A stretch of DNA of 64,000 nt from an uncultured Paracoccaceae bacterium (GTDB lineage Bacteria; Pseudomonadota; Alphaproteobacteria; Rhodobacterales; Rhodobacteraceae), in contig CAKZRP010000064.1 of assembly GCA_937146765.1 (NCBI GenBank), positions 124,001 to 188,000 of the forward strand, read 5' to 3'. Below, in pieces: positions 1 through 64,000 of the stretch (within the stretch, counting starts at the first letter, position 1; each line of letters starts with the position of its first letter). The notes under the pieces are model-generated. The model was not told the DNA's origin. It saw nothing but the letters and a program-made list of their open reading frames with translations, and made no database searches. The translations under genes were made by a program, and so were the position numbers.

Positions 1-515
1 CCGGAAGAGAAGATCAACCGCACCTTTGGCAAGCTGATCCCCTCTGTGGCACGCACCAAAAGGCGCAGCTGCGCGGGCGTCGCATAAAGCACGGTGGCGC
101 GATGTTGCTCTACGCCCAAGGCCTGCGCCCGTGGACCCATGCCGCCCAGCATCGCAAGATCCGCGCCGATATGGCAGGCGGCGACCGCGGCAAACAGGGT
201 CAGCGAATGCGACAGGCTGCCAAGCGTGACGTAGACGTCCTCTGCCGAAAGGGCGAATATCTTTGCATCCCTCTCGAAACTTGCCAGCCAGCTTGCGGGC
301 GTGCGGCGGATGGTCTTGGCAAAGCCAGTAGAGCCAGAACTTTGACAATAGAGCCATTGTTCAGGCTCTAACACGAGCGAAATCGGTTCCTCACCCGGTC
401 GCGCCAGCACAGATTGGCCCTGTTCCAAGGCGCTCAGCAACGGCGCAAGACCCGCAACATCGGGGGTCAGGATGCGCGTTTCGGGGGAGAGGTGAAATCT
501 GCGGCGCTCCGGCAC
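1..515 (-). CDS. AMP-binding (acyl-CoA synthetase-like) enzyme, partial, 3' end outside window
   Basis: This gene is absent from the ORF track because it runs off the left edge. Translating the minus strand from a GTG at 515, with GGAG six bases upstream, gives about 171 residues. The adenylate-forming signature SSGSTGFAK lies near residue 60, followed by a stretch like SLSHSLTLFAAVAAC and then LYATPAQLRLLV, both typical of the ATP/substrate-binding core of AMP-dependent synthetases. Only about 55 residues precede the P-loop, so it belongs to a short-N-terminus subgroup. It lies just downstream of the RpiR gene in the same direction and may be co-transcribed with it. The acyl or aryl substrate cannot be read from the fragment. 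Confidence 0.75.
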   Translation of the reverse strand, partial: MPERRRFHLSPETRILTPDVAGLAPLLSALEQGQSVLARPGEEPISLVLEPEQWLYCQSSGSTGFAKTIRRTPASWLASFERDAKIFALSAEDVYVTLGSLSHSLTLFAAVAACHIGADLAMLGGMGPRAQALGVEQHRATVLYATPAQLRLLVRATEGISLPKVRLIFSS

Positions 516-578
516 GGGCGGCTCCAACTGGCGAGGGTTGCCAGAGAATAACCTGCGCCACGGGTGGCGAACAGGGCT

Positions 579-1433
579 TCAGGTGAACTTGCGAAACAGC
601 CGCGTGCGGTCAAAGGCGGCTTCCAGCTCGTCGGTGCGCGCCTTCACCGTCTCCCAGTGGTCTTCCTGAATCTTGGCGATCATGCTCTCCACCAGCAGTA
701 AGAGCGCAACGCCGGAATCCCAGGCCGAGGGGACATTGATCCGCGCCGAGAAGGTGTGCTTGGCCACCTTCTGAATCGGCGAGCGCCATTGATCGGTGAA
801 CAAGACCACATCAACGCCGCGCTCATGCGCCATCTCGGCCAAGAGCAGGGTGGCATTTTCATAGCGGCGGATGTCAAACAGGATCAGCATGTCGCCAGGT
901 GACAGATCCAGCACCGAATGAGTCCAAGAGGCGCGCGGCGGGATCATAAACACATCGCGGCGGATCATCTGCAGATGCAGGTAGAAGTTCTGCGCGAGCG
1001 TGCCGCTCAGCCGTCCGCCTGCGATATGGATGCGGTGCGAGGTATCGGCGATCCGATTGCAGAGCCTATCGAACTCCTCAAGGTTCACATTCTCCAGCGT
1101 GGCGCGGATATTGTCGTAGACCGCCACTGCATAGCGGTTGAGCATATGGGTTTCCGGCAAGGCGGGCGCCTGTTCGGCGCGTTTGTCCACCGGGTTCGAG
1201 ATGATCTCTCGCAGCTCTTCGCGCAGGGCGTGCTGGAACTCCGGATAGCCTGAGAACCCCAATTTCTGCACCATGCGCGCCACTGTGGGGGTGGAGACTG
1301 CGGCCAGATCCGCAAGCTCGGTGATGCTGCCAAGGCCGGGGATCGGGTAATTGTCGAGAATGGCGGCGGCGAGCTGACGCTCAGCCCGGGTGAGGTCTTC
1401 CTCGCGCGCTTTCAGTTTCTCGGCAATCGTCAT
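579..1433 (-). CDS. RpiR/MurR-family transcriptional regulator (HTH + SIS)
   Basis: The protein is 284 residues. An N-terminal HTH_6 domain covers about residues 1-77 (LADLAAVSTPTVARMVQKLGF is the recognition region) and a SIS sugar-phosphate-type sensor domain covers about 120-260. The ORF track starts ten codons upstream; the ATG at 1433 is preferred because AGGAGG lies seven bases before it and the protein then starts MTIAEKLK, as in family members. It is divergent from the amidohydrolase/TRAP/ligase operon and is the obvious candidate regulator of it. SIS domains usually bind phosphosugars, but RpiR members also control amine and amino-acid pathways, so the ligand is open. Confidence 0.88.
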   Translation of the reverse strand: MTIAEKLKAREEDLTRAERQLAAAILDNYPIPGLGSITELADLAAVSTPTVARMVQKLGFSGYPEFQHALREELREIISNPVDKRAEQAPALPETHMLNRYAVAVYDNIRATLENVNLEEFDRLCNRIADTSHRIHIAGGRLSGTLAQNFYLHLQMIRRDVFMIPPRASWTHSVLDLSPGDMLILFDIRRYENATLLLAEMAHERGVDVVLFTDQWRSPIQKVAKHTFSARINVPSAWDSGVALLLLVESMIAKIQEDHWETVKARTDELEAAFDRTRLFRKFT

Positions 1434-1485
1434 CCACGGCCCTCCTGCACGGGTTTTTCGCATATTATTACAGGACGCATCGCGA

Positions 1486-1501
1486 TGAAAGAAATTTTAC
1501 A
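1486..1501. promoter_or_regulatory. Candidate RpiR operator in divergent promoter
   Basis: The RpiR/amidohydrolase intergenic region contains TGAAAGAAATTTTACA, an imperfect inverted repeat with TGAAA and TTTTACA arms resembling the AT-rich palindromes bound by RpiR-family proteins such as HexR. A second partial arm (ATTATTACA) lies about 30 bases away. The assignment rests on position and partial symmetry only. Confidence 0.35.
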
Positions 1502-1537
1502 GAAACCATATTGACAGAACGAGGTCGGCTGAAGAGC

Positions 1538-2323
1538 ATGCTTCACATGACGATAGATACGCTCACCTCCGGGATTGATCCCTCCTTTGGACCCGCTGTT
1601 GCCCGCACCCCGCGCGGGCTGGAAGCTGAGGTCATTGTTGTTTGCGAACACGCTTCCAATTGGATTCCGCCGGGCCTGTCGGACCTTGGTTTGGACGTCC
1701 ATGCCAAGCACAGCCATATCGCCTGGGACCCGGGCGCGCTGAGCGTGGCGCGGCTTTTGGCCGATACGCTGGCGGCACCCTTGGTGGAGGGCTGTATCTC
1801 TCGCTTGGTCTACGACCTCAATCGGCCGCCGGAATCGCCCACCGCGATCCCCGAAACGTCCGAGGTTTTTGCGGTACCGGGAAATCGCGACCTCTCGGAC
1901 GCGGCGCGTGCAGAGCGGGTAGCAGCGGTCTACGAACCGTTCCGCACCGCCTTGGCCGAAGAAATCGCCAGCCGCGCGGGCAAGCTGCGATTGCTGGTCA
2001 CGGTGCATAGTTTCACCCCGATCTACAACGGCGTGCCGCGCGACGTCGAGTTGGGTCTGCTGCATGGCCGAGACGACCGCTTTGCCATCGAAATGCTGGC
2101 CCGCCAACCGGAGGGTCTTGCCTGGGACACCCGCCTCAATGAGCCGTACAGTGCGGTGGATGGCGTGGCCCATACCCTGGATCTGCACGGCTGCGACAAT
2201 GGTCTGTTGAATGTGATGTTGGAAATCCGCAACGACCTGATCGCCACGGCGGACCAGCAGAAGGTCTGGGCTGACGCACTCGCCCCTTGGATCAAGACCA
2301 CTCTAGAGGAGGGGTTCGCATGA
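1538..2323 (+). CDS. N-formylglutamate amidohydrolase family protein
   Basis: A 261-residue member of the N-formylglutamate amidohydrolase family (PF05013), zinc-type enzymes that cleave N-acyl-glutamate amides. Family features are VVCEHASNWIPPGL near the N-terminus, HIAWDPGA, and LVTVHSFTPIYNG in the middle. The ORF track begins at a TTG (1511); the ATG at 1538 or the one at 1547 is likelier, and neither has a perfect ribosome site (GAAGAG precedes 1547 by about ten bases). It leads an operon: its TGA overlaps the dctQ ATG. No histidine-degradation genes are nearby, so a role releasing glutamate from a gamma-glutamyl or N-acyl intermediate made by the ligase downstream is more plausible than Hut function; this is inference. 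Confidence 0.85.
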   Translation: MLHMTIDTLTSGIDPSFGPAVARTPRGLEAEVIVVCEHASNWIPPGLSDLGLDVHAKHSHIAWDPGALSVARLLADTLAAPLVEGCISRLVYDLNRPPESPTAIPETSEVFAVPGNRDLSDAARAERVAAVYEPFRTALAEEIASRAGKLRLLVTVHSFTPIYNGVPRDVELGLLHGRDDRFAIEMLARQPEGLAWDTRLNEPYSAVDGVAHTLDLHGCDNGLLNVMLEIRNDLIATADQQKVWADALAPWIKTTLEEGFA

Positions 2324-2904
2324 TCGCAGCCATGCTGGGTTATGTGCGTGTTGTGGATGCGGTGAATTACCGGATCGGCCGCCTGATGATGTGGAGCCTT
2401 TTTGCGATGATGGGGATCCTCTTGTGGTCCTCAATCTCCAAGACCTTCTTCCTGCCCTCGCTCTGGACACTGGAAATGGCGCAGTTTGCCATGGTGACCT
2501 ATTACATCCTTGGCGGGCCCTACTCGATCCAGCTGGGGTCTAACGTGCGGATGGATCTGTTTTATCACAACTGGTCCACCCGGCGGAAAGCCTGGTTTGA
2601 TGCCTTCACCGTGTTGGCGTTGATCGCTTATCTCGCCATCCTGTTTTACGGCGGCCTCAGCTCGACCGCCTATTCGCTCGGCTATTGGGGCGACAATCCC
2701 TTTGCCTTCTTCACCGGTCTGATTACCGGGTCCGAGGAAGTGGGCCATATGGAGCGCGCCTCCACCGCATGGCGGCCCTTCATCTGGCCGATCAAGAGCA
2801 TCATGGTCTTCGGCTTCTTCCTGATGCTGTTGCAGGCCATTTCAGAACTTTTCAAAGACATTGCCCGCCTCAAGGGCCACGAGATCGCAAGCGAGCGCGC
2901 GTAA
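2320..2904 (+). CDS. dctQ: TRAP transporter small permease (DctQ)
   Basis: 194 residues when started at ATG 2320, which has AGAGGAGGGG just upstream and overlaps the previous stop as ATGA; the ORF track's earlier start is upstream read-through. The protein shows four hydrophobic segments typical of the DctQ subunit (for example around MMWSLFAMMGILLWSSISKTFF and IMVFGFFLMLLQAISELF). DctQ pairs with DctM in the inner membrane to move a substrate delivered by the periplasmic DctP, driven by a sodium or proton gradient. The stop codon overlaps the dctM start (TAATG), so all three TRAP genes are translationally coupled or closely spaced. Confidence 0.9.
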   Translation: MIAAMLGYVRVVDAVNYRIGRLMMWSLFAMMGILLWSSISKTFFLPSLWTLEMAQFAMVTYYILGGPYSIQLGSNVRMDLFYHNWSTRRKAWFDAFTVLALIAYLAILFYGGLSSTAYSLGYWGDNPFAFFTGLITGSEEVGHMERASTAWRPFIWPIKSIMVFGFFLMLLQAISELFKDIARLKGHEIASERA

Positions 2905-4223
2905 TGAGCCAGGAATATATCGCCATCTTCATGTTCGCTTCGATGATGCTGATGCTCTTCACCGGGCAGCGCGTCTTTGGGGCCATTGGGGCGGTCGGCG
3001 CCATTGCCTCGCTGCTGCTTTGGGGGGTGGGGGGCTACGACATTCCCTTTGCTGCCGCGATGAAGCTGATGAAGTGGTATCCGCTGCTGACGCTGCCGAT
3101 GTTCATCTTCATGGGCTATGTGCTGAGCGAGAGCCGCCTGGCCGACGATCTTTACAAGATGTTCCACGTCTGGATGGGGCCGATCAATGGCGGTCTCGCC
3201 ATCGGTACTATCGGTCTGATGGTGCTGGTCTCCGCGATGAACGGCCTGTCGGTGGCCGGCATGGCCATTGGTGCCACCATCGCCCTGCCGGAGCTGTTGA
3301 AGCGCGGCTATGACAAGACCATGGTCACGGGCGTCATTCAGGCTGGATCCTCGCTCGGAATTCTGGTGCCGCCCTCGGTCGTGCTGGTGCTATACGCGAT
3401 GATCGCGCGGCAGCCGGTGGGGCAGCTGTGGCTGGCCGGTGTGATACCGGGCTTGATGATGGCGGGGCTGTTCATCATCTACATCTGGCTGCGCTGCAAG
3501 ATCACGCCGTCGCTGGGTCCGGCGATGGAAGACGCGCATGAGGTGTCGCGCGCCGAAAAACTGCGCCTGTTGGGCGCGGGTGCACTGCCCTTGCTGATCT
3601 TTGCCGCGATGATGGTGCCCTTTGTGAATGGCTGGACCTCGCTGGTGGAAAGCTCTGCCATTGGCGCGCTCACCGCGCTGGCGGCTTCTATCGCCAAGGG
3701 GCGGATGAGCTGGCGGATTTTCGAATCCTGCACCAAGAACACGCTGGCCATCTCCTGCATGTTCATGTGGATCATCCTTGCCGCCTTGGGCTTTGGTGCG
3801 GTGTTTGACGGTCTGGGCGCGGTGAAGGCGATCGACAGCCTGTTCACCGATCAACTGGGCCTCAGCCCCTGGGTGATCCTGATCCTGATGCAGCTCAGCT
3901 TTATCATCATGGGGACCTTCCTGGATGACACGGCGATGCTGGTGATCGTGGCGCCGCTTTATGTGCCGCTGGTGGCCGCTCTGGGCTTTGATCTGGTGTG
4001 GTATGGTGTGCTTTATACAATCACCACGCAGATCGCCTATATGACGCCGCCCTTCGGCTATAACCTCTTCTTGATGCGGGCAATGGCGCCGCCGGAGATA
4101 GGCTTGGGCGATATCTACCGCTCCATCGTGCCCTTCGTCGGGATCATGGTTGTGGCTTTGGCGATTATCATGGCGTTCCCGCAGATCGCCCTGTGGCTGC
4201 CGCAAACGATTTACGGACAATAA
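2904..4223 (+). CDS. dctM: TRAP transporter large permease (DctM)
   Basis: 439 residues from ATG 2904; the ORF track begins 73 codons too early, inside dctQ. It is a very hydrophobic polytopic protein with about 12 membrane segments and DctM-type signatures such as GYVLSESRLADDLYKM, QAGSSLGILVPPSVVLVLYAMIA, MGTFLDDTAMLVIVAPLYVP and TTQIAYMTPPFGYNLFLM. It forms the translocation subunit with the preceding DctQ. The binding protein follows 54 bases downstream, after a short untranslated gap. Confidence 0.93.
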   Translation: MSQEYIAIFMFASMMLMLFTGQRVFGAIGAVGAIASLLLWGVGGYDIPFAAAMKLMKWYPLLTLPMFIFMGYVLSESRLADDLYKMFHVWMGPINGGLAIGTIGLMVLVSAMNGLSVAGMAIGATIALPELLKRGYDKTMVTGVIQAGSSLGILVPPSVVLVLYAMIARQPVGQLWLAGVIPGLMMAGLFIIYIWLRCKITPSLGPAMEDAHEVSRAEKLRLLGAGALPLLIFAAMMVPFVNGWTSLVESSAIGALTALAASIAKGRMSWRIFESCTKNTLAISCMFMWIILAALGFGAVFDGLGAVKAIDSLFTDQLGLSPWVILILMQLSFIIMGTFLDDTAMLVIVAPLYVPLVAALGFDLVWYGVLYTITTQIAYMTPPFGYNLFLMRAMAPPEIGLGDIYRSIVPFVGIMVVALAIIMAFPQIALWLPQTIYGQ

Positions 4224-4277
4224 TCAGAAGGTCGACCTCCAAGCGGCCCTGCACATAACAACAGAGAGGTACTTACC

Positions 4278-5315
4278 ATGACGACACGTCGTAATTTTCT
4301 GAAGACCACGGCATTTGGTGCCGCAGCCGCTGCCCCGTTGGCCACCCCAGCGCTGGCACAGGGCAAGATCACCTGGCGGATGCAGACCTACGCAGGTCCG
4401 GCGCTGGCCGCCCATGTGATCGATCCGGCGATCCAGATGTTCAACAAGATCGCAGGCGACCGCATGCAGATCGAACTCTATTACGCCGACCAGCTGGTCC
4501 CCACCGGCGAGCTGTTCCGCGCGCTGCAAAAGGGCACCATCGACGCGGTGCAGTCCGATGACGACTCCATGGCCTCACCGACCGAAGTGACCGTATTTGG
4601 CGGCTATTTCCCCTTTGCCTCCCGCTATTCGCTCGACGTGCCGGTGCTGTTCAACCAGTTCGGCCTGAACGAGATCTGGGACGAAGAATATTCTAAGGTT
4701 GGCGTGAAGCATATTTCGGCCGGCTCCTGGGACCCCTGCCACTTTGCCACCAAGGACCCGATCACCAGCCTGAAGGATCTGGAAGGCAAGCGCGTCTTCA
4801 CCTTCCCGACCGCCGGTCGTTTCCTCAGCCAGTTCGGCGTGGTGCCGGTCACCCTGCCGTGGGAAGATATCGAAGTTGCGGTGCAGACCGGCGAGCTCGA
4901 TGGCATCGCTTGGTCCGGCATCACCGAGGATTACACCGTGGGTTGGGCCGATGTGACCAACTACTTCCTCACCAACAATATCTCCGGCGCCTGGGCGGGC
5001 AGCTTCTTTGCCAACATGGACCGCTGGAATGAGCTGCCGGAAGACCTGCAGACCCTGTTCCGCGTCTGCTGTGACCAGTCGCATTACTACCGTCAGTGGT
5101 GGTATTGGGGAGGCGAAGCCTCTCTGCGCGTTAATGGCGATAAGATGAAGCTGACCTCGATTCCGGACGCAGAATGGCAGACCGTCGAAGACGCCGCCGT
5201 GAAATTCTGGGACGAGATCGCAGCCGAGTCCGAAACCAAGGCAAAGGTCGTCGAGATCTTCAAGAAATATAACGCGGATATGGCCAAGGCTGGCCGTCCC
5301 TATCGCTACGGCTGA
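4278..5315 (+). CDS. dctP: TRAP transporter substrate-binding protein (DctP), Tat signal
   Basis: A 345-residue periplasmic binding protein. The N-terminus MTTRRNFLKTTAFGAAAA carries a twin-arginine motif and ends with ATPALAQ, so it is probably exported folded by Tat. The family region LEGKRVFTFP keeps the arginine that in DctP proteins salt-bridges a carboxylate of the ligand, suggesting an anionic or zwitterionic substrate. The segment LPWEDIEVAVQTGELDGIAW is the expected DctP hinge region. The gene sits between the permease genes and the ligase gene; a GC-rich hairpin follows its stop and could stabilise the transcript for high binding-protein levels. The ligand is unknown. Confidence 0.92.
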   Translation: MTTRRNFLKTTAFGAAAAAPLATPALAQGKITWRMQTYAGPALAAHVIDPAIQMFNKIAGDRMQIELYYADQLVPTGELFRALQKGTIDAVQSDDDSMASPTEVTVFGGYFPFASRYSLDVPVLFNQFGLNEIWDEEYSKVGVKHISAGSWDPCHFATKDPITSLKDLEGKRVFTFPTAGRFLSQFGVVPVTLPWEDIEVAVQTGELDGIAWSGITEDYTVGWADVTNYFLTNNISGAWAGSFFANMDRWNELPEDLQTLFRVCCDQSHYYRQWWYWGGEASLRVNGDKMKLTSIPDAEWQTVEDAAVKFWDEIAAESETKAKVVEIFKKYNADMAKAGRPYRYG

Positions 5316-5342
5316 TCAGGTCGTAAGACGTCACCAAATGTC

Positions 5343-5369
5343 GGGGGCGGGGCTTTGGTCCTGCCCCCT
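5343..5369 (+). terminator. Intercistronic hairpin after dctP
   Basis: GGGGGC and GCCCCC arms flank a short loop between dctP and the glutamine-synthetase-like gene. There is no U-tract, so it is more likely an attenuator or mRNA-stabilising stem-loop than a full terminator. Confidence 0.4.
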
Positions 5370-5392
5370 GTCAGCAATCAAGGGAAAGACAG

Positions 5393-6745
5393 ATGACTTT
5401 CGAGGATCTCAAGGAACAGGTCGCCGCCGGACGGATTGATACCGTGCTGGTCTGCATTGTGGACATGCAGGGCCGCCTGATGGGCAAACGCTTCCACGCC
5501 GAGGCTTTCCTCGAGATGGCGCATGACGAGACGCATTGCTGCAACTACTTGCTGGCCACCGACCTTGCGATGTCGACTCCGGTCGGTTTTGCCGCCACCA
5601 GCTGGGAACACGGCTATGGCGACTACATCATGAAGCCGGACCTGACCACGCTGCGCCCGGTGCCGTGGCTGGAGGGGACCGCCATGGTGCTTTGTGATGT
5701 GATCGATCACCACACCCATGCGCCCGTTGGTCATTCGCCGCGCCAGATGCTGAAATCGCAGATCGCCCGCTGCGCCGAGGCCGGTCTGACGCCGATGATG
5801 GCGACCGAGCTGGAGTTTTTCCTGTTCCGCGGCACCCATGACGAGATCGCCCGTGGTGGCTTCCGCAATCTGGAGCCGATCTCGACCTATAACGAGGACT
5901 ATAGCATCTTCCAGACCTCGAAAGAGGAGCCGGTGATGCGGCCGATCCGTAACCATCTGCGCGCCATGGGGCTGCCGATCGAAGGGTCCAAAGGTGAGGC
6001 CGAGGCGGGTCAGGAAGAGCTGAACATCAAATACGCCGAAGCCATGGCGACTGCCGATCACCACACGATCGCCAAACATGGCATCAAGGAAATCGCCCAT
6101 CAGCAGGGCTATGCCGCGACCTTCCTGCCGAAGTGGCACCACGCGCGGGTGGGGTCGTCCTCCCATGTGCATCAGTCGCTGTGGAAAGATGGCAAGAACG
6201 CCTTTTACGACGAGAGCGCGCCGCTTGGAAAATCCAAGCTGATGGACCACTATATGGCGGGCCTGCTGAAATACGCCGCCGATTACACATACTTTATGGC
6301 GCCCTACATCAACAGCTACAAACGCTTTGCCAAGGGCACCTTTGCGCCGACCCAGGTGGTCTGGTCGGTGGACAACCGGACCGCGGCCTTCCGCCTGTGC
6401 GGTGAGGGCACCAAGGCGGTGCGTGTTGAATGCCGGGTGCCGGGCTCGGACATGAACCCCTATCTGGCGCAGGCCGCGATGCTGGCCGCAGGTCTCAAAG
6501 GGATCGAGGAGAAGCTGGAGCTGCAGGCGGCGTTCAGCGGTGATGCCTATGAGAGCAAGGTGAAGACCCACATCCCCCAGACGCTGCAGGATGCGCGCGA
6601 GGCGATGATGGGGTCCGAGATGCTGCGCGAAGCCTTTGGCGAGGTGGTGATGACCCATTACGCCCGTGCGGCCGAGTGGGAGATCGAAGAGTTCAACCGC
6701 GTGGTGACCGACTACGAGATCGCGCGCGGATTTGAGAAGGCCTGA
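5393..6745 (+). CDS. Glutamine synthetase family protein (gamma-glutamyl-amine ligase-like)
   Basis: 450 residues with the GS catalytic core: ATELEFFLF (metal/glutamate site) near residue 137, EAGQEELNIKYAEAM, the ATP-binding GSSSHVHQSLW near 260, NSYKRFAKGTFAPTQVVWSVDNR, and ECRVPGSDMNPYLAQAAML. It lacks an obvious adenylylation-tyrosine segment of housekeeping GlnA and resembles PuuA/IpuC/GMAS-type ligases that join glutamate to amines. Expected reaction: amine + glutamate + ATP to gamma-glutamyl amide. The neighbouring alcohol and aldehyde dehydrogenases suggest oxidation of the glutamylated side chain, and the amidohydrolase at the operon start could release glutamate. The amine substrate is not determinable here. 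Confidence 0.85.
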   Translation: MTFEDLKEQVAAGRIDTVLVCIVDMQGRLMGKRFHAEAFLEMAHDETHCCNYLLATDLAMSTPVGFAATSWEHGYGDYIMKPDLTTLRPVPWLEGTAMVLCDVIDHHTHAPVGHSPRQMLKSQIARCAEAGLTPMMATELEFFLFRGTHDEIARGGFRNLEPISTYNEDYSIFQTSKEEPVMRPIRNHLRAMGLPIEGSKGEAEAGQEELNIKYAEAMATADHHTIAKHGIKEIAHQQGYAATFLPKWHHARVGSSSHVHQSLWKDGKNAFYDESAPLGKSKLMDHYMAGLLKYAADYTYFMAPYINSYKRFAKGTFAPTQVVWSVDNRTAAFRLCGEGTKAVRVECRVPGSDMNPYLAQAAMLAAGLKGIEEKLELQAAFSGDAYESKVKTHIPQTLQDAREAMMGSEMLREAFGEVVMTHYARAAEWEIEEFNRVVTDYEIARGFEKA

Positions 6746-6759
6746 TACCTAGAGGGCTA

Positions 6760-6809
6760 GCGGGGGCCAGCCCCCGCACCCCCGGGATATTTGAGAGAAG
6801 ATGAAGAGA
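6760..6809 (+). repeat. Palindromic intergenic element, copy A
   Basis: A GC-rich hairpin (GCGGGGGC ... GCCCCCGC) is followed by CCCCCGGGATATTTGAG and AGAAGATGAAG. The CCGGGATATTT core with an AAGATGAAG-like tail recurs at 8235, 55376 and 60220, so this is a dispersed element rather than a simple terminator. It lies between the ligase and aldehyde dehydrogenase genes. Confidence 0.7.
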
Positions 6810-6847
6810 GGCAGGGCTGTATCCAGCACCTGCGGAGGAGTGCGCCC

Positions 6848-8230
6848 ATGGGCAAGACTTTGAACTGTATTTCGCCGATTGATGGATCGGTTTACGCCAG
6901 CCGCGAGACGCTGGATTTGGACGCAGCCCGCGCTGAAGTCGCCAAGGTGCGTGCCGCGCAAAAGGCCTGGGCTGCACGCCCCTTGCAGGAGCGGGTGGAT
7001 CTGGTGCTGGCAGGTGTTGCTGCCGTTGGCGCGATGAACGACGAGATCGTCCCCGAACTGGCGCATATGATGGGCCGTCCCACTCGCTTTGGTGGCGAAT
7101 TCCGCGGCTTCAACGAGCGCGCTTCCTACATGGCTGAGATCGCTGCTGAAGCTTTGGCGGATATCGAGGTGGGTGAGGATGCGAGTTTCAAACGCTACAT
7201 CAAGCGCATCCCGCATGGGGTGGTCTTTGTCGTTGCGCCTTGGAACTACCCCTATATGACGGCGATCAACACGGTGGCACCGGCGCTGATCGCAGGCAAT
7301 ACGGTGGTTCTGAAACACGCCACGCAGACGCTGCTGGTGGGTGAGAGGATGGCGGCGGCCTTCCACGCCGCTGGCGTGCCTGAGGAGGTGTTCAAGAATG
7401 TCTTCCTCGACCACGATGTCACCTCTGCCCTGATTGCCGAACGCGCCTTTGACTTCGTGAACTTCACCGGCTCTGTCGGCGGTGGTCAGGCGATGGAGCG
7501 CGCTGCAGCGGGCACCTTTACCGGCGTTGGCACCGAGCTTGGAGGCAAGGACCCTGGTTATGTCATGGAGGACGCCGACCTCGACGCGGCGGTTGATACT
7601 CTGATCGACGGCGCCATGTTCAACTCCGGTCAGTGCTGCTGCGGGATCGAGCGGATCTATGTCCACGAGAGCCTCTATGACGCCTTTGTGGAAAAGGCCG
7701 TGGCTTTGGTCAAAGGTTACAAACTTGGCAACCCGCTGGATGCAGAGACCACCATTGGCCCGATGGCGAATGTGCGCTTTGCCGAGGAAGTCCGCGCCCA
7801 GATCGCCGAGGCCCTGGCGCAAGGCGCGGTGGCCCATATCGAGCCCTTCGCCGAGGACGATGGCGCCGCCTATCTGACCCCGCAGATCCTGACCAATGTC
7901 ACCCACGAGATGCGCGTGATGCGCGATGAAAGCTTCGGCCCCGTGGTGGGCATCATGAAGGTCTCCTCGGATGAGGAAGCCATCCGCCTGATGAATGACA
8001 GCGAATTCGGCCTCACCGTCTCGCTCTGGACCAAAGATTTGGAGCGCGCTGAAGCGATCGGCGATCAGTTGGAAACCGGCACGGTCTTTATGAACCGCGC
8101 TGACTATCTTGATCCGGGCCTCTGCTGGACCGGCTGCAAGAACACCGGGCGTGGCGGCGGCCTCTCTGTCATTGGTTATCAGAACCTGACCCGGCCGAAG
8201 TCTTATCACCTGAAAAAAGTCACCTCCTAA
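6848..8230 (+). CDS. Aldehyde dehydrogenase family protein
   Basis: 460 residues from ATG 6848 (GGAGG about eight bases upstream); the ORF track begins in the repeat element before it. NAD(P)-dependent ALDH motifs are FVVAPWNYPYMTAINTVAPAL, FTGSVGGGQAMERA, TELGGKDPGYVMEDAD, and the catalytic cysteine region FNSGQCCCGIERIYV, with an unusual triple cysteine. It should oxidise an aldehyde to a carboxylate, probably the product of the adjacent iron alcohol dehydrogenase, on free or gamma-glutamylated substrate. A palindromic repeat copy lies on each side of the gene, but orientation and spacing still fit a single operon. Confidence 0.9.
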   Translation: MGKTLNCISPIDGSVYASRETLDLDAARAEVAKVRAAQKAWAARPLQERVDLVLAGVAAVGAMNDEIVPELAHMMGRPTRFGGEFRGFNERASYMAEIAAEALADIEVGEDASFKRYIKRIPHGVVFVVAPWNYPYMTAINTVAPALIAGNTVVLKHATQTLLVGERMAAAFHAAGVPEEVFKNVFLDHDVTSALIAERAFDFVNFTGSVGGGQAMERAAAGTFTGVGTELGGKDPGYVMEDADLDAAVDTLIDGAMFNSGQCCCGIERIYVHESLYDAFVEKAVALVKGYKLGNPLDAETTIGPMANVRFAEEVRAQIAEALAQGAVAHIEPFAEDDGAAYLTPQILTNVTHEMRVMRDESFGPVVGIMKVSSDEEAIRLMNDSEFGLTVSLWTKDLERAEAIGDQLETGTVFMNRADYLDPGLCWTGCKNTGRGGGLSVIGYQNLTRPKSYHLKKVTS

Positions 8231-8234
8231 GGCC

Positions 8235-8298
8235 CTTCATCTTTTCAAAAATATCCCGGGGGAGCTTGCCGGATGGCAAGCGGGGGCAGCGCCCCCAT
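8235..8298 (-). repeat. Palindromic intergenic element, copy B
   Basis: Read on the minus strand it contains a GGGGGC hairpin, CTTGCC/GGCAAG arms and the CCCCCGGGATATTTTTG core followed by AAAAGATGAAGGGC. It is the inverted counterpart of copy A and lies immediately after the aldehyde dehydrogenase stop. Confidence 0.75.
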
Positions 8299-8326
8299 TC
8301 CCGGCTCTCATCACAGGAACATGCAG

Positions 8327-9472
8327 ATGTCTCTCACTGGAAACTGGTCCTATCCGACCGCGATCAAATTCGGCGCAGGCCGTATTCAGGAACTGGCCGC
8401 CGCCTGTGCGCAGGCCGGGATCAAGAAACCGCTTCTCGTCACCGACAAGGGCCTCGCCGCTCTGCCGGTGACCCAATCCACCCTCGATATCCTGGAGGCC
8501 GCAGGCCTTGGCCGCGCGATGTTTTCCGAGGTTGACCCGAACCCGAACGAAAAGAACCTTGAGGCTGGCGTCGCCGCCTATAAGGCTGGCGGTCATGACG
8601 GCGTGATCGCTTTTGGCGGTGGCTCGGGCCTCGACCTTGGCAAGATGGTTGCCTTTATGGCCGGTCAAACCCGCCCGGTCTGGGATTTTGAGGATATCGG
8701 CGATTGGTGGACCCGCGCCGATGCCGCGGCCATTGCACCGATCATCGCTGTGCCGACCACTGCGGGCACCGGTTCCGAAGTGGGCCGTGCCTCGGTCATC
8801 ACCGATTCCGTCACCCATCAGAAGAAGATCATCTTCCATCCGAAGGTGCTGCCGACCGTAGTGATCTGCGACCCCGAGCTGACCGTGGGGATGCCGAAAT
8901 TCATCACTGCAGGCACCGGGCTTGACGCCTTTGCCCATTGTGTCGAGGCTTTCTCTTCGCCCTTCTATCATCCGATGTCGCAGGGCATTGCCCTCGAAGG
9001 CATGCGTCTGGTCAAGGACTACCTGCCGCGCGCCTATGCCGATGGCACTGACCTTGAGGCCCGCGCGCAGATGATGTCCGCCGCCGCCATGGGGGCCACC
9101 GCCTTCCAAAAGGGTCTCGGCGCCATCCACGCAATGAGCCACCCGATTGGCGCGGTCTTCAACACCCACCACGGCACCACCAACGCGGTCTGTATGCCTG
9201 CGGTGCTGGAGTTCAACGCCTCCGCGATTGCCGCGCGCTTTGACATGGCGGCCGCCTACCTCGGGATCGAGGGCGGCTTTGCCGGCTTCCAGCGCTTTGT
9301 GCAAGAGCTCAACGACAGCATGGGCATTCCGCGTACCCTGTCCGAGCTGGGCGTGACCGCAGACGCGATCCCCGAGCTGGTCAAGGGCGCGATCATCGAC
9401 CCGAGCTGCGGCGGCAACCCGATTGAATTGACCGAAGAAAACCTGACGCAGCTGTTTCAAGCAGCCCTCTGA
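8327..9472 (+). CDS. Iron-containing (group III) alcohol dehydrogenase
   Basis: About 381 residues starting MSLTGNWSYPTAIKFGAGR. ATG 8327 has AGGA eight bases upstream; ATG 8321 is too close to it, and the longer ORF-track start lies inside the repeat. Family motifs are the NAD-binding GGGSGLDLGKMVAF, VPTTAGTGSEVGRASVI, and metal ligands in GTGLDAFAHCVEAF, HAMSHPIGAVFNTHHGTTNAV. The expected reaction is NAD-linked oxidation of a primary alcohol to the aldehyde consumed by the preceding ALDH. As the last operon gene it is followed by a clear terminator. In the proposed pathway it would oxidise the hydroxyl of a gamma-glutamyl amino alcohol. Confidence 0.93.
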   Translation: MSLTGNWSYPTAIKFGAGRIQELAAACAQAGIKKPLLVTDKGLAALPVTQSTLDILEAAGLGRAMFSEVDPNPNEKNLEAGVAAYKAGGHDGVIAFGGGSGLDLGKMVAFMAGQTRPVWDFEDIGDWWTRADAAAIAPIIAVPTTAGTGSEVGRASVITDSVTHQKKIIFHPKVLPTVVICDPELTVGMPKFITAGTGLDAFAHCVEAFSSPFYHPMSQGIALEGMRLVKDYLPRAYADGTDLEARAQMMSAAAMGATAFQKGLGAIHAMSHPIGAVFNTHHGTTNAVCMPAVLEFNASAIAARFDMAAAYLGIEGGFAGFQRFVQELNDSMGIPRTLSELGVTADAIPELVKGAIIDPSCGGNPIELTEENLTQLFQAAL

Positions 9473-9501
9473 GGCTGTATAAGGTCCCCGAAGACCTGAG
9501 C

Positions 9502-9534
9502 GAGGCCGTGCCCAGATTGGGCGCGGCCTTTTTC
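9502..9534 (+). terminator. Rho-independent terminator of ligase/dehydrogenase operon
   Basis: AGGCCGTGCCCA and TGGGCGCGGCCT pair around a three-base loop and run into TTTTT. It stands between the alcohol dehydrogenase and the convergent LacI gene. Confidence 0.85.
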
Positions 9535-9543
9535 ACTGCACAA

Positions 9544-10545
9544 TCAGATCCGCGCCACGCTGTCGCGGCGGATCAGCGAGACTTCGATCACCTCGGAAGG
9601 ACCCGTCAGCGTTCCGGCTTCGATCATGTCCAACAACAGCCGCGCCGCGCGTTCACCGACCTGCGTGCGCCGCTGCCGGATGGTGGTAAGGGCAGGGGTC
9701 AGATGCCCGACAACCTCAATGTTGTCAAAGCCCACCAGCGAGACATCCTGCGGCACGCTAAAGCCCTTGTGCTGCACCGCCCCCATAAAGCCAATCGCCA
9801 TCTCGTCCGAGGCGCAGAACAGCGCGGTGGGGCGGTCTTCTAGCCCCATCCAGACTTCGCCCGCGGCGGCGCCGGCATCCATGCTGAAATCGCCGTCAAA
9901 GATCCAGTCTTCGCGCGCCTCCAGCCCATTCTCCTGCACGACCTTGCAGAACCCGCTCAAACGATCCTCGGAGAGCACATTGCCGCGCGGCCCCAGCACA
10001 TGGCCAATCCGTCGATGTCCCATCTCCACCAGATGCGCGACCGCAAGCTCTGCCCCGCGGGCATTTTCAGTGCGCACCGAGGGCAGGCTGTCATCCATCC
10101 ACTCGCAGGCCATGATGACTGGTGGCCGACCGGCCATCGCGAGGGGCGCAGGTGAAAGGGTGCCGTCAAACAGGATGATCCCATCTGCAATCGCGGATTG
10201 CAGATAACTCGACATCCGATCCTCGGGGAAGGGGCCTGCTTGGGTATCCGTCACCAAAAGCCCATAGCCCGCAGGTTGTAGTACCGAATTCACCCCGGCG
10301 AGGATCTGTGAAAAAAACGGGTTCGCCAGATTCGGGATCAGCGCAATGACGCTGCCGGTGCGCTGGCGTCGCAGATTCGAGGCGGTGGTATTTACCCGAT
10401 ATCCGGTGCGCTCAACGGCGGCCAAAACCGCCTCCCGAGTCGCTTTCGCCACGACCGAAGGCTTCGACAAGGTCCGGCTGACCGTCGCGGTGGACACCCC
10501 GGCCTCTGCTGCAACATCCTGAATCGTGGCGATTTTCTTTTCCAT
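9544..10545 (-). CDS. LacI-family transcriptional repressor
   Basis: 333 residues from ATG 10545, preceded by AGAGGTGGG; the ORF-track start is 26 codons upstream. The N-terminus MEKKIATIQDVAAEAGVSTATVSRTLSKP is a textbook LacI HTH plus hinge, followed by a periplasmic-binding-protein-like sensor domain (GSVIALIPNLANPFFSQILAGV, SLVGFDNIEVVGHLTPALTTIRQ). It is divergent from a sugar ABC operon and two LacI-type operators lie between them, so it most likely represses both itself and the transporter until the imported sugar binds. Confidence 0.93.
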   Translation of the reverse strand: MEKKIATIQDVAAEAGVSTATVSRTLSKPSVVAKATREAVLAAVERTGYRVNTTASNLRRQRTGSVIALIPNLANPFFSQILAGVNSVLQPAGYGLLVTDTQAGPFPEDRMSSYLQSAIADGIILFDGTLSPAPLAMAGRPPVIMACEWMDDSLPSVRTENARGAELAVAHLVEMGHRRIGHVLGPRGNVLSEDRLSGFCKVVQENGLEAREDWIFDGDFSMDAGAAAGEVWMGLEDRPTALFCASDEMAIGFMGAVQHKGFSVPQDVSLVGFDNIEVVGHLTPALTTIRQRRTQVGERAARLLLDMIEAGTLTGPSEVIEVSLIRRDSVARI

Positions 10546-10590
10546 GCACCCACCTCTGAGGGGGTTCAGAATGCCCCAAGGAAAAACTGT

Positions 10591-10604
10591 TGTAAACGAT
10601 TGCG
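10591..10604. promoter_or_regulatory. LacI-type operator, site 1
   Basis: TGTAAACGATTGCG has the central CG and a TGTAA half-site; the other arm is degenerate. It lies 33 bases from site 2, close to three helical turns, in the LacI/ABC divergent promoter. Confidence 0.65.
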
Positions 10605-10623
10605 GCTTTTGCAAAGCTGGCAT

Positions 10624-10637
10624 TGTAAACGATTACA
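10624..10637. promoter_or_regulatory. LacI-type operator, site 2
   Basis: TGTAAACGATTACA is a near-perfect palindrome (TGTAA-N-CG-N-TTACA) with the central CpG typical of LacI-family operators. It lies about 77 bases before the ATPase start. Confidence 0.75.
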
Positions 10638-10713
10638 GCGCTACCGCTGAGCCCGTTTGCCCAAAGTTCAGCCAGGGAGCGCGCCTGAGGAGAGGCGCGG
10701 GGAGGAGTTGGCC

Positions 10714-12273
10714 GTGAACACAAAGCTTGATCCGGCGGGACCGGCGTCTTCAGCCGTGGGTGTGAAACAGGCCCAGCTGGCGGTTCTGGAGGCCCAAGGA
10801 GTCACCCGTTGCTTTGGCCCGGTGCAGGTCTTGCATGGGGTGCCCTTTGCCCTCAGATCAGGGCAGGTCCATGCGCTGATCGGCGAGAACGGTGCCGGCA
10901 AGTCCACCTTGATGAAGATCCTTGCGGGCTTTCTCTCCCCCTCGGGCGGCAGCCTGCATTTGGATGGCCAACCGGTGCAATTTGCCGACCATGTGGCGGC
11001 GGAGGCTGCGGGCATTTTGATGATCCATCAAGAGTTCAACCTCGCCCTCCAGTTGACCGCGGCAGAGAATATCTTTTTGGGGCGAGAGCATCGGCGCGGC
11101 CTGTTCCTCGACCACCGCAGGATGCAGGAGGAAGCCCGCGATCTCTTGGCGCAGATGAACTGCCACATCGACCCGCGCACCCGGATTTCCGACCTGTCGG
11201 TCCCGAACCGCCAGATGGTCGAGATCGCCCGCGCCTTGGGTCGACGGGCGCGGGTGCTGATCATGGACGAACCGACCGCCGTACTCACCAACCGCGAGAC
11301 CGAGGTGCTCTTGACGCAGATCGACCGGCTACGGGCGGCAGGTACAGCGGTGTTTTTCACCTCCCACAAGCTCGACGAGGTGCAGCGGATCGCGGATCAG
11401 GTCACGGTGCTGCGCGATGGCCACCATGTGCTGACGCGCGCGGCCCAGGGCTTTACCGAAGACGCCATGGCCGAGGCGATGGTGGGCCGCGAGATGAGCG
11501 ATCTGTTCCCGCCCAAACCCGTCCCGCAAGCGGAGGTCGTCCTGCAAGCGCAAGGGATCAGCGTGCCGGGACTGGTGCGTGGGGCGAGCTTTCATCTGCG
11601 GCGGGGCGAGGTTCTCGGCTTCGCGGGCCTTGTCGGCGCCGGGCGCACGGAACTGATGGAAGCCATCGCGGGTCTTCGCCCGGCCACCGGAAGGCTGGCG
11701 ATCAACGGCGCGACGGTGCCGCTTGGCTCGGTGCAGGCCTCGCGCGCGGCGGGACTTGCCTACCTCACCGAGGATCGCAAGGAAAAGGGTCTGCTCCTTG
11801 GCAAGGGCCTACGCGAAAACCTCACCCTACTGGCGCTGGACCGGTTCGGGCGCTGGCGGATCGATCACCAAGGCGAGGCCCGCGCGCTCGTAAAAGCAAT
11901 CGCGGAGTTTGACATCCGCGCCCGCGATCCCTCCGTGCCCGTCGGCAGCCTCTCCGGGGGCAATCAGCAGAAACTCTTGCTGGCGAAAACCATGCTCGCA
12001 GAGCCGCAGATCGTCATCATCGACGAGCCCACCCGCGGCATCGACATCGGCACCAAACAACAAATCTACGCCTTTATCACCCGCCTCGCCCAACAGGGCC
12101 ACAGCATCATCGTCGTCTCCTCGGAACTGCCCGAAGTTATCGGCCTCGCCGATCGCATTGTGGTGATGGGGCGCGGCTATATCGCGGGGGAACTCGCAGG
12201 CGACCAGATCAGCGAAGACGCCATCCTGCGCCTGGCCATGGGCGTCGGTGCAGACCGGAAGGACACCGCATGA
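10714..12273 (+). CDS. Sugar ABC transporter ATP-binding protein (RbsA/XylG type)
   Basis: About 519 residues from GTG 10714, which has GGAGGAG seven bases before it; the ORF track starts at an upstream TTG overlapping the promoter. It is a tandem ATPase: first half with Walker A GENGAGKST and degenerate signature LSVPNRQMVEIA, second half with GLVGAGRTEL in the Walker A position and signature LSGGNQQKLLLAK. The degenerate second P-loop is normal for carbohydrate-uptake ATPases of the RbsA family. The stop overlaps the permease start. No sugar kinase or isomerase is adjacent, so the sugar cannot be named. Confidence 0.93.
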   Translation: MNTKLDPAGPASSAVGVKQAQLAVLEAQGVTRCFGPVQVLHGVPFALRSGQVHALIGENGAGKSTLMKILAGFLSPSGGSLHLDGQPVQFADHVAAEAAGILMIHQEFNLALQLTAAENIFLGREHRRGLFLDHRRMQEEARDLLAQMNCHIDPRTRISDLSVPNRQMVEIARALGRRARVLIMDEPTAVLTNRETEVLLTQIDRLRAAGTAVFFTSHKLDEVQRIADQVTVLRDGHHVLTRAAQGFTEDAMAEAMVGREMSDLFPPKPVPQAEVVLQAQGISVPGLVRGASFHLRRGEVLGFAGLVGAGRTELMEAIAGLRPATGRLAINGATVPLGSVQASRAAGLAYLTEDRKEKGLLLGKGLRENLTLLALDRFGRWRIDHQGEARALVKAIAEFDIRARDPSVPVGSLSGGNQQKLLLAKTMLAEPQIVIIDEPTRGIDIGTKQQIYAFITRLAQQGHSIIVVSSELPEVIGLADRIVVMGRGYIAGELAGDQISEDAILRLAMGVGADRKDTA

Positions 12274-13271
12274 GTGATATCCCCTTGCCCTCCACCGAAA
12301 CCCCGCGGCGCAAGCTGAACCTGCATGTGCTGGGGCCGATCCTTGCCCTTGTTGCTCTGATCGTGCTGGGCGCTTGCCTCAACAGTAATTTCCTCAGCTA
12401 CGGCAATGTGACCAATGTGCTGGCGCGCTCGGCCTTTATTGGCATTATCGCGGTGGGCATGACCTTTGTAATTACCGCCGGCGGTATCGACCTCTCGGTT
12501 GGCTCCATGGCCGCCTTTGTCGCCGGGGTGATGATCATGGCGATGAACGCGCTGATCCCGGCCCTAGGGATCGGTGTACCGTTGATCTTTGCGGGCATGT
12601 GTGTCGCTTTGGTGGCCGGCTTGGCCGCTGGGCTGTTGAACGGGTTCCTCATCTCCAAAATCGGGATCGAGGCCTTTATCGTCACCCTAGGCTCGATGGG
12701 GATCTACCGCAGCCTCACCACTTGGCTTGCGGATGGCGGCACCCTGTCACTCGACTATGGCGCGCGGAGTTTTTATCGCCCGGTCTATTACGATGGGCTC
12801 TTGGGCATAAGCTGGCCGATCCTCGTCTTTGCCGTGGTTGCGATCCTCGGGGAACTGGCCATGCGGCACACTCCGTTTGGCCGCTACTGCGCCGCCCTTG
12901 GTGCCAATGAGCAAGTGGCGCGCTATTCCGCCGTCAAGGTTGACCGCATCCGCATGGGCACCTATGTGCTGCTCGGCGCGCTCGTGGGCCTTGCGACCAT
13001 CATGTATGTGCCGCGCCTCGGCTCCGCCTCCGGCTCCACCGGCGTTCTGTGGGAACTTGAGGCCATCGCGGCCGTGATCATCGGTGGCACCGTCCTCAAA
13101 GGCGGATCAGGTCGCGTCTGGGGCACAGTCACCGGCGTCCTGATCCTGAGCCTCATCGACAATATTCTGAATCTCGCCTCCATCGTCAGCCCGTATTTGA
13201 ACGGGGCGATCCAGGGCGTGATCGTCGTTCTTGCTGTGGTCTTGCAGCGCGAGCGCAAATCGGCCGAGTGA
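12270..13271 (+). CDS. Sugar ABC transporter permease (RbsC type)
   Basis: 333 residues, ATG overlapping the ATPase stop as ATGA. It is a BPD_transp_2 family membrane protein with eight to ten hydrophobic segments. Recognisable stretches are IIAVGMTFVITAGGIDLSVGSM near residue 55 and ALGANEQVARYSAVKVDRIRM, plus AVIIGGTVLKGGSGRVWGTVTG, which are conserved in ribose/xylose/allose permeases. One permease gene implies a homodimeric channel, with the tandem ATPase and the following binding protein. Confidence 0.93.
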   Translation: MSDIPLPSTETPRRKLNLHVLGPILALVALIVLGACLNSNFLSYGNVTNVLARSAFIGIIAVGMTFVITAGGIDLSVGSMAAFVAGVMIMAMNALIPALGIGVPLIFAGMCVALVAGLAAGLLNGFLISKIGIEAFIVTLGSMGIYRSLTTWLADGGTLSLDYGARSFYRPVYYDGLLGISWPILVFAVVAILGELAMRHTPFGRYCAALGANEQVARYSAVKVDRIRMGTYVLLGALVGLATIMYVPRLGSASGSTGVLWELEAIAAVIIGGTVLKGGSGRVWGTVTGVLILSLIDNILNLASIVSPYLNGAIQGVIVVLAVVLQRERKSAE

Positions 13272-13298
13272 TCGGTCATTTTAGGGAGGAAATACTTA

Positions 13299-14255
13299 AT
13301 GTTACGCAGAAATTTCCTGAAAGGCGCCGCTCTAGCCGCGAGCCTTGTCAGCGCTGGCGCCGTCGCCGCCGAAGGGGAAAGCTACACCATTGGCGTCGCG
13401 ATCCCTTCGGCCACCCATGGCTTTATGGGCGGGCTGAACTACCACGCCCAAGCCGCTATCGACCGGCTGGAGGCGACCTATCCGCAGCTCAGCTTTGTGC
13501 TGGCGACGGCAGGTGACGCGGGCAAGATGGTCAACGATGTGGAGGACATGGTGGCCACCCGCAATATCGACGCGTTGGTCATCCTGCCCTTTGAGAGCGA
13601 GCCGCTGACCGCCCCGGTTCAGGCGGTCAAGGACCAGGGGATCTGGGTCACCGTGGTGGACCGGGGCCTCTCGGTGCCGGGGATCGAGGATCTCTATGTT
13701 GCGGGCGACAATCCGGGTTTTGGCCGCGCGGCGGGCGAATATTTTGCCGACAAGCTGGGCGAGGGCGACAATGTCGTAGTGCTGCGCGGCATCCCGACGA
13801 CTCTCGATAATGAGCGGGTCGACGCCTTTGAGGCAGCGCTTGATGGCAGTGGTGTCACCATCCTCGACAAGCAGCACGGCAACTGGAACCGCGACGATGC
13901 CTTCAACGTGATGCAGGACTACCTGTCGAAATACGACAAGATCGACGCGGTCTGGGCGGCGGATGATGACATGGCCATCGGCGTGCTCGAAGCCATCGCG
14001 CAGGCGGGCCGTGAAAAGGAGATGTGGGTCGTTGGCGGCGCCGGCATGAAAGAGATCATCAAGCGCATCATGGATGGCGACCCGCAGCTGCCGGTCAACG
14101 TGACCTACCCGCCCGCCCAGATTGCCACCGCGATCGAGTTGACCGCGCTGGGCTTGGTCTCCACCACCCCGGTCTCTGGCCGCTTTATTATTGGCAGCCA
14201 GCTGGTGACGCCGGAGAATGCGAAGGATTTCTATTTCCCGGATAGCCCCTACTGA
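13299..14255 (+). CDS. Sugar ABC transporter substrate-binding protein (RbsB type)
   Basis: 318 residues with a Tat-type leader MLRRNFLKGAALAASLVSAG and a likely cleavage after AVAA. The mature part is a Peripla_BP_4 fold: YTIGVAIPSATHGFMGGLNYHAQAA, RNIDALVILPFESEPLTAPVQAV, VVDRGLSVPGIEDLYVAGDNPGFGRAAGEYF. It is last in the LacI-controlled operon and is followed by a strong terminator. The ligand is probably a pentose, hexose or polyol judging by family only. Confidence 0.93.
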   Translation: MLRRNFLKGAALAASLVSAGAVAAEGESYTIGVAIPSATHGFMGGLNYHAQAAIDRLEATYPQLSFVLATAGDAGKMVNDVEDMVATRNIDALVILPFESEPLTAPVQAVKDQGIWVTVVDRGLSVPGIEDLYVAGDNPGFGRAAGEYFADKLGEGDNVVVLRGIPTTLDNERVDAFEAALDGSGVTILDKQHGNWNRDDAFNVMQDYLSKYDKIDAVWAADDDMAIGVLEAIAQAGREKEMWVVGGAGMKEIIKRIMDGDPQLPVNVTYPPAQIATAIELTALGLVSTTPVSGRFIIGSQLVTPENAKDFYFPDSPY

Positions 14256-14277
14256 AGACACAGTCCGCAATTCGATC

Positions 14278-14322
14278 AAAGGCCCATCCGTCCGGGAGAG
14301 CTCCTGGGGATGGGCCTTTTTC
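14278..14322 (+). terminator. Rho-independent terminator of sugar ABC operon
   Basis: AAAGGCCCATCC pairs with GGATGGGCCTTT, followed by a run of T. The stem is 12 base pairs with an 18-base loop, itself partly self-complementary. Confidence 0.88.
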
Positions 14323-14348
14323 GTTTCTTGTTGATCGCCCCTTGATTC

Positions 14349-14364
14349 AATCAATCGATTGATT
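14349..14364. promoter_or_regulatory. Perfect 16-bp palindrome, candidate TetR operator
   Basis: AATCAATCGATTGATT reads identically on both strands and lies 12 bases before the TetR start codon. This position fits autorepression of the TetR/HlyD/ABC operon. Confidence 0.7.
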
Positions 14365-14376
14365 AAATTATGGAGC

Positions 14377-15051
14377 ATGATGGAAAAACCACGCCGCCCC
14401 GGCCCCCTTTCTCTGACCGCACCCCCTAGCGGAACCGCCGCTGCCCTTATCGCTGCGGCCCTGGATCTATTCGGGCAGAAGGGCTTTGCCGCGACCTCCA
14501 CCCGCGAGGTGGCGCAGCAGGCGGGCACGAATGTCGCCTCCATTGCCTATCACTTCGGTGGCAAGGAGGGGTTGCATGCCGCCTGCGCAGATGAGGTGGT
14601 GCGACGCATGTCCATCGTTGCCACACTGGGCGAAATTCCGGCCGATCTACCGCCGGACCGGGCGCAGATGATCCTTGAGCAGTTGATCCGCGCGATGGCG
14701 CAGTTCCTGCTGGCGGATCAGGATTCCGGTCCCATCGTCGCCTTCATCCTGCGTGAGGTCAGCGCCGGGACGGAAGGGGCGATCGATGTGCTCTATGACG
14801 GGTTGTTCGACGGCAAGCACCGGCAGCTTTGCCGACTCTGGGCCCTGGCGACAGGGCAAGAGGCCGAAAGTCATCGCACCCGTCTTTCCGTCTTTGCCGC
14901 CTTGGGCCAGCTGCTTTACTTCCGCATCGGCCTGCCGGTGGTGTCCCGCCGGATGGGTTGGGAGACGGTCGGCTCCGCTGAGGCGGAGGCGGTGGCGGAG
15001 ACGGTCATCTTGAACCTCAGAGCCAGTCTGGAGAGGAGCCGAGGCACATGA
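14377..15051 (+). CDS. TetR/AcrR-family regulator (CecR/DUF1956-like)
   Basis: About 224 residues. The HTH lies at about residues 20-60 (LFGQKGFAATSTREVAQQAG, then NVASIAYHFGGKEGLHAA). The C-terminal part resembles the CecR (YbiH) ligand domain. There are two adjacent ATGs (14377 and 14380) after GGAG; neither spacing is ideal and the ORF-track TTG start lies in the operator. Its stop overlaps the HlyD start, so the regulator is the first gene of the transport operon. This is the same neighbourhood as E. coli cecR with ybhG, ybhF and ybhS/R, a drug or ion efflux system. Confidence 0.88.
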   Translation: MMEKPRRPGPLSLTAPPSGTAAALIAAALDLFGQKGFAATSTREVAQQAGTNVASIAYHFGGKEGLHAACADEVVRRMSIVATLGEIPADLPPDRAQMILEQLIRAMAQFLLADQDSGPIVAFILREVSAGTEGAIDVLYDGLFDGKHRQLCRLWALATGQEAESHRTRLSVFAALGQLLYFRIGLPVVSRRMGWETVGSAEAEAVAETVILNLRASLERSRGT

Positions 15052-16001
15052 GTGGATTTCTATGTTCCCTGCCGCTTGCCGCAGTGCTCCTGACACCCTG
15101 CGCGCTGCCGCCACCTCTGGCGACGGGCTACGTGGAGGGCGAGTTCACCCTGATCGCCCCGGTCGCAACAGCGCAGATCGACCAGGTCCATGTGGTGCGC
15201 GGCGACCGGGTTTCGGCGGGCGACGTTCTGGTGTCTATGCAGGCGCAGGATGCCCGCATCGCACTGGCCGAGGCGCAGGCGGCGCTCGCGCGCATGGTCA
15301 GCGAAGAGGCCAATCTTCTCGAAGGCAAGCGCGCGGAGGAAATCCGCGTGGTCGAAGCGGAGCTTGCCTCCGCGCGGGCGCAGGCCATTCAGGCGGATCG
15401 TGAGGCAACCCGTTACCGCAAACTGGCGGAGCGGGGGGCGGCGACGGATGCTCAGCGCGATGATGCGGTGACGGCGGCAGAGGTCAGCCATGCGCGGGTG
15501 GCGGAGATTGAGGCAAATCTGGCTGTCGCCCGCCTTCCCGCCCGCCCACAGGTCATTGCTGCCGCCCGCGCCGCTGTCGAGGGGGCCGAAGCGTCTCTGG
15601 ATCAGGCACGCTGGAACCTCGAACAGCGCAGCCTCACTGCGCCAGTGTCGGGGCGGATCGACGATGTGATCCGGATGCAAGGCGAAATCGCCGGTCCCTC
15701 CGCGCCGGTGCTGTCGATCCTGGGCGAGGGGGCGGTGAAGCTGCGGCTCTACGTGCCCGAAGCGGATGTGTCCCGGATTGCACCGGATACGGTGCTGCTG
15801 GTCAATTGCGATGGGTGCGCCGCAGGGCTGATGGCACGGGTTACCTATATCGCTGACGGGCCGGAGTTCACGCCACCGGTGATCTATTCGCTCGAAAGCC
15901 GACAGAAGCTGGTTTACCTAATCGAAGCGGTGCCGCTGGAGGGGGCAGGGCTGAAGCCCGGCCAGATCGTCGATGTCGCCCTGCCGGATGCCACCAGATG
16001 A
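15048..16001 (+). CDS. HlyD-family periplasmic adaptor (YbhG-like)
   Basis: 317 residues, overlapping the TetR stop by ATGA. There is a hydrophobic leader (LCSLPLAAVLLTPCALP) that may be a signal peptide or anchor. A biotinyl-lipoyl-like hairpin (GEFTLIAPVATAQIDQVHVVRGDRVSAGDVL) follows, then a long alanine/glutamate-rich coiled coil at about residues 70-180, and the second lipoyl half (LTAPVSGRIDDVIRMQGEIAG). It bridges the inner-membrane ABC exporter to an outer-membrane channel. It overlaps the ATPase start by four bases. Confidence 0.9.
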   Translation: MSGFLCSLPLAAVLLTPCALPPPLATGYVEGEFTLIAPVATAQIDQVHVVRGDRVSAGDVLVSMQAQDARIALAEAQAALARMVSEEANLLEGKRAEEIRVVEAELASARAQAIQADREATRYRKLAERGAATDAQRDDAVTAAEVSHARVAEIEANLAVARLPARPQVIAAARAAVEGAEASLDQARWNLEQRSLTAPVSGRIDDVIRMQGEIAGPSAPVLSILGEGAVKLRLYVPEADVSRIAPDTVLLVNCDGCAAGLMARVTYIADGPEFTPPVIYSLESRQKLVYLIEAVPLEGAGLKPGQIVDVALPDATR

Positions 16002-16924
16002 CTACGGAGCCCGCTATCGACGTCAGGGGGCTGAGCAAGAGTTTCTCGGGCCGCAAGGTGGTGGATGACGTCACTCTGAGCGTCGGCAAGGGAGAAATCG
16101 CGGGTTTCCTCGGTCCCAATGGCTCCGGCAAGACCACCACGATCCGTCTGATGTGCGGTCTCTTGACACCGGATGCGGGCGAGGGGCGGGTGCTAGGTCA
16201 TGACATCCGCACTCAAGGTCAACAGATCAAGCGGGAGGTCGGCTATATGACCCAGCGCTTTTCCTTCTACGAGGATCTGACCATCGAGGAAAACCTGCGC
16301 TTTGTCGCCGGGTTGTATGGGTTGCGCCCCGAAGGGCAGGTGGTGGCGGAGACTTTGGCCGACCTCGGCCTGACCAGCCGCCGCCGGCAACTGGCGGGGT
16401 CCCTGTCGGGCGGCTGGAAACAGCGGCTGGCGCTGGCGGCCTGTATCATGCATCGGCCCCAACTCCTGTTGCTGGACGAGCCGACCGCCGGCGTCGATCC
16501 GAAGGCGCGGCGGGAGTTCTGGGACGAGATCCATCGGCTCGCCGCCGATGGTCTGACGGTGCTGGTCTCGACCCATTACATGGACGAAGCCGAGCGCTGC
16601 CACAGGATCAACTACATAGCCTATGGGCGGTTGGTGGCCTCAGGCACCGTGGCCGAGGTGGTCGCGGATGCGGGTCTCACCACGGTGACCCTGACAGGCA
16701 AAGGCACGGCGGAGGCGGCGCGGCGGCTGAAATCCATGGCGGGCGTCGAGCAGATCGCTCCCTTTGGCAATACGCTGCATGTGGTGGGGCGCGATGGTGA
16801 GTCCCTGCGCCGTGCCGCCCGAACCGTGGCCGCTGAGACCGGGACCGAGATGCAGGCTGCGGAAACCTCGCTGGAGGACGTCTTCATCAAATTGATGAGC
16901 GCTTCGGAGGACAACATGTCATGA
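15998..16924 (+). CDS. ABC exporter ATP-binding protein (YbhF-like, single domain)
   Basis: 308 residues with Walker A GPNGSGKTTTIRL, Q-loop YMTQRFSFYEDLTIEENLRF, signature LSGGWKQRLALA and Walker B LLLLDEPTAGVDPK. It is the DrrA/CcmA-type ATPase of an ABC-2 exporter. E. coli YbhF has two ATPase halves; this protein has one, so it must dimerise. The stop overlaps the permease ATG. Confidence 0.92.
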   Translation: MTTEPAIDVRGLSKSFSGRKVVDDVTLSVGKGEIAGFLGPNGSGKTTTIRLMCGLLTPDAGEGRVLGHDIRTQGQQIKREVGYMTQRFSFYEDLTIEENLRFVAGLYGLRPEGQVVAETLADLGLTSRRRQLAGSLSGGWKQRLALAACIMHRPQLLLLDEPTAGVDPKARREFWDEIHRLAADGLTVLVSTHYMDEAERCHRINYIAYGRLVASGTVAEVVADAGLTTVTLTGKGTAEAARRLKSMAGVEQIAPFGNTLHVVGRDGESLRRAARTVAAETGTEMQAAETSLEDVFIKLMSASEDNMS

Positions 16925-18057
16925 GGCGCTTCTTTTCCCTTCGCAGGCTCTGGACCCTGTTGCGCAAGGAAATCATCCAGATGCGGCGTGACCGCATCAC
17001 CTTTGGCATGATGCTGGGGGTGCCGCTGCTGCAGCTGCTGCTGTTTGGTTTTGCCATCAATACCGATCCCAAGGCGCTGCCGGCCGCGCTGGTGGCCCCG
17101 ACGCAGGACCGGTTCACCCGCGCGATGGTCTCGGCGCTCGAGCTCACCGGCTACTACCGCTTCATCGCCCCGGACGCGACAGCGGAGGAAGCGGAGGCAT
17201 TGATTTCCGGCGGCGAGGCGGCCTTTGTCGTCACCGTGCCATCAGACTTTGGCCGCCGGGTCGAACGCGGCGATCACCCTCAGATCCTGATCGAGGCGGA
17301 TGCGACCGACCCTTCGGTCGCGTCGGGCGCCATTTCGACCCTTGGTACAGTCGCCGCCCGCGCGCTCCTGCGCGAGACCGGCGGCGAGGCGGAGGCGGAG
17401 ATGCGCGAGGAAAGCCAGCTCTCCGTCGTGGTGCATCGGCGCTACAATCCCGAAGGGATCACCCAGTACAATATCGTTCCGGGTCTGCTCGGGGTGATCC
17501 TGCAACTGACCATGGTGATGATGACGGCAATGGCACTCACCCGGGAGATCGAGCGCGGCACGATGGAAACCCTGCTGTCGATGCCTGCCTCGCCACTGGA
17601 GATCATGCTGGGCAAGGTGCTGCCCTATTTTCTGGTCGGAGCGGTGCAGGTTGTGGTGGTCCTGGTCACCGCACGGCTGTTGTTCCATGTGCCGATGGTT
17701 GGGGCGCTGCCTCTGGTGCTGGCGGGGGTCTTCGTCTTCGTGATGGCTCTTGTGATCCTCGGCTATCTGATCTCCACGCTGGCCCAGACGCAATTGCAGG
17801 CGATGCAGCTTACCTTCTTTTTCTTTTTGCCCTCGCTGCTTCTGTCGGGTTTCATGTTCCCCTATCGCGGGATGCCGGATTGGGCGCAGGGTCTGGGCGA
17901 GATCTTCCCGCTCACCCATTTCCTGCGGTTGATCCGCGCGGTGATGCTGAAGGGAGCCGATGCGGCAGCTGTGGCAGAGCAGTTCCTTGCCCTTGGCGCC
18001 TTTGTCCTCCTGCTCGGAGCTCTGGCCCTGAAGCGATTCCGCCGCACGCTGGATTGA
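16921..18057 (+). CDS. ABC-2 type exporter permease (YbhS/YbhR-like)
   Basis: 378 residues. It begins with a cytoplasmic RxLxTLLRKEIIQMRRDR segment, then a first membrane helix, a periplasmic domain of about 140 residues, and five C-terminal helices with TREIERGTMETLLSMPASPLEIMLGKVLPYF, the conserved ABC-2 motif. E. coli has two permease genes (ybhS and ybhR); only one is present here, implying a homodimer. It is the last gene of the operon. Confidence 0.92.
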   Translation: MRRFFSLRRLWTLLRKEIIQMRRDRITFGMMLGVPLLQLLLFGFAINTDPKALPAALVAPTQDRFTRAMVSALELTGYYRFIAPDATAEEAEALISGGEAAFVVTVPSDFGRRVERGDHPQILIEADATDPSVASGAISTLGTVAARALLRETGGEAEAEMREESQLSVVVHRRYNPEGITQYNIVPGLLGVILQLTMVMMTAMALTREIERGTMETLLSMPASPLEIMLGKVLPYFLVGAVQVVVVLVTARLLFHVPMVGALPLVLAGVFVFVMALVILGYLISTLAQTQLQAMQLTFFFFLPSLLLSGFMFPYRGMPDWAQGLGEIFPLTHFLRLIRAVMLKGADAAAVAEQFLALGAFVLLLGALALKRFRRTLD

Positions 18058-18148
18058 AAACAGGGGTGGCAGTTGAGGTGGCGGGCGCGGCGTGGCGGGC
18101 CATGGCGAAGATTGTACCCCCGTGGTTCACGACTCTTGTGCTTGCCCA

Positions 18149-18170
18149 AGAAACAGGCGTATCTGTTTCT
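18149..18170. promoter_or_regulatory. Inverted repeat upstream of the TAXI gene
   Basis: AGAAACAG and CTGTTTCT are perfect 8-bp arms separated by six bases, about 30 bases before the TAXI start codon. It could be an operator or a weak stem-loop in the leader; no U-tract follows. Confidence 0.45.
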
Positions 18171-18200
18171 AAGTCATTGTTGTGAAGGAGAGGATCTCTC

Positions 18201-19205
18201 ATGAAACATCTTAAGGTATTTGCGGGCGCAGCTGTTGCCCTTGGTCTTGCTGCTTCCGTTGCCGGCGCGCAGGACATGGCGTTCTTCCGGATCGGGACCG
18301 GCGGCACTGCCGGCACCTATTACCCGATCGGCGGTCTGCTGGCGAATGCGATCTCCAATCCTCCGGGCTCGCGCGCCTGCGAGGAAGGCGGCTCCTGCGG
18401 CGTGCCGGGCCTGATCGCCTCTGCGCTTTCCGCCAACGGTTCGGTTGCCAATATCAACGCAATCGCCGGTGGCACGCTTGAGTCCGGCTTCTCGCAATCC
18501 GACGTCGCCACCTGGGCCTATACCGGCACCGGCATCTGGGAAGGCAAGGCACCGGTCGAGAACCTTCGCGCGATTGCCAATCTCTATCCCGAGAGCATCC
18601 ACCTCGTCGCACGCGCTGATGCCGGCATTTCCAGCGTCGCCGACCTCAAGGGCAAGCGCGTCTCCATGGACGAGCCGGGCTCCGGCACCCTGGTGGATGC
18701 CAAGATCATCCTCGGCGGCTATGGCATCACCGAGGCCGATATCCAGCCGGAGTTTCTGAAGCCCGATCAGGCAGCAGACCGGATGCGCGACGGCGCGATG
18801 GACGCCTTCTTCTTTGTTGGTGGGTACCCGGCGGGTGCGATTTCGGAACTGGCAAGCCAGCACGAGATCAAGCTGATCCCGATCAGCTGTGACGAAGCGC
18901 CGGCGATCTGCGAGGAATTCCCCTTCTTTGCGCCTGACACCGTTCCCGGTGGCACCTATGAGGGTAACGCAGACGACGTGAACACCCTGTCGGTGGGCGC
19001 CCAGTGGGTAACCAGCGCGGATCAGTCCGAAGACCTGATCTACGAGATCACCAAGGCGCTGTGGAACGACAACACCCGCAAGCAGCTGGACAATGGTCAT
19101 GCCAAGGGCAAGGCGATCACCAAGGAAACCGCGCTGAACGGCGTCGGCATCCCGCTGCATCCGGGTGCCGAGAAGTTCTACAAGGAAGCAGGTCTGCTGA
19201 AATAA
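18201..19205 (+). CDS. TAXI-family TRAP transporter substrate-binding protein
   Basis: 334 residues with a Sec signal peptide (MKHLKVFAGAAVALGLAASVAGAQ). The TAXI hallmark is FRIGTGGTAGTYYPIGGLLANAI at the mature N-terminus, then SVADLKGKRVSMDEPGSGT and the DAFFFVGGYPAGAI region. Known TAXI proteins bind small dicarboxylates or glutamate-family ligands. Upstream is a GGAG ribosome site; downstream a hairpin with a T-run separates it from the fused permease gene, probably setting a high binder-to-permease ratio. Confidence 0.93.
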   Translation: MKHLKVFAGAAVALGLAASVAGAQDMAFFRIGTGGTAGTYYPIGGLLANAISNPPGSRACEEGGSCGVPGLIASALSANGSVANINAIAGGTLESGFSQSDVATWAYTGTGIWEGKAPVENLRAIANLYPESIHLVARADAGISSVADLKGKRVSMDEPGSGTLVDAKIILGGYGITEADIQPEFLKPDQAADRMRDGAMDAFFFVGGYPAGAISELASQHEIKLIPISCDEAPAICEEFPFFAPDTVPGGTYEGNADDVNTLSVGAQWVTSADQSEDLIYEITKALWNDNTRKQLDNGHAKGKAITKETALNGVGIPLHPGAEKFYKEAGLLK

Positions 19206-19247
19206 GGCGACCCGGCGTGGGCAAGCCCCCACGTTGACAACCGATCA

Positions 19248-19282
19248 AGGGGGTCGCGACATTGTTCGCGGCCCCCTTTTCC
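19248..19282 (+). terminator. Hairpin between TAXI binder and permease
   Basis: AGGGGGTCGCG and CGCGGCCCCCT arms are followed by TTTT. It is probably a leaky terminator, because the permease gene starts only 24 bases later. Confidence 0.7.
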
Positions 19283-19305
19283 ACTAGCCGACAGGAGCGA
19301 GGCTG

Positions 19306-21384
19306 ATGAGTGAAGACCGCAGCAAGGACGGCGATGACATTCGCCATTTGACCGCTGATGAACTGCAGGCAATCGAAGAAGAGTTTGACCCGGAACTGCG
19401 CTTTCGGGTGCTGGTGTGGCCGCTGACGCTAATTACCGCCGGCATCCTGTTCCTGCTGTCCTGCTACCATTTCTACACCGCCGGCTTTGGCATCCCGCAG
19501 GCGACCGTGCATCGGGGTCTGCACCTCGGGGTGACGTTGATGGTGGTTTTCCTGAGCTTTGCGGCCTTCAGCAAGAAAGAGCTGGGCAATGGCGTAATGA
19601 CGCCCTTTGGACTGCCGCTCTGGGACTGGGTTCTGGCGATTGCCGGCATTGTCAGCGCGCTTTACGTGCCTTGGATCTACAGTGAATTGGCCTTCCGGGT
19701 CGGCAACCCGCTGCCCATCGATATCGCGATGGGGACGATCCTGATCCTGGTGCTGCTGGAGACGGTGCGCCGCTCGATGGGCTGGCCGCTGCCGGTGATC
19801 GCGATCCTTTTTATGGCCTATGCCTATTTCGGCAAGTCGATGCCCGGCATTCTGGTTCATCCGGGGGCCAGCTGGGCGAATATCGTCAACCACCTCTACC
19901 TAACCTCGCAAGGGATCTACGGCACCGCGCTCGGGGTGATCGCGACCTATGTGTTCCACTTTGTCCTCTTCGGGGTGATGGCCACGCGCATTGGCCTTGG
20001 CCAATTGTTCATCGACATCGCCTCTGCCCTCGCTGGGCGTTATGCGGGCGGTCCGGCCAAGGTGTCGGTGCTGTCCTCGGCGCTGCTCGGGTCGATCTCC
20101 GGGTCCTCCATCGCCAATACGGTGACCACCGGGGCGCTGACCATTCCGGCGATGATCCGCATCGGCTATCCGCGCCATTTTGCGGCGGCGGTCGAGGCGG
20201 CAGCCTCCACAGGCGGCCAGATCACCCCGCCGGTCATGGGGGCGGTGGCCTTCCTGATGATCGAATATCTGGGCGTGCCGCTGACCACCATCCTGACGGC
20301 GGCTCTTGTTCCGGCCTTCATGCATTTCTTCGGCGTGCTCGTGCAGGTGCACCTTGAGGCCCGTCGCCTCGGTCTGCGCGGTCTCTCCGCAGCCGAACTG
20401 CCGAATGCATGGAAGGTGCTGAAGGCGGGTTGGCTCTCGGTTCTGCCGTTGATTATCCTGGTTGCAGTGCTGCTGTCCGGGCGCACCCCTTTTGCAGCTG
20501 CCTTCTATTCGATCACCGCCTGCATCATCGTGCTGGCGATCCAGCAGGTACAATCCGGCGGTCTCCTCGAGGGGATCAAAGGCACTTTGCATGGCGTCTG
20601 GGAAGGCTTTATCCTCGGCGCCAAGCAGTCGCTTTCGGTCACCGCGGCGGCGGCCCTGGTGGGCGTGGTGATCGGGGTGGTGACCCTGACCGGTGTCGGC
20701 TTCAAGATCGCCTATATGGTGACCAGCATCGCGCAGGGTTGGGCGACCTCGATGCACGAGATGCTGGCGGTCTTTCCGTTCGAGCTGATGACGGTGCCGT
20801 CTCTGACGTTGCTGTTCACCCTGGTGCTGACGGCAATCGTCTGCATCCTGATGGGGTGTGGTATCCCGACAACCGCCAATTACATCATCATGGTAGCGGT
20901 GGCGGCGCCGATCCTCGGGATGCTTGGTGTGCAGCCGATGGTCGCGCATTACTTCGTCTTCTACTACGGGGTGCTGGCGGATGTAACGCCACCGGTGGCC
21001 ATGGCGGCCTATGCCGGGGCCGGGATCGCGGGGGCGAATGCCTTCAAGGCCGGCAATACCGCCTTCCGCCTCAGTATGGGTAAGGCATTGGTGCCCTTTG
21101 TCTTTGCCTTCCAGCCCTCGCTTCTCCTCGTGACCGATGGCTTCACCTGGGAGGCCTTTGCCCTGGCCTTCACCGGGGCAACCTTGGGCATCTGGGTCCT
21201 GGCCTCGGCCGTGTCGAGCTGGCTCTTTGCGCCGCTCTACTGGTTCGAGCGCGTGGTGCTGGTGCTCGCCGCCTTGCTGCTGGTGGCCCCGAACCTCACC
21301 GCCAGCGCCATCGGCCTGCTGATTGTCCTGCCGATCGCGTTGCGGCAACTGCTGCCGAAATGGCGCGGCGGGGCGACAGCCTAG
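19306..21384 (+). CDS. TRAP transporter fused permease (DctQM, 4TM/12TM)
   Basis: 692 residues. An acidic cytoplasmic N-terminus (about 35 residues) leads into a four-helix DctQ-like domain (to about residue 190) and a DctM-like domain with signatures SISGSSIANTVTTGALTIPAMIRIGYP, AAASTGGQITPPVMGAVAFLMIEYL and MGCGIPTTANYIIMVAVAAPIL. Fusion of Q and M is normal for TAXI-TRAP systems, so no frameshift or artefact need be invoked. It works with the preceding TAXI binder and is followed by a strong terminator. Confidence 0.95.
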   Translation: MSEDRSKDGDDIRHLTADELQAIEEEFDPELRFRVLVWPLTLITAGILFLLSCYHFYTAGFGIPQATVHRGLHLGVTLMVVFLSFAAFSKKELGNGVMTPFGLPLWDWVLAIAGIVSALYVPWIYSELAFRVGNPLPIDIAMGTILILVLLETVRRSMGWPLPVIAILFMAYAYFGKSMPGILVHPGASWANIVNHLYLTSQGIYGTALGVIATYVFHFVLFGVMATRIGLGQLFIDIASALAGRYAGGPAKVSVLSSALLGSISGSSIANTVTTGALTIPAMIRIGYPRHFAAAVEAAASTGGQITPPVMGAVAFLMIEYLGVPLTTILTAALVPAFMHFFGVLVQVHLEARRLGLRGLSAAELPNAWKVLKAGWLSVLPLIILVAVLLSGRTPFAAAFYSITACIIVLAIQQVQSGGLLEGIKGTLHGVWEGFILGAKQSLSVTAAAALVGVVIGVVTLTGVGFKIAYMVTSIAQGWATSMHEMLAVFPFELMTVPSLTLLFTLVLTAIVCILMGCGIPTTANYIIMVAVAAPILGMLGVQPMVAHYFVFYYGVLADVTPPVAMAAYAGAGIAGANAFKAGNTAFRLSMGKALVPFVFAFQPSLLLVTDGFTWEAFALAFTGATLGIWVLASAVSSWLFAPLYWFERVVLVLAALLLVAPNLTASAIGLLIVLPIALRQLLPKWRGGATA

Positions 21385-21415
21385 GTCCTCGCTGCGGCCT
21401 TTGTGATGTGAATAG

Positions 21416-21453
21416 AACCGGCCGTCGGAACTCTCCGGCGGCCGGTTTTTTTT
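21416..21453 (+). terminator. Rho-independent terminator after TAXI-TRAP permease
   Basis: ACCGGCCG and CGGCCGGT arms are followed by eight T residues. Confidence 0.92.
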
Positions 21454-21525
21454 CTCTGGACGTCGCTGAACCGTTGCGAAATGTCGGTCAAATTTGGCCT
21501 GTCGGGGTGGAAATAACCCACTTGT

Positions 21526-21533
21526 TGTCGACA
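21526..21533. promoter_or_regulatory. Short palindrome upstream of the winged-helix regulator
   Basis: TGTCGACA lies inside wider CCCAC...GTGGG arms, about 30-40 bases before the regulator start. It is a candidate autoregulatory site; the evidence is symmetry and position only. Confidence 0.35.
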
Positions 21534-21562
21534 TTTTGTGGGTGAAATGTTACCAAGGCGGC

Positions 21563-22078
21563 ATGACAGACACACAAAAACGCCGCATCGTCTCTTCCCG
21601 CCACCTCGCCGAAGGCGAAGGCTGGGAAGCCTCTGAACTGGAATTCGGCCTGATCATCGCCTTCAACGCCTTTTCGCGCTGGATGGTCAAATGCATGTCG
21701 GCTGCCGGCAATGCCGAGATGAACCCGCTGGAAATCCTCGTATTGCACAATGTGAACCACCGGGGTCGGGAAAAACGGCTGAGCGATATCTGCTTCCTGC
21801 TGAATATCGAGGATACCCATACGGTGAATTATGCATTGCGCAAATTGTCCAAGGCGGGGCTGATCGACTCGGAAAAGCGCGGCAAGGAAGTGTTCTATCG
21901 CGCCTCAAAAGCGGGCGAAGACCTGTGCGAGGCCTACCGCAAGATCCGCGAATACTGCCTGCTGGACGGGCTGGCGCGCTTTGACCTCTCTGGCGAGGAT
22001 CTGCGCGAGATCGGCAGCAATCTGAGGGCGCTCTCCGGGCAATACGATCAGGCGAGCCGGGCGGCCTCGTCCCTGTAG
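21563..22078 (+). CDS. MarR-like winged-helix regulator
   Basis: 171 residues from ATG 21563; the ORF-track start is 23 codons upstream in the promoter. The core ILVLHNVNHRGREKRLSDICFLLNIEDTHTVNYALRKLSKAGLIDSEKRGKEVFYRASKAGEDLCE is a winged helix of the MarR/HTH_27 kind, with recognition helix around THTVNYALRKL. It stands between two TRAP systems and is convergent with the second. It probably controls one or both and perhaps the 5-oxoprolinase gene. The effector is unknown. Confidence 0.82.
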   Translation: MTDTQKRRIVSSRHLAEGEGWEASELEFGLIIAFNAFSRWMVKCMSAAGNAEMNPLEILVLHNVNHRGREKRLSDICFLLNIEDTHTVNYALRKLSKAGLIDSEKRGKEVFYRASKAGEDLCEAYRKIREYCLLDGLARFDLSGEDLREIGSNLRALSGQYDQASRAASSL

Positions 22079-22102
22079 GTTCGGATCACGGCATCAATCG
22101 GG

Positions 22103-22142
22103 AACCGCCGCGCCCTGTCAGATGGGGCGCGGCGGTTTTATT
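22103..22142 (+). terminator. Terminator between regulator and convergent dctM
   Basis: AACCGCCGCGCCC and GGGCGCGGCGGTT form a 13-bp stem followed by TTTATT on the plus strand. It reads well for the regulator and less well for the opposite transcript. Confidence 0.85.
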
Positions 22143-23443
22143 CAGCCGTTCATCGCGGTGGGCAGGAAGGTCACGATCTGCGGGAAGATCGTGATCAGCA
22201 GCACCGCAAAGAGCAGCAGGAAGAAGAAGGGCATCGCGGCGCGGGCGATCTTCAGGATGTCGAGGCCGGTCAGCCCCTGGATCACGAAGAGGTTGAAGCC
22301 CACCGGTGGGGTGATCTGGCTCATCTCGACCACAAGGACGAGGTAGATGCCGAACCAGATCGGGTCGATCCCCACCTCCATTACCATCGGCATGATGATC
22401 GAGGTGGTCAGCACCACGACCGAGATCCCGTCTAGGAACAGCCCCAGCACGATGAAGAAGGCGGTGAGCACCATCAGGAGCACATAGGGCGACAGGCCCA
22501 TGCCGCTGATCCAGGCCGCAAGGTTGCGCGGCAGGCCGGTGAAGCCCATGGCTACCGCGAGGAAGGCTGCTCCCAGCAGGATGAAGGCGATCATGCAGCT
22601 GGTACGGGCGGTGGACATCATGGCATCAAGGAACTCGCGCTTGCCGAAGCTGCCCGACAGGACGGCAAGCAGGATCGACAGCAGTACCCCGAGGGCCGCC
22701 GCATCCGTGGGTGAGGCAAGGCCGCCGTAGATGGCGCCGATCACCCCTGCAATCAACAGGCCGACCGGGATCAGGCCGCGCGCCTCCCAGAGTTTGGCCT
22801 TCAATGGCATCGATGTGTCGGCCCGTGGGATCAACCCCGGTTCCATCCAGGCGCGCACCATCACATAGGCGGCAAAGAGACCGACCAGGAGGATGCCCGG
22901 CACGATCCCGGCAACAAAAAGCCTTGCGATGGATTGCTCGGTTGCGACCCCGTAGACGATCAGGATGATCGAAGGCGGGATGAGCAGGCCGAGGGTGGCA
23001 GAGCCGGCCAAAGTGCCGAGGATCAGGCTCTCGGGATAGCCGCGCGATTTCAGTTCGGGGATCGACATCTTGCCGATTGTGGCGGCGGTCGCGGCGGAAG
23101 AGCCGGAAACAGCGGCAAAGATAGCGCAGCCCAGAACGTTCACGTGCAGCAAACGCCCCGGCACACCGCCAAGCCAAGGGGCCAGCCCATTGAACATGTC
23201 TTTGGACAGGCGCGAGCGTAGCAGGATCTCTCCCATCAGAATGAAGAGGGGCAAGGCGGTCAACGACCAGGAATGGCTATGACCCCAAAAGGTGGTTGCC
23301 ATTACCAGACCCACGGGCGCGTTGGAGAAGAACACCAGCGCCACCGCCGCAACGCCAGCCAGCGCCAGCGCGATCCAGAGGCCGGAGGCGAGGAAGACAA
23401 AGAGCACGCCCAGAAGGATCAGGCCAACAATCGGATCGGACAT
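22142..23443 (-). CDS. dctM: TRAP transporter large permease (DctM)
   Basis: 433 residues, ATG preceded by GAGGAG, starting one base after the dctQ stop. It is a polytopic membrane protein with DctM signatures SGSSAATAATIGKMSIPELKSRGY, GSATLGLLIPPSIILIVYGV and LDGISVVVLTTSIIMPMV, then VEMSQITPPVGFNLFVIQG. It is the translocation subunit of the second TRAP system; gene order on the transcript is dctP, dctQ, dctM. Confidence 0.94.
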   Translation of the reverse strand: MSDPIVGLILLGVLFVFLASGLWIALALAGVAAVALVFFSNAPVGLVMATTFWGHSHSWSLTALPLFILMGEILLRSRLSKDMFNGLAPWLGGVPGRLLHVNVLGCAIFAAVSGSSAATAATIGKMSIPELKSRGYPESLILGTLAGSATLGLLIPPSIILIVYGVATEQSIARLFVAGIVPGILLVGLFAAYVMVRAWMEPGLIPRADTSMPLKAKLWEARGLIPVGLLIAGVIGAIYGGLASPTDAAALGVLLSILLAVLSGSFGKREFLDAMMSTARTSCMIAFILLGAAFLAVAMGFTGLPRNLAAWISGMGLSPYVLLMVLTAFFIVLGLFLDGISVVVLTTSIIMPMVMEVGIDPIWFGIYLVLVVEMSQITPPVGFNLFVIQGLTGLDILKIARAAMPFFFLLLFAVLLITIFPQIVTFLPTAMNG

Positions 23444-23444
23444 T

Positions 23445-23969
23445 TCAGATCTCCTCGGCGTTTTCGATGATGGGACGACCGGCTCGCAAGGTGCCGATCA
23501 GGGTGTCGATCAGGGCGACAAACAACAGGCTCATCCCCAGCGCCATCACCGATTGCGGGATCCAGAGCGGGATCGGGATCATGCCGGAAGAGGTATCGTT
23601 GTAATGCCAGCTCTCGGCCACCAGGGCGATGATATAGGCGCAGGCATAACCTGTGAGCGCCGCCGCCATGAGCAGCGCAAGAATCTCCGCCATCAGCCCT
23701 CCACGACCGGGCAGGCGCGAGGTGATCAGCGTTACCCGGATGTGCCCGGCAGTGCGGAATGTATGGGGCATGGCCAGAAAGGTCGCAGCCGCCAGCATGA
23801 ACCCCGAGAAATCCGCGTAGGAGGGGATGGTCGAGGGCAGCGGCAGGGCAAAGACCCGCGTGGCGAAGTTCAGCAGAACCTGCGTGCTGACCAGAACCGC
23901 GATCCCCAGAATGATCGTGGCGGAGATCCAGCAGGTGGCAAGGTAGATGGTATCCAGAATGCGTCGCAT
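23445..23969 (-). CDS. dctQ: TRAP transporter small permease (DctQ)
   Basis: 174 residues with four hydrophobic segments, for example IYLATCWISATIILGIAVLVS near the N-terminus. GGGAG precedes the ATG. The gene is separated from dctP by about 130 bases containing a stem-loop, and dctM follows directly. Confidence 0.88.
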   Translation of the reverse strand: MRRILDTIYLATCWISATIILGIAVLVSTQVLLNFATRVFALPLPSTIPSYADFSGFMLAAATFLAMPHTFRTAGHIRVTLITSRLPGRGGLMAEILALLMAAALTGYACAYIIALVAESWHYNDTSSGMIPIPLWIPQSVMALGMSLLFVALIDTLIGTLRAGRPIIENAEEI

Positions 23970-24038
23970 GAGGCTCCCCTGTCGCGTCCCGGGTGTGCGT
24001 GACGGTCGCGGCCGCCCGCCCCCTATTCTGATTTGAGG

Positions 24039-24067
24039 ACAGGCAGACCCGGATGGAGCCTGCCTGT
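24039..24067 (-). terminator. Intercistronic hairpin between dctP and dctQ
   Basis: ACAGGCAG and CTGCCTGT are perfect 8-bp arms around a 13-base loop. With no T-run it is more likely a partial terminator or mRNA-stabilising structure favouring binder expression. Confidence 0.5.
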
Positions 24068-24098
24068 GCCTGTTGTTACCGGTGTTCGGGGACCGGTC

Positions 24099-25061
24099 TT
24101 ACTTGGCGATGGCGCCCAGAACCTCCAGCGCCGCATCTGAGGCATTGACGCGCCAGTTCTTCTGCATCTGATCACCGATTGCCTTCAGACCCTCGGTCAG
24201 CTCGGCGCTTGGATCCACAATGATGATACCGTTGTCGGCCAGCACTTGGGTTTTTTCCGTGGCTTCGGCCTTGGACATTTCCCAGCCGCGTGCCTCGGCT
24301 GCCTCTGCCGCGGCCAGGACGGCAGCTTGCACGTCCTCGGGCAGGCGCCGGAAGGAGCGTTGGTTCACCACCACGATGTTTTTCGGAATCCAGGCGTTGA
24401 TCGGTGTGTAATGGGTCACGTAGTCCCAGGCGGTGGAGTTCGCGCCGGTGGAGGGCGAGGTGATCATCGCCTCAACCTGACCGGTGGTGAAGGCCTGCGG
24501 GATGTCGGGAGCTTCGACTTGCACGGGGGCGGCACCGGCGAGGGCCGCGAACTCTTCCAGTGCGGCGTTATAGGCGCGGAAGCGCAAGCCGGAGAGATCC
24601 GCGACGGTCTTGATCTCGCCATTGGTGTAAAGACCCTGCGCGGGCCAGGGCACAGAGAACAACGGCATTAGCCCCTGCTTGCCCAGAACTTGGGTCACCA
24701 CAGGTTCCTGCGCCGCCCAGAGGGCCGCAGCATCGTCATAGCTGGTGGCAAGGAAGGGCTGGCTGTCGAGGCCGAAGACCGCGTCTTCGTTCACCAGTTG
24801 CGACAGGAAGAACTCGCCAATTGGCACCTGACCGGAGCGCACGGTGTTCTTGATCTCGCCATGGGGAAACAGCGAGCCGGCGGAATGGACGGTGATTTCC
24901 AGCGCACCATCGGTGGCGGCTTTCACCTCTTCGGCAAACTGCGCGATGTTCTGGGTGTGGAAGGTGGTGTCACCATAGGGTGTCGGCATGTCCCAAGTCT
25001 CGGCAACGGTGGCGGTGCCAAGGCTGGCTGCAACCACGGCAGTCAGTGCAAAATGTTTCAT
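24099..25061 (-). CDS. dctP: TRAP transporter substrate-binding protein (DctP)
   Basis: 320 residues from ATG 25061 with signal peptide MKHFALTAVVAASLGTATVAE; the ORF track starts 20 codons earlier, within the divergent promoter. DctP features are the mature start TWDMPTPYGDTTFHTQNIAQF and VADLSGLRFRAYNAALEEF, whose arginines lie in the ligand-binding position, plus QVEAMITSPSTGANSTAWDYV. It is divergent from the 5-oxoprolinase gene. Pyroglutamate-binding DctP proteins are known in Bordetella (DctP6, DctP7), and the context makes 5-oxoproline or a related ligand the best guess. Confidence 0.92.
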   Translation of the reverse strand: MKHFALTAVVAASLGTATVAETWDMPTPYGDTTFHTQNIAQFAEEVKAATDGALEITVHSAGSLFPHGEIKNTVRSGQVPIGEFFLSQLVNEDAVFGLDSQPFLATSYDDAAALWAAQEPVVTQVLGKQGLMPLFSVPWPAQGLYTNGEIKTVADLSGLRFRAYNAALEEFAALAGAAPVQVEAPDIPQAFTTGQVEAMITSPSTGANSTAWDYVTHYTPINAWIPKNIVVVNQRSFRRLPEDVQAAVLAAAEAAEARGWEMSKAEATEKTQVLADNGIIIVDPSAELTEGLKAIGDQMQKNWRVNASDAALEVLGAIAK

Positions 25062-25136
25062 TGGTTGAGAACTCCCGGTTGGATTTTCATTGAGGATGAC
25101 CGTTGCACAAGTCCTGACCATTTACAATCACTACAT

Positions 25137-25149
25137 TGACAATTTGTCA
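25137..25149. promoter_or_regulatory. Palindromic operator in dctP/5-oxoprolinase divergent promoter
   Basis: TGACAA-T-TTGTCA is a perfect inverted repeat around one base. Its left arm also gives TTGACA, a possible -35 box for the 5-oxoprolinase gene with CATTAA 17 bases downstream. A regulator bound here would block that promoter. Confidence 0.6.
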
Positions 25150-25193
25150 GCGTAATATCATTAAAGCAAATGTTTTGTGCAAAGGAGACCGCC

Positions 25194-28100
25194 ATGACAC
25201 AGACTGCTGACGCCAAGTGGGATTTCTGGATTGACCGGGGCGGCACCTTTACCGACATCGTTGCGCGCAGGCCCGATGGCGCTCTGGTGACGCATAAGAT
25301 TTTGTCCGAAAATCCAGAGCTTTACAAAGACGCAGCGGTACAGGGCATCCGCGAGCTGTTGGGGCTGAAAGCGGGCGAGGCGATCCCCGAGGGCGCGATT
25401 TCCGCCATCAAGATGGGCACCACCGTAGCGACCAATGCGCTGTTGGAACGCAAGGGCGAGCCGACGGTTCTGCTGATCACCCGCGGGTTTCGCGACCTCT
25501 TGCGAATCGGCTACCAGAATCGCCCGGACCTGTTCGCGTTGCACATCCAGCTGCCGGAGCTCCTCTATTCCGAGGTGATCGAGATCGACGAACGGCTGGC
25601 CGCCGAGGGCGCGGTGCTCTCGCCTCTGGACGCGGCGGCAACGCGGGATGCGCTGGCCTCGGCCCGAGCCAAAGGGTACCGCGCGGTCGCGGTGGCGCTG
25701 TTGCACAGCTACAAGAACCCCGCCCATGAACAGGCAATCGGCGTGATGGCGCAAGAGGCGGGGTTTGAGCAGATTTCCCTCAGCCACGAGGCCAGCCCGC
25801 TGATCAAGCTGGTGTCGCGCGGTGATACCACCGTGACCGACGCCTATCTGACCCCGATCCTGCGCCGCTATGTGAACCAGGTGCGCGATGCGCTTGGCGG
25901 CGGCGCGGGCACGGTGGAGCGGCTGATGTTCATGCAATCCAACGGCGGCCTTACGGATGCGGACCTGTTCAACGGCCGCGACGCGATCCTCTCGGGTCCA
26001 GCGGGCGGCGTGGTTGGCATGGTCGGCACCGCGCGGGCGGATGGGTTTGAGAAACTCATCGGCTTTGACATGGGCGGCACCTCGACGGATGTCTGCCACT
26101 ATGCGGGCACCTTTGAGCGCAGTTTTGAAACCGAAGTTGCTGGTGTGCGGATGCGCGCACCGATGATGAATATTCATACCGTAGCGGCGGGCGGCGGTTC
26201 GATCCTGTCCTATCGTGATGGCCGGTTGCAGGTTGGCCCCGAGAGTGCCGGTGCCGATCCCGGCCCGGCCTGTTATCGTCGCGGTGGCCCCCTCGCCGTG
26301 ACCGACTGCAATGTGGTGCTGGGCAAGCTGCAACCGGCGACCTTCCCCAAGGTCTTTGGCCCCAATGGCGACGAGCCTCTGGACGTCACCGCCCCGCGCG
26401 CCAAGTTTGAGGCTCTGGCGCAGGAGATCGCCGCCGCGACAGGCAATCCGCCGATGACGGTGGAGGAGCTGGCCGAAGGGTTTTTGCGGATCGCGGTCGA
26501 CAGTATGGCCAATGCGATTAAGGAGATCAGCGTTTCGCGCGGCTATGACGTCACCGCCTATACGCTCAACAGCTTTGGCGGCGCGGGCGGGCAGCACGCT
26601 TGCCTTGTGGCCGATGCCTTGGGGATGACCTCGGTCTATCTGCACCCCTTTGCCGGGGTCCTGTCGGCGCTTGGCATGGGGCTGGCGGATATCGTGGCGA
26701 TGCGCGAGCACCAGTTGGACCTGCCGGTGGGCGACGTGACCTCCTTGCAGAACTGGTCTGAAACCTTGGGCGCCGAGGCGCAGGCCGAAGTCGCCGCCCA
26801 GGGGGTGCCCGCCGATCAAATCCGGCTGGAAACCAAGATTTTCCTGCGCGCAGGCGCCTCGCAGACCACGCTGCCGGTGCTCTTGGCCACAGAGGCCGAG
26901 ATGGTCGAGGCCTTTAATGCCGCGCATGAGGCAGAGTTTGGCTTCCGTCCCGGCGCGGCGGAGATCATCGCCGAGATGATCTCGGTCGAGGCAACCGGGG
27001 CCTCTGGCGCCAATGGCACCCTGCCGGAGGGGCCGGAGGGCAGCGGCGAAAGTGGTATCACCGAGATGTGGGCCGAGGGCGCCTTTACCACCGTCAAAAC
27101 CTATGACCGCACCCGCATGGGGGCTGGCGCGCGGATCGACGGTCCGGCGGTGATCAACGAACCCACCGGCACCACCGTGGTCGAGGCCGGTTGGCAGGCG
27201 GAATGCCTCAAAGGCGGGGCCTTGGTGCTGCGCCGCGTCAAGGCGCTGAAACGCGCGGAGGCGATTGGCACCTCGGTTGATCCGATCATGCTCGAGGTCT
27301 TCAACAACCTCTTTATGTCGATTGCCGAGCAAATGGGCGCGACGCTGGCCAAGACCGCGGCCTCGGTCAATATCCGCGAACGGCTGGATTTCTCCTGCGC
27401 GCTGTTTGATGCGGCGGGCGATCTGGTCGCCAATGCGCCGCATGTGCCGGTGCATCTGGGCTCGATGAGCGCCAGCGTAAAGACCATTCTGGACGCCAAT
27501 GCGGGCGATATCCGCCCCGGCGACGTTTTTATGATGAACGACCCGTTCAACGGTGGCACCCACCTGCCGGACGTGACCGTGGTGACCCCGGTGTTTGACG
27601 CCAGCGGCACAAGGATCGATTTCGTGGTCGCCTCGCGCGGGCACCATGCGGATATCGGCGGCAAGACGCCGGGCTCAGCCCCGCCGGACAGCGCCCATAT
27701 CGACGAAGAAGGCGTGTTGATCCGCAACTTCAAACTGGTGAGCGCGGGGGCCTTGAACGAGGCTGCCACGCGGGAGCTGTTGGCCTCGGCGACCTATCCC
27801 TGCCGCAACATCGACCAGAACATGGCCGACCTTGCCGCCCAGATCGCGGCCAATGCCACCGGCGCGGCGGAGCTGAAAAAGGCGGTGGATCAGTTCGGTG
27901 CCGAGGTGGTGCAGGCCTATATGCGCCATGTGCAGGACAATGCCGAGGAATCGGTGCGCCGGGTGCTTGATGTGCTGGAAGACTGCGCCTTTACCTATGC
28001 GCTCGACAGCGGGGCTGAGATCAAGGTGGCGATTTCGGTCGACAAGGCCAGCCGCTCGGCCAAGATCGACTTTAGCGGCACCTCGGATCAGGACGTGCTC

Positions 28101-28811
28101 AACTACAACGCGCCAAAGGCGATCTGCCGCGCCGTGGTCCTTTATGTGTTCCGCACGCTGGTCGGCACCGAGATCCCGATGAACGAGGGTTGCCTGAAGC
28201 CGATCGAGATCCTCGCGCCTGAAGGGGCGTTCATCAACCCGCGCTACCCGGCGGCGGTGATTTCCGGCAATACCGAGGTGAGTCAGGCGATTGCCGACAC
28301 GCTTTATGGCGCGCTTGGAGTGATCGCGGGCAGCCAGGGGACGATGAACAACTTCGTCTATGGCAACGAGAGCTACCAGAACTACGAGACGATCTGCGGC
28401 GGCACCGGTGCGGGCAATGGGTTTGACGGCTGTTCCGGCGTGCATTCCCATATGACCAACACGCGAATGACCGATCCCGAAGTTTTGGAAGCGCGCTTCC
28501 CGGTGCGGGTGCGCGAATTTGCGATCCGCACGGATTCTGGTGGTGCTGGTAAATGGCGCGGTGGCGAGGGCATCCGGCGGCAGCTGGAGTTTCTGGAGCC
28601 GACCACGGTGACGGTGCTGTCCTCGCACCGCGAAACCCGCGCCTTTGGCCAGAGCGGCGGCGAGGCTGGTGGCGTCGGGCGTAACTCCGTCGTGCGGGCC
28701 GATGGGCAGCGGATCACGCTGCAGGGCAACGATCAGGTCGAGATGGCCTCGGGCGATGTCTTTGTGCTGGAAACCCCCGGCGGCGGTGGGTTCGGCGTGC
28801 AAGAGGCGTGA
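25194..28811 (+). CDS. Fused hydantoinase A/B family protein (5-oxoprolinase-like)
   Basis: About 1205 residues from ATG 25194 (AAGGAG six bases upstream). The N-terminal HyuA part has the ATP-binding [46 protein letters not shown] and [14 protein letters not shown]. The HyuB part starts near residue 696 ([20 protein letters not shown], then [16 protein letters not shown]). A single HyuA-HyuB chain of about 1200 residues is the architecture of ATP-dependent 5-oxoprolinase, which opens pyroglutamate to glutamate. Hydantoinase activity on related cyclic amides cannot be excluded. It is divergent from a TRAP operon that may supply the substrate. Confidence 0.92.
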
Positions 28812-28816
28812 GAAGC

Positions 28817-28854
28817 TCGCATCCCGCCGGAGGACATGATCCGGCGGGATGCGA
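28817..28854. terminator. Strong 14-bp perfect hairpin after 5-oxoprolinase
   Basis: TCGCATCCCGCCGG pairs perfectly with CCGGCGGGATGCGA around a ten-base loop, six bases after the stop. There is no T-run, so it may be a Rho-dependent or 3'-protecting structure. Confidence 0.65.
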
Positions 28855-29005
28855 AATGTCCGGAACATGGGTGTCGGTTTTGACGCCGCGCGTCGGAAAT
28901 GCGGCATCTGATTGCGACGTCCTGGTCGCTCGGGGTGGCGAACTGCAGTCGCCAAACCAGTACCAGCGGACGATCAGGCGACCCGCCCTTCACAATGAGC
29001 CCCAA

Positions 29006-29557
29006 ATGCTGACGCCACTGACCTGTCCTGCGATGTTTTCTCAGGACGAATGTGCAGAAATCATCCGAATGGCTCAGATCGAGGGTCTGCGCGAGGCCGG
29101 GCTGGTGCGCGGTCGACAGAACGAAAGCATTCGAACAGCGCGCATTTCCTGGCTGGACGAGGAAGGCGAGGCAGACTGGGTGTTCTCGCGCGTGACATCG
29201 ACCGTCATCGCCGCCAATCGGACGCATTTTTCCTTCGACCTCACGGAATTCGCCGAGCGGGTCCAGGTGGCGGTCTATGATGCCAGCAACGCGAGCCACT
29301 TCGACTGGCACAGCGATATCGGCTCTGGTACCTTTGCGGAAAAGCGCAAGCTGACGCTCGTGGCGCAACTGAGCGATCCAGCCGATTACATCGGCGGGCG
29401 ACTCGAGCTGAATGCGACCGGGCGGGTGGATGTCGTGGGCACTGTGCAAGGGGATGCGATCCTCTTCCCCAGCTATATCCTGCACCGGGTGACCGAAGTG
29501 ACGGACGGATCCCGGTATTCGTTGACCACCTGGATCCACGGGCCGGCCTTCCGCTAG
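29006..29557 (+). CDS. 2OG-Fe(II) oxygenase (prolyl 4-hydroxylase-like)
   Basis: 183 residues from ATG 29006 (MLTPLTCPAMFSQDECAEII). The ORF track extends 66 codons upstream through the hairpin, with a composition that does not look coding. The double-stranded beta-helix iron site is visible: HSD in FDWHSDIGSG, then HRVTEVTDGSRYSLTTWIHG with the distal histidine and the 2OG-binding arginine. PiuC/P4H-like enzymes hydroxylate peptides or small molecules. No neighbour indicates the substrate and the ribosome site is weak, so the start is uncertain. Confidence 0.8.
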   Translation: MLTPLTCPAMFSQDECAEIIRMAQIEGLREAGLVRGRQNESIRTARISWLDEEGEADWVFSRVTSTVIAANRTHFSFDLTEFAERVQVAVYDASNASHFDWHSDIGSGTFAEKRKLTLVAQLSDPADYIGGRLELNATGRVDVVGTVQGDAILFPSYILHRVTEVTDGSRYSLTTWIHGPAFR

Positions 29558-29712
29558 ATACGGCGCTCCTGACAGGCCAAAGGTCTGCCTTGCTGATGCG
29601 CTGTGCCTGTTCTGGGGGCACAAGCTGGTCTATCCTTCTTTCGCGGAGTGGCGACAGAACGCCGACCGTGGGCGTTCCACCAAGTTTATGTCAACCTGTT
29701 TCGTGCTGCTTA

Positions 29713-29739
29713 TTGAAAAGTCTACCGCTCTGGTATACC
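29713..29739 (+). promoter_or_regulatory. Candidate promoter of acnB
   Basis: TTGAAA and TATACC boxes are separated by 15 bases, about 90 bases before acnB in a relatively AT-rich 271-base gap. The spacing is short, so this is tentative. Confidence 0.3.
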
Positions 29740-29828
29740 GCAGCATACAGCAAGCTTGTCGCGGCTCGCCAACGGCATCGGAGATTCGGCGTTCAAGCTA
29801 GGGCTGACACCAAAAAGGCGGGATAAAC

Positions 29829-32618
29829 ATGAGCTTGTACACGGATTATCTGGATGAGATCGGCACGCGCAAGGCGCAGGGCCTGAACCCCAAGCCCATC
29901 GATGATGGTGCGCTTGTGAGCGAGCTCATCACACATATCGGCGATGCCGGTAGCGAACACCGGGCGGACGCCCTGAAGTTCTTCATTTACAACACCCTGC
30001 CGGGCACCACGAGTGCTGCGGGTGTCAAGGCGGCCTTCCTCAAGGACATCATCCTCGGCACCGCCGTCGTACCTGAGATCTCGACCGAATTCGCCTTTGA
30101 ACTGCTGTCGCACATGAAGGGTGGTCCCTCCGTCGAGGTGCTTCTCGATCTTGCTCTGGGCGCGGATGCTGCCATTGCACAGCAGGCCGCCGATGTGCTG
30201 AAGACCCAGGTCTTCCTCTATGAGGCCGACACCGATCGCCTGAAGGCCGCCCATGCCGCAGGCAATGCCGTGGTGAAGGAGATCCTCGAAAGCTACGCCA
30301 AGGCCGAGTTCTTCACCAAGCTTCCTGAAATCGACGAGGAAGTGAAGGTGGTGACCTATATCGCTGCAGAAGGAGATATCTCCACCGACCTTCTGTCGCC
30401 GGGCAACCAGGCGCATTCGCGTTCTGACCGCGAATTGCACGGCAAATGCATGATCTCCGAGGCCGCACAGAAGGAAATCGAGGCGCTGAAACTGCAGCAC
30501 CCGGACAAACGCGTGATGCTGATTGCTGAAAAGGGCACCATGGGCGTCGGCTCCTCGCGGATGTCCGGTGTGAACAACGTGGCACTCTGGACCGGCAAAC
30601 CGGCCAGCCCCTATGTGCCCTTCGTCAATATCGCTCCGATCGTGGCCGGCACCAATGGCATCTCCCCGATCTTCCTGACCACCGTGGGCGTGACCGGCGG
30701 CATCGGTCTCGACCTCAAGAACTGGGTCAAGAAGGTGGACGAGGATGGCAAGCCGATCCTCAACAATGACGGCAACCCGGTGCTGGAGCAGAAATACTCC
30801 GTCGCCACCGGCACGGTGCTGACCATCAACACCAAGACACGTAAATTGCTGAGCGAAGACGGCGAGGAACTGGTCGATGTCTCCGCATCCTTCACCCCGC
30901 AAAAGGTGGAGTTCATGAAGGCGGGCAGCTCTTATGCCATCGTCTTTGGCAAGAAGCTGCAAACCTTTGCGGCCGAGACTCTTGGCGTTGAGGCGCCGCA
31001 GGTCTTCGCTCCGAACAAGGAAGTCTCGCGCGAAGGGCAGGGCCTGACCGCTGTCGAGAAGATCTTCAACCGCAACGCGGTCGGAACCACCCCGGGCAAG
31101 ATCCTTCACGCGGGTTCTGATGTGCGGGTGAAGGTGAATATCGTCGGCTCGCAGGATACCACCGGCCTGATGACCAGCCAGGAGCTTGAAGCCATGGCGG
31201 CCACGGTGATCTCGCCGACTGTGGACGGTGCCTATCAGTCCGGCTGTCACACCGCCTCGGTCTGGGACAAGAAGGCCCAGGACAATATCCCGCGCCTGAT
31301 GGCCTTCATGAACAACTTCGGCCTGATCACCGCCCGCGATCCCAAGGGCGTCTACCACTCGATGACCGACGTGATCCACAAGGTGCTGAACGACATCACC
31401 GTCAGCGACTGGGACATCATCATCGGGGGCGACAGCCATACCCGCATGTCCAAGGGCGTTGCCTTTGGGGCGGATTCCGGCACCGTAGCGCTGGCTCTGG
31501 CCACCGGGGAGGCGACCATGCCGATCCCCGAATCGGTCAAGGTGACCTTCAAGGGCAAGATGGCAGATCACATGGACTTCCGCGACGTCGTCCATGCGAC
31601 CCAGGCACAGATGCTGCAGCAGCATGGTGACAATGTCTTCCAGGGCCGCATCATCGAGGTGCATATCGGCACGCTGCTGGCGGACCAGGCCTTCACCTTC
31701 ACCGACTGGACCGCAGAGATGAAGGCCAAGGCCTCGATCTGTATTTCCGATGACGAGACCCTGATCGGCTCGCTGGAACTGGCAAAACACCGGATTCAGG
31801 TGATGATCGACAAGGGCATGGAGAATGCCGCCGGCACGCTTCAAGGGCTGATCGACAAGGCTGACAAGCGGATTGCCGAGATCCGTTCCGGTGAACGCCC
31901 GGCCCTGACGCCGGACGCCAACGCCAAATACTTTGCCGAAGTTGTTGTCGATCTCGACCAGATCAACGAACCGATGATTGCCGACCCCGATGTGAACAAC
32001 ACCGATGCGTCGCGTCGTTACACCCACGACACCATCCGTCCGGTCTCCTACTATGGGGGCGAAAAGAAGGTGGACCTCGGGTTTGTCGGCTCCTGCATGG
32101 TGCACAAGGGCGACATCAAGATCGTGGCCCAGATGCTCAAGAATCTGGAGGAGCAGACCGGCACGGTGGAGTTCAAGGCTCCGCTCGTGGTGGCCGCCCC
32201 GACCTACAACATCATTGATGAGCTGAAGGCGGAAGGTGACTGGGAAATCCTGCAGAAGTATTCAGGCTTTGAGTTCGACGACTTCATGCCGAAGACCAGC
32301 GCCCGTACCGAATACGAGAACATCCTCTATCTCGAACGCCCGGGCTGCAACCTCTGCATGGGCAACCAGGAAAAGGCGGCAAAGGGCGATACCGTTCTTG
32401 CGACCTCGACCCGTCTGTTCCAGGGCCGGGTTGTGGAAGACACCGCCGAGAAGAAGGGCGAGTCCCTGCTGGCCTCGACGCCTGTGGTGGTTCTCTCCGC
32501 GATCCTGGGTCGGACACCAAATGTGGAAGAGTACAAATCCGCGGTAAAGGGCATCGATCTGACCAAGTTCGCCCCGCCGCTGCAGGCGCCCGCAACGGCC
32601 AAGTCGGTTCATTTCTGA
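29829..32618 (+). CDS. acnB: Aconitate hydratase B / 2-methylisocitrate dehydratase
   Basis: 929 residues. An N-terminal HEAT-like domain and the swivel domain come first, which is the AcnB order. Catalytic features are GGDSHTRMSKG near residue 535 and the iron-sulphur ligand region ERPGCNLCMGNQEKA near 836. It isomerises citrate to isocitrate in the TCA cycle and may also act in the methylcitrate cycle. It stands alone, with its own upstream region and a strong terminator. AcnA-type enzymes are common in alphaproteobacteria, so this may be the sole or second aconitase; that cannot be seen from the window. Confidence 0.97.
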   Translation: MSLYTDYLDEIGTRKAQGLNPKPIDDGALVSELITHIGDAGSEHRADALKFFIYNTLPGTTSAAGVKAAFLKDIILGTAVVPEISTEFAFELLSHMKGGPSVEVLLDLALGADAAIAQQAADVLKTQVFLYEADTDRLKAAHAAGNAVVKEILESYAKAEFFTKLPEIDEEVKVVTYIAAEGDISTDLLSPGNQAHSRSDRELHGKCMISEAAQKEIEALKLQHPDKRVMLIAEKGTMGVGSSRMSGVNNVALWTGKPASPYVPFVNIAPIVAGTNGISPIFLTTVGVTGGIGLDLKNWVKKVDEDGKPILNNDGNPVLEQKYSVATGTVLTINTKTRKLLSEDGEELVDVSASFTPQKVEFMKAGSSYAIVFGKKLQTFAAETLGVEAPQVFAPNKEVSREGQGLTAVEKIFNRNAVGTTPGKILHAGSDVRVKVNIVGSQDTTGLMTSQELEAMAATVISPTVDGAYQSGCHTASVWDKKAQDNIPRLMAFMNNFGLITARDPKGVYHSMTDVIHKVLNDITVSDWDIIIGGDSHTRMSKGVAFGADSGTVALALATGEATMPIPESVKVTFKGKMADHMDFRDVVHATQAQMLQQHGDNVFQGRIIEVHIGTLLADQAFTFTDWTAEMKAKASICISDDETLIGSLELAKHRIQVMIDKGMENAAGTLQGLIDKADKRIAEIRSGERPALTPDANAKYFAEVVVDLDQINEPMIADPDVNNTDASRRYTHDTIRPVSYYGGEKKVDLGFVGSCMVHKGDIKIVAQMLKNLEEQTGTVEFKAPLVVAAPTYNIIDELKAEGDWEILQKYSGFEFDDFMPKTSARTEYENILYLERPGCNLCMGNQEKAAKGDTVLATSTRLFQGRVVEDTAEKKGESLLASTPVVVLSAILGRTPNVEEYKSAVKGIDLTKFAPPLQAPATAKSVHF

Positions 32619-32641
32619 GCCGACCCCTCTTCGATTTCAGC

Positions 32642-32668
32642 AAAAGCCCCGCCTCCGGCGGGGCTTTT
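32642..32668 (+). terminator. Rho-independent terminator of acnB
   Basis: AAAAGCCCCGCC and GGCGGGGCTTTT with a three-base loop, ending in TTTT. Confidence 0.92.
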
Positions 32669-32694
32669 CTGTTGAGGGCGCTTTGGAAGTGACA

Positions 32695-33090
32695 ATGCCC
32701 TTCGCCCTTCAATGGTTTGCCAGTGGTCAGCGCTTCTTGCAGCAGGATTGCCCCATCCAACCTTGGCCCTTGCTAGAAGCCATTGTTGTGCGGGAAGCCG
32801 ACCTTCGCGATCTGTCCAATCTCTTCTCGCCATCCGAAATCGTGGATTACACCCCACGTAGCCATGCGGCCGGACTGCCGAAACATCTTCTCCCGATTGC
32901 CTCTGACAGCCTTGGAAGCCCATTCGTTTGTGATAAGCGTGACTTAGCCAACGGGCAGGTGCAGAACGCACCTGTGTACTTCTGGGACAATGACTTTGGC
33001 ACCCTCGATCAAGTCGGCATCAGCTTTGAAGATTGGATCGCCAGTTATAGCGAGGACTGGAGTAAGGGGCTGAACTACGACGATTTCTAG
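32695..33090 (+). CDS. SMI1/KNR4 (SUKH)-like protein
   Basis: 131 residues from ATG 32695 with GGAAG five bases before it. The C-terminal half looks like a SUKH domain: [24 protein letters not shown], then [11 protein letters not shown], and the [12 protein letters not shown] helix. SUKH proteins are mostly immunity proteins of polymorphic toxin systems, but isolated copies of unknown role are common. Base composition is visibly less GC-rich than acnB or sthA, hinting at acquisition. No toxin gene is adjacent. Confidence is moderate for the family and low for function. Confidence 0.65.
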
Positions 33091-33551
33091 TCGTCAGTCC
33101 ACAGCTTCGCCGCGCGGATCTCGCGTTCGAGCGCGTCCAGAAATCGCGAGCGGTCGGCCTTGGTAAAACCCTTGCCGCCTCCGGCCATGCCCAGCGGGTT
33201 GGCGGCGCGCAGGTCGGCCATCAGGTCGCGCATCGCCAGTTGCTGGCCGATATTGGCTTCAGTGAATCGCTCGCCATTGTGGCGCAGCACCCGCGCCCCG
33301 GCGGCGATGCATTTGGCGGCCAAGGGAATATCCCCGGTCACCACCACATCGCCGGGGCCACAGCGCTCGGCGATCCACATATCGGCCTCATCGGCCCCTT
33401 CGGAGACGATCACCGTCTCCACCAGCGGGTTCTGCGAGGGGCGCAGACCGCCGTTGGAGACCACGAACATGCGCCACTTGTGGCGGGTGGCGACCCGCTC
33501 CGCCTCGACCTTCACCGGGCAGGCATCTGCGTCGATGTAGAGCGCGCTCAC
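33087..33551 (-). CDS. YaiI/YqxD family protein (DUF188, UPF0178)
   Basis: 154 residues. The start [21 protein letters not shown] and the motif [20 protein letters not shown] with [20 protein letters not shown] define the DUF188 family, a PIN-like fold with conserved aspartates. The biochemical role is not established. Its start overlaps the sthA stop by four bases, so the two are co-transcribed, and it overlaps the SUKH stop on the other strand. Confidence 0.93.
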
Positions 33552-35059
33552 TCCGCCGCCTTGTCTGCGCTGTCCTTGGCATCCTTGGCCTCGGGCTTTT
33601 TCGGGGCGGGCTTCTTTGCCTTGGCCGCCAGCCGCAGGTCCTTGTATTCCTCCGGGATCGGCATCCGGTTGAAGGCATCAAGTCCGGCGATCTTATAGGC
33701 CTCGGCCAGCGTCGGGTAGTTGAAGGTGTTCTGCACGAAGTAATCCACCGTGCCTTTGAGGTTCAGCACCGCCTGTGCGATGTGAATGAGCTCTGTCGCG
33801 CCTTCGCCAACGATCTGCACGCCCAGCACCCGGCGGGTCTTCAGCGAGAACAGCATCTTCAGCATGCCGTGCTCCAGACCCATGATATGCCCGCGCGAGG
33901 TTTCGCGGAACCGCGCGATGCCGACCTCGTAGGGCACGCCGCGCTCCTTCAGCTCTTCTTCCGACATGCCGCAGGTGGACATTTCCGGCACCGAGTAGAT
34001 GCCATAGGGATACCACGGGCTTTCGGGCACTGTGGGCACGTCGAGCGCATGGCAGGCGGCCACCCGGCCCTGCTGCAAGGAGGTCGAGGCCAGCGAGGGG
34101 TGGCCGATCACATCACCGGTGGCATAGATATGTCCGACCGAGGTTTGATAGGTCTTGCGCTCCACTTCGAGACGGCCGCGATGATCGGTCTTGAGCCCTA
34201 CGGCCTCGAGATTCAGGCGATCCGTATTGCCCAACCGCCCGGCGGCAAACAGCAGCATCTCACCGCGCACATGGCGGCCATTCTCCAGCGTCACCTCGAT
34301 ATGAGCGCCGGCATCCTCAATGCTCTCGATTGCCGAGCCCAGCCGCAGGTCGACGCCGTTTTCGCGGATCTGATGGGTAAACTCCTGGATCAGCGTGCGG
34401 TCGATGAAATCGAGGAAGGTCTCGCGCGGCTCGATCAGCGTGACCCGCACGTCCAGCGCTGAGAACATGGTGGCATATTCCACCCCGATCACCCCAGCGC
34501 CGACCACGATCAGCGAGCGCGGGATTTCCGCCATCTCGAGGAATTCATCCCCATCGAGCACTGTTCTGCCGTTGAAGGGCACATAGTCCGGGCGATAGGT
34601 GCGGGTGCCGGTGGCGATCAGGAACTTCTCGCCGGTAACGCGGGTGGTATCGCCCGCCTCGGTTTCCACCTCGACCTCGTTCGGGCCGACAAAATGCGCC
34701 AGACCCGGCAGCATCTCCACATGGTTGCGGTTGAACTGATGCTCCAGCACGTCGACCTCGTGATCGAGGGTCATGTGCAGACGCGCCTTCAGGTCCTCCG
34801 CCTTGATCTGGTCTTTCACCCGATAGGCCCGACCGTAAAAGCTGCGCTCGCGCCAGCCGGTCAGGTTCAGCACCGTCTCGCGCAGCGTCTTGGAGGGCAC
34901 CGTGCCGGTGTGGACAGAGACCCCGCCCAAGCGATCCTTGCGGTCGATCACCAGCACCCGGCGCTTCAGCTTGGCGGCCTGAATGGCGGCGGTGCGCCCC
35001 GACGGGCCGGAGCCGATGACGATCAGATCATAGTCGAACTTGGGCGAAGTCTCAGTCAT
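33548..35059 (-). CDS. sthA: Soluble pyridine nucleotide transhydrogenase
   Basis: 503 residues from ATG 35059 (GGGAG upstream); the ORF track starts 43 codons earlier inside fghA. It has FAD-binding [24 protein letters not shown]-binding [15 protein letters not shown] and the C-terminal dimer domain. In place of the redox disulphide of lipoamide dehydrogenases it has [14 protein letters not shown], with no cysteine pair, which separates SthA from its relatives. It re-equilibrates NADPH and NADH. The last 35 residues are a lysine/alanine-rich tail not expected from the core family. Confidence 0.93.
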
Positions 35060-35063
35060 GGTG

Positions 35064-35909
35064 TTACTCCCGATAGAGGGCGTCTGCGTGGAAGGAGACA
35101 TGCTCCTCCATAAAGGTGGAGACGAAGAAATAGCTGTGGTCATAGCCCTTCTGCATCCGCAGAGTGGCTTCCTGACGGCGGGCGGCAATCGCCTCGGCGA
35201 GGGCTTCGGTCTTCAACAGATCACCAAACTGATCCGCAGTGCCCGTGTCGATCAGCACCGGCCCGTCAAAACCCACCTCGCGCATCAGCAAAGACGCATC
35301 ATGCTTGGCCCAAAGGCTTTCATCCGCGCCGAGATAGGCATTGAGCTGCTTGCGGCCCCAATCGGAGGCGGTCGGGTTGCAGATCGGCGCGAAGGCCGAG
35401 ACGGACCGGAAGCGTCCCGGCAGGTTCATCGCCAGCGTCAGCGCGCCGTGACCGCCCATGGAATGGCCGGTGATGCCCTGACGGTCCATGTCGAGATTGA
35501 AGTTTTCCGCCAAAAGCGCGGGCAGCTCCTCGGCCACGTAGTCCCACATCTGGAAATGCGGTGCCCAGGGGTCTTGGGTGGCGTTCACGTAGAACCCGGC
35601 GCCTTGGCCCAGATCATAGGCCTCGTCATTGGCGACCCCTTCGCCGCGCGGGCTGGTGTCGGGAAAGACCATCGCGATGCCCTGTTCGGCACACCAGGCC
35701 TGCGCGCCCGCCTTGGTCATCGCGTTCTCATGGGTGCAGGTCAGACCGGAGAGATACCACAGAAGCGGCACCGGACCGTCCTTCGCCTCTTCGGGCAGGA
35801 ACAGGCCAAAGGTCATCTCGCAGTTGGTCACCGCGCTCTTGTGCCGATAAACGCCCTGCGTGCCGCCAAAGGCGCGGTTCTCGGACACAGTCTCCATCGA
35901 GGTTGCCAT
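35064..35909 (-). CDS. fghA: S-formylglutathione hydrolase
   Basis: 281 residues from ATG 35909 (GGGAGAG upstream). Esterase D family: HNENAM-like CTHENAMTKAGAQ, DTSPRGEGVAND, nucleophile elbow ITGHSMGGHGALTLAM, aspartate in DTGTADQF and histidine in YDHSYFFVSTF. It hydrolyses S-formylglutathione to formate and glutathione in formaldehyde detoxification. The partner glutathione-dependent formaldehyde dehydrogenase is not adjacent. It precedes sthA by four bases, which would couple C1 oxidation with nucleotide balancing. Confidence 0.95.
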   Translation of the reverse strand: MATSMETVSENRAFGGTQGVYRHKSAVTNCEMTFGLFLPEEAKDGPVPLLWYLSGLTCTHENAMTKAGAQAWCAEQGIAMVFPDTSPRGEGVANDEAYDLGQGAGFYVNATQDPWAPHFQMWDYVAEELPALLAENFNLDMDRQGITGHSMGGHGALTLAMNLPGRFRSVSAFAPICNPTASDWGRKQLNAYLGADESLWAKHDASLLMREVGFDGPVLIDTGTADQFGDLLKTEALAEAIAARRQEATLRMQKGYDHSYFFVSTFMEEHVSFHADALYRE

Positions 35910-36113
35910 CGAAACTCTCCCAAAAATCGGTATTGGCCCATCGCTAACGGGGTGAGGCCGATTAATCCAGTGCCGGCGCGTCGCCTGAAACCCTTTTTGC
36001 GCCAGAAGGTTGCGATTGGCTGAAAATCGCGTTTCCGAAGGGCGACAGAGGACTGGACAGGCACGCTTGGGTTGGGGACAACGGGGCAGCATCGCAAGTC
36101 AAAGGAGAGCCCC

Positions 36114-36455
36114 ATGCCGCTGTTCGAGCGCCTCACCCCCGCCGCTGCCGACCCCGAAATTGACCGCCCCGCGCCGGAGAAACTGCTGGCGGGCGATCCG
36201 GTCTTTACCACCTGGAACGTCGAGGAGGTCGACGGGCTGTACTGCGGCATCTGGCAGAGCACGCCGGGCAAATGGCGCATCTCCTACGACGAATGGGAAT
36301 ACTGCCGCATCCTTGAGGGGCGCTCGGTCATCACCGGCGAGGATGGCACCGAATATCCGCTCAGCGTCGGCGACAGCTTTATCCTGCGGCCCGGCTTCAA
36401 AGGCACCTGGGAAGTGCTGGAGACCACCCGCAAGGACTACGTGATCCGCCTCTGA
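36114..36455 (+). CDS. Small cupin-domain protein (DUF861/EutQ-like)
   Basis: 113 residues from ATG 36114 (AAAGGAGAG upstream). A single cupin barrel is evident: WNVEEVDGLYCGIWQSTPGKWRISYDEWEYCRILEGRSVIT, then GDSFILRPGFKGTWEVLETTRKDYVI. It is typical of cupin_3 proteins linked to amine or ureide metabolism, though the canonical metal histidines are not evident and no substrate is known. It is divergent from fghA. Confidence 0.82.
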   Translation: MPLFERLTPAAADPEIDRPAPEKLLAGDPVFTTWNVEEVDGLYCGIWQSTPGKWRISYDEWEYCRILEGRSVITGEDGTEYPLSVGDSFILRPGFKGTWEVLETTRKDYVIRL

Positions 36456-36472
36456 TCGCTCAGGACACCCGG

Positions 36473-37396
36473 TTAAGACACCCAGGCAATCACCAAGGGC
36501 ACGGTGACGATGGAGATCACGGTCGAGATCAAAATCGCCGCCGAGGCCCGCTGCGGCGCCACCCCATAGTGTTGCGCCAGCATATAGACATTGCCGGCCA
36601 CCGGCAGCGCGGCGGCAGAGATGGCAACGGTGGCCGAAAACGGCGTCACCGGCATCAGCCAGAGCACCCCCGCCGCGACCCCCAAGGGATGCAGCACCAG
36701 CTTGGCAAAGGAGAGCCAGGCGGCCACCTCCACCCGTTCGGCGGACTTTGACGCCAGCGAGGCGCCGATGGCAAAGAGCGCACCGGGCGTCGCCGCGCCA
36801 CCCAGGATGGCGAGGAAATCATTCATCGGCGTCGGGATCGGCACCTCTGCGGCGGACCACGCGAGACCTGCGACAATCGACAGGATCATCGGGTTGCGCA
36901 CCAGCCCCAGACCGACCATCCGCAGGGTCGCAAGGCTCAAGCCCGCGCCACGATGGGCGTTGATCAGCACCACGATCAGCGAGGAAAACACCACGAGGTC
37001 GACGGTCAGCACCACCATCATCGGCCCCACCGCGCCCTCGCCAAACAGCAGCACCATCATCGGAATGCCAAGGAAGCCGACGTTGCCGATGGCGGCACAT
37101 TGCGCCTCGACCGCAGCCGTCGACACATCCTGCCGCCGCACCATCGCAACCCCGGTGGCGATCACATAGACGCCCATCGTGCCGGCCAGATAGCCAAGGA
37201 TCAGATTGGGGTCGAAAATCTCCGCCACCGACAGGTTCGCGGCAAAGCGGAAGATCATCGCCGAGAGCGGGAAGAAGAACACAAACTTCGTCAAAAACGC
37301 CGTGGCTTCCGCAGTGAAGAACCGGCTGCGCCCGGCCCAGTAGCCAAGGCCGATGATTGCGAAGAACGGAAGGGTGCGGAAGAAGATATCGGCCAT
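36473..37396 (-). CDS. AEC-family transporter (auxin efflux carrier-like)
   Basis: 307 residues from ATG 37396; the ORF track extends 55 codons too far upstream. About ten hydrophobic segments in two repeats, beginning FFRTLPFFAIIGLGYWAGRSRFFTAEATAFLTKFVFFFPL and including ALFAIGASLAS and VISIVTVPLVIAW. These carriers move small organic acids such as malonate or malate. It is divergent from a TetR gene that may regulate it. Confidence 0.9.
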   Translation of the reverse strand: MADIFFRTLPFFAIIGLGYWAGRSRFFTAEATAFLTKFVFFFPLSAMIFRFAANLSVAEIFDPNLILGYLAGTMGVYVIATGVAMVRRQDVSTAAVEAQCAAIGNVGFLGIPMMVLLFGEGAVGPMMVVLTVDLVVFSSLIVVLINAHRGAGLSLATLRMVGLGLVRNPMILSIVAGLAWSAAEVPIPTPMNDFLAILGGAATPGALFAIGASLASKSAERVEVAAWLSFAKLVLHPLGVAAGVLWLMPVTPFSATVAISAAALPVAGNVYMLAQHYGVAPQRASAAILISTVISIVTVPLVIAWVS

Positions 37397-37513
37397 TTGC
37401 GAAATTGGTAACCTGAACTGACCAGAAGCAAAAGCCTTTTTGCCGCAGCTGCAGCAGGACCGGGGCGTCTTGTGTCGGCAGGTGTCGCGTCCTGCGCAGG
37501 ATCGGATCACCTC

Positions 37514-37543
37514 ACCGACATTCCGCCACGTCGATATGTCGGT
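37514..37543. promoter_or_regulatory. Inverted repeat between AEC and TetR genes
   Basis: ACCGACAT and ATGTCGGT are perfect 8-bp arms 14 bases apart, in the 248-base divergent promoter. This arm spacing (22 bases centre to centre) fits a TetR dimer pair. Confidence 0.55.
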
Positions 37544-37644
37544 AATCCTGTACCCCCGCATCCTTTGCCGCTACGGTCACCGGACAGCGGGCACAGGGGG
37601 CAAGGGACGGCCCCGGGTACCGCGGCAACAGGGATGGGACACAT

Positions 37645-38259
37645 ATGAACCAGAGCGCAGCAATCGTGCGCACGGGTCGCAAGTTCGACCAGGTCCTCGA
37701 CGGGGCCCGCAAAGTTTTTATGGCGGATGGATTCGAAGGCGCCAGCGTGGACGAGATCGCCCGCGCCGCCGAGGTCTCCAAGGCCACGCTCTACAGCTAC
37801 TTTCCGGACAAACGCCTGTTGTTCATGGAAGTGGCCCGCAGCGAATGCGCCCGCCACGCCGACCGCCAGATCGAGATCCCCGAGGAGGCCGGTCCTGAAC
37901 AGGTGCTGCTGGATGTGGCCCGCAAGATGATGGCGGTGATCCTGTCGGAGTTCGGCCAGAAGATCTTTCGCATCTGCGTCGCCGAGACCGAGCGCTTTCC
38001 TGATCTCGGGCGTGAATTCTTCGAGAGCGGTCCGCAGGTGGAGCGCAGCAAGCTTAAATGCTACTTTCGCAAGGCGGTGGAGCGCGGTGAACTGAAGATC
38101 GAGGATTTCGACATGGCGGCCGAGCAATGGATGGCACTCTGCCGCGCCGACCTCTTCCCGCGCATGATCTTCAACATCAAGGACAGCGTCAGCGAGGCAG
38201 ATATCGACCGGGTGGCCCGGGCCTCGGTCGAGATGTTCCTGGCCCGCTACGGCGCCTGA
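37645..38259 (+). CDS. TetR/AcrR-family transcriptional regulator
   Basis: 204 residues. The HTH at about residues 15-60 (GARKVFMADGFEGASVDEIARAAEVSKATLYSYFPDKRLLF) is canonical. The C-terminal domain (RKMMAVILSEFGQKIFRICVAE, then AEQWMALCRADLFPRMIF) is of the AefR/TetR_C_7 sort. It is divergent from the AEC transporter and probably regulates it and itself. A hairpin follows the stop. Confidence 0.9.
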   Translation: MNQSAAIVRTGRKFDQVLDGARKVFMADGFEGASVDEIARAAEVSKATLYSYFPDKRLLFMEVARSECARHADRQIEIPEEAGPEQVLLDVARKMMAVILSEFGQKIFRICVAETERFPDLGREFFESGPQVERSKLKCYFRKAVERGELKIEDFDMAAEQWMALCRADLFPRMIFNIKDSVSEADIDRVARASVEMFLARYGA

Positions 38260-38285
38260 CCGCCCGCCGGGACCTTTCGGCGGTC
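38258..38285. terminator. Hairpin between TetR and convergent cytochrome c' gene
   Basis: GACCGCC and GGCGGTC arms around a 14-base loop; no strong T-run. Confidence 0.45.
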
Positions 38286-38302
38286 TCAAAGGGCGCGCGG
38301 CC

Positions 38303-38800
38303 CTAATGGGTGATGAACTCGTTGACCTCGGCGCGATAGGTCCGGTGGCAGCTCTGGCAGGCCTGGATCACCGCCGGCAGGGTGCGGCGCAGACTATCGA
38401 GCGAGCGGGTCCTTAGCCCCTTGGCCGCGTCCTCGGCGTCTGCGGCGCGGGCTTCAAAATCCTCCCAGCGGGACCAGATCACGGGCAGGGCGTGGGAATC
38501 CCTGTCGTGGAGTGGCTTGCGGAACAGCTTGGGGATCTCCCCGGCGCTGTCGATCAGGTCCCGGCGCAGGGCGCGGGCGCTGCGGGCATCAAAGGCGATA
38601 CTGCCGCCGTTCATGTTGATCAGCTGGTGGACGACGGCATTCTGGCGGTTCATCTGGTCGATGCGGGCCCGGGCATGGGGGTCGGCTATTGACCGGTCGC
38701 GGGTCAGCGCGGGGGCCGAGCCGAGGCTCAGCAGAAGCAGCCCCAGCGCCGCAAGGGCAGCGATTGACCGAATCGGAATTTTTGAACAAATGTAGAACAA
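38303..38800 (-). CDS. Cytochrome c' family protein
   Basis: About 165 residues from a TTG at 38800, which has GGGGAG six bases upstream; the ORF-track start runs into the imuB leader. A signal peptide (SIAALAALGLLLLSLGSAPAL) precedes a four-helix-bundle domain, and the haem motif CQSCHRTYR lies close to the C-terminus, as in cytochrome c'. Such periplasmic haemoproteins bind NO or CO and help resist nitrosative stress. The start codon touches a LexA-type box, so divergent imuB induction and this gene may interfere. Confidence 0.85.
   Translation of the reverse strand: MFYICSKIPIRSIAALAALGLLLLSLGSAPALTRDRSIADPHARARIDQMNRQNAVVHQLINMNGGSIAFDARSARALRRDLIDSAGEIPKLFRKPLHDRDSHALPVIWSRWEDFEARAADAEDAAKGLRTRSLDSLRRTLPAVIQACQSCHRTYRAEVNEFITH
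38784..38798. promoter_or_regulatory. LexA (SOS) box, GAAC-N7-GAAC
   Basis: GAACAAATGTAGAAC matches the alphaproteobacterial LexA direct repeat (GTTC-N7-GTTC on the other strand). It lies about 90 bases before imuB, a gene that is SOS-controlled in other bacteria. Confidence 0.8.
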
Positions 38801-38886
38801 ACCTGTCTCCCCTGCCGGGTTTTGCTGTGGGCGCTGCTGCCCCTTTCGCTGCCATCTGTCACCTGCCAACTGCCGGGCCTGTTGCC

Positions 38887-40560
38887 ATGCCGCATCGCCG
38901 TATCCTGTCGCTCTGGTTCCCGCGTCTGGGGGCGGAGCGTGTTCTGCGCGCCTATCAGGGCAGCCTGACCGGGCCGCTGGCTGTGGTGGGCGAAGTCTCC
39001 AACATGCAGGTTATTTCCTCGTTAAACCACGAGGCAGAGGCGCAGGGGCTTTGGGTTGGCCAGCCGCTGCGCGATGCCCATGCCATGTGCGGCGACCTTC
39101 TGACCCGCAGCCGTAACCCCATGGAGGAAGCGCGGTTTTTAACCGTGCTGCGGCGCTGGGCGGGGAAATTCTCGCCCTGGGTGGCCGAGGCCCTGCCGGA
39201 TGGGCTGACACTGGATCTGACCGGTTGTGCGCATCTCTTTGGCGGTGAGGAGGCGCTTCTGGCTGTGCTGGAACAGGACTGCGCCGACATGGGCCTGAGC
39301 GTGCAGATGGGCATTGCCGACACGCTCGGCGCGGCCTGGGCGCTGGCGCGTTATGCGGGGCTGGAGGCGACCTCGGACCGCAATGGCGACGCCATCGACC
39401 AGGAGGCCCGCGCCACCCGCTCGCGCGCCCACAAGCGGCCTGTGCGCGGCAAGCATTGGACCCGGGGCGGGGCTGCGCCGCAGACGGTGAGCCTGCAGCG
39501 CAGCCAGGGGCGGATCTCGCCGCCGGGGCAGGCCTATGGCGCGCTGTCACCCCTGCCGGTGGCGGCGCTGCGCCTGGAGGATGCGATGATCGAGCAATTG
39601 AACCGGCTGGGGCTGCGCCGGGTCGGCGATCTGTTGGGTCAGCCCCGCGCCAGCCTCGCCCGCCGCTTTGGCCGCGGGCTGGTGATGCGTCTGGATCAGG
39701 CGATGGGGGCGGCGCCGGAGCCGGTCTCGCCCGCCCGCGCGCCCGAAAGCTTTGCCGTCCGGCTGAGCCTGCCGGACCCCATCGGCCTGCTCGACGATCT
39801 GATGGCGGGAATCGACCGGATGCTGCCGCAGTTCTGCGCCAAGCTCGAAAACCGCGGCCTTGGCGCGCGTATCCTGCGGCTGGAGGCGCATCGCACCGAT
39901 CAGGCGGCTGAGGTGGTGATCCTCGGCCTCGCCCGCCCCAGCCGCGACCCGGCCCGGATGCGGCCCCTGCTGGAGATGAAGCTCGACCGTATCGACGCCG
40001 GTTTCGGCATCGACATGCTGCGGCTGGAGGCGGTGCAGGTGGAGCCGCTGCACCCGGCCACCCCCGCCGGTCATGCCGAGGCCACGGCCCGCGCCCGTGA
40101 CCGGATGCAGGGCGGCACCACGCAGGATCTGGAGGATCTGATGGGCCGCCTCGGCGCTCGCATGGGGCTGGAGAGCCTCACCTGGATGCATCCGGTCGAG
40201 AGCCATATCCCGGAAAAGACCGCCCAGGTCCTCGCCGCCGCCTGGAGCGAACCTGCGCCGAACTGGCCAAAATCGCACCGCCCGCGCCCGCTCCTCCTCT
40301 GGCAGCCGGAGCTGGTGATGGCGCCGGAGGTGCCGAGGCCGCCGCAAGAGTTCCGCTGGCGCGGCCGCAACTGGCAGCTCGCCCATGCGATGGGACCGGA
40401 GCGGCTGGCGCCGGAATGGTGGCTGGATGACCCGAACTGGCGCAGCGGCGTGCGCGACTACTGGGAGGTGGTGACGCACTGCGGCGCCCGGCTCTGGCTG
40501 TTCTTTGCCCATGGTGCCGGACTGTCGCGGGGCTGGTTCTGCCAGGGCTCCTTTGCCTGA
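38887..40560 (+). CDS. imuB: ImuB, Y-family polymerase-like mutagenesis protein
   Basis: 557 residues from ATG 38887 (MPHRRILSLWFPRLGAERVL). N-terminal Y-family-like palm region (LTLDLTGCAHLFGGEEALL, MGIADTLGAAWALARY), a helix-hairpin-helix (QLNRLGLRRVGDLLGQPRASLARRFG) near residue 240, a little-finger-like domain, and the C-terminal ImuB signature GVRDYWEVVTHCGARLWLFF...GWFCQGSFA. ImuB is a non-catalytic partner that links DnaE2 to the sliding clamp in error-prone repair. Neither imuA nor dnaE2 is adjacent here, which is unusual, but a LexA box is present. Confidence 0.92.
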   Translation: MPHRRILSLWFPRLGAERVLRAYQGSLTGPLAVVGEVSNMQVISSLNHEAEAQGLWVGQPLRDAHAMCGDLLTRSRNPMEEARFLTVLRRWAGKFSPWVAEALPDGLTLDLTGCAHLFGGEEALLAVLEQDCADMGLSVQMGIADTLGAAWALARYAGLEATSDRNGDAIDQEARATRSRAHKRPVRGKHWTRGGAAPQTVSLQRSQGRISPPGQAYGALSPLPVAALRLEDAMIEQLNRLGLRRVGDLLGQPRASLARRFGRGLVMRLDQAMGAAPEPVSPARAPESFAVRLSLPDPIGLLDDLMAGIDRMLPQFCAKLENRGLGARILRLEAHRTDQAAEVVILGLARPSRDPARMRPLLEMKLDRIDAGFGIDMLRLEAVQVEPLHPATPAGHAEATARARDRMQGGTTQDLEDLMGRLGARMGLESLTWMHPVESHIPEKTAQVLAAAWSEPAPNWPKSHRPRPLLLWQPELVMAPEVPRPPQEFRWRGRNWQLAHAMGPERLAPEWWLDDPNWRSGVRDYWEVVTHCGARLWLFFAHGAGLSRGWFCQGSFA

Positions 40561-40639
40561 GGTCCGGCCCGCCGACGCTTCGACGAGGGCCGAAGTCTTT
40601 GCCATGGGCAGCGCGCGCCGGAGGCGCTAGGCTGATGCC

Positions 40640-41365
40640 ATGGCGACACCCAGATTTGACATCATCGGACAGGCAATCAGCGACGCGAGCCGCACCCGGA
40701 TGCTCTGCGAGCTGATGGAGGGGCGCGCCTTCACCAACAAGGAGCTTGCCGCCGCCGCCGGCATCACCGCCCAGACCGCCACCGCCCATCTGCGCCTGTT
40801 ACAGGACGCCGGTCTGGTGCTGGCCGAGCGGCGCGGTCGCTGCGTCTATCACCGGCTGGCGGGACCCGAGGTGGCACAGGCGCTCGAAAGCCTTGCGGCG
40901 ATTGCGCCGCGCGACAGCCTCTATCGCGCGCAACGGCGCAAGGCGGGTGGACTGGCCGAGGTGCGCAGCTGTTATGACCACCTCGCCGGGCCGCTTGCGG
41001 TGGCGATGACGCAGGCGCTGCTGGCCCGTGGAGCCCTGCACGAGGAGAACGGCGGCTTTGTCGCGGTGGCGGGGCCGGTCTGGGCGGCGCTCGGTGTCAC
41101 CCTGCCGGAGCGCCTTGGCCGGACGCCCTTTGCCCGCCCCTGCCTCGACTGGACCGAACGCAAGCTGCATATCGCCGGGCCGATGGGGCGGCAGATCCTG
41201 AGCCATGCGCTGACGGCGGGCTGGCTGTGTCGGCCCACCTCGGGCCCGCAGCGCGGGCGCGGGCTGGAGGTCACCGGCCCCGGCAAGCGCGCGCTGCAGG
41301 ATCTGCTGGGGATCGGCGGTGCGGTTTCGGCGGTTTGCGCGGCGCATCCGCGCGAAGATGCTTGA
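40640..41365 (+). CDS. ArsR-family regulator with C-terminal extension
   Basis: 241 residues. The winged helix covers residues 1-95 (DASRTRMLCELMEGRAFTNKELAAAAGITAQTATAHLRLLQDAGLVLAERRGRCVYHRL). The remaining 145 residues have no recognisable enzyme motif but resemble the C-terminal part of other alphaproteobacterial ArsR-like regulators. No cysteine metal-binding site is evident in the HTH. Its target is not visible; DUF2794 follows in the same direction. Confidence 0.85.
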   Translation: MATPRFDIIGQAISDASRTRMLCELMEGRAFTNKELAAAAGITAQTATAHLRLLQDAGLVLAERRGRCVYHRLAGPEVAQALESLAAIAPRDSLYRAQRRKAGGLAEVRSCYDHLAGPLAVAMTQALLARGALHEENGGFVAVAGPVWAALGVTLPERLGRTPFARPCLDWTERKLHIAGPMGRQILSHALTAGWLCRPTSGPQRGRGLEVTGPGKRALQDLLGIGGAVSAVCAAHPREDA

Positions 41366-41396
41366 TTTGCGGCGCAAAAGCACCGACCTTTGACAG

Positions 41397-41741
41397 ATGA
41401 GCTACCCATCTCTCGGGTCCTTTCCGACCCCGCCCCCTACCGAACAGGTTGCCTTTCACCGCAGCGAGTTGTCGGTCATCCTGTCGCTCTATGGTCGCAT
41501 GGTGGCGGCGGGGGAGTGGCGGGACTACGGAATTTCCTGCCTGCGCGATCTGGCGGTCTTTTCGGTGTTTCGTCGCACCGCCGAGAACCCGCTCTACCGG
41601 ATCGAGAAGCGCCCGAAGCTGCGCGGCAAGCAGGGGCAATATGCGGTGGTCGGCATCGACGGGCAGATCCTGAAGCGCGGCAATGACCTCAAGACCGTGT
41701 TGCGGGTGCTGGAGCGCAAGCTGATCCGGGCGGTGGACTGA
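41397..41741 (+). CDS. DUF2794 protein
   Basis: 114 residues, a conserved small alphaproteobacterial protein: VAFHRSELSVILSLYGRMVAAGEWRDYGISCLRDLAVFSVFRR, then NPLYRIEKRPKLRGKQGQYAVVG and a C-terminal basic helix. Function is unknown. It follows the ArsR gene by 31 bases. Confidence 0.88.
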   Translation: MSYPSLGSFPTPPPTEQVAFHRSELSVILSLYGRMVAAGEWRDYGISCLRDLAVFSVFRRTAENPLYRIEKRPKLRGKQGQYAVVGIDGQILKRGNDLKTVLRVLERKLIRAVD

Positions 41742-41804
41742 GCAGGGGGCTGGGCACCCGTCTGACCCTTTTTCCGTTTGGCCCCACGCGGCCCCGGCCC
41801 CGGT

Positions 41805-41824
41805 CGGATCGCCAAGGCGATCCG
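41805..41824. repeat. Near-perfect hairpin between DUF2794 and NlpC gene
   Basis: CGGATCGCC and GGCGATCCG are nine-base arms separated by only two bases in the convergent intergenic gap. There is no T-run; possibly a transcript 3' structure. Confidence 0.5.
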
Positions 41825-41871
41825 ATCCGGCGCATGCTGCAAGGGAGGGGCCTGCCGGGCAGGGCAGAGCG

Positions 41872-42624
41872 TCAGGTCAGCCGTTTATGCGCCGTGACCG
41901 GCCCGTCGCCTTGCGCGTCGATGCGGGTGAGGGCGGCGCCGATCGGCTCCAGCGCCACCGCCATCGCCCAGGCATTGGCGTGCAGCAGGGTTTCCGCATC
42001 GCGCACCCAGGCCACATGGCCTTTCCAGAACAGGAGATCCCCGCGTTGCCAAGGGGTGCCCGGCGGCAGCAAGTGACCCAGCGCAGCCTCCTGCGGGCCA
42101 CTGTCGCCGGGGCAGGCGATGCCGGCGCGCTGGCAGGCGATCTGCACCAGCCCGGAACAGTCGATGCCAAAGCGACTGTTGCCGCCCCAGAGGTAAGGCG
42201 TGCCGAGGAGGCTCTCGGCCACGGTCACCGGATCGGCGGCATGGTCCGTCACCGGCGCCAGATGCCCGGCGGGGAGGAAACCCTGATCGGTTTCGGCAAA
42301 CCGGCCCTCGCCTCCGGTCACCGTCAGGCGGGCGCCCAGGCTCAGCGACAGTCGGTCGGGGGATTTGAAATCGGCGCGCGCATAGGCATGGGTGGCCGGG
42401 GCGGAGACCACATGGGTCGCGGGCCGCGCCGGGCCAAGCGCGGCCTGCGGCACCCAGCCCACGTAGCCGTCGAGATCGGCACGCAGCTGGCTCCAGCCTT
42501 CGGCTTCGACCTGAGCCTCCGCCAGAACCTCCGCCTGATGGCCCAGCAGCATCTGCCGCTCGCGCCGTCCAGCGGGCCGGTCGCAGAGGTCCACCAGCGG
42601 GGCGAGGATACGAACGCGGGTCAT
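41872..42624 (-). CDS. NlpC/P60 (C40) peptidase with SH3-like domain
   Basis: 250 residues. Two SH3-like segments occupy the first half (WSQLRADLDGYVGWVPQAALG). The catalytic NlpC/P60 domain follows: LLGTPYLWGGNSRFGIDCSGLVQIACQ holds the nucleophile cysteine near residue 153, and GDLLFWKGHVAWVRDAETLLHANAWAM gives the histidine. It probably cleaves gamma-D-glutamyl bonds in peptidoglycan peptides. Its ATG overlaps the aminopeptidase stop; this pairing suggests cooperation in peptide turnover. No signal peptide is evident, so it may act on recycled cytoplasmic muropeptides. Confidence 0.92.
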   Translation of the reverse strand: MTRVRILAPLVDLCDRPAGRRERQMLLGHQAEVLAEAQVEAEGWSQLRADLDGYVGWVPQAALGPARPATHVVSAPATHAYARADFKSPDRLSLSLGARLTVTGGEGRFAETDQGFLPAGHLAPVTDHAADPVTVAESLLGTPYLWGGNSRFGIDCSGLVQIACQRAGIACPGDSGPQEAALGHLLPPGTPWQRGDLLFWKGHVAWVRDAETLLHANAWAMAVALEPIGAALTRIDAQGDGPVTAHKRLT

Positions 42625-44033
42625 AGGCGCTCCAGCATTTCGGGCAGGGCGGCAAAGAGGGCGCGGATGCCCTGGCCCATGCCGCCCTTGGGACGGGCGG
42701 GCTGGTTGGTGGCGCTCCAGGCGAAGATGTCGAAATGCATATAGCGGGTAGAGCCGACAAATCGGCGCAGGAAGAGCGCAGCGGTGATGGCGCCGCCCAG
42801 CCCGCCCGCCGGCGCATTGTCGAGATCGGCGATGCCCGGTTCGATCTGGCCCTCGTAGGGGTCGTGGAAGGGCAGGCGCCAGACCGGATCGCAGGCCGCC
42901 GCCGCCCCTTGGGTCAAAAGCGCGGCATCGCCCTCGTCATCGGTGAAGAAGGGCGCCAGATCCGCTCCCACCGCCACCCGCGCTGCGCCGGTGAGCGTGG
43001 CCATGGAGATCAGCAGGTCCGGGGCCTCCTCGGCGGCCAGGGCCAGCGCATCAGCCAGCACCAGACGGCCCTCGGCATCGGTGTTGTTGATCTCCACTGT
43101 CAGCCCCTTGCGCGAGGTGAGGATGTCGCCGGGGCGGAAGGCGGGGCCGGAGACGGAATTCTCCACCGCCGGGATCAGTACCCGCAGTTGCAGCCTGAGG
43201 CCCGAGGCCATGATCATATGCGCGAGACCCAGCACATTGGCCGAGCCGCCCATGTCCTTTTTCATCAGGCCCATGCTGGCGGCGGGTTTGAGATCGAGGC
43301 CGCCGGTGTCGAAACAGACCCCCTTGCCGACCAGCGTCAGCTTTGGCCCTGCGCTGCCCCAGCGCAGGTCGATCAGCCGCGGGGCGCGGGTTGCGGTATC
43401 GGCGGCGCGGCCCACGGTGTGGATCATCGGGAAATTCTGCACCAGCAGATCCTCGCCCAGGATCGTTTTGATTGCGGCGCCATGCCGGGCCGCCAGCGCC
43501 TCGGCAGCGGCTTGCAACTCGGCGGGGCCCATGTGTTCAGCCGGTGTGTTGATCAGGGTGCGGGTGAGGCTTTCGCCTGCCGCCATCGCCTCGACCCGCG
43601 CGGCGTCGACGCCCGCAGGGCAGATCAGCCGCGCCTTGGCACCGGAGACCTTGGCATAGCGATCGAAGGCGTAGTGGGACATCAGCCAGCCGAAGCTTTC
43701 CACCTCGACCGAGAGATCGGCGGGCAGGGCGGTGGCCAGCGCATAGGTGGCCTCGGGCAGTTTGGCAGCCGCCGCTGCGAGGAGGAAACGGTTGCGCCGA
43801 CGCGCCTGGTCGTCGCCCGCGCCCACCAGCGCCGCCGCGAGACCGCCAGCGCCGTCGGGCAGGGCCAGAACCTGACCCCAGGCGCCGGTGAAGCCCAGGC
43901 TGCGGGCCCAGCCCGCATGGGCCGCGCCGAGCCCGGACAGCGCCTGGTCAAGGTCGCCGGAGGCGATGATATGGAGGGGAAGGCTGGCCTCGGTCGGGGC
44001 GGCGAAACCGCGCACGGCAAAATTCGGCTGCAT
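42621..44033 (-). CDS. Leucyl aminopeptidase family (M17) protein
   Basis: 470 residues from ATG 44033; the ORF-track start lies 42 codons upstream. The two-metal M17 site is visible: LVGKGVCFDTGGLDLKPAASMGLMKKDMGG (lysine and aspartates) and the signature NTDAEGRLVLADALALA. It removes N-terminal residues from peptides in the cytoplasm. It is translationally coupled to the NlpC/P60 gene, so it may finish peptides released from the cell wall. The N-terminal domain is divergent, as in the alphaproteobacterial subgroup. Confidence 0.94.
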   Translation of the reverse strand: MQPNFAVRGFAAPTEASLPLHIIASGDLDQALSGLGAAHAGWARSLGFTGAWGQVLALPDGAGGLAAALVGAGDDQARRRNRFLLAAAAAKLPEATYALATALPADLSVEVESFGWLMSHYAFDRYAKVSGAKARLICPAGVDAARVEAMAAGESLTRTLINTPAEHMGPAELQAAAEALAARHGAAIKTILGEDLLVQNFPMIHTVGRAADTATRAPRLIDLRWGSAGPKLTLVGKGVCFDTGGLDLKPAASMGLMKKDMGGSANVLGLAHMIMASGLRLQLRVLIPAVENSVSGPAFRPGDILTSRKGLTVEINNTDAEGRLVLADALALAAEEAPDLLISMATLTGAARVAVGADLAPFFTDDEGDAALLTQGAAAACDPVWRLPFHDPYEGQIEPGIADLDNAPAGGLGGAITAALFLRRFVGSTRYMHFDIFAWSATNQPARPKGGMGQGIRALFAALPEMLERL

Positions 44034-44184
44034 GGACAGGTCCTCTGATCTGGCTGGGGCAGGGTGCCCTTTTTCGCCCAGAGTATCTGTCGCAGCCGCC
44101 GCCGCAAGCCCCCGCAAGGGCCCTCCGATTGCTTGCACCACCGGCCTGACTGTCACCATCAGGACGCCGGGTGCAACCGCCCGC

Positions 44185-44568
44185 TCAGACCGAGAGGTCG
44201 TGTTGTTCCCAGACCGCGGTCAGCGAGCTTTCGCCCACCCGGATCAGCCGGAACAGCGTTGCCGCCACCGCAGGCGCATCGTTGGCGTCGATGGTCCGGG
44301 TCACGTCCCGCGCGATGTTGGCCATCGCCATCATGCCGATCTGCTCGGAAATCGCGATCAGCGACCGCGCGCTCTTGCGCAGGTTCTCGATATCGCTTTG
44401 CCGCCAGAGGCGCTCGCAATGCGTCAGGCGCACGGCAAGTTCCTCGATGGCGCGGCAGACGACATCTTCGGCACTGGTTTCACCCAGCTGAGAATAGAGA
44501 TCGCTCAGCTTCTTCGGGTCCAGATGGACGTTTTCCCTATGATTGACTGTCAGAATATTAGCCACCAC
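44185..44568 (-). CDS. Small protein resembling a histidine phosphotransfer domain lacking the histidine
   Basis: 127 residues. I do not recognise a named family with certainty. The C-terminal two-thirds (ENLRKSARSLIAISEQIG, then MANIARDVTRTIDANDAPAVAATLFRLIRVGESSL) follow the helix and spacing pattern of Hpt domains, where the equivalent of AHTLKGSA would be RKSARSL. The phosphorylatable histidine is thus replaced. It could act as an adaptor or inhibitor in signalling. It is divergent from the carbonic anhydrase gene with its own promoter gap of 153 bases. Confidence 0.6.
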   Translation of the reverse strand: MVANILTVNHRENVHLDPKKLSDLYSQLGETSAEDVVCRAIEELAVRLTHCERLWRQSDIENLRKSARSLIAISEQIGMMAMANIARDVTRTIDANDAPAVAATLFRLIRVGESSLTAVWEQHDLSV

Positions 44569-44721
44569 AATTCACCCCGTATTCGGTATGCCCCCACGGC
44601 ACGTCCCCAATCTGCGCGTCACTGGTTGTCAAAAGGTTTCCCAGAGACTCGTATATCTCTCGAATTTGGTGCGAATTGGGGTTATCAAGCCGGGCAGACG
44701 ACAATTCGAGGTGTATGCAAA

Positions 44722-45372
44722 ATGGACTACGCGAAGCCGCTGCCGACCTATCTGGTAACCCGTTACCACGGTTGGAAAGCCACGTCCTACGAAGAGAATG
44801 CAGGCTGGTACCGCCGCCTCGCCAAGGAGGGTCAGCGCCCGCGCGCGATGGTGATTTCCTGCTGCGACAGCCGGGTGCATGTGACCTCGATCTTTGGCGC
44901 CGATCAGGGCGAGTTCTTCATCCACCGCAATATCGCCAACCTGGTGCCGCCCTATGCGCCCGATGGCGATCACCACGGCACCTCCGCCACGGTGGAATAT
45001 GCGGTGACGGTGCTGAAGGTGGCGCATCTGATCGTGCTCGGTCATTCGCAATGCGGTGGCGTGCAGGGCTGCATCGACATGTGCAAGGGCCATGCGCCAG
45101 AGTTGGAGGAAAAGACCTCCTTCGTGGGTCGCTGGATGGACATCCTGAAGCCGCGGTTCCCCCAGGTCGAGGGCATCATGGACGAGCAGGAACAGGCGCG
45201 CCAGTTCGAGCGCCAGGCGGTTGTGGCCAGCCTTGAGAACCTGATGACCTTCCCCTTCATCGAAAGCGCGGTGAAGTCCGGTGAGCTCAGCCTGCATGGG
45301 CTCTGGACCGATATCGGCGAGGGCGGGCTCGAGTGCTACGACCCGAAGTCGAGCGCCTTTCATCCGGTGTGA
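44722..45372 (+). CDS. Beta-class carbonic anhydrase
   Basis: 216 residues from ATG 44722; the ORF track starts 278 codons upstream in antisense sequence. Zinc ligands are visible: CCDSRVH (first cysteine and catalytic aspartate-arginine), then HSQCGGVQG with histidine and cysteine. The usual segment GEFFIHRNIANLVPPY lies between them. It interconverts CO2 and bicarbonate for carboxylation and pH balance. It is convergent with the DUF3095 gene. Confidence 0.95.
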   Translation: MDYAKPLPTYLVTRYHGWKATSYEENAGWYRRLAKEGQRPRAMVISCCDSRVHVTSIFGADQGEFFIHRNIANLVPPYAPDGDHHGTSATVEYAVTVLKVAHLIVLGHSQCGGVQGCIDMCKGHAPELEEKTSFVGRWMDILKPRFPQVEGIMDEQEQARQFERQAVVASLENLMTFPFIESAVKSGELSLHGLWTDIGEGGLECYDPKSSAFHPV

Positions 45373-45408
45373 ACCTGGGGATCTTTCTTCAGAGATTTAT
45401 GACACCTC

Positions 45409-45437
45409 GGGCCGGGAGGCTGTACAGCCTCTGGCCC
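45409..45437. repeat. Inverted repeat with a 14-bp perfect palindrome
   Basis: AGGCTGTACAGCCT is a perfect palindrome flanked by GGGCC and GGCCC arms, between the convergent carbonic anhydrase and DUF3095 genes. It may be a bidirectional terminator stem, though no T-run follows. Confidence 0.5.
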
Positions 45438-45465
45438 TCCGCCCGGGAGGGCGCTGTCCTGTCGA

Positions 45466-46608
45466 TCAGGATTTCGCGTTTGCGGCCTTCAGCATCTGAG
45501 CGGCCTGCGCATAGCCCCCCGCCGCACCATCGACGAAATGCATGTGATCGTCGCGCATGGCCGAGGGTACGATGCAGGTGACCAGCGCTTCGGCCTGTCG
45601 GTGCAGCCCGTAGCGCGCTACCCCTTTGGCCTGGGCCGCGCGCAGGATCTCCTCCAGTTTGGCGCTGGTCTCGGGGGCGCAGTCGAGGGTCATCTTGAGC
45701 CCGTCGTCGAACTTGCGGAAATCGGTATTGGCTACGATCACCGACCTGTAATGCGCCGGATCGAAGCTGCCGGTGGGGCGTCCGCGCAGGAACAGCAGGC
45801 CTGCCAGCACCGAATTCGCAAGCAGGGCGCATTTTCGCAAAAATGCAGGCGTTTTTCCGCGTGACAGCCGCGCCTCCATCGCGAGGCCACGGGGCGGGAA
45901 CCGCAGCCCCGGCCCCTCGGGGGGCAGTGGATGGCCATTGCGCTCCGACTCGGCCACGAGGGCGAGAATCTCCGAGATCAGCGCCTCGAAAGCCGAGCGC
46001 GGCGCTTCGGGCACGGGCAGCACCAGCAGCGACAGGATCTCGCCCGCGCGCGAGGGCACCGTGTCCCAGCGGCAGGACAACCCGCTGAGATCGGGCGAGA
46101 CCACTGGCGTGGCGGCGGGAATGTCGAAGATCCCGGCCTTCATCTGTGCCTCCACCCAGGCGAGGCCGCCGCCGTCGAACATCGCATAATCGAGGTGATC
46201 GGAGGCGGCAAAGCGCGCCACCCGTACGTCGCGCCCGCGTCCACGCACCTCGCGCAGGGGAACCAGTGCCGCGCGCAGGCCGATGCCGAACTCCTGCTGC
46301 ACCCAGGCCCGCAGCCGGGAAAGCTCGCGCCGGGCAGTCACCGCCAGTTCGGCCGGCACCGCAAAACTGGTGCCATCGCCACCGAAGACAAAGGGAAAGG
46401 GCACCTGGCCAAAGGCATTCATCAGCGCCGCGATTGCCGAGGCTCCCACCATGTTCACCGTCTTGTAATGACCGGCCGCAAGCAGGCCGGTGGAATCGAC
46501 GATATCGCAACACCCGACGAACCAGTCTTGTGGCAGCGGCGTGAACCGCTCGCTGCGGGTCAGGTTGGCGAAGGTGCGCAGCTTGGGCAGATCGTCATAA
46601 AAGGTCAT
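45466..46608 (-). CDS. DUF3095 protein, nucleotide-cyclase-like N-terminus
   Basis: 380 residues of the DUF3095 family. The N-terminal part has FVGCCDIVDSTGLLAAGHYKTVNMVG and FPFVFGGDGTSFAVP, two aspartate-bearing segments spaced as in class III nucleotide cyclases and GGDEF-fold enzymes. The C-terminal half (NTDFRKFDDGLKMTLDCA, then GVARYGLHRQAEALVTCIVPSA) is conserved in DUF3095 members with no known function. A hydrophobic stretch near residue 265 might be membrane-associated. Activity is inferred from motifs only. Confidence 0.82.
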   Translation of the reverse strand: MTFYDDLPKLRTFANLTRSERFTPLPQDWFVGCCDIVDSTGLLAAGHYKTVNMVGASAIAALMNAFGQVPFPFVFGGDGTSFAVPAELAVTARRELSRLRAWVQQEFGIGLRAALVPLREVRGRGRDVRVARFAASDHLDYAMFDGGGLAWVEAQMKAGIFDIPAATPVVSPDLSGLSCRWDTVPSRAGEILSLLVLPVPEAPRSAFEALISEILALVAESERNGHPLPPEGPGLRFPPRGLAMEARLSRGKTPAFLRKCALLANSVLAGLLFLRGRPTGSFDPAHYRSVIVANTDFRKFDDGLKMTLDCAPETSAKLEEILRAAQAKGVARYGLHRQAEALVTCIVPSAMRDDHMHFVDGAAGGYAQAAQMLKAANAKS

Positions 46609-47011
46609 GAAAGGCTCTCTGGTGCGTCATCGCGGGGGCGGTCATCGGTGCGGTGGCGCGAGCGCCTTGGGGTTTGATCGGGGGCGGGGTCCGGGTCCGG
46701 GTCCGGAGTGCGGGCAGGAACCGGCCCGCTTGCGCAGAAGATGCAGCGACCGGACCGGTCGGCAAGGGTGACTCGCGCAGGCGTGAGGCGGCGGGATCGT
46801 GGTGGGGAACGAGGTGCGGGACCACGCGGTACAGGGTCATAATTCCAATGTTACGGCAAGCCTCGCCAAGATACCGGATAATCCCGGAAAAACCGGGGAA
46901 CAAAAGGCCCTTTCGGCGCGTTGGCAGCGGAATCGCGCCTTTTATTAAGGGCGCTGAACCTATATCACACCGCAGCCGGTCATGAGGTCGGCTGAGATTG
47001 GAGAATACATC
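46609..47011. other. 403-base gap between DUF3095 and asd
   Basis: The region holds the divergent promoters. On the asd side TTGGCA (46921) and TATTAA (46943) have promoter-like spacing of 16 bases. Three tandem GGTCCG hexamers occur at 46688-46705. A proline/arginine-rich minus-strand ORF of about 80 residues ending at 46595 has a weak ribosome site and is not convincing as a gene. Confidence 0.5.
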
Positions 47012-48034
47012 ATGGGTTATCGCGTCGTTGTCGTCGGCGCCACGGGCAACGTGGGCCGTGAAATGCTGAACATCCTGGCCGAGCGCCAGTTCCCGGTGGA
47101 CGAGGTTGCCGCTCTGGCGTCCCGTCGTTCGCTGGGCACCGAGGTCACTTTCGGCGACAAGACCCTGAAGACCCAGGACCTCGACACCTTTGACTTTGCC
47201 GGCTGGGACATGGCGCTGTTTGCCATCGGCTCTGACGCAACCAAGCAATATGCGCCCAAGGCGGCGGCGGCGGGCTGTGTCGTGATCGACAACTCCTCGC
47301 TCTATCGCTACGATCCCGAAGTTCCGCTGATCGTGCCGGAAGTGAACCCGGAAGCGGTGCATGGCTATGCGCAGAAGAACATCATCGCCAACCCCAACTG
47401 CTCCACCGCGCAGATGGTTGTGGCGCTGAAGCCGCTGCATGACCGCGCCAAGATCAAGCGCGTTGTGGTCTCCACCTATCAGTCGGTCTCCGGTGCGGGC
47501 AAAGAGGGCATGGACGAGCTCTGGGATCAGACCAAAGCGGTCTACAACCCGACCTCTGACGTGCCGCCGAAGAAATTCACCAAAGAGATCGCCTTCAACG
47601 TGATCCCGCATATCGATGTCTTCCTCGACGATGGCTCCACCAAGGAAGAGTGGAAGATGGTCGCGGAGACCAAGAAGATCCTCGACAAGTCGATCAAGCT
47701 GACCGCGACCTGCGTGCGCGTGCCGGTGTTTGTCGGCCACTCCGAAGCGATCAACATCGAGTTTGAAGAGTTCCTCGACGAGGACGAAGCCCGCGATATC
47801 CTGCGCGAAGCGCCGGGCATCATGGTGATCGACAAGCGCGAGAACGGTGGCTACGTGACCCCGAAGGAATGCGTCGGCGACTTCGCAACCTTCATCAGCC
47901 GGATCCGTCAGGACTCCACCCTCGACAACGGTCTGAACCTGTGGTGCGTCTCCGACAACCTGCGCAAGGGCGCGGCGCTGAACGCGGTGCAGATTGCCGA
48001 GCTGTTGGGTCGTGAAGTTCTGAAGAAGGGCTAA
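47012..48034 (+). CDS. asd: Aspartate-semialdehyde dehydrogenase
   Basis: 340 residues from ATG 47012 (GGAGAATACATC before it). NADP-binding VVVGATGNVGREML, active-site NPNCSTAQMVVALKPLH with the catalytic cysteine, and C-terminal RVPVFVGHSEAINIEFEEF with the histidine. It reduces aspartyl phosphate to the semialdehyde for lysine, threonine, methionine and diaminopimelate. It is monocistronic in this window. Confidence 0.97.
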   Translation: MGYRVVVVGATGNVGREMLNILAERQFPVDEVAALASRRSLGTEVTFGDKTLKTQDLDTFDFAGWDMALFAIGSDATKQYAPKAAAAGCVVIDNSSLYRYDPEVPLIVPEVNPEAVHGYAQKNIIANPNCSTAQMVVALKPLHDRAKIKRVVVSTYQSVSGAGKEGMDELWDQTKAVYNPTSDVPPKKFTKEIAFNVIPHIDVFLDDGSTKEEWKMVAETKKILDKSIKLTATCVRVPVFVGHSEAINIEFEEFLDEDEARDILREAPGIMVIDKRENGGYVTPKECVGDFATFISRIRQDSTLDNGLNLWCVSDNLRKGAALNAVQIAELLGREVLKKG

Positions 48035-48164
48035 GGCCCTGCCCTCATCGGCAAAGACCTGACCATCGAGTGGCGTCCCCAGTTGACCGACGGGGGCGCC
48101 TCTTGCTTTTTGCGGTCCTGCGGGAGACGCTTTGGGTAAATGTTTTGACCCACAGGTGATTTCC

Positions 48165-49802
48165 ATGCGCTTTGTCCTGCCCCTCGTTGCCGTCCTCATG
48201 GCCTCCACCGCTATGGCGGAGACCTTCACCACCCAGAGCCGGGTCACGGCGGTCACCATCTATCCCACCGAGGCACGCCTCACCCGCAGCGCCGAGGTCT
48301 CGCTGCCTGCCGGACGCCACCGGCTAGTGATCGGTGGCCTGCCCTATGACGACGAGGCGCTGGACACGTTGCAGATCAGCCATCCCGGCCTCGTCCGGGT
48401 GGCGATGCATATCGGCGAGGGCTTTCCGGTGATCGCGCAGGAGGATTCGGCGGAGCGGGCAGAGGCCAGGGCGCGGGTGGAGGCGGTGGAGGACCAGATC
48501 GCCGCCCTCACCCGTGAGGCCGCCGAGGCGCGGCTGGCGGCGGATGGGGCCGAGGCGGTGCTGGCCTTTCTCGGCCAGCTGGGTCGGGGCGAGGGGGCCG
48601 GGGTGCCTGCGCCGGAGCAGTTGCGCGAAGTGCTGACCACCATCAGCGAGGAAACCGCCCAGGCCCGCGACACAATCCTGCGCGCGGAGGCGCAGAAGGT
48701 GGGTTATGACCGCCAGATGGCGGATCTGGCCGCGGACCTGAAAGCGGCGGAGGCAGCGCTTGCAGCACTCTCGCAGCAGGGCGACAGGCAGGTCTCCCTC
48801 GCCCTCGACGTGGTGGCGACCGAGGAGATCACCGTGCCATTGGCGCTGAGCTATGCCTCGCAGTCAGCAAGCTGGGGTCCGGCCTATGAGATTAAGCTCA
48901 ATACCGACAAGACGCCGTTGGTGACGCTGCAGCGCGAAGTCATGGTGCAGCAGGACACCGGCGAGGACTGGGTGGATGTCGCGCTGCGCGTCTCCACCTC
49001 GACCCCGGATCAGCGGATCGAGGCGGGGCCGATCTATCCGGAACGGCGCCGCATCGAAGATCCGGCACCGGTGGCCGCGCGCGATATGGAGCAGCGTCTT
49101 TACTCTAGCCCGATGGCCGAGGTGGTGATGGAAGCCCCGGTCATCGTCGAGGAGCCCGACAGTGCGATTTCAGCAGTCACGAGCGAGGCAGGCGTCTCCT
49201 ACAGTTTTGGCGAACCGGTCAGCATCCGCACCGGAGCCGAGATCGCCTATCTCAGCCTGCCGGATGTGACCCTATCGGCGGAGGTCTCTGCCCTTGCGGT
49301 GCCCCGTCGCGACACGACCGCCTTTCGGATCGCCAAGGTGACGAACACCAGCGGCGAGGAACTGCTGGCCAGCTCCAACAGCCGGTTCTTTGTCGATGGG
49401 GAGTTGATCGGGCGCGCCTACTTCCCCGGTCTGATCGCCGAGGCGGAGGCGGATCTTGGCTTTGGTCCCATCGACGGGCTGCGCCTCAGCCGCGATGTGC
49501 TCGACCAGAGCGAGGGCGGGCGCGGGGTGATCAGTCGCAGCAACCAGCGCACCACGGTGGCCGAGATCGAGGTGGAGAACCTGACCGATCGGGTCTGGCC
49601 GCTGCGGGTGCTCGATCAGGTGCCCTATTCCGAGCAGGAGGATCTGGAGATCACCTGGTCCGCGAGCCCCACGCCGAGCGAGGAAAACGTCAAGAAACAG
49701 CGTGGGATTCTGGCCTGGGAGCTGGAGCTGCAACCTGGTTCCACCCGGCTAATCACGCTCAACACGCAGCTCGACTGGCCAGAGGGCAAGGTGCTGCAAT
49801 AG
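48165..49802 (+). CDS. DUF4139/DUF4140 (MuiA-like) secreted protein
   Basis: 545 residues from ATG 48165 with signal peptide MRFVLPLVAVLMASTAMAE. The DUF4140 N-terminal part (SRVTAVTIYPTEARLTRSAEVSLPAG) is followed by an alanine/glutamate-rich coiled coil at about residues 95-195, then DUF4139 beta-sandwich sequence (YASQSASWGPAYEIKLNTD, REVMVQQDTGEDWVDVALRVSTSTP). The family is named after a mucoidy inhibitor; its biochemical role is unknown. It probably acts in the periplasm. The gene is monocistronic. Confidence 0.9.
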   Translation: MRFVLPLVAVLMASTAMAETFTTQSRVTAVTIYPTEARLTRSAEVSLPAGRHRLVIGGLPYDDEALDTLQISHPGLVRVAMHIGEGFPVIAQEDSAERAEARARVEAVEDQIAALTREAAEARLAADGAEAVLAFLGQLGRGEGAGVPAPEQLREVLTTISEETAQARDTILRAEAQKVGYDRQMADLAADLKAAEAALAALSQQGDRQVSLALDVVATEEITVPLALSYASQSASWGPAYEIKLNTDKTPLVTLQREVMVQQDTGEDWVDVALRVSTSTPDQRIEAGPIYPERRRIEDPAPVAARDMEQRLYSSPMAEVVMEAPVIVEEPDSAISAVTSEAGVSYSFGEPVSIRTGAEIAYLSLPDVTLSAEVSALAVPRRDTTAFRIAKVTNTSGEELLASSNSRFFVDGELIGRAYFPGLIAEAEADLGFGPIDGLRLSRDVLDQSEGGRGVISRSNQRTTVAEIEVENLTDRVWPLRVLDQVPYSEQEDLEITWSASPTPSEENVKKQRGILAWELELQPGSTRLITLNTQLDWPEGKVLQ

Positions 49803-49981
49803 GGGGCATCGGGGTCCTGCCGACAAGGGCGGATCCGCCCTGACATGGGAACGGATACCCGCGCCAACCGGTTCAAAAGCGCGTCAAACTGTACCTTTGG
49901 GCCGCTTCTCAAACTTTTGAACGACACATTTTGGCCCTTGAAAGCGTTACCCTTGAAGAGGGGTAGCAAGAGGGGTGAACC

Positions 49982-50311
49982 ATGAGCTTTGATCTAGCAA
50001 ACGATGAGACTGAAACCGAAGACCTGGCCTATGGTCAGACCCCTTGGGGCTGTGCGCAAATGCGCCATCGGCTGGATTCGGAATCGATGATGCTGCTGCG
50101 GGCCAACCTGAGCGAGCCGATGACCAGGGCGGACAGCTGGCCGAGCCTGCGCGACCTCCTGAAGGGCAAGGGCTTTGACATGCAGCCGCGCGCGGGGCGC
50201 CTGCGGCTCGTCGATCTGCAAAGCCGGGTGGAGATCTGCACCTTTGGCGTGCTGGGCCATCCGCGCGTCGAGCTGGAAAAGCGCTTCGGTGGCTATCCGG
50301 CGATGCACTAA
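49982..50311 (+). CDS. Hypothetical protein
   Basis: 109 residues, ATG preceded by AGAGGGG. I do not recognise a family. The acidic N-terminus (NDETETEDLAYG) is followed by a mixed region with PSLRDLLKGKGFDMQPRAGRLRLVDLQSRVEICTFGVLGHPRVELEKRFG, which looks like a small alpha-beta domain. Upstream is a 180-base gap with AT-rich stretches (AAACTTTTGAACG) that could hold a promoter. The clean ribosome site and sense-strand codon use make it a likely real gene. Confidence 0.65.
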   Translation: MSFDLANDETETEDLAYGQTPWGCAQMRHRLDSESMMLLRANLSEPMTRADSWPSLRDLLKGKGFDMQPRAGRLRLVDLQSRVEICTFGVLGHPRVELEKRFGGYPAMH

Positions 50312-50391
50312 GCGCCGAGAAGAGACGACAAAATCAAGAGGGAAGGCGCGTTGGGGTGACGCACCTGCCTTCTTGGTTTTGTGAGTGTCGA

Positions 50392-51165
50392 TTAGTCGGC
50401 GGGCTTCCACGTGGCGGCCAGCGCACGGGCGGCCTGCGACAACAGCAGGATGTCGATGCCCACGGCGAGGAATTGCGCGCCCATCTCGTTCCAGGCGGTG
50501 GTGGATTCCTCGGTGACGCCCAGAATGCCGGGGGCTTTGCCCGCCGCCTTGATCCGCTTGATCGCATCGGCAATCAGCGCGCGCACCTCCGGGTGGGCGG
50601 AGTTGCCCTGAAATCCCATGTCGGTCGATAGATCCGCCGGGCCGATAAAGATGCCGTCGATCCCCTCCACCGCGAGGATGGCGTCGAGGTTTTCGATGCC
50701 TTTGCGGTTTTCCACCTGCAACAGAATACAGATCTGCGCGTCAGCGGTCTGGATATACTCGGTGACGGTGCCGTAGCGCGAGGCCCGCGCACCGGTGGCG
50801 CCAACCCCGCGGGTGCCATGCGGCGGGTAGTGGCAGGCGCGGACCAGCTCGGCGGCCTGTTCGGCGGTTTCCACCATCGGCACCAGCACGGTCTGCGCGC
50901 CGGCATCCAGCACCTGCTTGATGATCCAGGTCTCGCCAATCGGCACCCGCACCACGGGTTCTGTCGGCGAGGTCGCCAGCGCCACCAGCTGATCGCGGAT
51001 CGAGCGAATGTCGTTGGGCGCATGCTCGCCGTCGATCACCAGCCAGTCAAAGCCCGCGGTGCCCATGATCTCGGCGGTGACGGCCTCGCCAAAGCTGGAC
51101 CAGCAGCCGATCTGCTGTTTGCCCGCTGCAAGGGCCTTTTTGAAGGTGTTGACGGGGGCGGGCAT
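50392..51165 (-). CDS. hpaI: 4-hydroxy-2-oxo-heptanedioate aldolase
   Basis: 257 residues from ATG 51165 (AGAGG seven bases upstream). HpcH/HpaI aldolase: GCWSSFGEAVTAEIMGTAGFDWLVIDGEHAPND with metal/substrate residues, VPMVETAEQAAELVRACHYPPHGTRGVG, and EGIDGIFIGPADLSTDMGF. It cleaves the last ring-derived intermediate of the homoprotocatechuate route to pyruvate and succinic semialdehyde. It is the last gene of the hpa operon, 13 bases after hpaH. Confidence 0.93.
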   Translation of the reverse strand: MPAPVNTFKKALAAGKQQIGCWSSFGEAVTAEIMGTAGFDWLVIDGEHAPNDIRSIRDQLVALATSPTEPVVRVPIGETWIIKQVLDAGAQTVLVPMVETAEQAAELVRACHYPPHGTRGVGATGARASRYGTVTEYIQTADAQICILLQVENRKGIENLDAILAVEGIDGIFIGPADLSTDMGFQGNSAHPEVRALIADAIKRIKAAGKAPGILGVTEESTTAWNEMGAQFLAVGIDILLLSQAARALAATWKPAD

Positions 51166-51178
51166 GGGGCAACCTCTT

Positions 51179-51979
51179 TTAAGCGAATGAAATTTCGACC
51201 TCGCCAAAGGCGGCGAAATCGGCGTGGATCGTGGTGCCGGGCGGGCACTCCACCGGGCGGATGAACGAGCCTGAGAGGACGATATCGCCCGCTTCGATCT
51301 GTTGTCCATAGTCCGCCATCCTGCGCGCCAGCCAGAGGACCGAGGTGACCGGATCGTCGAGCACGCCGGCCCCCAGACCTGTTTCCTCGACCACACCGTC
51401 GCGTTTCAGGATCGCGCCGACAAAGCGCAGGTCGTGGGCGTCGACGGTATGGCGGGCCGCGCCCAGCACGATGCCGGCATTGGCGGCATTGTCGCTGATG
51501 GTGTCGGTGATGATCCGAGCTTGCCCGGTGGCGGGATCCGCGCGCAGGATGCGGGTGTCGAGGATCTCCAGCGAAGGCGCGACATAGTCGGTGGCCTTGA
51601 GGATATCTTCGCGGGTGCAGTCGGCCCCTGCCAGCGGCGCTTTCATCACAAAGGCGATCTCCGCCTCGACGCGCGGCTGGATGAAGCGCCCCGCAGGCAC
51701 GGTGCTGCCGCTGTCAAAGGCCATATCATCGAGCAGCACGCCAGAATCCGGCGTGGTGATATTCAGCGCCTGTTGCATGGCGCGGCTGGTGAGGCCGATC
51801 TTCCAGCCGATCTTGCGGCGCCCCTGCGCAAGCTTCTGCGCCACCAGCGCCTGCTGCACCGCATAGGCATCGTCCAGCGTCATGCCGGGATAGGCGAGCG
51901 AGAGGAGGCCGCATTGCTGCCCCGTCTCCTCAGCCCGCAAAAGCTGTGCGGCGGCTTCGGCGTGTTCGGCGGGAGTCAT
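51179..51979 (-). CDS. hpaH: 2-oxo-hept-4-ene-1,7-dioate hydratase
   Basis: 266 residues of the MhpD/HpaH hydratase family: GRRKIGWKIGLTSRAMQQALNI, QPRVEAEIAFVMKAPL (metal-binding glutamates), and PSLEILDTRI. It hydrates 2-oxo-hept-4-ene-1,7-dioate before HpaI cleavage. The start overlaps the stop of the FAH gene upstream by four bases, confirming co-translation. Confidence 0.93.
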   Translation of the reverse strand: MTPAEHAEAAAQLLRAEETGQQCGLLSLAYPGMTLDDAYAVQQALVAQKLAQGRRKIGWKIGLTSRAMQQALNITTPDSGVLLDDMAFDSGSTVPAGRFIQPRVEAEIAFVMKAPLAGADCTREDILKATDYVAPSLEILDTRILRADPATGQARIITDTISDNAANAGIVLGAARHTVDAHDLRFVGAILKRDGVVEETGLGAGVLDDPVTSVLWLARRMADYGQQIEAGDIVLSGSFIRPVECPPGTTIHADFAAFGEVEISFA

Positions 51980-52833
51980 ACCTCATCCTCCACCGTGTTG
52001 GTGAGGGTGCCGATGCCCTCAGCAGAGACTTCGATCACATCGCCGGGGGTGAGGTATTTCGGCGGATCAAACCGCGCACCTGCCCCTGTGGGGGTGCCGG
52101 TCACGATGATATCGCCGGGCACCAGCGTGGTGAAAGTAGAGATATAAGCGATCTGGCGACGGATCGGAAAGAGCATCCGGCTGGTGCGATCGTCCTGCCG
52201 AAGCTGGCCATTCACCTTGGTGGTGATCCGCACGTCATCAAGCTGGGCGGCGGCGGTGAAGGGCACCAGCCAAGGGCCGATGGCGCCGGAGGAGTCCCAG
52301 TTTTTGCCTTGGGTGACGTTGAACTTCGCATGGCGCACCCAGTCGCGAATTGTCCCCTCGTTACAGAGGGTTATCGCGGCGATGTGGTCGTAGGCGCCGC
52401 TTTCCGCAATGCGGCGTCCGCCTTTGCCGATCACGATGGCGATCTCACCCTCGTAATCGAGCTGCGGGCTTTCCGGCGGACGGATCAGCGCGCGACCTGC
52501 TCCGGTGAAGCTGCGCGGAAAGCGCGGGAAGAGCGACATATTGGGCGGTGCCTCTTGGCCGTCCTTATATTCCGCGTTGCGGTCGGGAAAGTTGACGCCG
52601 ACGCAGATGATCTTTTCCGGGTTTGGCACCGGGATCTGATAGGTGATCTGGTCAAGGGCGTGGGTCACATCCCTCCCCTGCGCCGCTTGGGCGAGGCTAT
52701 GCAGCCCTTCAGCCTCGATCACCTCGCGCAGGGTGGGCCACTGCGGGAAACCGGGCGAGAGGGCGATGGCACCGGCGTCAGTGATAACCCCGTAATATCT
52801 CGCGCCCGCGGCGGTATAGGTGGCAAAACGCAT
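51976..52833 (-). CDS. hpaG: Fumarylacetoacetate hydrolase family protein (HpaG-like decarboxylase/isomerase)
   Basis: 285 residues with the FAH metal-binding core CVGVNFPDRNAEYKDG, LDYEGEIAIVIGKGGRRIAE, and LVPGDIIVTGTPTGAGARFDPPKYLTPGD. In E. coli HpaG is a tandem FAH protein; this gene has one FAH domain, so it probably acts as a dimer for the 5-oxopent-3-ene-1,2,5-tricarboxylate decarboxylase and isomerase step. Its start codon overlaps the decarboxylase stop by one base. The symbol is by pathway position. Confidence 0.82.
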   Translation of the reverse strand: MRFATYTAAGARYYGVITDAGAIALSPGFPQWPTLREVIEAEGLHSLAQAAQGRDVTHALDQITYQIPVPNPEKIICVGVNFPDRNAEYKDGQEAPPNMSLFPRFPRSFTGAGRALIRPPESPQLDYEGEIAIVIGKGGRRIAESGAYDHIAAITLCNEGTIRDWVRHAKFNVTQGKNWDSSGAIGPWLVPFTAAAQLDDVRITTKVNGQLRQDDRTSRMLFPIRRQIAYISTFTTLVPGDIIVTGTPTGAGARFDPPKYLTPGDVIEVSAEGIGTLTNTVEDEV

Positions 52834-54245
52834 CAGTTCTGTCCTCTTGCGATCTCGGTAATGACGTTGTGGGCCAGCATGATATCCGCCTCGGTGGTCT
52901 CAAACGCGCCGGCTTGAAAGCGGATCACCAGCGCGCCGTCGACGCGGGTCTGGGTCAGGTAGATGCGGCCATCGTCGTTGATCTTATTGACCAGATCGAG
53001 GTTCAGCGCATCAAGGTCGCTGGCCCCTTTGGGCGCATAGCGGAAGGTCCAGAGTGACCACATCGGCGGGGTCACGATCTCGAAATCCGGCTCTTGTGCC
53101 AGGGCGTCGTGCAGCTGGCGCGACCAGGCGACGTGGTTGCGGATGCGCTGGCGCAATCCTTCAAGGCCGTAGGTGCGGATCAGGAACCAGATCTTGAGCG
53201 CGCGGAAGCGGCGTCCCAGCGGCACCGACCATTCGGAATAGTTGATGATCCCGTCGTGGCCGTGAGTCTTGAGGTACTCCGGGCTGATCGCGAGGGTGCG
53301 CACCAGATCATCGGCGTTCTTCAGGAAATGGGCCGAGCAATCAAACTGCGCGCCGAGCCATTTGTGCGGGTTGAAGACGATGCTGTCCGCGCCCTCGATC
53401 CCCGGCCAATAGGCGCGGAACTCCGGGCAGATCATCGCAGAGCCGGCCCAAGCGGCGTCCACATGGGTATAAAGCCCGTGGTTCTGCGCGATCTCGATAC
53501 AGTCGGCGATGGGATCGGTGGCCCCGGTGCCAGTGCCGCCCACGCAGAGGATGACCCCCGCGGGTTGAAGCCCTGCGGCGGTGTCGGCCGCGATGGCGGC
53601 CTCAAGGGCGGCGGGGTTCATGCCGCGCCAGTCGCCTTTGATCGGCACCCGCACGAGGTTGGCCTGACCGATGCCCGCGACCCAGATGGCGCGATCAACG
53701 GAGGTATGTACTTCGGAGGAACAATAGATCCGCAAGGTCGGCTGCCCCGCGAGGCCCTGCTGATTGCCCTGCCAATTGAGCGCGCGTTCGCGCATGGTCA
53801 GCACGGCGGCGAGGGTGGCGGAGGAGGCGCTGTCCTGGATCACGCCACGGAATTCCCCCGGCAGGCCAAGGGATTGGCGCAGCCAGTCCATCATCCGGGT
53901 TTCCATCTCGGTCGCGGCGGGCGAGGTCTGCCATAGCATACATTGCGGCGCGATGGCCGAGGTGAGGAACTCCGCCAGTACCGAGGGCGCGGCGGCATTG
54001 GAGGCGAAATAGGCAAAGAAGCGCGGGTGCTGCCAATGGGTGATGCCGGGCATCACCTTCTCCTCAAAATCGGCAAAGATCGCCTCCATCCCCTCGCCCT
54101 GTTCGGGCGGGGTCTCGGGCAGGGCGGTCAGCATATCGCCGGGTTTGGTCTGCGCGCGCACTGGGCGCTCGCCCACGGTGAGGTGATAGTCTTGCGCCCA
54201 GTCGGCGACCCTGCGGCCCCAAGAGGCGAAATCGGTCCAGTTCAT
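52833..54245 (-). CDS. PLP-dependent aromatic L-amino-acid decarboxylase-like protein
   Basis: 470 residues from ATG 54245 with AGGGAG seven bases upstream; the ORF track starts 118 codons earlier inside hpaD. Group II decarboxylase features are ITHWQHPRFFAYFASNAA, QDSASSATLAAVLTMRERA, HVDAAWAGSAMICPEFR and the PLP-lysine site VFNPHKWLGAQFDC. Such enzymes convert L-DOPA, tyrosine or tryptophan to amines. Its position inside the hpa operon suggests feeding dopamine- or tyramine-derived 3,4-dihydroxyphenylacetate to HpaD. No amine oxidase is in the window. Confidence 0.92.
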   Translation of the reverse strand: MNWTDFASWGRRVADWAQDYHLTVGERPVRAQTKPGDMLTALPETPPEQGEGMEAIFADFEEKVMPGITHWQHPRFFAYFASNAAAPSVLAEFLTSAIAPQCMLWQTSPAATEMETRMMDWLRQSLGLPGEFRGVIQDSASSATLAAVLTMRERALNWQGNQQGLAGQPTLRIYCSSEVHTSVDRAIWVAGIGQANLVRVPIKGDWRGMNPAALEAAIAADTAAGLQPAGVILCVGGTGTGATDPIADCIEIAQNHGLYTHVDAAWAGSAMICPEFRAYWPGIEGADSIVFNPHKWLGAQFDCSAHFLKNADDLVRTLAISPEYLKTHGHDGIINYSEWSVPLGRRFRALKIWFLIRTYGLEGLRQRIRNHVAWSRQLHDALAQEPDFEIVTPPMWSLWTFRYAPKGASDLDALNLDLVNKINDDGRIYLTQTRVDGALVIRFQAGAFETTEADIMLAHNVITEIARGQN

Positions 54246-54318
54246 GTCATGCTCCCTTGTGCGGGCCTCAGCCCGGACAGCGCCCGGTTTGCGCGGCGGG
54301 CGCTGTCCTTGTGTCGTT

Positions 54319-55299
54319 TTACGGCGCGATGATCGGCTGCGCTTTGAGGTCACTGTCGCGGATTTCAGCGCCGTCGAACAGGGAGCCTTCTTCAAACCAG
54401 CTGCGCGGTGTCGGCGCGCCCCAGAGGGTTTGGCGCTGCGGGTCGGTGAGGGACCATTTGATCGGCTCAAGGTCCGCGTCGCAGGTCTGATAGTCGGAGC
54501 AATAGATCTCGATCCGGTGCCCATCGGGGTCGCGCACATAGAGGAAGAAGGCATTGGAAATGCCATGGCGGCCCGGGCCACGCTCGATATTACCGACATA
54601 GCCGGTGGTCGACATCAGATCGAGCAGGTCGATGATATTGAGCGGCGTCGGCACCCAAAAGGCGGTGTGGTGCAGGCGCGGGCCGGTGCCATTGGTGAAG
54701 GCCACATCATGCACACCGCCCTTGCGGTGCATCCAGGCGGCCCAGACGCGGCCGGACTCGTCGTCCTCGGTATATTCGGTGACGCGGAAGCCGATCTCGC
54801 CGTAAAAGGCCACTGCCTCGTCCACATTCGCCGAGAACATGTTGAAGTGGTCGATGCGCAGCGGTTTGACGCCATTGTAGAGTTTGTACTGCTGATGGAT
54901 CGGCGGCAGGCGGTCCATCTTGACGTAGAATTCCAGCGGCACGCCCCAGGGGTCCTGGGTGCGCAGGGTCGGGCCCATGAAGGGGCGGGTGATCCATGCG
55001 ACCGGCAGGCCTTTGCTCTCGAAAAACGCGGCGGCCTTGGCCAGATCGGGCTCGTCAAAGAGTTTGAAGCCAAGGCAGGAGACGCCCGCCGTGTCGGATT
55101 TGCGCAGGATGATGCAGTGGTGGCCGCGTTCCTCCATCGCGCGCAGGAAGATGCGGTTGTCGTCTTCCTCGGTCACCTGCAGGCCGAGGATATCGACGTA
55201 GAAGGCGCGGGAGGCGGCAAGGTCGGTGACGCCATATTCCACATGGCTGAGGCGGGTGATGTTGAAGGGCGGATAAAGAGTTGCGGCGGGAATGGGCAT
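54319..55299 (-). CDS. hpaD: 3,4-dihydroxyphenylacetate 2,3-dioxygenase
   Basis: 326 residues of the two-module vicinal-oxygen-chelate (type I extradiol) family. The second module gives the iron ligands: RIDHFNMF, RLHHTAFWVPTP and RIEIYCSDYQT (His, His, Glu). It opens homoprotocatechuate between C2 and C3 to 5-carboxymethyl-2-hydroxymuconate semialdehyde. It lies 128 bases after hpaE; that gap holds repeat copy C. Confidence 0.93.
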   Translation of the reverse strand: MPIPAATLYPPFNITRLSHVEYGVTDLAASRAFYVDILGLQVTEEDDNRIFLRAMEERGHHCIILRKSDTAGVSCLGFKLFDEPDLAKAAAFFESKGLPVAWITRPFMGPTLRTQDPWGVPLEFYVKMDRLPPIHQQYKLYNGVKPLRIDHFNMFSANVDEAVAFYGEIGFRVTEYTEDDESGRVWAAWMHRKGGVHDVAFTNGTGPRLHHTAFWVPTPLNIIDLLDLMSTTGYVGNIERGPGRHGISNAFFLYVRDPDGHRIEIYCSDYQTCDADLEPIKWSLTDPQRQTLWGAPTPRSWFEEGSLFDGAEIRDSDLKAQPIIAP

Positions 55300-55375
55300 G
55301 TCGGGTCTCCTCCGAATGGACAGGCCGGTGGGGCGGGTGCGGGGGGCTTTGCCCCACGCGCTTGTGCTGTTGGAC

Positions 55376-55426
55376 GAGGGGCTCCGCCCCTCGCGCTCCC
55401 CGGGATATTTGGGAAAAGATGAAGGG
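55376..55426 (+). repeat. Palindromic intergenic element, copy C
   Basis: GAGGGGC-TCC-GCCCCTC hairpin followed by CTCCCCGGGATATTTGGG and AAAAGATGAAG. The same core and tail occur in copies A, B and D. It is inside the hpa operon between hpaE and hpaD; the neighbouring GGGGGCTTTGCCCC (55341) is a further hairpin. Confidence 0.75.
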
Positions 55427-55427
55427 C

Positions 55428-56939
55428 TCAGGCGCCGAGGCGGGGGATCTTGTGATGCCCGGTGGCAAAGCCGATATGTTTTTGTTCCATGTAGAATTCA
55501 AAGCTCCAGTCGCCGCCATCGCGGCCAATGCCGGAGGCTTTGACGCCGCCGAAGGGGGTCGGCAGGTGGCGGACGTTTTCCGAGTTCACCCAGATCATCC
55601 CGGCCTCGAGCGCATGGGTAAAGCGCATGGCGCGGGTCACGTCATTGGTCCAGACATAGGCGGTGAGGCCGTATTGGGTGTCATTGGCGATCTCGAGCGC
55701 TTCTTCCTCGTCTTTGAAGCGGATGGCGGTGAGGACGGGGCCGAAGATTTCTTCGCGCGCGATGGTCATCTCATTGGTCGCCTGGGTGAAGAGGGTGGGG
55801 CGGACGAACCAGCCTGTGTCCCCCTGCCGGGTGCCGCCTGCAGCGACGGTGGCGCCGTCTGCCTTGGCGATGTCGAAGTACGAGGTCACCTTGTCGAAGT
55901 GGACCTTGTGGATGAGGGGACCGACCTCGGTTGCGGGATCAAGCGGGTGGCCGACCTTGATATTGTTCACCCGGGCGATCAGCTTGGCCTCGAACTCCTC
56001 AGCGATGCTGTCCTGGATCAAGAGGCGGGAGGAGGAGGTGCAGCGCTCGCCATTCAGCGAGTAGATCATGAAGATCACCGCATCCAAGGCGCGCTCGAGG
56101 TCGGCATCGTCAAACACCACCACCGGGTTCTTGCCGCCGAGTTCAAAATGGACCCGTTTCAGGCTCGGCGCGCCCTGGGCCATGATCATCGAGCCGGTCT
56201 TGCTCTCGCCGACAAAGGCGATGGCCTTGATGTCCGGGTGCTCGGTGAGCGCCTTCCCTGCCTCTTCACCGAGGCCGTTGACGAGGTTCCACACGCCGGC
56301 GGGCAGGCCTGCGCCATGGGCGATTTCGGCGAGGATGCGGGCGGTGAGCGGCGAGAATTCCGCCGGTTTATGGACCACAGTGCAGCCGGCGGCCAAGGCG
56401 GGCGCGATCTTCCAGGTCGAGAGCATGAAGGGCGTGTTCCACGGCGTGATGACGCCAATCGGGCCAATCGGCACCCGGGTGGTCACGTTCATCAGCGTCG
56501 GCGAGGGCAGCATCTGGCCGTCGCGGGCCGAGAGCGCGCGGTCGGCAAAGAAGCGGAAGTTTTCCGCGCCGCGCAGGGCGGCCTTGGACATGAACCGCAG
56601 CGCCTGGCCGGTGTCCCAGCATTCGCAGAGCGCGATTTCCTCGGCGCGCGCCACGATGCCATCGGCGATGCGGTGCAGGATCGCCTTGCGCTCGGTTGCG
56701 GGCAGGTCGCGCCAGGCGGGGAAGGCGGCCTTGGCAGCCTTGGCGGCCGCGTCGATATCGGTTGCATCGCCGCGCGCCACGGTGCAGATCACGCTTTCGT
56801 CCACCGGCGAGGTGGTCTCAAACGTGCGGCCGGAGGCGGCGGGGCGGGCCTCGCCATTGATCAGGTTGGTGATGCCGGTGGCGCGATGGGCGTCGAGAAA
56901 TCCGGCAAGTTTGTCGAGGTTGGCGGCGAGGTCGCTCAT
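55428..56939 (-). CDS. hpaE: 5-carboxymethyl-2-hydroxymuconate semialdehyde dehydrogenase
   Basis: 503 residues from ATG 56939 (AAGGAG upstream), overlapping the hpaF stop as ATGA; the ORF track extends 110 codons into hpaF. ALDH motifs are VITPWNTPFMLSTWKIAPAL, VHFELGGKNPVVVFDDADLERA and the catalytic cysteine in SLNGERCTSSSRL. It oxidises the HpaD product with NAD. Length and context match HpaE closely. Confidence 0.93.
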   Translation of the reverse strand: MSDLAANLDKLAGFLDAHRATGITNLINGEARPAASGRTFETTSPVDESVICTVARGDATDIDAAAKAAKAAFPAWRDLPATERKAILHRIADGIVARAEEIALCECWDTGQALRFMSKAALRGAENFRFFADRALSARDGQMLPSPTLMNVTTRVPIGPIGVITPWNTPFMLSTWKIAPALAAGCTVVHKPAEFSPLTARILAEIAHGAGLPAGVWNLVNGLGEEAGKALTEHPDIKAIAFVGESKTGSMIMAQGAPSLKRVHFELGGKNPVVVFDDADLERALDAVIFMIYSLNGERCTSSSRLLIQDSIAEEFEAKLIARVNNIKVGHPLDPATEVGPLIHKVHFDKVTSYFDIAKADGATVAAGGTRQGDTGWFVRPTLFTQATNEMTIAREEIFGPVLTAIRFKDEEEALEIANDTQYGLTAYVWTNDVTRAMRFTHALEAGMIWVNSENVRHLPTPFGGVKASGIGRDGGDWSFEFYMEQKHIGFATGHHKIPRLGA

Positions 56940-57331
56940 GCGCGGTCTCCTTGGCTCAGGTGGTCGCGGATGGTTCCGCATTTGGGCGAAAGCGCGGGGT
57001 CGATGTTGCGCATCTCCATCGAGAGGGCGATCGGATGGCTCTCCATCGCGGGCGCAAGAAAGGCGCGGGCGGCCTCGAACAGCGCCTCGGTGGCGGCGGT
57101 GCGGGTCGCGAGATCGCGGCCCGCGCGCAGGCGGACGGAGATGTCGAGATACATGAAATCCGGGTTGCCATCGCCCATGCTGACATAGTCGGCGGCAAAG
57201 GCACGCACGCGGATCCCGGCCATAGGAAAGGTGCCAGTGTCGATGGCGGTGCGGCGCAATAGGTCGCAAAGCTGTGGGATATCCACAAATTGCGCCAGTC
57301 TTGGCGCGTAATCCAAGGTGATATGGGGCAT
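56936..57331 (-). CDS. hpaF: 5-carboxymethyl-2-hydroxymuconate delta-isomerase
   Basis: 131 residues starting MPHITLDYAPRL, where proline-2 becomes the catalytic N-terminal residue after methionine removal. Later features are TGTFPMAGIRVRAFAADYVSMGDG, then FMYLDISVRLRAGR. It isomerises the HpaE product in the tautomerase-superfamily manner. It is the first gene of the operon, next to the divergent hpaR promoter. Confidence 0.93.
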   Translation of the reverse strand: MPHITLDYAPRLAQFVDIPQLCDLLRRTAIDTGTFPMAGIRVRAFAADYVSMGDGNPDFMYLDISVRLRAGRDLATRTAATEALFEAARAFLAPAMESHPIALSMEMRNIDPALSPKCGTIRDHLSQGDRA

Positions 57332-57354
57332 CCGGGTCCTCCTCCCAAACTACT

Positions 57355-57364
57355 TAACATGTTA
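57355..57364. promoter_or_regulatory. HpaR operator candidate 1
   Basis: TAACATGTTA is a perfect palindrome within ACTTAACATGTTATG, close to the hpaF start. The ACTTAAC motif recurs in site 2. Confidence 0.6.
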
Positions 57365-57404
57365 TGCTTATGCGGCAAGCCTGTCAACAGGGAGCAAGAA
57401 AAAT

Positions 57405-57421
57405 ACTTAACTTTGATAAGT
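57405..57421. promoter_or_regulatory. HpaR operator candidate 2
   Basis: ACTTA-N7-TAAGT is an inverted repeat about 39 bases before hpaR. Its left arm shares ACTTAAC with site 1, suggesting the same regulator binds both. Confidence 0.6.
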
Positions 57422-57459
57422 GATTGCTAAGGCAGGGGTTGCGGGCGATACAGGGAAGC

Positions 57460-57894
57460 ATGACACATGCTTTGCCTAGAACCGATCGCTCCCTCCCTAT
57501 TGCCCTCCTGCGCGCGCGGGAGCGGGTGATGGGCCCCGTCCGTCAGCTCCTCAGCGGGGTGGATCTGACCGAGCAGCAATGGCGCGTGCTGCGCGTGGTG
57601 CAGGAGAGCGGGCCGATCGACCCGACGCAGATCGCCGATCAAGCCTGTCTGTTGCTGCCGAGCCTGACGCGCATCTTGCAAAAGCTGGAGGAAAAGGGCT
57701 TCATCGACCGGGCGCGGGACGAGACGGATCGGCGGCGGCAGGTGGTGACCCTGACTGCGACCGGCATGGAAGTGATCGAGCAGAACATCGACGCCAGCCT
57801 CGCCCTGATCGAGCGCACGCGCGAGAAGATGGGGGCGGAGGACTATGAGGCTCTACTTGATCTGTTGCGCAAGCTGAACGGGTTGGAGCTCTAG
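57460..57894 (+). CDS. hpaR: HpaR, MarR-family repressor of homoprotocatechuate degradation
   Basis: 144 residues from ATG 57460 (GGGAAG just before); the ORF-track start is 12 codons upstream. MarR winged helix: WRVLRVVQESGPIDPTQIADQACLLLPSLTRILQKLEEKGFIDRARDETDRRRQVVTLT. It is of the HpaR/HpcR subgroup, which respond to 4-hydroxyphenylacetate or homoprotocatechuate. It is divergent from hpaF and most likely represses both transcripts. Its stop is four bases from the convergent glycerate kinase stop. Confidence 0.92.
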   Translation: MTHALPRTDRSLPIALLRARERVMGPVRQLLSGVDLTEQQWRVLRVVQESGPIDPTQIADQACLLLPSLTRILQKLEEKGFIDRARDETDRRRQVVTLTATGMEVIEQNIDASLALIERTREKMGAEDYEALLDLLRKLNGLEL

Positions 57895-57898
57895 CGCC

Positions 57899-59143
57899 TC
57901 AGGGCTGTTTCAGCAGGATCTGCACATCCGCCACATTGGTGCCGGTGCCGCCCACGGTGACCAGCGCATCGGCCGCCTTGAGGGCGGCGTAGCTGTCGTT
58001 GTTGGCGAGCAGGGCCTCGGCGTCGGGGATCTTGCCCCAGGTCTCCGCCGTCACAAGGCCGCCCGCCGCATCGGTCGGGCCATCACGACCATCAGTGCCG
58101 CCGGAGAGAAACACCCAATCGCCGTCGAGCTCAGCAGCGCGTTGTGCGATGCGCAGGGCGAGTTCCTGATTGCGCCCGCCGCGCCCGCTGCCGGTCAGAC
58201 GCACCGTGGTCTCACCGCCGAACAGAAGCGCCACGGGACGATCCTTGGGCGCATTGGCAGCGGTCTCGATCACGCGGCTGGCAGCCTCGGCCACATCGCC
58301 GGTGAGGTCGTCGATGAGGGCGGCAACCTCCCAGCCCATCTCTTCGGCGCGGGCTTGCATCGCCTCGAGGCTAAAGCGGTTGGAGCCGATCAGGATGTTC
58401 TGCGCCTCGGGCGTGGCCTGGGGGGCGTCGGGCGTGTCGAGGTGGGTACGAACCGCCTCGGGCAACTTTTCCCACAGCCCTTCGGATTGCAGCAGCGCGC
58501 GGGCGTCCTCCCGGCTGCCCAGAGGGGCGACGGTGGGACCGGAGGCGATGGCGCGCAGGTCGTCGCCGATTACATCCGAAAGGATCAGCGCGGTGACCCG
58601 GGCGGGGGCGGCAGCGCGCAAGAGGCCACCGCCCTTGAGCTGGGACAGAGATTGGCGGATCAGGTTCATCCGATTGATCTCCAACCCCGAAGCGAGGAGC
58701 ACTTCGTTCACCTCTGCCTTGTCAGCCAAGGTCAGCCCCGCGGCGGGGGCGACCATCAGAGCGGAGCCACCGCCGGAGATCAGCATCAGCACCTCATCCT
58801 CGGCCGCAAGGTCCGACAGGAGGTCGAGCACCCGCGCGCCAGCCGCGGCGCTGGACTGGTCCGGCACCGGATGGGCGCCAGCGATGACCTCTGTTCCGGG
58901 CAGGTCGGTGCGGTTCTCCGGGTTGGTCACCACCAGCGCGGCAGCGGGCGCCTCGGGCAGGGCGGCGAGGGTGGCGCGCATCATCGGCACGGCGGCCTTG
59001 CCCACCGCAATTACGATGCGGCGACCTTTTGGCGCGGGCAGGGGGGCCTTGGTCAGCTGGCGGGTCACGGCGGCGGCGGGATCAGCGCGGTCAATCGCGG
59101 CGTGGAACAGGGTGAGGGCGGTCTCGTGCAGGCTGTTGGTCAA
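57899..59143 (-). CDS. Glycerate 2-kinase (DUF4147/MOFRL family)
   Basis: 414 residues. The DUF4147 N-terminal part includes RRIVIAVGKAAVPMMRATL and LISGGGSALMVAPAAGLTLADK; the C-terminal MOFRL part includes LSGGTDGRDGPTDAAGGLV. These enzymes phosphorylate D-glycerate to 2-phosphoglycerate; older annotations call them hydroxypyruvate reductase. Placement beside ureide catabolism fits use of glyoxylate via tartronate semialdehyde and glycerate. It is divergent from the ureidoglycine aminohydrolase gene. Confidence 0.93.
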   Translation of the reverse strand: MTNSLHETALTLFHAAIDRADPAAAVTRQLTKAPLPAPKGRRIVIAVGKAAVPMMRATLAALPEAPAAALVVTNPENRTDLPGTEVIAGAHPVPDQSSAAAGARVLDLLSDLAAEDEVLMLISGGGSALMVAPAAGLTLADKAEVNEVLLASGLEINRMNLIRQSLSQLKGGGLLRAAAPARVTALILSDVIGDDLRAIASGPTVAPLGSREDARALLQSEGLWEKLPEAVRTHLDTPDAPQATPEAQNILIGSNRFSLEAMQARAEEMGWEVAALIDDLTGDVAEAASRVIETAANAPKDRPVALLFGGETTVRLTGSGRGGRNQELALRIAQRAAELDGDWVFLSGGTDGRDGPTDAAGGLVTAETWGKIPDAEALLANNDSYAALKAADALVTVGGTGTNVADVQILLKQP

Positions 59144-59307
59144 GGCTTTGGTCCCTGTTTGATTTGGCGCGAGTGTGCGCGGCGGGCTTGGGTCTGGTCA
59201 AGGCGGCGTCTGGCGGCTTTCAAACCCAGCCTGATGATCCTTCAGTCTTTCGCGCATCTCTTGGGGATTGGCCTTTGTCCCACAAGCGGGTTTGATGGAG
59301 GCAGAGA

Positions 59308-60162
59308 TTGAACGCCAAGCCGGAACTCAAAATGACAAAACCCACCTATTACGCGCCGCACGGCGGGCTGCCGCCGCAGACCCAGTTGTTGACGGATCGC
59401 GCCATGTTCACCGAGGCCTATGCGGTGATCCCCAAGGGCACCAACAGCGATATCGTGACCAGTCTTTTGCCATTCTGGGGCAAGTCGCGCTTCTGGGTAA
59501 TCGCGCGCCCCCTGTCGGGATTTGCCGAGACCTTTTCCCATTATATCGCCGAAGTTCTGCCCGGTGGCGGCTCGGAACGCCCCGAGACCGAACAAGGTGT
59601 CGAGGCGGTGCTGTTTGTGGTCGAGGGCCAGATGGTGTTGACCATTGATGGGGCGGAACATGAGATGGCGGAGGGCGGCTATGCCTTCCTGCCGCCTGTG
59701 GCGACGTGGAAGCTGACCAATACCAGCGATTCACCGGTGCGGTTCCACTGGATCCGCAAGGCCTATCAGGCGGTGGAAGGTATCGAGGCTCCGCAGGCCT
59801 TTGTCACCAACGAGCAGGAGGTCACCCCGACCGCCATGCCGGGCACCGATGGCAAATGGGCCACCTCGCGGTTCGTCGATGTCAACGACCTAAGCCACGA
59901 CATGCATGTGACCATCGTGACTTTTGAGCCCGGCGCGGTGATCCCCTTTGCCGAGACCCATGTGATGGAACACGGGCTCTATGTGCTCGAAGGCAAAGCC
60001 GTCTACCGCCTCAATCAGGATTGGGTCGAAGTGGAAGCTGGCGACTACATGTGGCTGCGCGCCTTCTGTCCGCAGGCCTGTTACGCGGGCGGCCCGGGCA
60101 AGTTCCGCTATCTGCTCTACAAGGATGTGAACCGCCACATGCCGCTGGCGCCCCTGCGCTAA
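59308..60162 (+). CDS. (S)-ureidoglycine aminohydrolase (bicupin)
   Basis: 284 residues from TTG 59308, which has GGAGG six bases before it; ATG 59332 is an alternative with a weaker site. It has two cupin domains: ETEQGVEAVLFVVEGQMVLTIDG with GGYAFLPPVATWKLTN, and PFAETHVMEHGLYVLEGKAVYRLNQDW with GDYMWLRAFCPQACYAGG carrying the manganese-binding residues, as in YlbA/UGHY. It releases ammonia from ureidoglycine to give ureidoglycolate, the substrate of AllA encoded nearby. Confidence 0.92.
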   Translation: MNAKPELKMTKPTYYAPHGGLPPQTQLLTDRAMFTEAYAVIPKGTNSDIVTSLLPFWGKSRFWVIARPLSGFAETFSHYIAEVLPGGGSERPETEQGVEAVLFVVEGQMVLTIDGAEHEMAEGGYAFLPPVATWKLTNTSDSPVRFHWIRKAYQAVEGIEAPQAFVTNEQEVTPTAMPGTDGKWATSRFVDVNDLSHDMHVTIVTFEPGAVIPFAETHVMEHGLYVLEGKAVYRLNQDWVEVEAGDYMWLRAFCPQACYAGGPGKFRYLLYKDVNRHMPLAPLR

Positions 60163-60181
60163 GACTGCGGTTCAGATGAAC

Positions 60182-60222
60182 AAAGGGCTCCGGCGCAACC
60201 TGCACCGGGGCCCCTTTCTTTT
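60182..60222 (+). terminator. Rho-independent terminator after ureidoglycine aminohydrolase
   Basis: AAAGGG...CCGG pairs with CCGG...CCCTTT, followed by CTTTT. Confidence 0.75.
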
Positions 60223-60265
60223 GGTCAAAAATATCCCGGAGAGCGCGAGGGGCAGCGCCCCTCGC
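60220..60265 (-). repeat. Palindromic intergenic element, copy D
   Basis: On the minus strand: GCGAGGGGCGCTGCCCCTCGC hairpin, then CTCTCCGGGATATTTTTGACC and AAAAG. It matches copies A to C with a shortened tail. Confidence 0.7.
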
Positions 60266-60303
60266 ATCCACTCAGATCACCTCTTCCGGCGGTTATTAAA
60301 CGG

Positions 60304-60332
60304 AAAAAGGGCCGCGCGATGCGGCCCTTTTG
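60304..60332. terminator. Bidirectional terminator before permease stop
   Basis: AAAAGGGCCGC and GCGGCCCTTTT with a five-base loop; T-rich on both strands, between convergent genes. Confidence 0.85.
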
Positions 60333-60350
60333 CTCTTGTTCTGGTGCCTC

Positions 60351-61790
60351 TCAGCTGCTGTGGCGCGAGACACCGTGCGAGCCTTTGGCATGGCCGGACA
60401 TGCCGCCCGAGACCTCCTCGGTGGCCTCATCCGACAGTTCCTCGGGCAGGATCAGGTTCAACCCGATGGAAAGGATCGCGGCGGGCAAGAGACCGCTGGT
60501 CAAGAGGATGCGGGCGGTGTCGGGCAAGTGTTGCAGCGCGTCAGGCTCCAGTTGCAGGCCAAGACCGACCGAGAGCGAGATCGCGAAGATCACCATGTTG
60601 CGACGGTTCCAGTCCACGTCCGACAGGATCGAAATCCCCGCGGCGACCACCATGCCGAACATCACGATCACGCCGCCGCCCAAAACCTCGATCGGGACGG
60701 TGCGGATCACCGCGCCAACTTTGGGCACGAGGCCGCAGAGGATCAGGAAGATCGCGCCGCAGGTGACCACATGCCGGCTCATCACGCCGGTCATCGCAAT
60801 CAGGCCGACGTTCTGGCTGAAGGAGGTATTGGGCATCGCCCCAAAGGCGCCTGCAACCGCCGAGCCCAGACCATCGGCAAAGGTGGCGCCTTCGATCTCC
60901 TTGTCGGTGGCTTCGCGACCGGCACCGCCCTTGGTGATGCCAGAGACATCGCCGACAGTTTCAACCGCCGAGACAAAGGCCATCAGGCAGAAGCCGAGCA
61001 CGGCAGCGGCGGAGAATTCAAATCCATATTTGAAGGGCTGCGGCAGGGCAAAAGCGGCGGCATTGCTCCACGAGCCGGAGATGGCGCCAAAGGTCAACAT
61101 GCCGGAGGCCAGTGCAAAGATGTAACCTGCGAGCAAGCCCAGCAGCACCGCAGAGACCGAGAGCATCCCGCGGGCGAAAAACTTGAGCCCGAGCGTCACC
61201 AGAATGACCACGATGGCGGCGGACCAGTTCAGGAGCGAGCCGTATTCCGGCGTACCAATCGCAGGCACCCCGCCGGCGGCATATTGGATGCCGACCTTGA
61301 CCAGGGCGAGGCCGATCATGGTGACCACTAGGCCGGTGACCAGGGGCGGCAGGGCAAAACGGATCTTGCCGATCACCAACCCGAGGCAGGCGTGGAACAG
61401 CCCACCGATCAGCACCCCGCCAAAGAGCGCGGCGAGCGCATCCACGCCCTTGCCGGCGACCAGTGGGATCATGATCGGCAGGAACGCAAAGGAGGTGCCC
61501 TGCACGATCGGCAGTTTCGCTCCGACCGGACCCAGCGAGATGGTTTGGAACAAGGTCGCGATGCCGGCAAAGAGCATCGACATCTGGATCAGGTAGAGGA
61601 GCTCGGGAAAATCGGGCGAGTTCGAGCCAAAGCCAAAGCCCGCAGCCCCCGCCACGATGATCGCAGGGGTGACGTTAGAGACAAACATGGCCAGCACATG
61701 CTGGATGCCGAGCGGGATCGCCTTGGCGAGGGGCGGCATGTAGTCGGGATCGCGCAGCTGCTCCGGCGTCCCGAGGGAGGTATCGGTCAT
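60351..61790 (-). CDS. NCS2-family uracil/xanthine permease
   Basis: 479 residues, about 14 hydrophobic segments. NCS2 motifs include KAIPLGIQHVLAMFVSNVTPAIIV at the N-terminus, IVQGTSFAFLPIM, VETVGDVSGITKGG and the signature NTSFSQNVGLIAMTGVMSRHV. The context (AllA, allantoinase, UGHY) points to urate, xanthine or allantoin-related uptake. The histidine-rich C-terminal tail (GHAKGSHGVSRHSS) is not typical. It follows allA in the same operon. Confidence 0.93.
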   Translation of the reverse strand: MTDTSLGTPEQLRDPDYMPPLAKAIPLGIQHVLAMFVSNVTPAIIVAGAAGFGFGSNSPDFPELLYLIQMSMLFAGIATLFQTISLGPVGAKLPIVQGTSFAFLPIMIPLVAGKGVDALAALFGGVLIGGLFHACLGLVIGKIRFALPPLVTGLVVTMIGLALVKVGIQYAAGGVPAIGTPEYGSLLNWSAAIVVILVTLGLKFFARGMLSVSAVLLGLLAGYIFALASGMLTFGAISGSWSNAAAFALPQPFKYGFEFSAAAVLGFCLMAFVSAVETVGDVSGITKGGAGREATDKEIEGATFADGLGSAVAGAFGAMPNTSFSQNVGLIAMTGVMSRHVVTCGAIFLILCGLVPKVGAVIRTVPIEVLGGGVIVMFGMVVAAGISILSDVDWNRRNMVIFAISLSVGLGLQLEPDALQHLPDTARILLTSGLLPAAILSIGLNLILPEELSDEATEEVSGGMSGHAKGSHGVSRHSS

Positions 61791-61870
61791 TTTTCAGTTC
61801 CCTGTTGTTTGGGGATCTCCCGGCCTCATTTGGCGGGACGGGATGATCCGGGTGAAACGAGAGCCGGAGG

Positions 61871-62377
61871 TCAGACCTCCGGCTCTGTTGAAATCGCGGT
61901 GACGATGTAGGGGTCGTCGAACCAATGTTCTTCGAGGTTGGCGCCTTCGCCGATCCGGTCGATGACGATATATTGGCCGGGCGCCTCAAACGGTGCGAGG
62001 ACGCCGTGCCAGGTGCCACGATGGAGGTTGATCGACTGGCCGGGTTGGCTGAGAAAAGCGCGGGGTGCGCCCGGCGTGCCGCCCTCGTCCGGGGCGACGA
62101 TGACGATCATCGGCACGCCGTCCAGCGGCACAAAGGCTTGGCTGCCCTCGGGGTGGCGTTCGACCAGCTCGACCGCATAGGGCAGGTGGCGCGCCTCGGA
62201 GACAAACAGGCTGATACCCGCGCGCCCATCGGCAAAATCCACCTGCGCGAGGTCATGGTGACGACCGCATTTGCCCTGATTGATGATCTTGTCGGGTTGG
62301 GCCTTGGGCTCCAGCACGTCGCCAAAGGGGGCGAACCCTTCGGCGGTGAGGGGGGATGCGACCAGCGCGCGGCTCAT
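61871..62377 (-). CDS. allA: Ureidoglycolate lyase
   Basis: 168 residues with the AllA fold: LTAEGFAPFGDVLE near the N-terminus, LVERHPEGSQAFVPLDGVPMIVIVAP in the middle, and NLHRGTWHGVLAPFE toward the C-terminus. It splits ureidoglycolate into glyoxylate and urea. The start overlaps the allantoinase stop (ATGA), so these two steps are co-expressed. Confidence 0.95.
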   Translation of the reverse strand: MSRALVASPLTAEGFAPFGDVLEPKAQPDKIINQGKCGRHHDLAQVDFADGRAGISLFVSEARHLPYAVELVERHPEGSQAFVPLDGVPMIVIVAPDEGGTPGAPRAFLSQPGQSINLHRGTWHGVLAPFEAPGQYIVIDRIGEGANLEEHWFDDPYIVTAISTEPEV

Positions 62378-63789
62378 GGCAAGAGGTCCATCAGTCGGAA
62401 CTGTGCGATGCGTTCGACCTGTTTGCAGGCCTCGGCAAATTCCGTGGCGCGGTCATTGTCGATGCGGCGCTGGAAGGCCGCCATGATCGAGGCCTTGTCG
62501 TGGTCGCGCACCGCGATGATGAAGGGGAAGCCGTGTTTCTCCACATAGGCGGTGTTGAGCGCGGTGAAGGTCTCGCGCTCCTTGTCCGTCAACAGGTTCA
62601 ATCCGGCGCTGGCCTGTTCCGAAGTGCTCTCTGCCGTCAGGCGACCGGCTGCGGCGAGTTTGCCCGCGAGATCCGGGTGGGCGGTCAGCACGCCGAGACG
62701 CTCCTTTTCGCTGGCGGTGCGGAACATGCGGCAGAGCGCATTATGCACCCCGGCGGCGCAATCATGCGCGGGGCCAAGCTCTAGGTCATAAGCGCGCTCG
62801 GCAATCCAAGGGGAGTGTTCAAAGATCGAGCCATAGGCGGCCACAAAGGTCTCGCGGTCCATCTGGCTGGGGCGGGCGCGGCGCTGATGCGGGTGCTGGG
62901 CGGCCCAGTGTTCGGCAATCTCCACCCGACGCGGGCACCAAACGCCCTCGTGACTTTGGATATGGTCGATGAAGCGCTTGAGCGCGGCGACCTTGCCCGG
63001 GCGGCCCACCAGACGGCAGTGCAGCCCGATGGTCATCATCTTGGGCGCGCCCGCCTCACCCTCGGCATAGAGCGCGTCAAAGGCGTCGGTCAGATATTGG
63101 CCGAAATGCTCGCCAGTCACCCAGCCGGGGGCGGTGGCAAAGCGCATGTCGTTGGCTTCGAGCGTATAGGGGATGATGAGCTGGTCGCGGTCGCCGACCT
63201 CCAGCCAATAGGGCAGGTCGTCATCATAGGTGTCGGAGATATAGTCAAATTGGCCCGTCTCGGCGACCAGACGCACGGTATTGGCGCTGCAGCGTCCGGT
63301 GTACCAGCCGCGCGGCGGGGTGCCCACCACTTCGGTATGGAGGCGGATCGCCTCGGCGATGGAGGCGCGCTCTTCCGCCTCGGGCATGTCTTTATGTTCA
63401 ACCCATTTGAGGCCATGGGAGGCGATCTCCCAATCGGCCTCCTTCATCGCCTGCACCTGCTCGGGGCTGCGGGCGAGGGCGGTGGCGACGCCATAGATGG
63501 TCAGCGGGATATTGGCGCCGGTGAACAGGCGGTGCAGCCGCCAGAAGCCGGCGCGCGCGCCATATTCATAGATCGATTCCATGTTCCAGTGACGCTGGCC
63601 GGGCCATTGCGCGGCGCCGGGAATGTCGGAGAGGAAGGCCTCGGAGGCCTTGTCGCCGTGCAGGATGCAGTTTTCGCCGCCCTCTTCATAGTTCAGAACG
63701 AATTGCACGGCGATCTTTGCATCATTGGGCCAGGCGGGATGGGGGGCGTTTGCCCCGTAGCCGCGCATATCGCGAGGGTAGCGTGTCAC
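62374..63789 (-). CDS. puuE: Allantoinase (PuuE) fused to OHCU decarboxylase
   Basis: About 471 residues from GTG 63789 (GGAG eight bases upstream), giving the usual start TRYPRDMRGYGAN; the ORF track adds eight codons. The PuuE polysaccharide-deacetylase-like domain spans residues 1-300 (FVLNYEEGGENCILHGD, IASHGLKWVEH, IGLHCRLVGRPGK). The second domain, about 310-471, is 2-oxo-4-hydroxy-4-carboxy-5-ureidoimidazoline decarboxylase (HDCAAGVHNALCRMF-like, TAHPDLAGKLAAAGRLTAES, TAYVEKHGFPFIIAVR). The fusion couples allantoin formation with ring opening to allantoate. Confidence 0.95.
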   Translation of the reverse strand: MTRYPRDMRGYGANAPHPAWPNDAKIAVQFVLNYEEGGENCILHGDKASEAFLSDIPGAAQWPGQRHWNMESIYEYGARAGFWRLHRLFTGANIPLTIYGVATALARSPEQVQAMKEADWEIASHGLKWVEHKDMPEAEERASIAEAIRLHTEVVGTPPRGWYTGRCSANTVRLVAETGQFDYISDTYDDDLPYWLEVGDRDQLIIPYTLEANDMRFATAPGWVTGEHFGQYLTDAFDALYAEGEAGAPKMMTIGLHCRLVGRPGKVAALKRFIDHIQSHEGVWCPRRVEIAEHWAAQHPHQRRARPSQMDRETFVAAYGSIFEHSPWIAERAYDLELGPAHDCAAGVHNALCRMFRTASEKERLGVLTAHPDLAGKLAAAGRLTAESTSEQASAGLNLLTDKERETFTALNTAYVEKHGFPFIIAVRDHDKASIMAAFQRRIDNDRATEFAEACKQVERIAQFRLMDLLP

Positions 63790-64000
63790 GGGTGGGTCTC
63801 CGGGTCTTTGCATGTCGTTTACGTGTTATACATTGAAAGTGACTGCGGGGCTTTACCGCAATTTTTGAAAGTGCTGTTTGATGCTTCTGCGTGTAACTGA
63901 GGCAGCGGTTGCGCAATATGGCGTGAAATTCAGCGGAGTGTTTTTGCCGAGACCTGTCAATGGACGGGGCGTGCGGGGCTTCGCCTCTGGAAGGAGAGAG
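63790..64000. promoter_or_regulatory. Divergent promoter region at right edge, with ribosome site for a gene outside the window
   Basis: No gene is visible in these 211 bases. AT-rich segments (TTACGTGTTATACATTGAAAG) may carry the allantoinase promoter. The last bases include AAGGAGAG, a strong Shine-Dalgarno sequence on the plus strand, so a plus-strand gene probably begins just beyond the end. Confidence 0.55.

Follow-up and report, generated by a model that had tools for sequence, protein, structure and literature searches.

What does an operon that joins a TRAP transporter to a glutamine synthetase (GS)-like ligase, an N-formylglutamate amidohydrolase (FGase)-family hydrolase and two dehydrogenases import and degrade? 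The genes occupy positions 579-9472 of the window, the whole 64,000-nucleotide stretch of DNA analyzed here, which is contained in a genome of 4.7 Mb that is 99.99% complete; the nearest named relatives, as judged by DctP, are Epibacterium sp. Ofav1-8 (97% identity) and Phaeobacter sp. HF9A (96%). The original prediction proposed the gamma-glutamylation of an imported amine or amino alcohol and considered the hydrolase to be a novelty. Our analysis upheld the outline of this chemistry and not the novelty. We are confident that this is an EtoVWX/gamma-glutamylethanolamide operon, allowing the use of ethanolamine as a carbon and nitrogen source; close amino alcohols are probably substrates as well.

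Layout of the operon and its candidate operator

Eight open and intact genes were found, in the order and on the strands previously proposed, and the divergent RpiR gene, the overlaps and the families were all confirmed, each protein scoring above the Pfam gathering score. The RpiR-family regulator (579-1433, minus strand; HTH_6 and SIS) is the orthologue of MED193_10021 by its position in Fig. 5C of PMC10132767, and its translation probably starts at 1433 rather than at the start of the longest open reading frame. On the plus strand follow the FGase-family hydrolase, a predicted gamma-glutamylglycine amidohydrolase (GGAH; 1547-2323; PF05013), the small TRAP permease DctQ (EtoV; 2320-2904; PF04290), the large permease DctM (EtoW; 2904-4223; PF06808), the solute-binding protein DctP (EtoX; 4278-5315; PF03480), the GS-like ligase, a predicted ethanolamine gamma-glutamylase (ETAGA; 5393-6745; PF00120, Gln-synt_C), an aldehyde dehydrogenase (GAADDH; 6848-8230; PF00171, Aldedh) and an iron alcohol dehydrogenase (GETADH; 8321-9472; PF00465, Fe-ADH). 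The start codons of the hydrolase (ATG at 1547, or alternatively at 1538), dctQ (2320) and the aldehyde (6848) and alcohol (8321) dehydrogenases deviate slightly from those of the longest reading frames. The hydrolase gene and dctQ overlap by 4 bp (ATGA) and dctQ and dctM by 1 bp, the remaining plus-strand intergenic gaps being of 54-102 bp. At about 9502-9533 of the plus strand there is an intrinsic terminator made up of a strong hairpin (-29.3 kcal/mol, z -5.87) and a T5 run, and therefore the operon is closed before the convergent LacI gene (9544-10623). From the gene spacing, the candidate promoter described below and this terminator we infer that the seven plus-strand genes constitute one transcript.

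The LacI-family regulator is divergent to genes for a ribose/xylose-type sugar ABC transporter (ATPase, permease and binding protein); this region (9544-14255) is a sugar locus unrelated to the operon. At the other end, positions 1-578 of the minus strand encode part of an AMP-binding (acyl-adenylating) enzyme with the motif YCQSSGSTGFAKT; this gene lies directly downstream of rpiR, in the same reading direction, and a homologue is found in the same place in locus L087 (2100-3248). Further away, the G+C content of positions 38000-44000 is 0.68-0.70 vs about 0.62 around them; as read by eye, this segment encodes an ImuB-like DNA polymerase, an NlpC/P60 hydrolase and a leucyl aminopeptidase.

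The region between rpiR and the hydrolase gene contains a TTGACA element (1511-1516) and a dyad, TGAAG-N6-CTTCA (1530-1545), that overlaps the expected -10 position, as the site of an RpiR repressor would. Comparison across relatives led us to regard positions 1511-1545 of the plus strand as a candidate promoter and RpiR operator. The sequence TATTGACA was found in 52 of the 74 orthologous intergenic regions. Among 50 non-redundant regions a degenerate dyad, with the approximate consensus TGWAA-N-TTWCA, occurs at a fixed distance from TTGAC, and its mean arm pairing is 0.55 vs 0.43 or less at any other center; as the regions were anchored on TTGAC, which makes this element invariant by construction, the dyad is the independent evidence. 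A generic promoter scan of the region found nothing better than chance and did not flag the candidate at 1511-1545. The divergent RpiR protein would most likely repress the operon until its substrate is present. If positions 1511-1545 are the promoter, the hydrolase mRNA is nearly leaderless.

The ligand of DctP and the reaction of the ligase

A PDB search identified 4UAB/4XF5, two entries with one and the same chain sequence, as the best solved relative of DctP (E 5.8e-192), with 267 of 317 residues identical (84%). We take this chain to be the ethanolamine binder Csal_0678 of Chromohalobacter salexigens, the ligands in the entries being ethanolamine and 2-amino-1-propanol (the latter in 4XF5). 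The structure of Csal_0678 has no counterpart of the conserved TRAP arginine and the protein binds ethanolamine; phenylalanine is the commonest substitute for this arginine in proteins of this kind (PMC4646407). In DctP, Phe174 (GKRVFTFP) aligns with the TRAP arginine of another TRAP protein (4YZZ alignment), the carboxylate-binding position, so that the expected ligand is an amino alcohol with a positive charge rather than a carboxylate. DctP is therefore a protein without the TRAP arginine whose closest solved relative is a Csal_0678-type chain, an assignment based on alignment (the identity to 4UAB/4XF5 and Phe174). EtoX of Phaeobacter sp. MED193 binds ethanolamine with a Kd of 7.9 uM (PMC10132767) and, by analogy with this orthologue and that of C. 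salexigens, for which binding is known, DctP of this organism is expected to bind ethanolamine. The concern that DctP might accept only carboxylates has in effect been addressed with orthologues elsewhere, which bind ethanolamine. The proposal that an amino alcohol is imported was thus borne out and can be narrowed to ethanolamine; the original prediction was right in outline and too cautious about the substrate.

DctP carries a twin-arginine signal scoring above the model cut-off (TIGR01409, TAT_signal_seq; window positions 4278-4360) and probably leaves the cytoplasm in folded form. A Tat signal also features in the name of the solved 4UAB chain.

A main substrate other than ethanolamine has to be weighed, for example L-alaninol (2-amino-1-propanol), which would be converted via gamma-glutamylalanine to alanine, with ethanolamine as a secondary substrate. 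All the chemistry of the operon would suit it, and 2-amino-1-propanol is the ligand bound in 4XF5. Specificity may also drift: in a genome of the same genus (locus L087, positions 3315-12250) the operon proteins are 76-92% identical to those of the window and only the binding protein, a paralogue with Tyr at the position of Phe174, seems to have been exchanged (64%). Nevertheless, ethanolamine is far commoner in nature than L-alaninol. Moreover, phosphorylethanolamine is the inducer of the orthologue in Roseobacter, which has the micromolar affinity for ethanolamine given above (PMC10132767). We consequently give L-alaninol as the main substrate very little credence. Ethanolamine may still be one of several substrates, as the 2-amino-1-propanol in the crystal of the orthologous EtoX would indicate.

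The ligase shares 309 of 448 residues (69%) with 5DM3, which presumably comes from the Csal_0678 cluster. Its residues for metal, ATP and glutamate are conserved: it has E139, E141, E202, E209, H258, R311, R329, R334, E346 and R348, equivalent to E129, E131, E212, E220, H269, R321, R339, R344, E357 and R359 of GS, and has Phe317 at the position of the ammonium-site Glu327. GlnA4, a proven gamma-glutamylethanolamide synthetase that forms this product and not glutamine, has Phe331 at the same position (PMC6529630). With the GS catalytic residues kept and Glu327 replaced by Phe, the ligase is GlnA4-like, in support of the gamma-glutamylation originally proposed; these residues and the likeness to GlnA4 predict that it is an ethanolamine gamma-glutamylase. 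The NCBIfam profile search returned no specific name for the ligase or for the hydrolase.

These data also bear on the remaining readings. A Puu/Pau-like route for polyamines such as putrescine, or an Ipu-like one for isopropylamine, would share with Puu a GS-like ligase and an aldehyde dehydrogenase, and the E. coli Puu pathway resembles the one proposed here in that an amine is gamma-glutamylated and oxidized to the acid, and the amide hydrolyzed. However, its substrate is a diamine, on which the iron alcohol dehydrogenase would have no role; it uses the FAD oxidase PuuB and no alcohol dehydrogenase, and the class I amidotransferase-like PuuD and no FGase-family hydrolase. The operon has neither an oxidase gene nor PuuD, the ligase scored 208.5 bits vs a cut-off of 650 in the gamma-glutamylputrescine synthetase model (PuuA, GGputSyn), and the binding protein is nearest to an ethanolamine binder, leaving this reading a negligible probability. 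Equally negligible is an operon for the catabolism of dicarboxylates or of histidine/formylglutamate (Hut-type) that includes a true glutamine synthetase: it would agree with the Pfam name of the hydrolase, N-formylglutamate amidohydrolase, and with the acids carried by most TRAP systems, but Phe174 and Phe317 replace the residues needed, the ligase falls under the GlnA (246 vs 429 bits) and type III GS (244 vs 470 bits) cut-offs, and there are no hut genes within the unit. The putrescine, isopropylamine, Hut and dicarboxylate readings were accordingly rejected on the model cut-offs, the residue replacements and the binding-protein match.

A proposed gamma-glutamylation route for ethanolamine

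Ethanolamine would be captured in the periplasm by the Tat-exported EtoX and imported by EtoVW. The GS-like ligase would join it to glutamate at the expense of ATP, forming gamma-glutamylethanolamide, whose alcohol group would be oxidized to the aldehyde by the iron alcohol dehydrogenase; the aldehyde dehydrogenase would then yield gamma-glutamylglycine, and the FGase-family enzyme would split it into glycine and glutamate, the latter being recycled. For this organism we infer every step, and with it which oxidation comes first, what the hydrolase does and that RpiR acts as a repressor. Ethanolamine binding, the induction of the proteins by the substrate and the ligase reaction (of the Streptomyces homologue) are known from orthologues elsewhere (PMC10132767, PMC4646407, PMC6529630).

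The same operon has been described in Phaeobacter sp. MED193 (MED193_10021 to 10056: RpiR, GGAH, EtoV, EtoW, EtoX, ETAGA, GAADDH and GETADH), where phosphorylethanolamine induces the encoded proteins and ethanolamine from membrane lipids is broken down to glycine (Westermann et al. 2023, PMC10132767). That operon, from the same bacterial family, agrees with the window in all eight gene families, in gene order and in the divergent RpiR; compared by families and order, the two show no difference of substance, only sequence divergence. The originally proposed oxidation in two steps, by the iron alcohol dehydrogenase and then the aldehyde dehydrogenase, is supported, as is the hydrolysis of the amide by an FGase-family enzyme. 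For the first report, on C. salexigens and Agrobacterium, the MED193 study refers to Vetting et al. 2015 (doi 10.1021/bi501388y; PMC10132767). In the gammaproteobacterium C. salexigens, the likeness of the Csal_0678 cluster to the window rests on the identities of the binding protein (84%) and the ligase (69%) and on four enzyme Pfams in common, PF00120, PF00465, PF00171 and PF05013 (PMC9397018 Table 2, 2022). The GlnA4 cluster of Streptomyces coelicolor (SCO1610-SCO1615; Krysenko et al. 2019, PMC6529630) also encodes a ligase with Phe at the Glu327 position, a dehydrogenase, an aldehyde dehydrogenase and a formylglutamate-amidohydrolase-family enzyme. Unlike in the window, no TRAP transporter is reported there, the repressor is EpuRI, and the permease gene is absent from that strain.

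The use of an FGase-family hydrolase in place of PuuD, regarded as new in the original prediction, is already published (PMC10132767, PMC6529630, PMC9397018): hydrolysis of gamma-glutamylglycine was assigned to the formylglutamate amidohydrolase family in 2019 (PMC6529630), and to the PF05013 enzyme again in 2022. In the cited accounts the hydrolase step and both dehydrogenase steps are deduced from the families of the proteins, the positions of their genes and their induction, not from enzyme assays. The only PDB relative of the hydrolase in the window is 2ODF (Atu2144; E 1.7e-66). As assigned from family knowledge, the aldehyde dehydrogenase contains the catalytic residues Cys264 and Glu230, and the alcohol dehydrogenase the metal ligands D202, H206, H270 and H284 (D-H-H-H). 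These genes thus form one more copy of a known operon and no variant of it.

The B12-dependent Eut route was rejected, as EutB (PF06751) is absent from the whole 99.99% complete genome, the E. coli control being positive. With no ethanolamine ammonia-lyase in the genome, the gamma-glutamylation operon is likely the ethanolamine route of this organism.

Conservation of the operon and a possible exchange of its binding protein

The neighborhood comparison originally suggested for the same families found the full eight-gene order and orientation in 66 of 80 genome loci, which were picked by DctP similarity and are thus biased to Rhodobacteraceae and close DctP relatives; about 6 of the remainder are cut by contig ends. 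Because the order is kept in so many assemblies, the eight-gene arrangement is not due to chance. Median identities across the loci range from about 50% (RpiR and hydrolase) up to 90% (DctP), so that the arrangement persists in spite of strong divergence in some of the proteins. In six loci with EtoVWX and no linked enzymes (L014, L020, L053, L075, L076 and L083), translations read by eye revealed no consistent substitute pathway, the neighbors being unrelated. One genome has, besides a normal EtoX (90%, G017), a second EtoX-like TRAP set without enzymes (L086, positions 7001-9964; DctP 62%, DctM 64%), which adjoins a DeoR-like regulator and apparent glycerol-catabolism genes (also by eye).

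The identities in L087 suggest an exchange of the binding-protein gene alone, possibly with an altered ligand, and the pattern of L089 is similar (DctP 60%, enzymes 71-78%). That the operon serves amino alcohols in general, its specificity re-set by swapping only the binding-protein gene, seems unlikely to us; if true, the same set of enzymes would in some members process substrates different from ethanolamine.

The operon represents a widespread marine route linking the breakdown of phospholipids to nitrogen and carbon, hidden by name-based annotation as glutamine synthetase, N-formylglutamate amidohydrolase and C4-dicarboxylate TRAP. The replacement of the TRAP arginine by Phe together with that of GS Glu327 by Phe within one operon is diagnostic, a pointer to amino-alcohol gamma-glutamylation.
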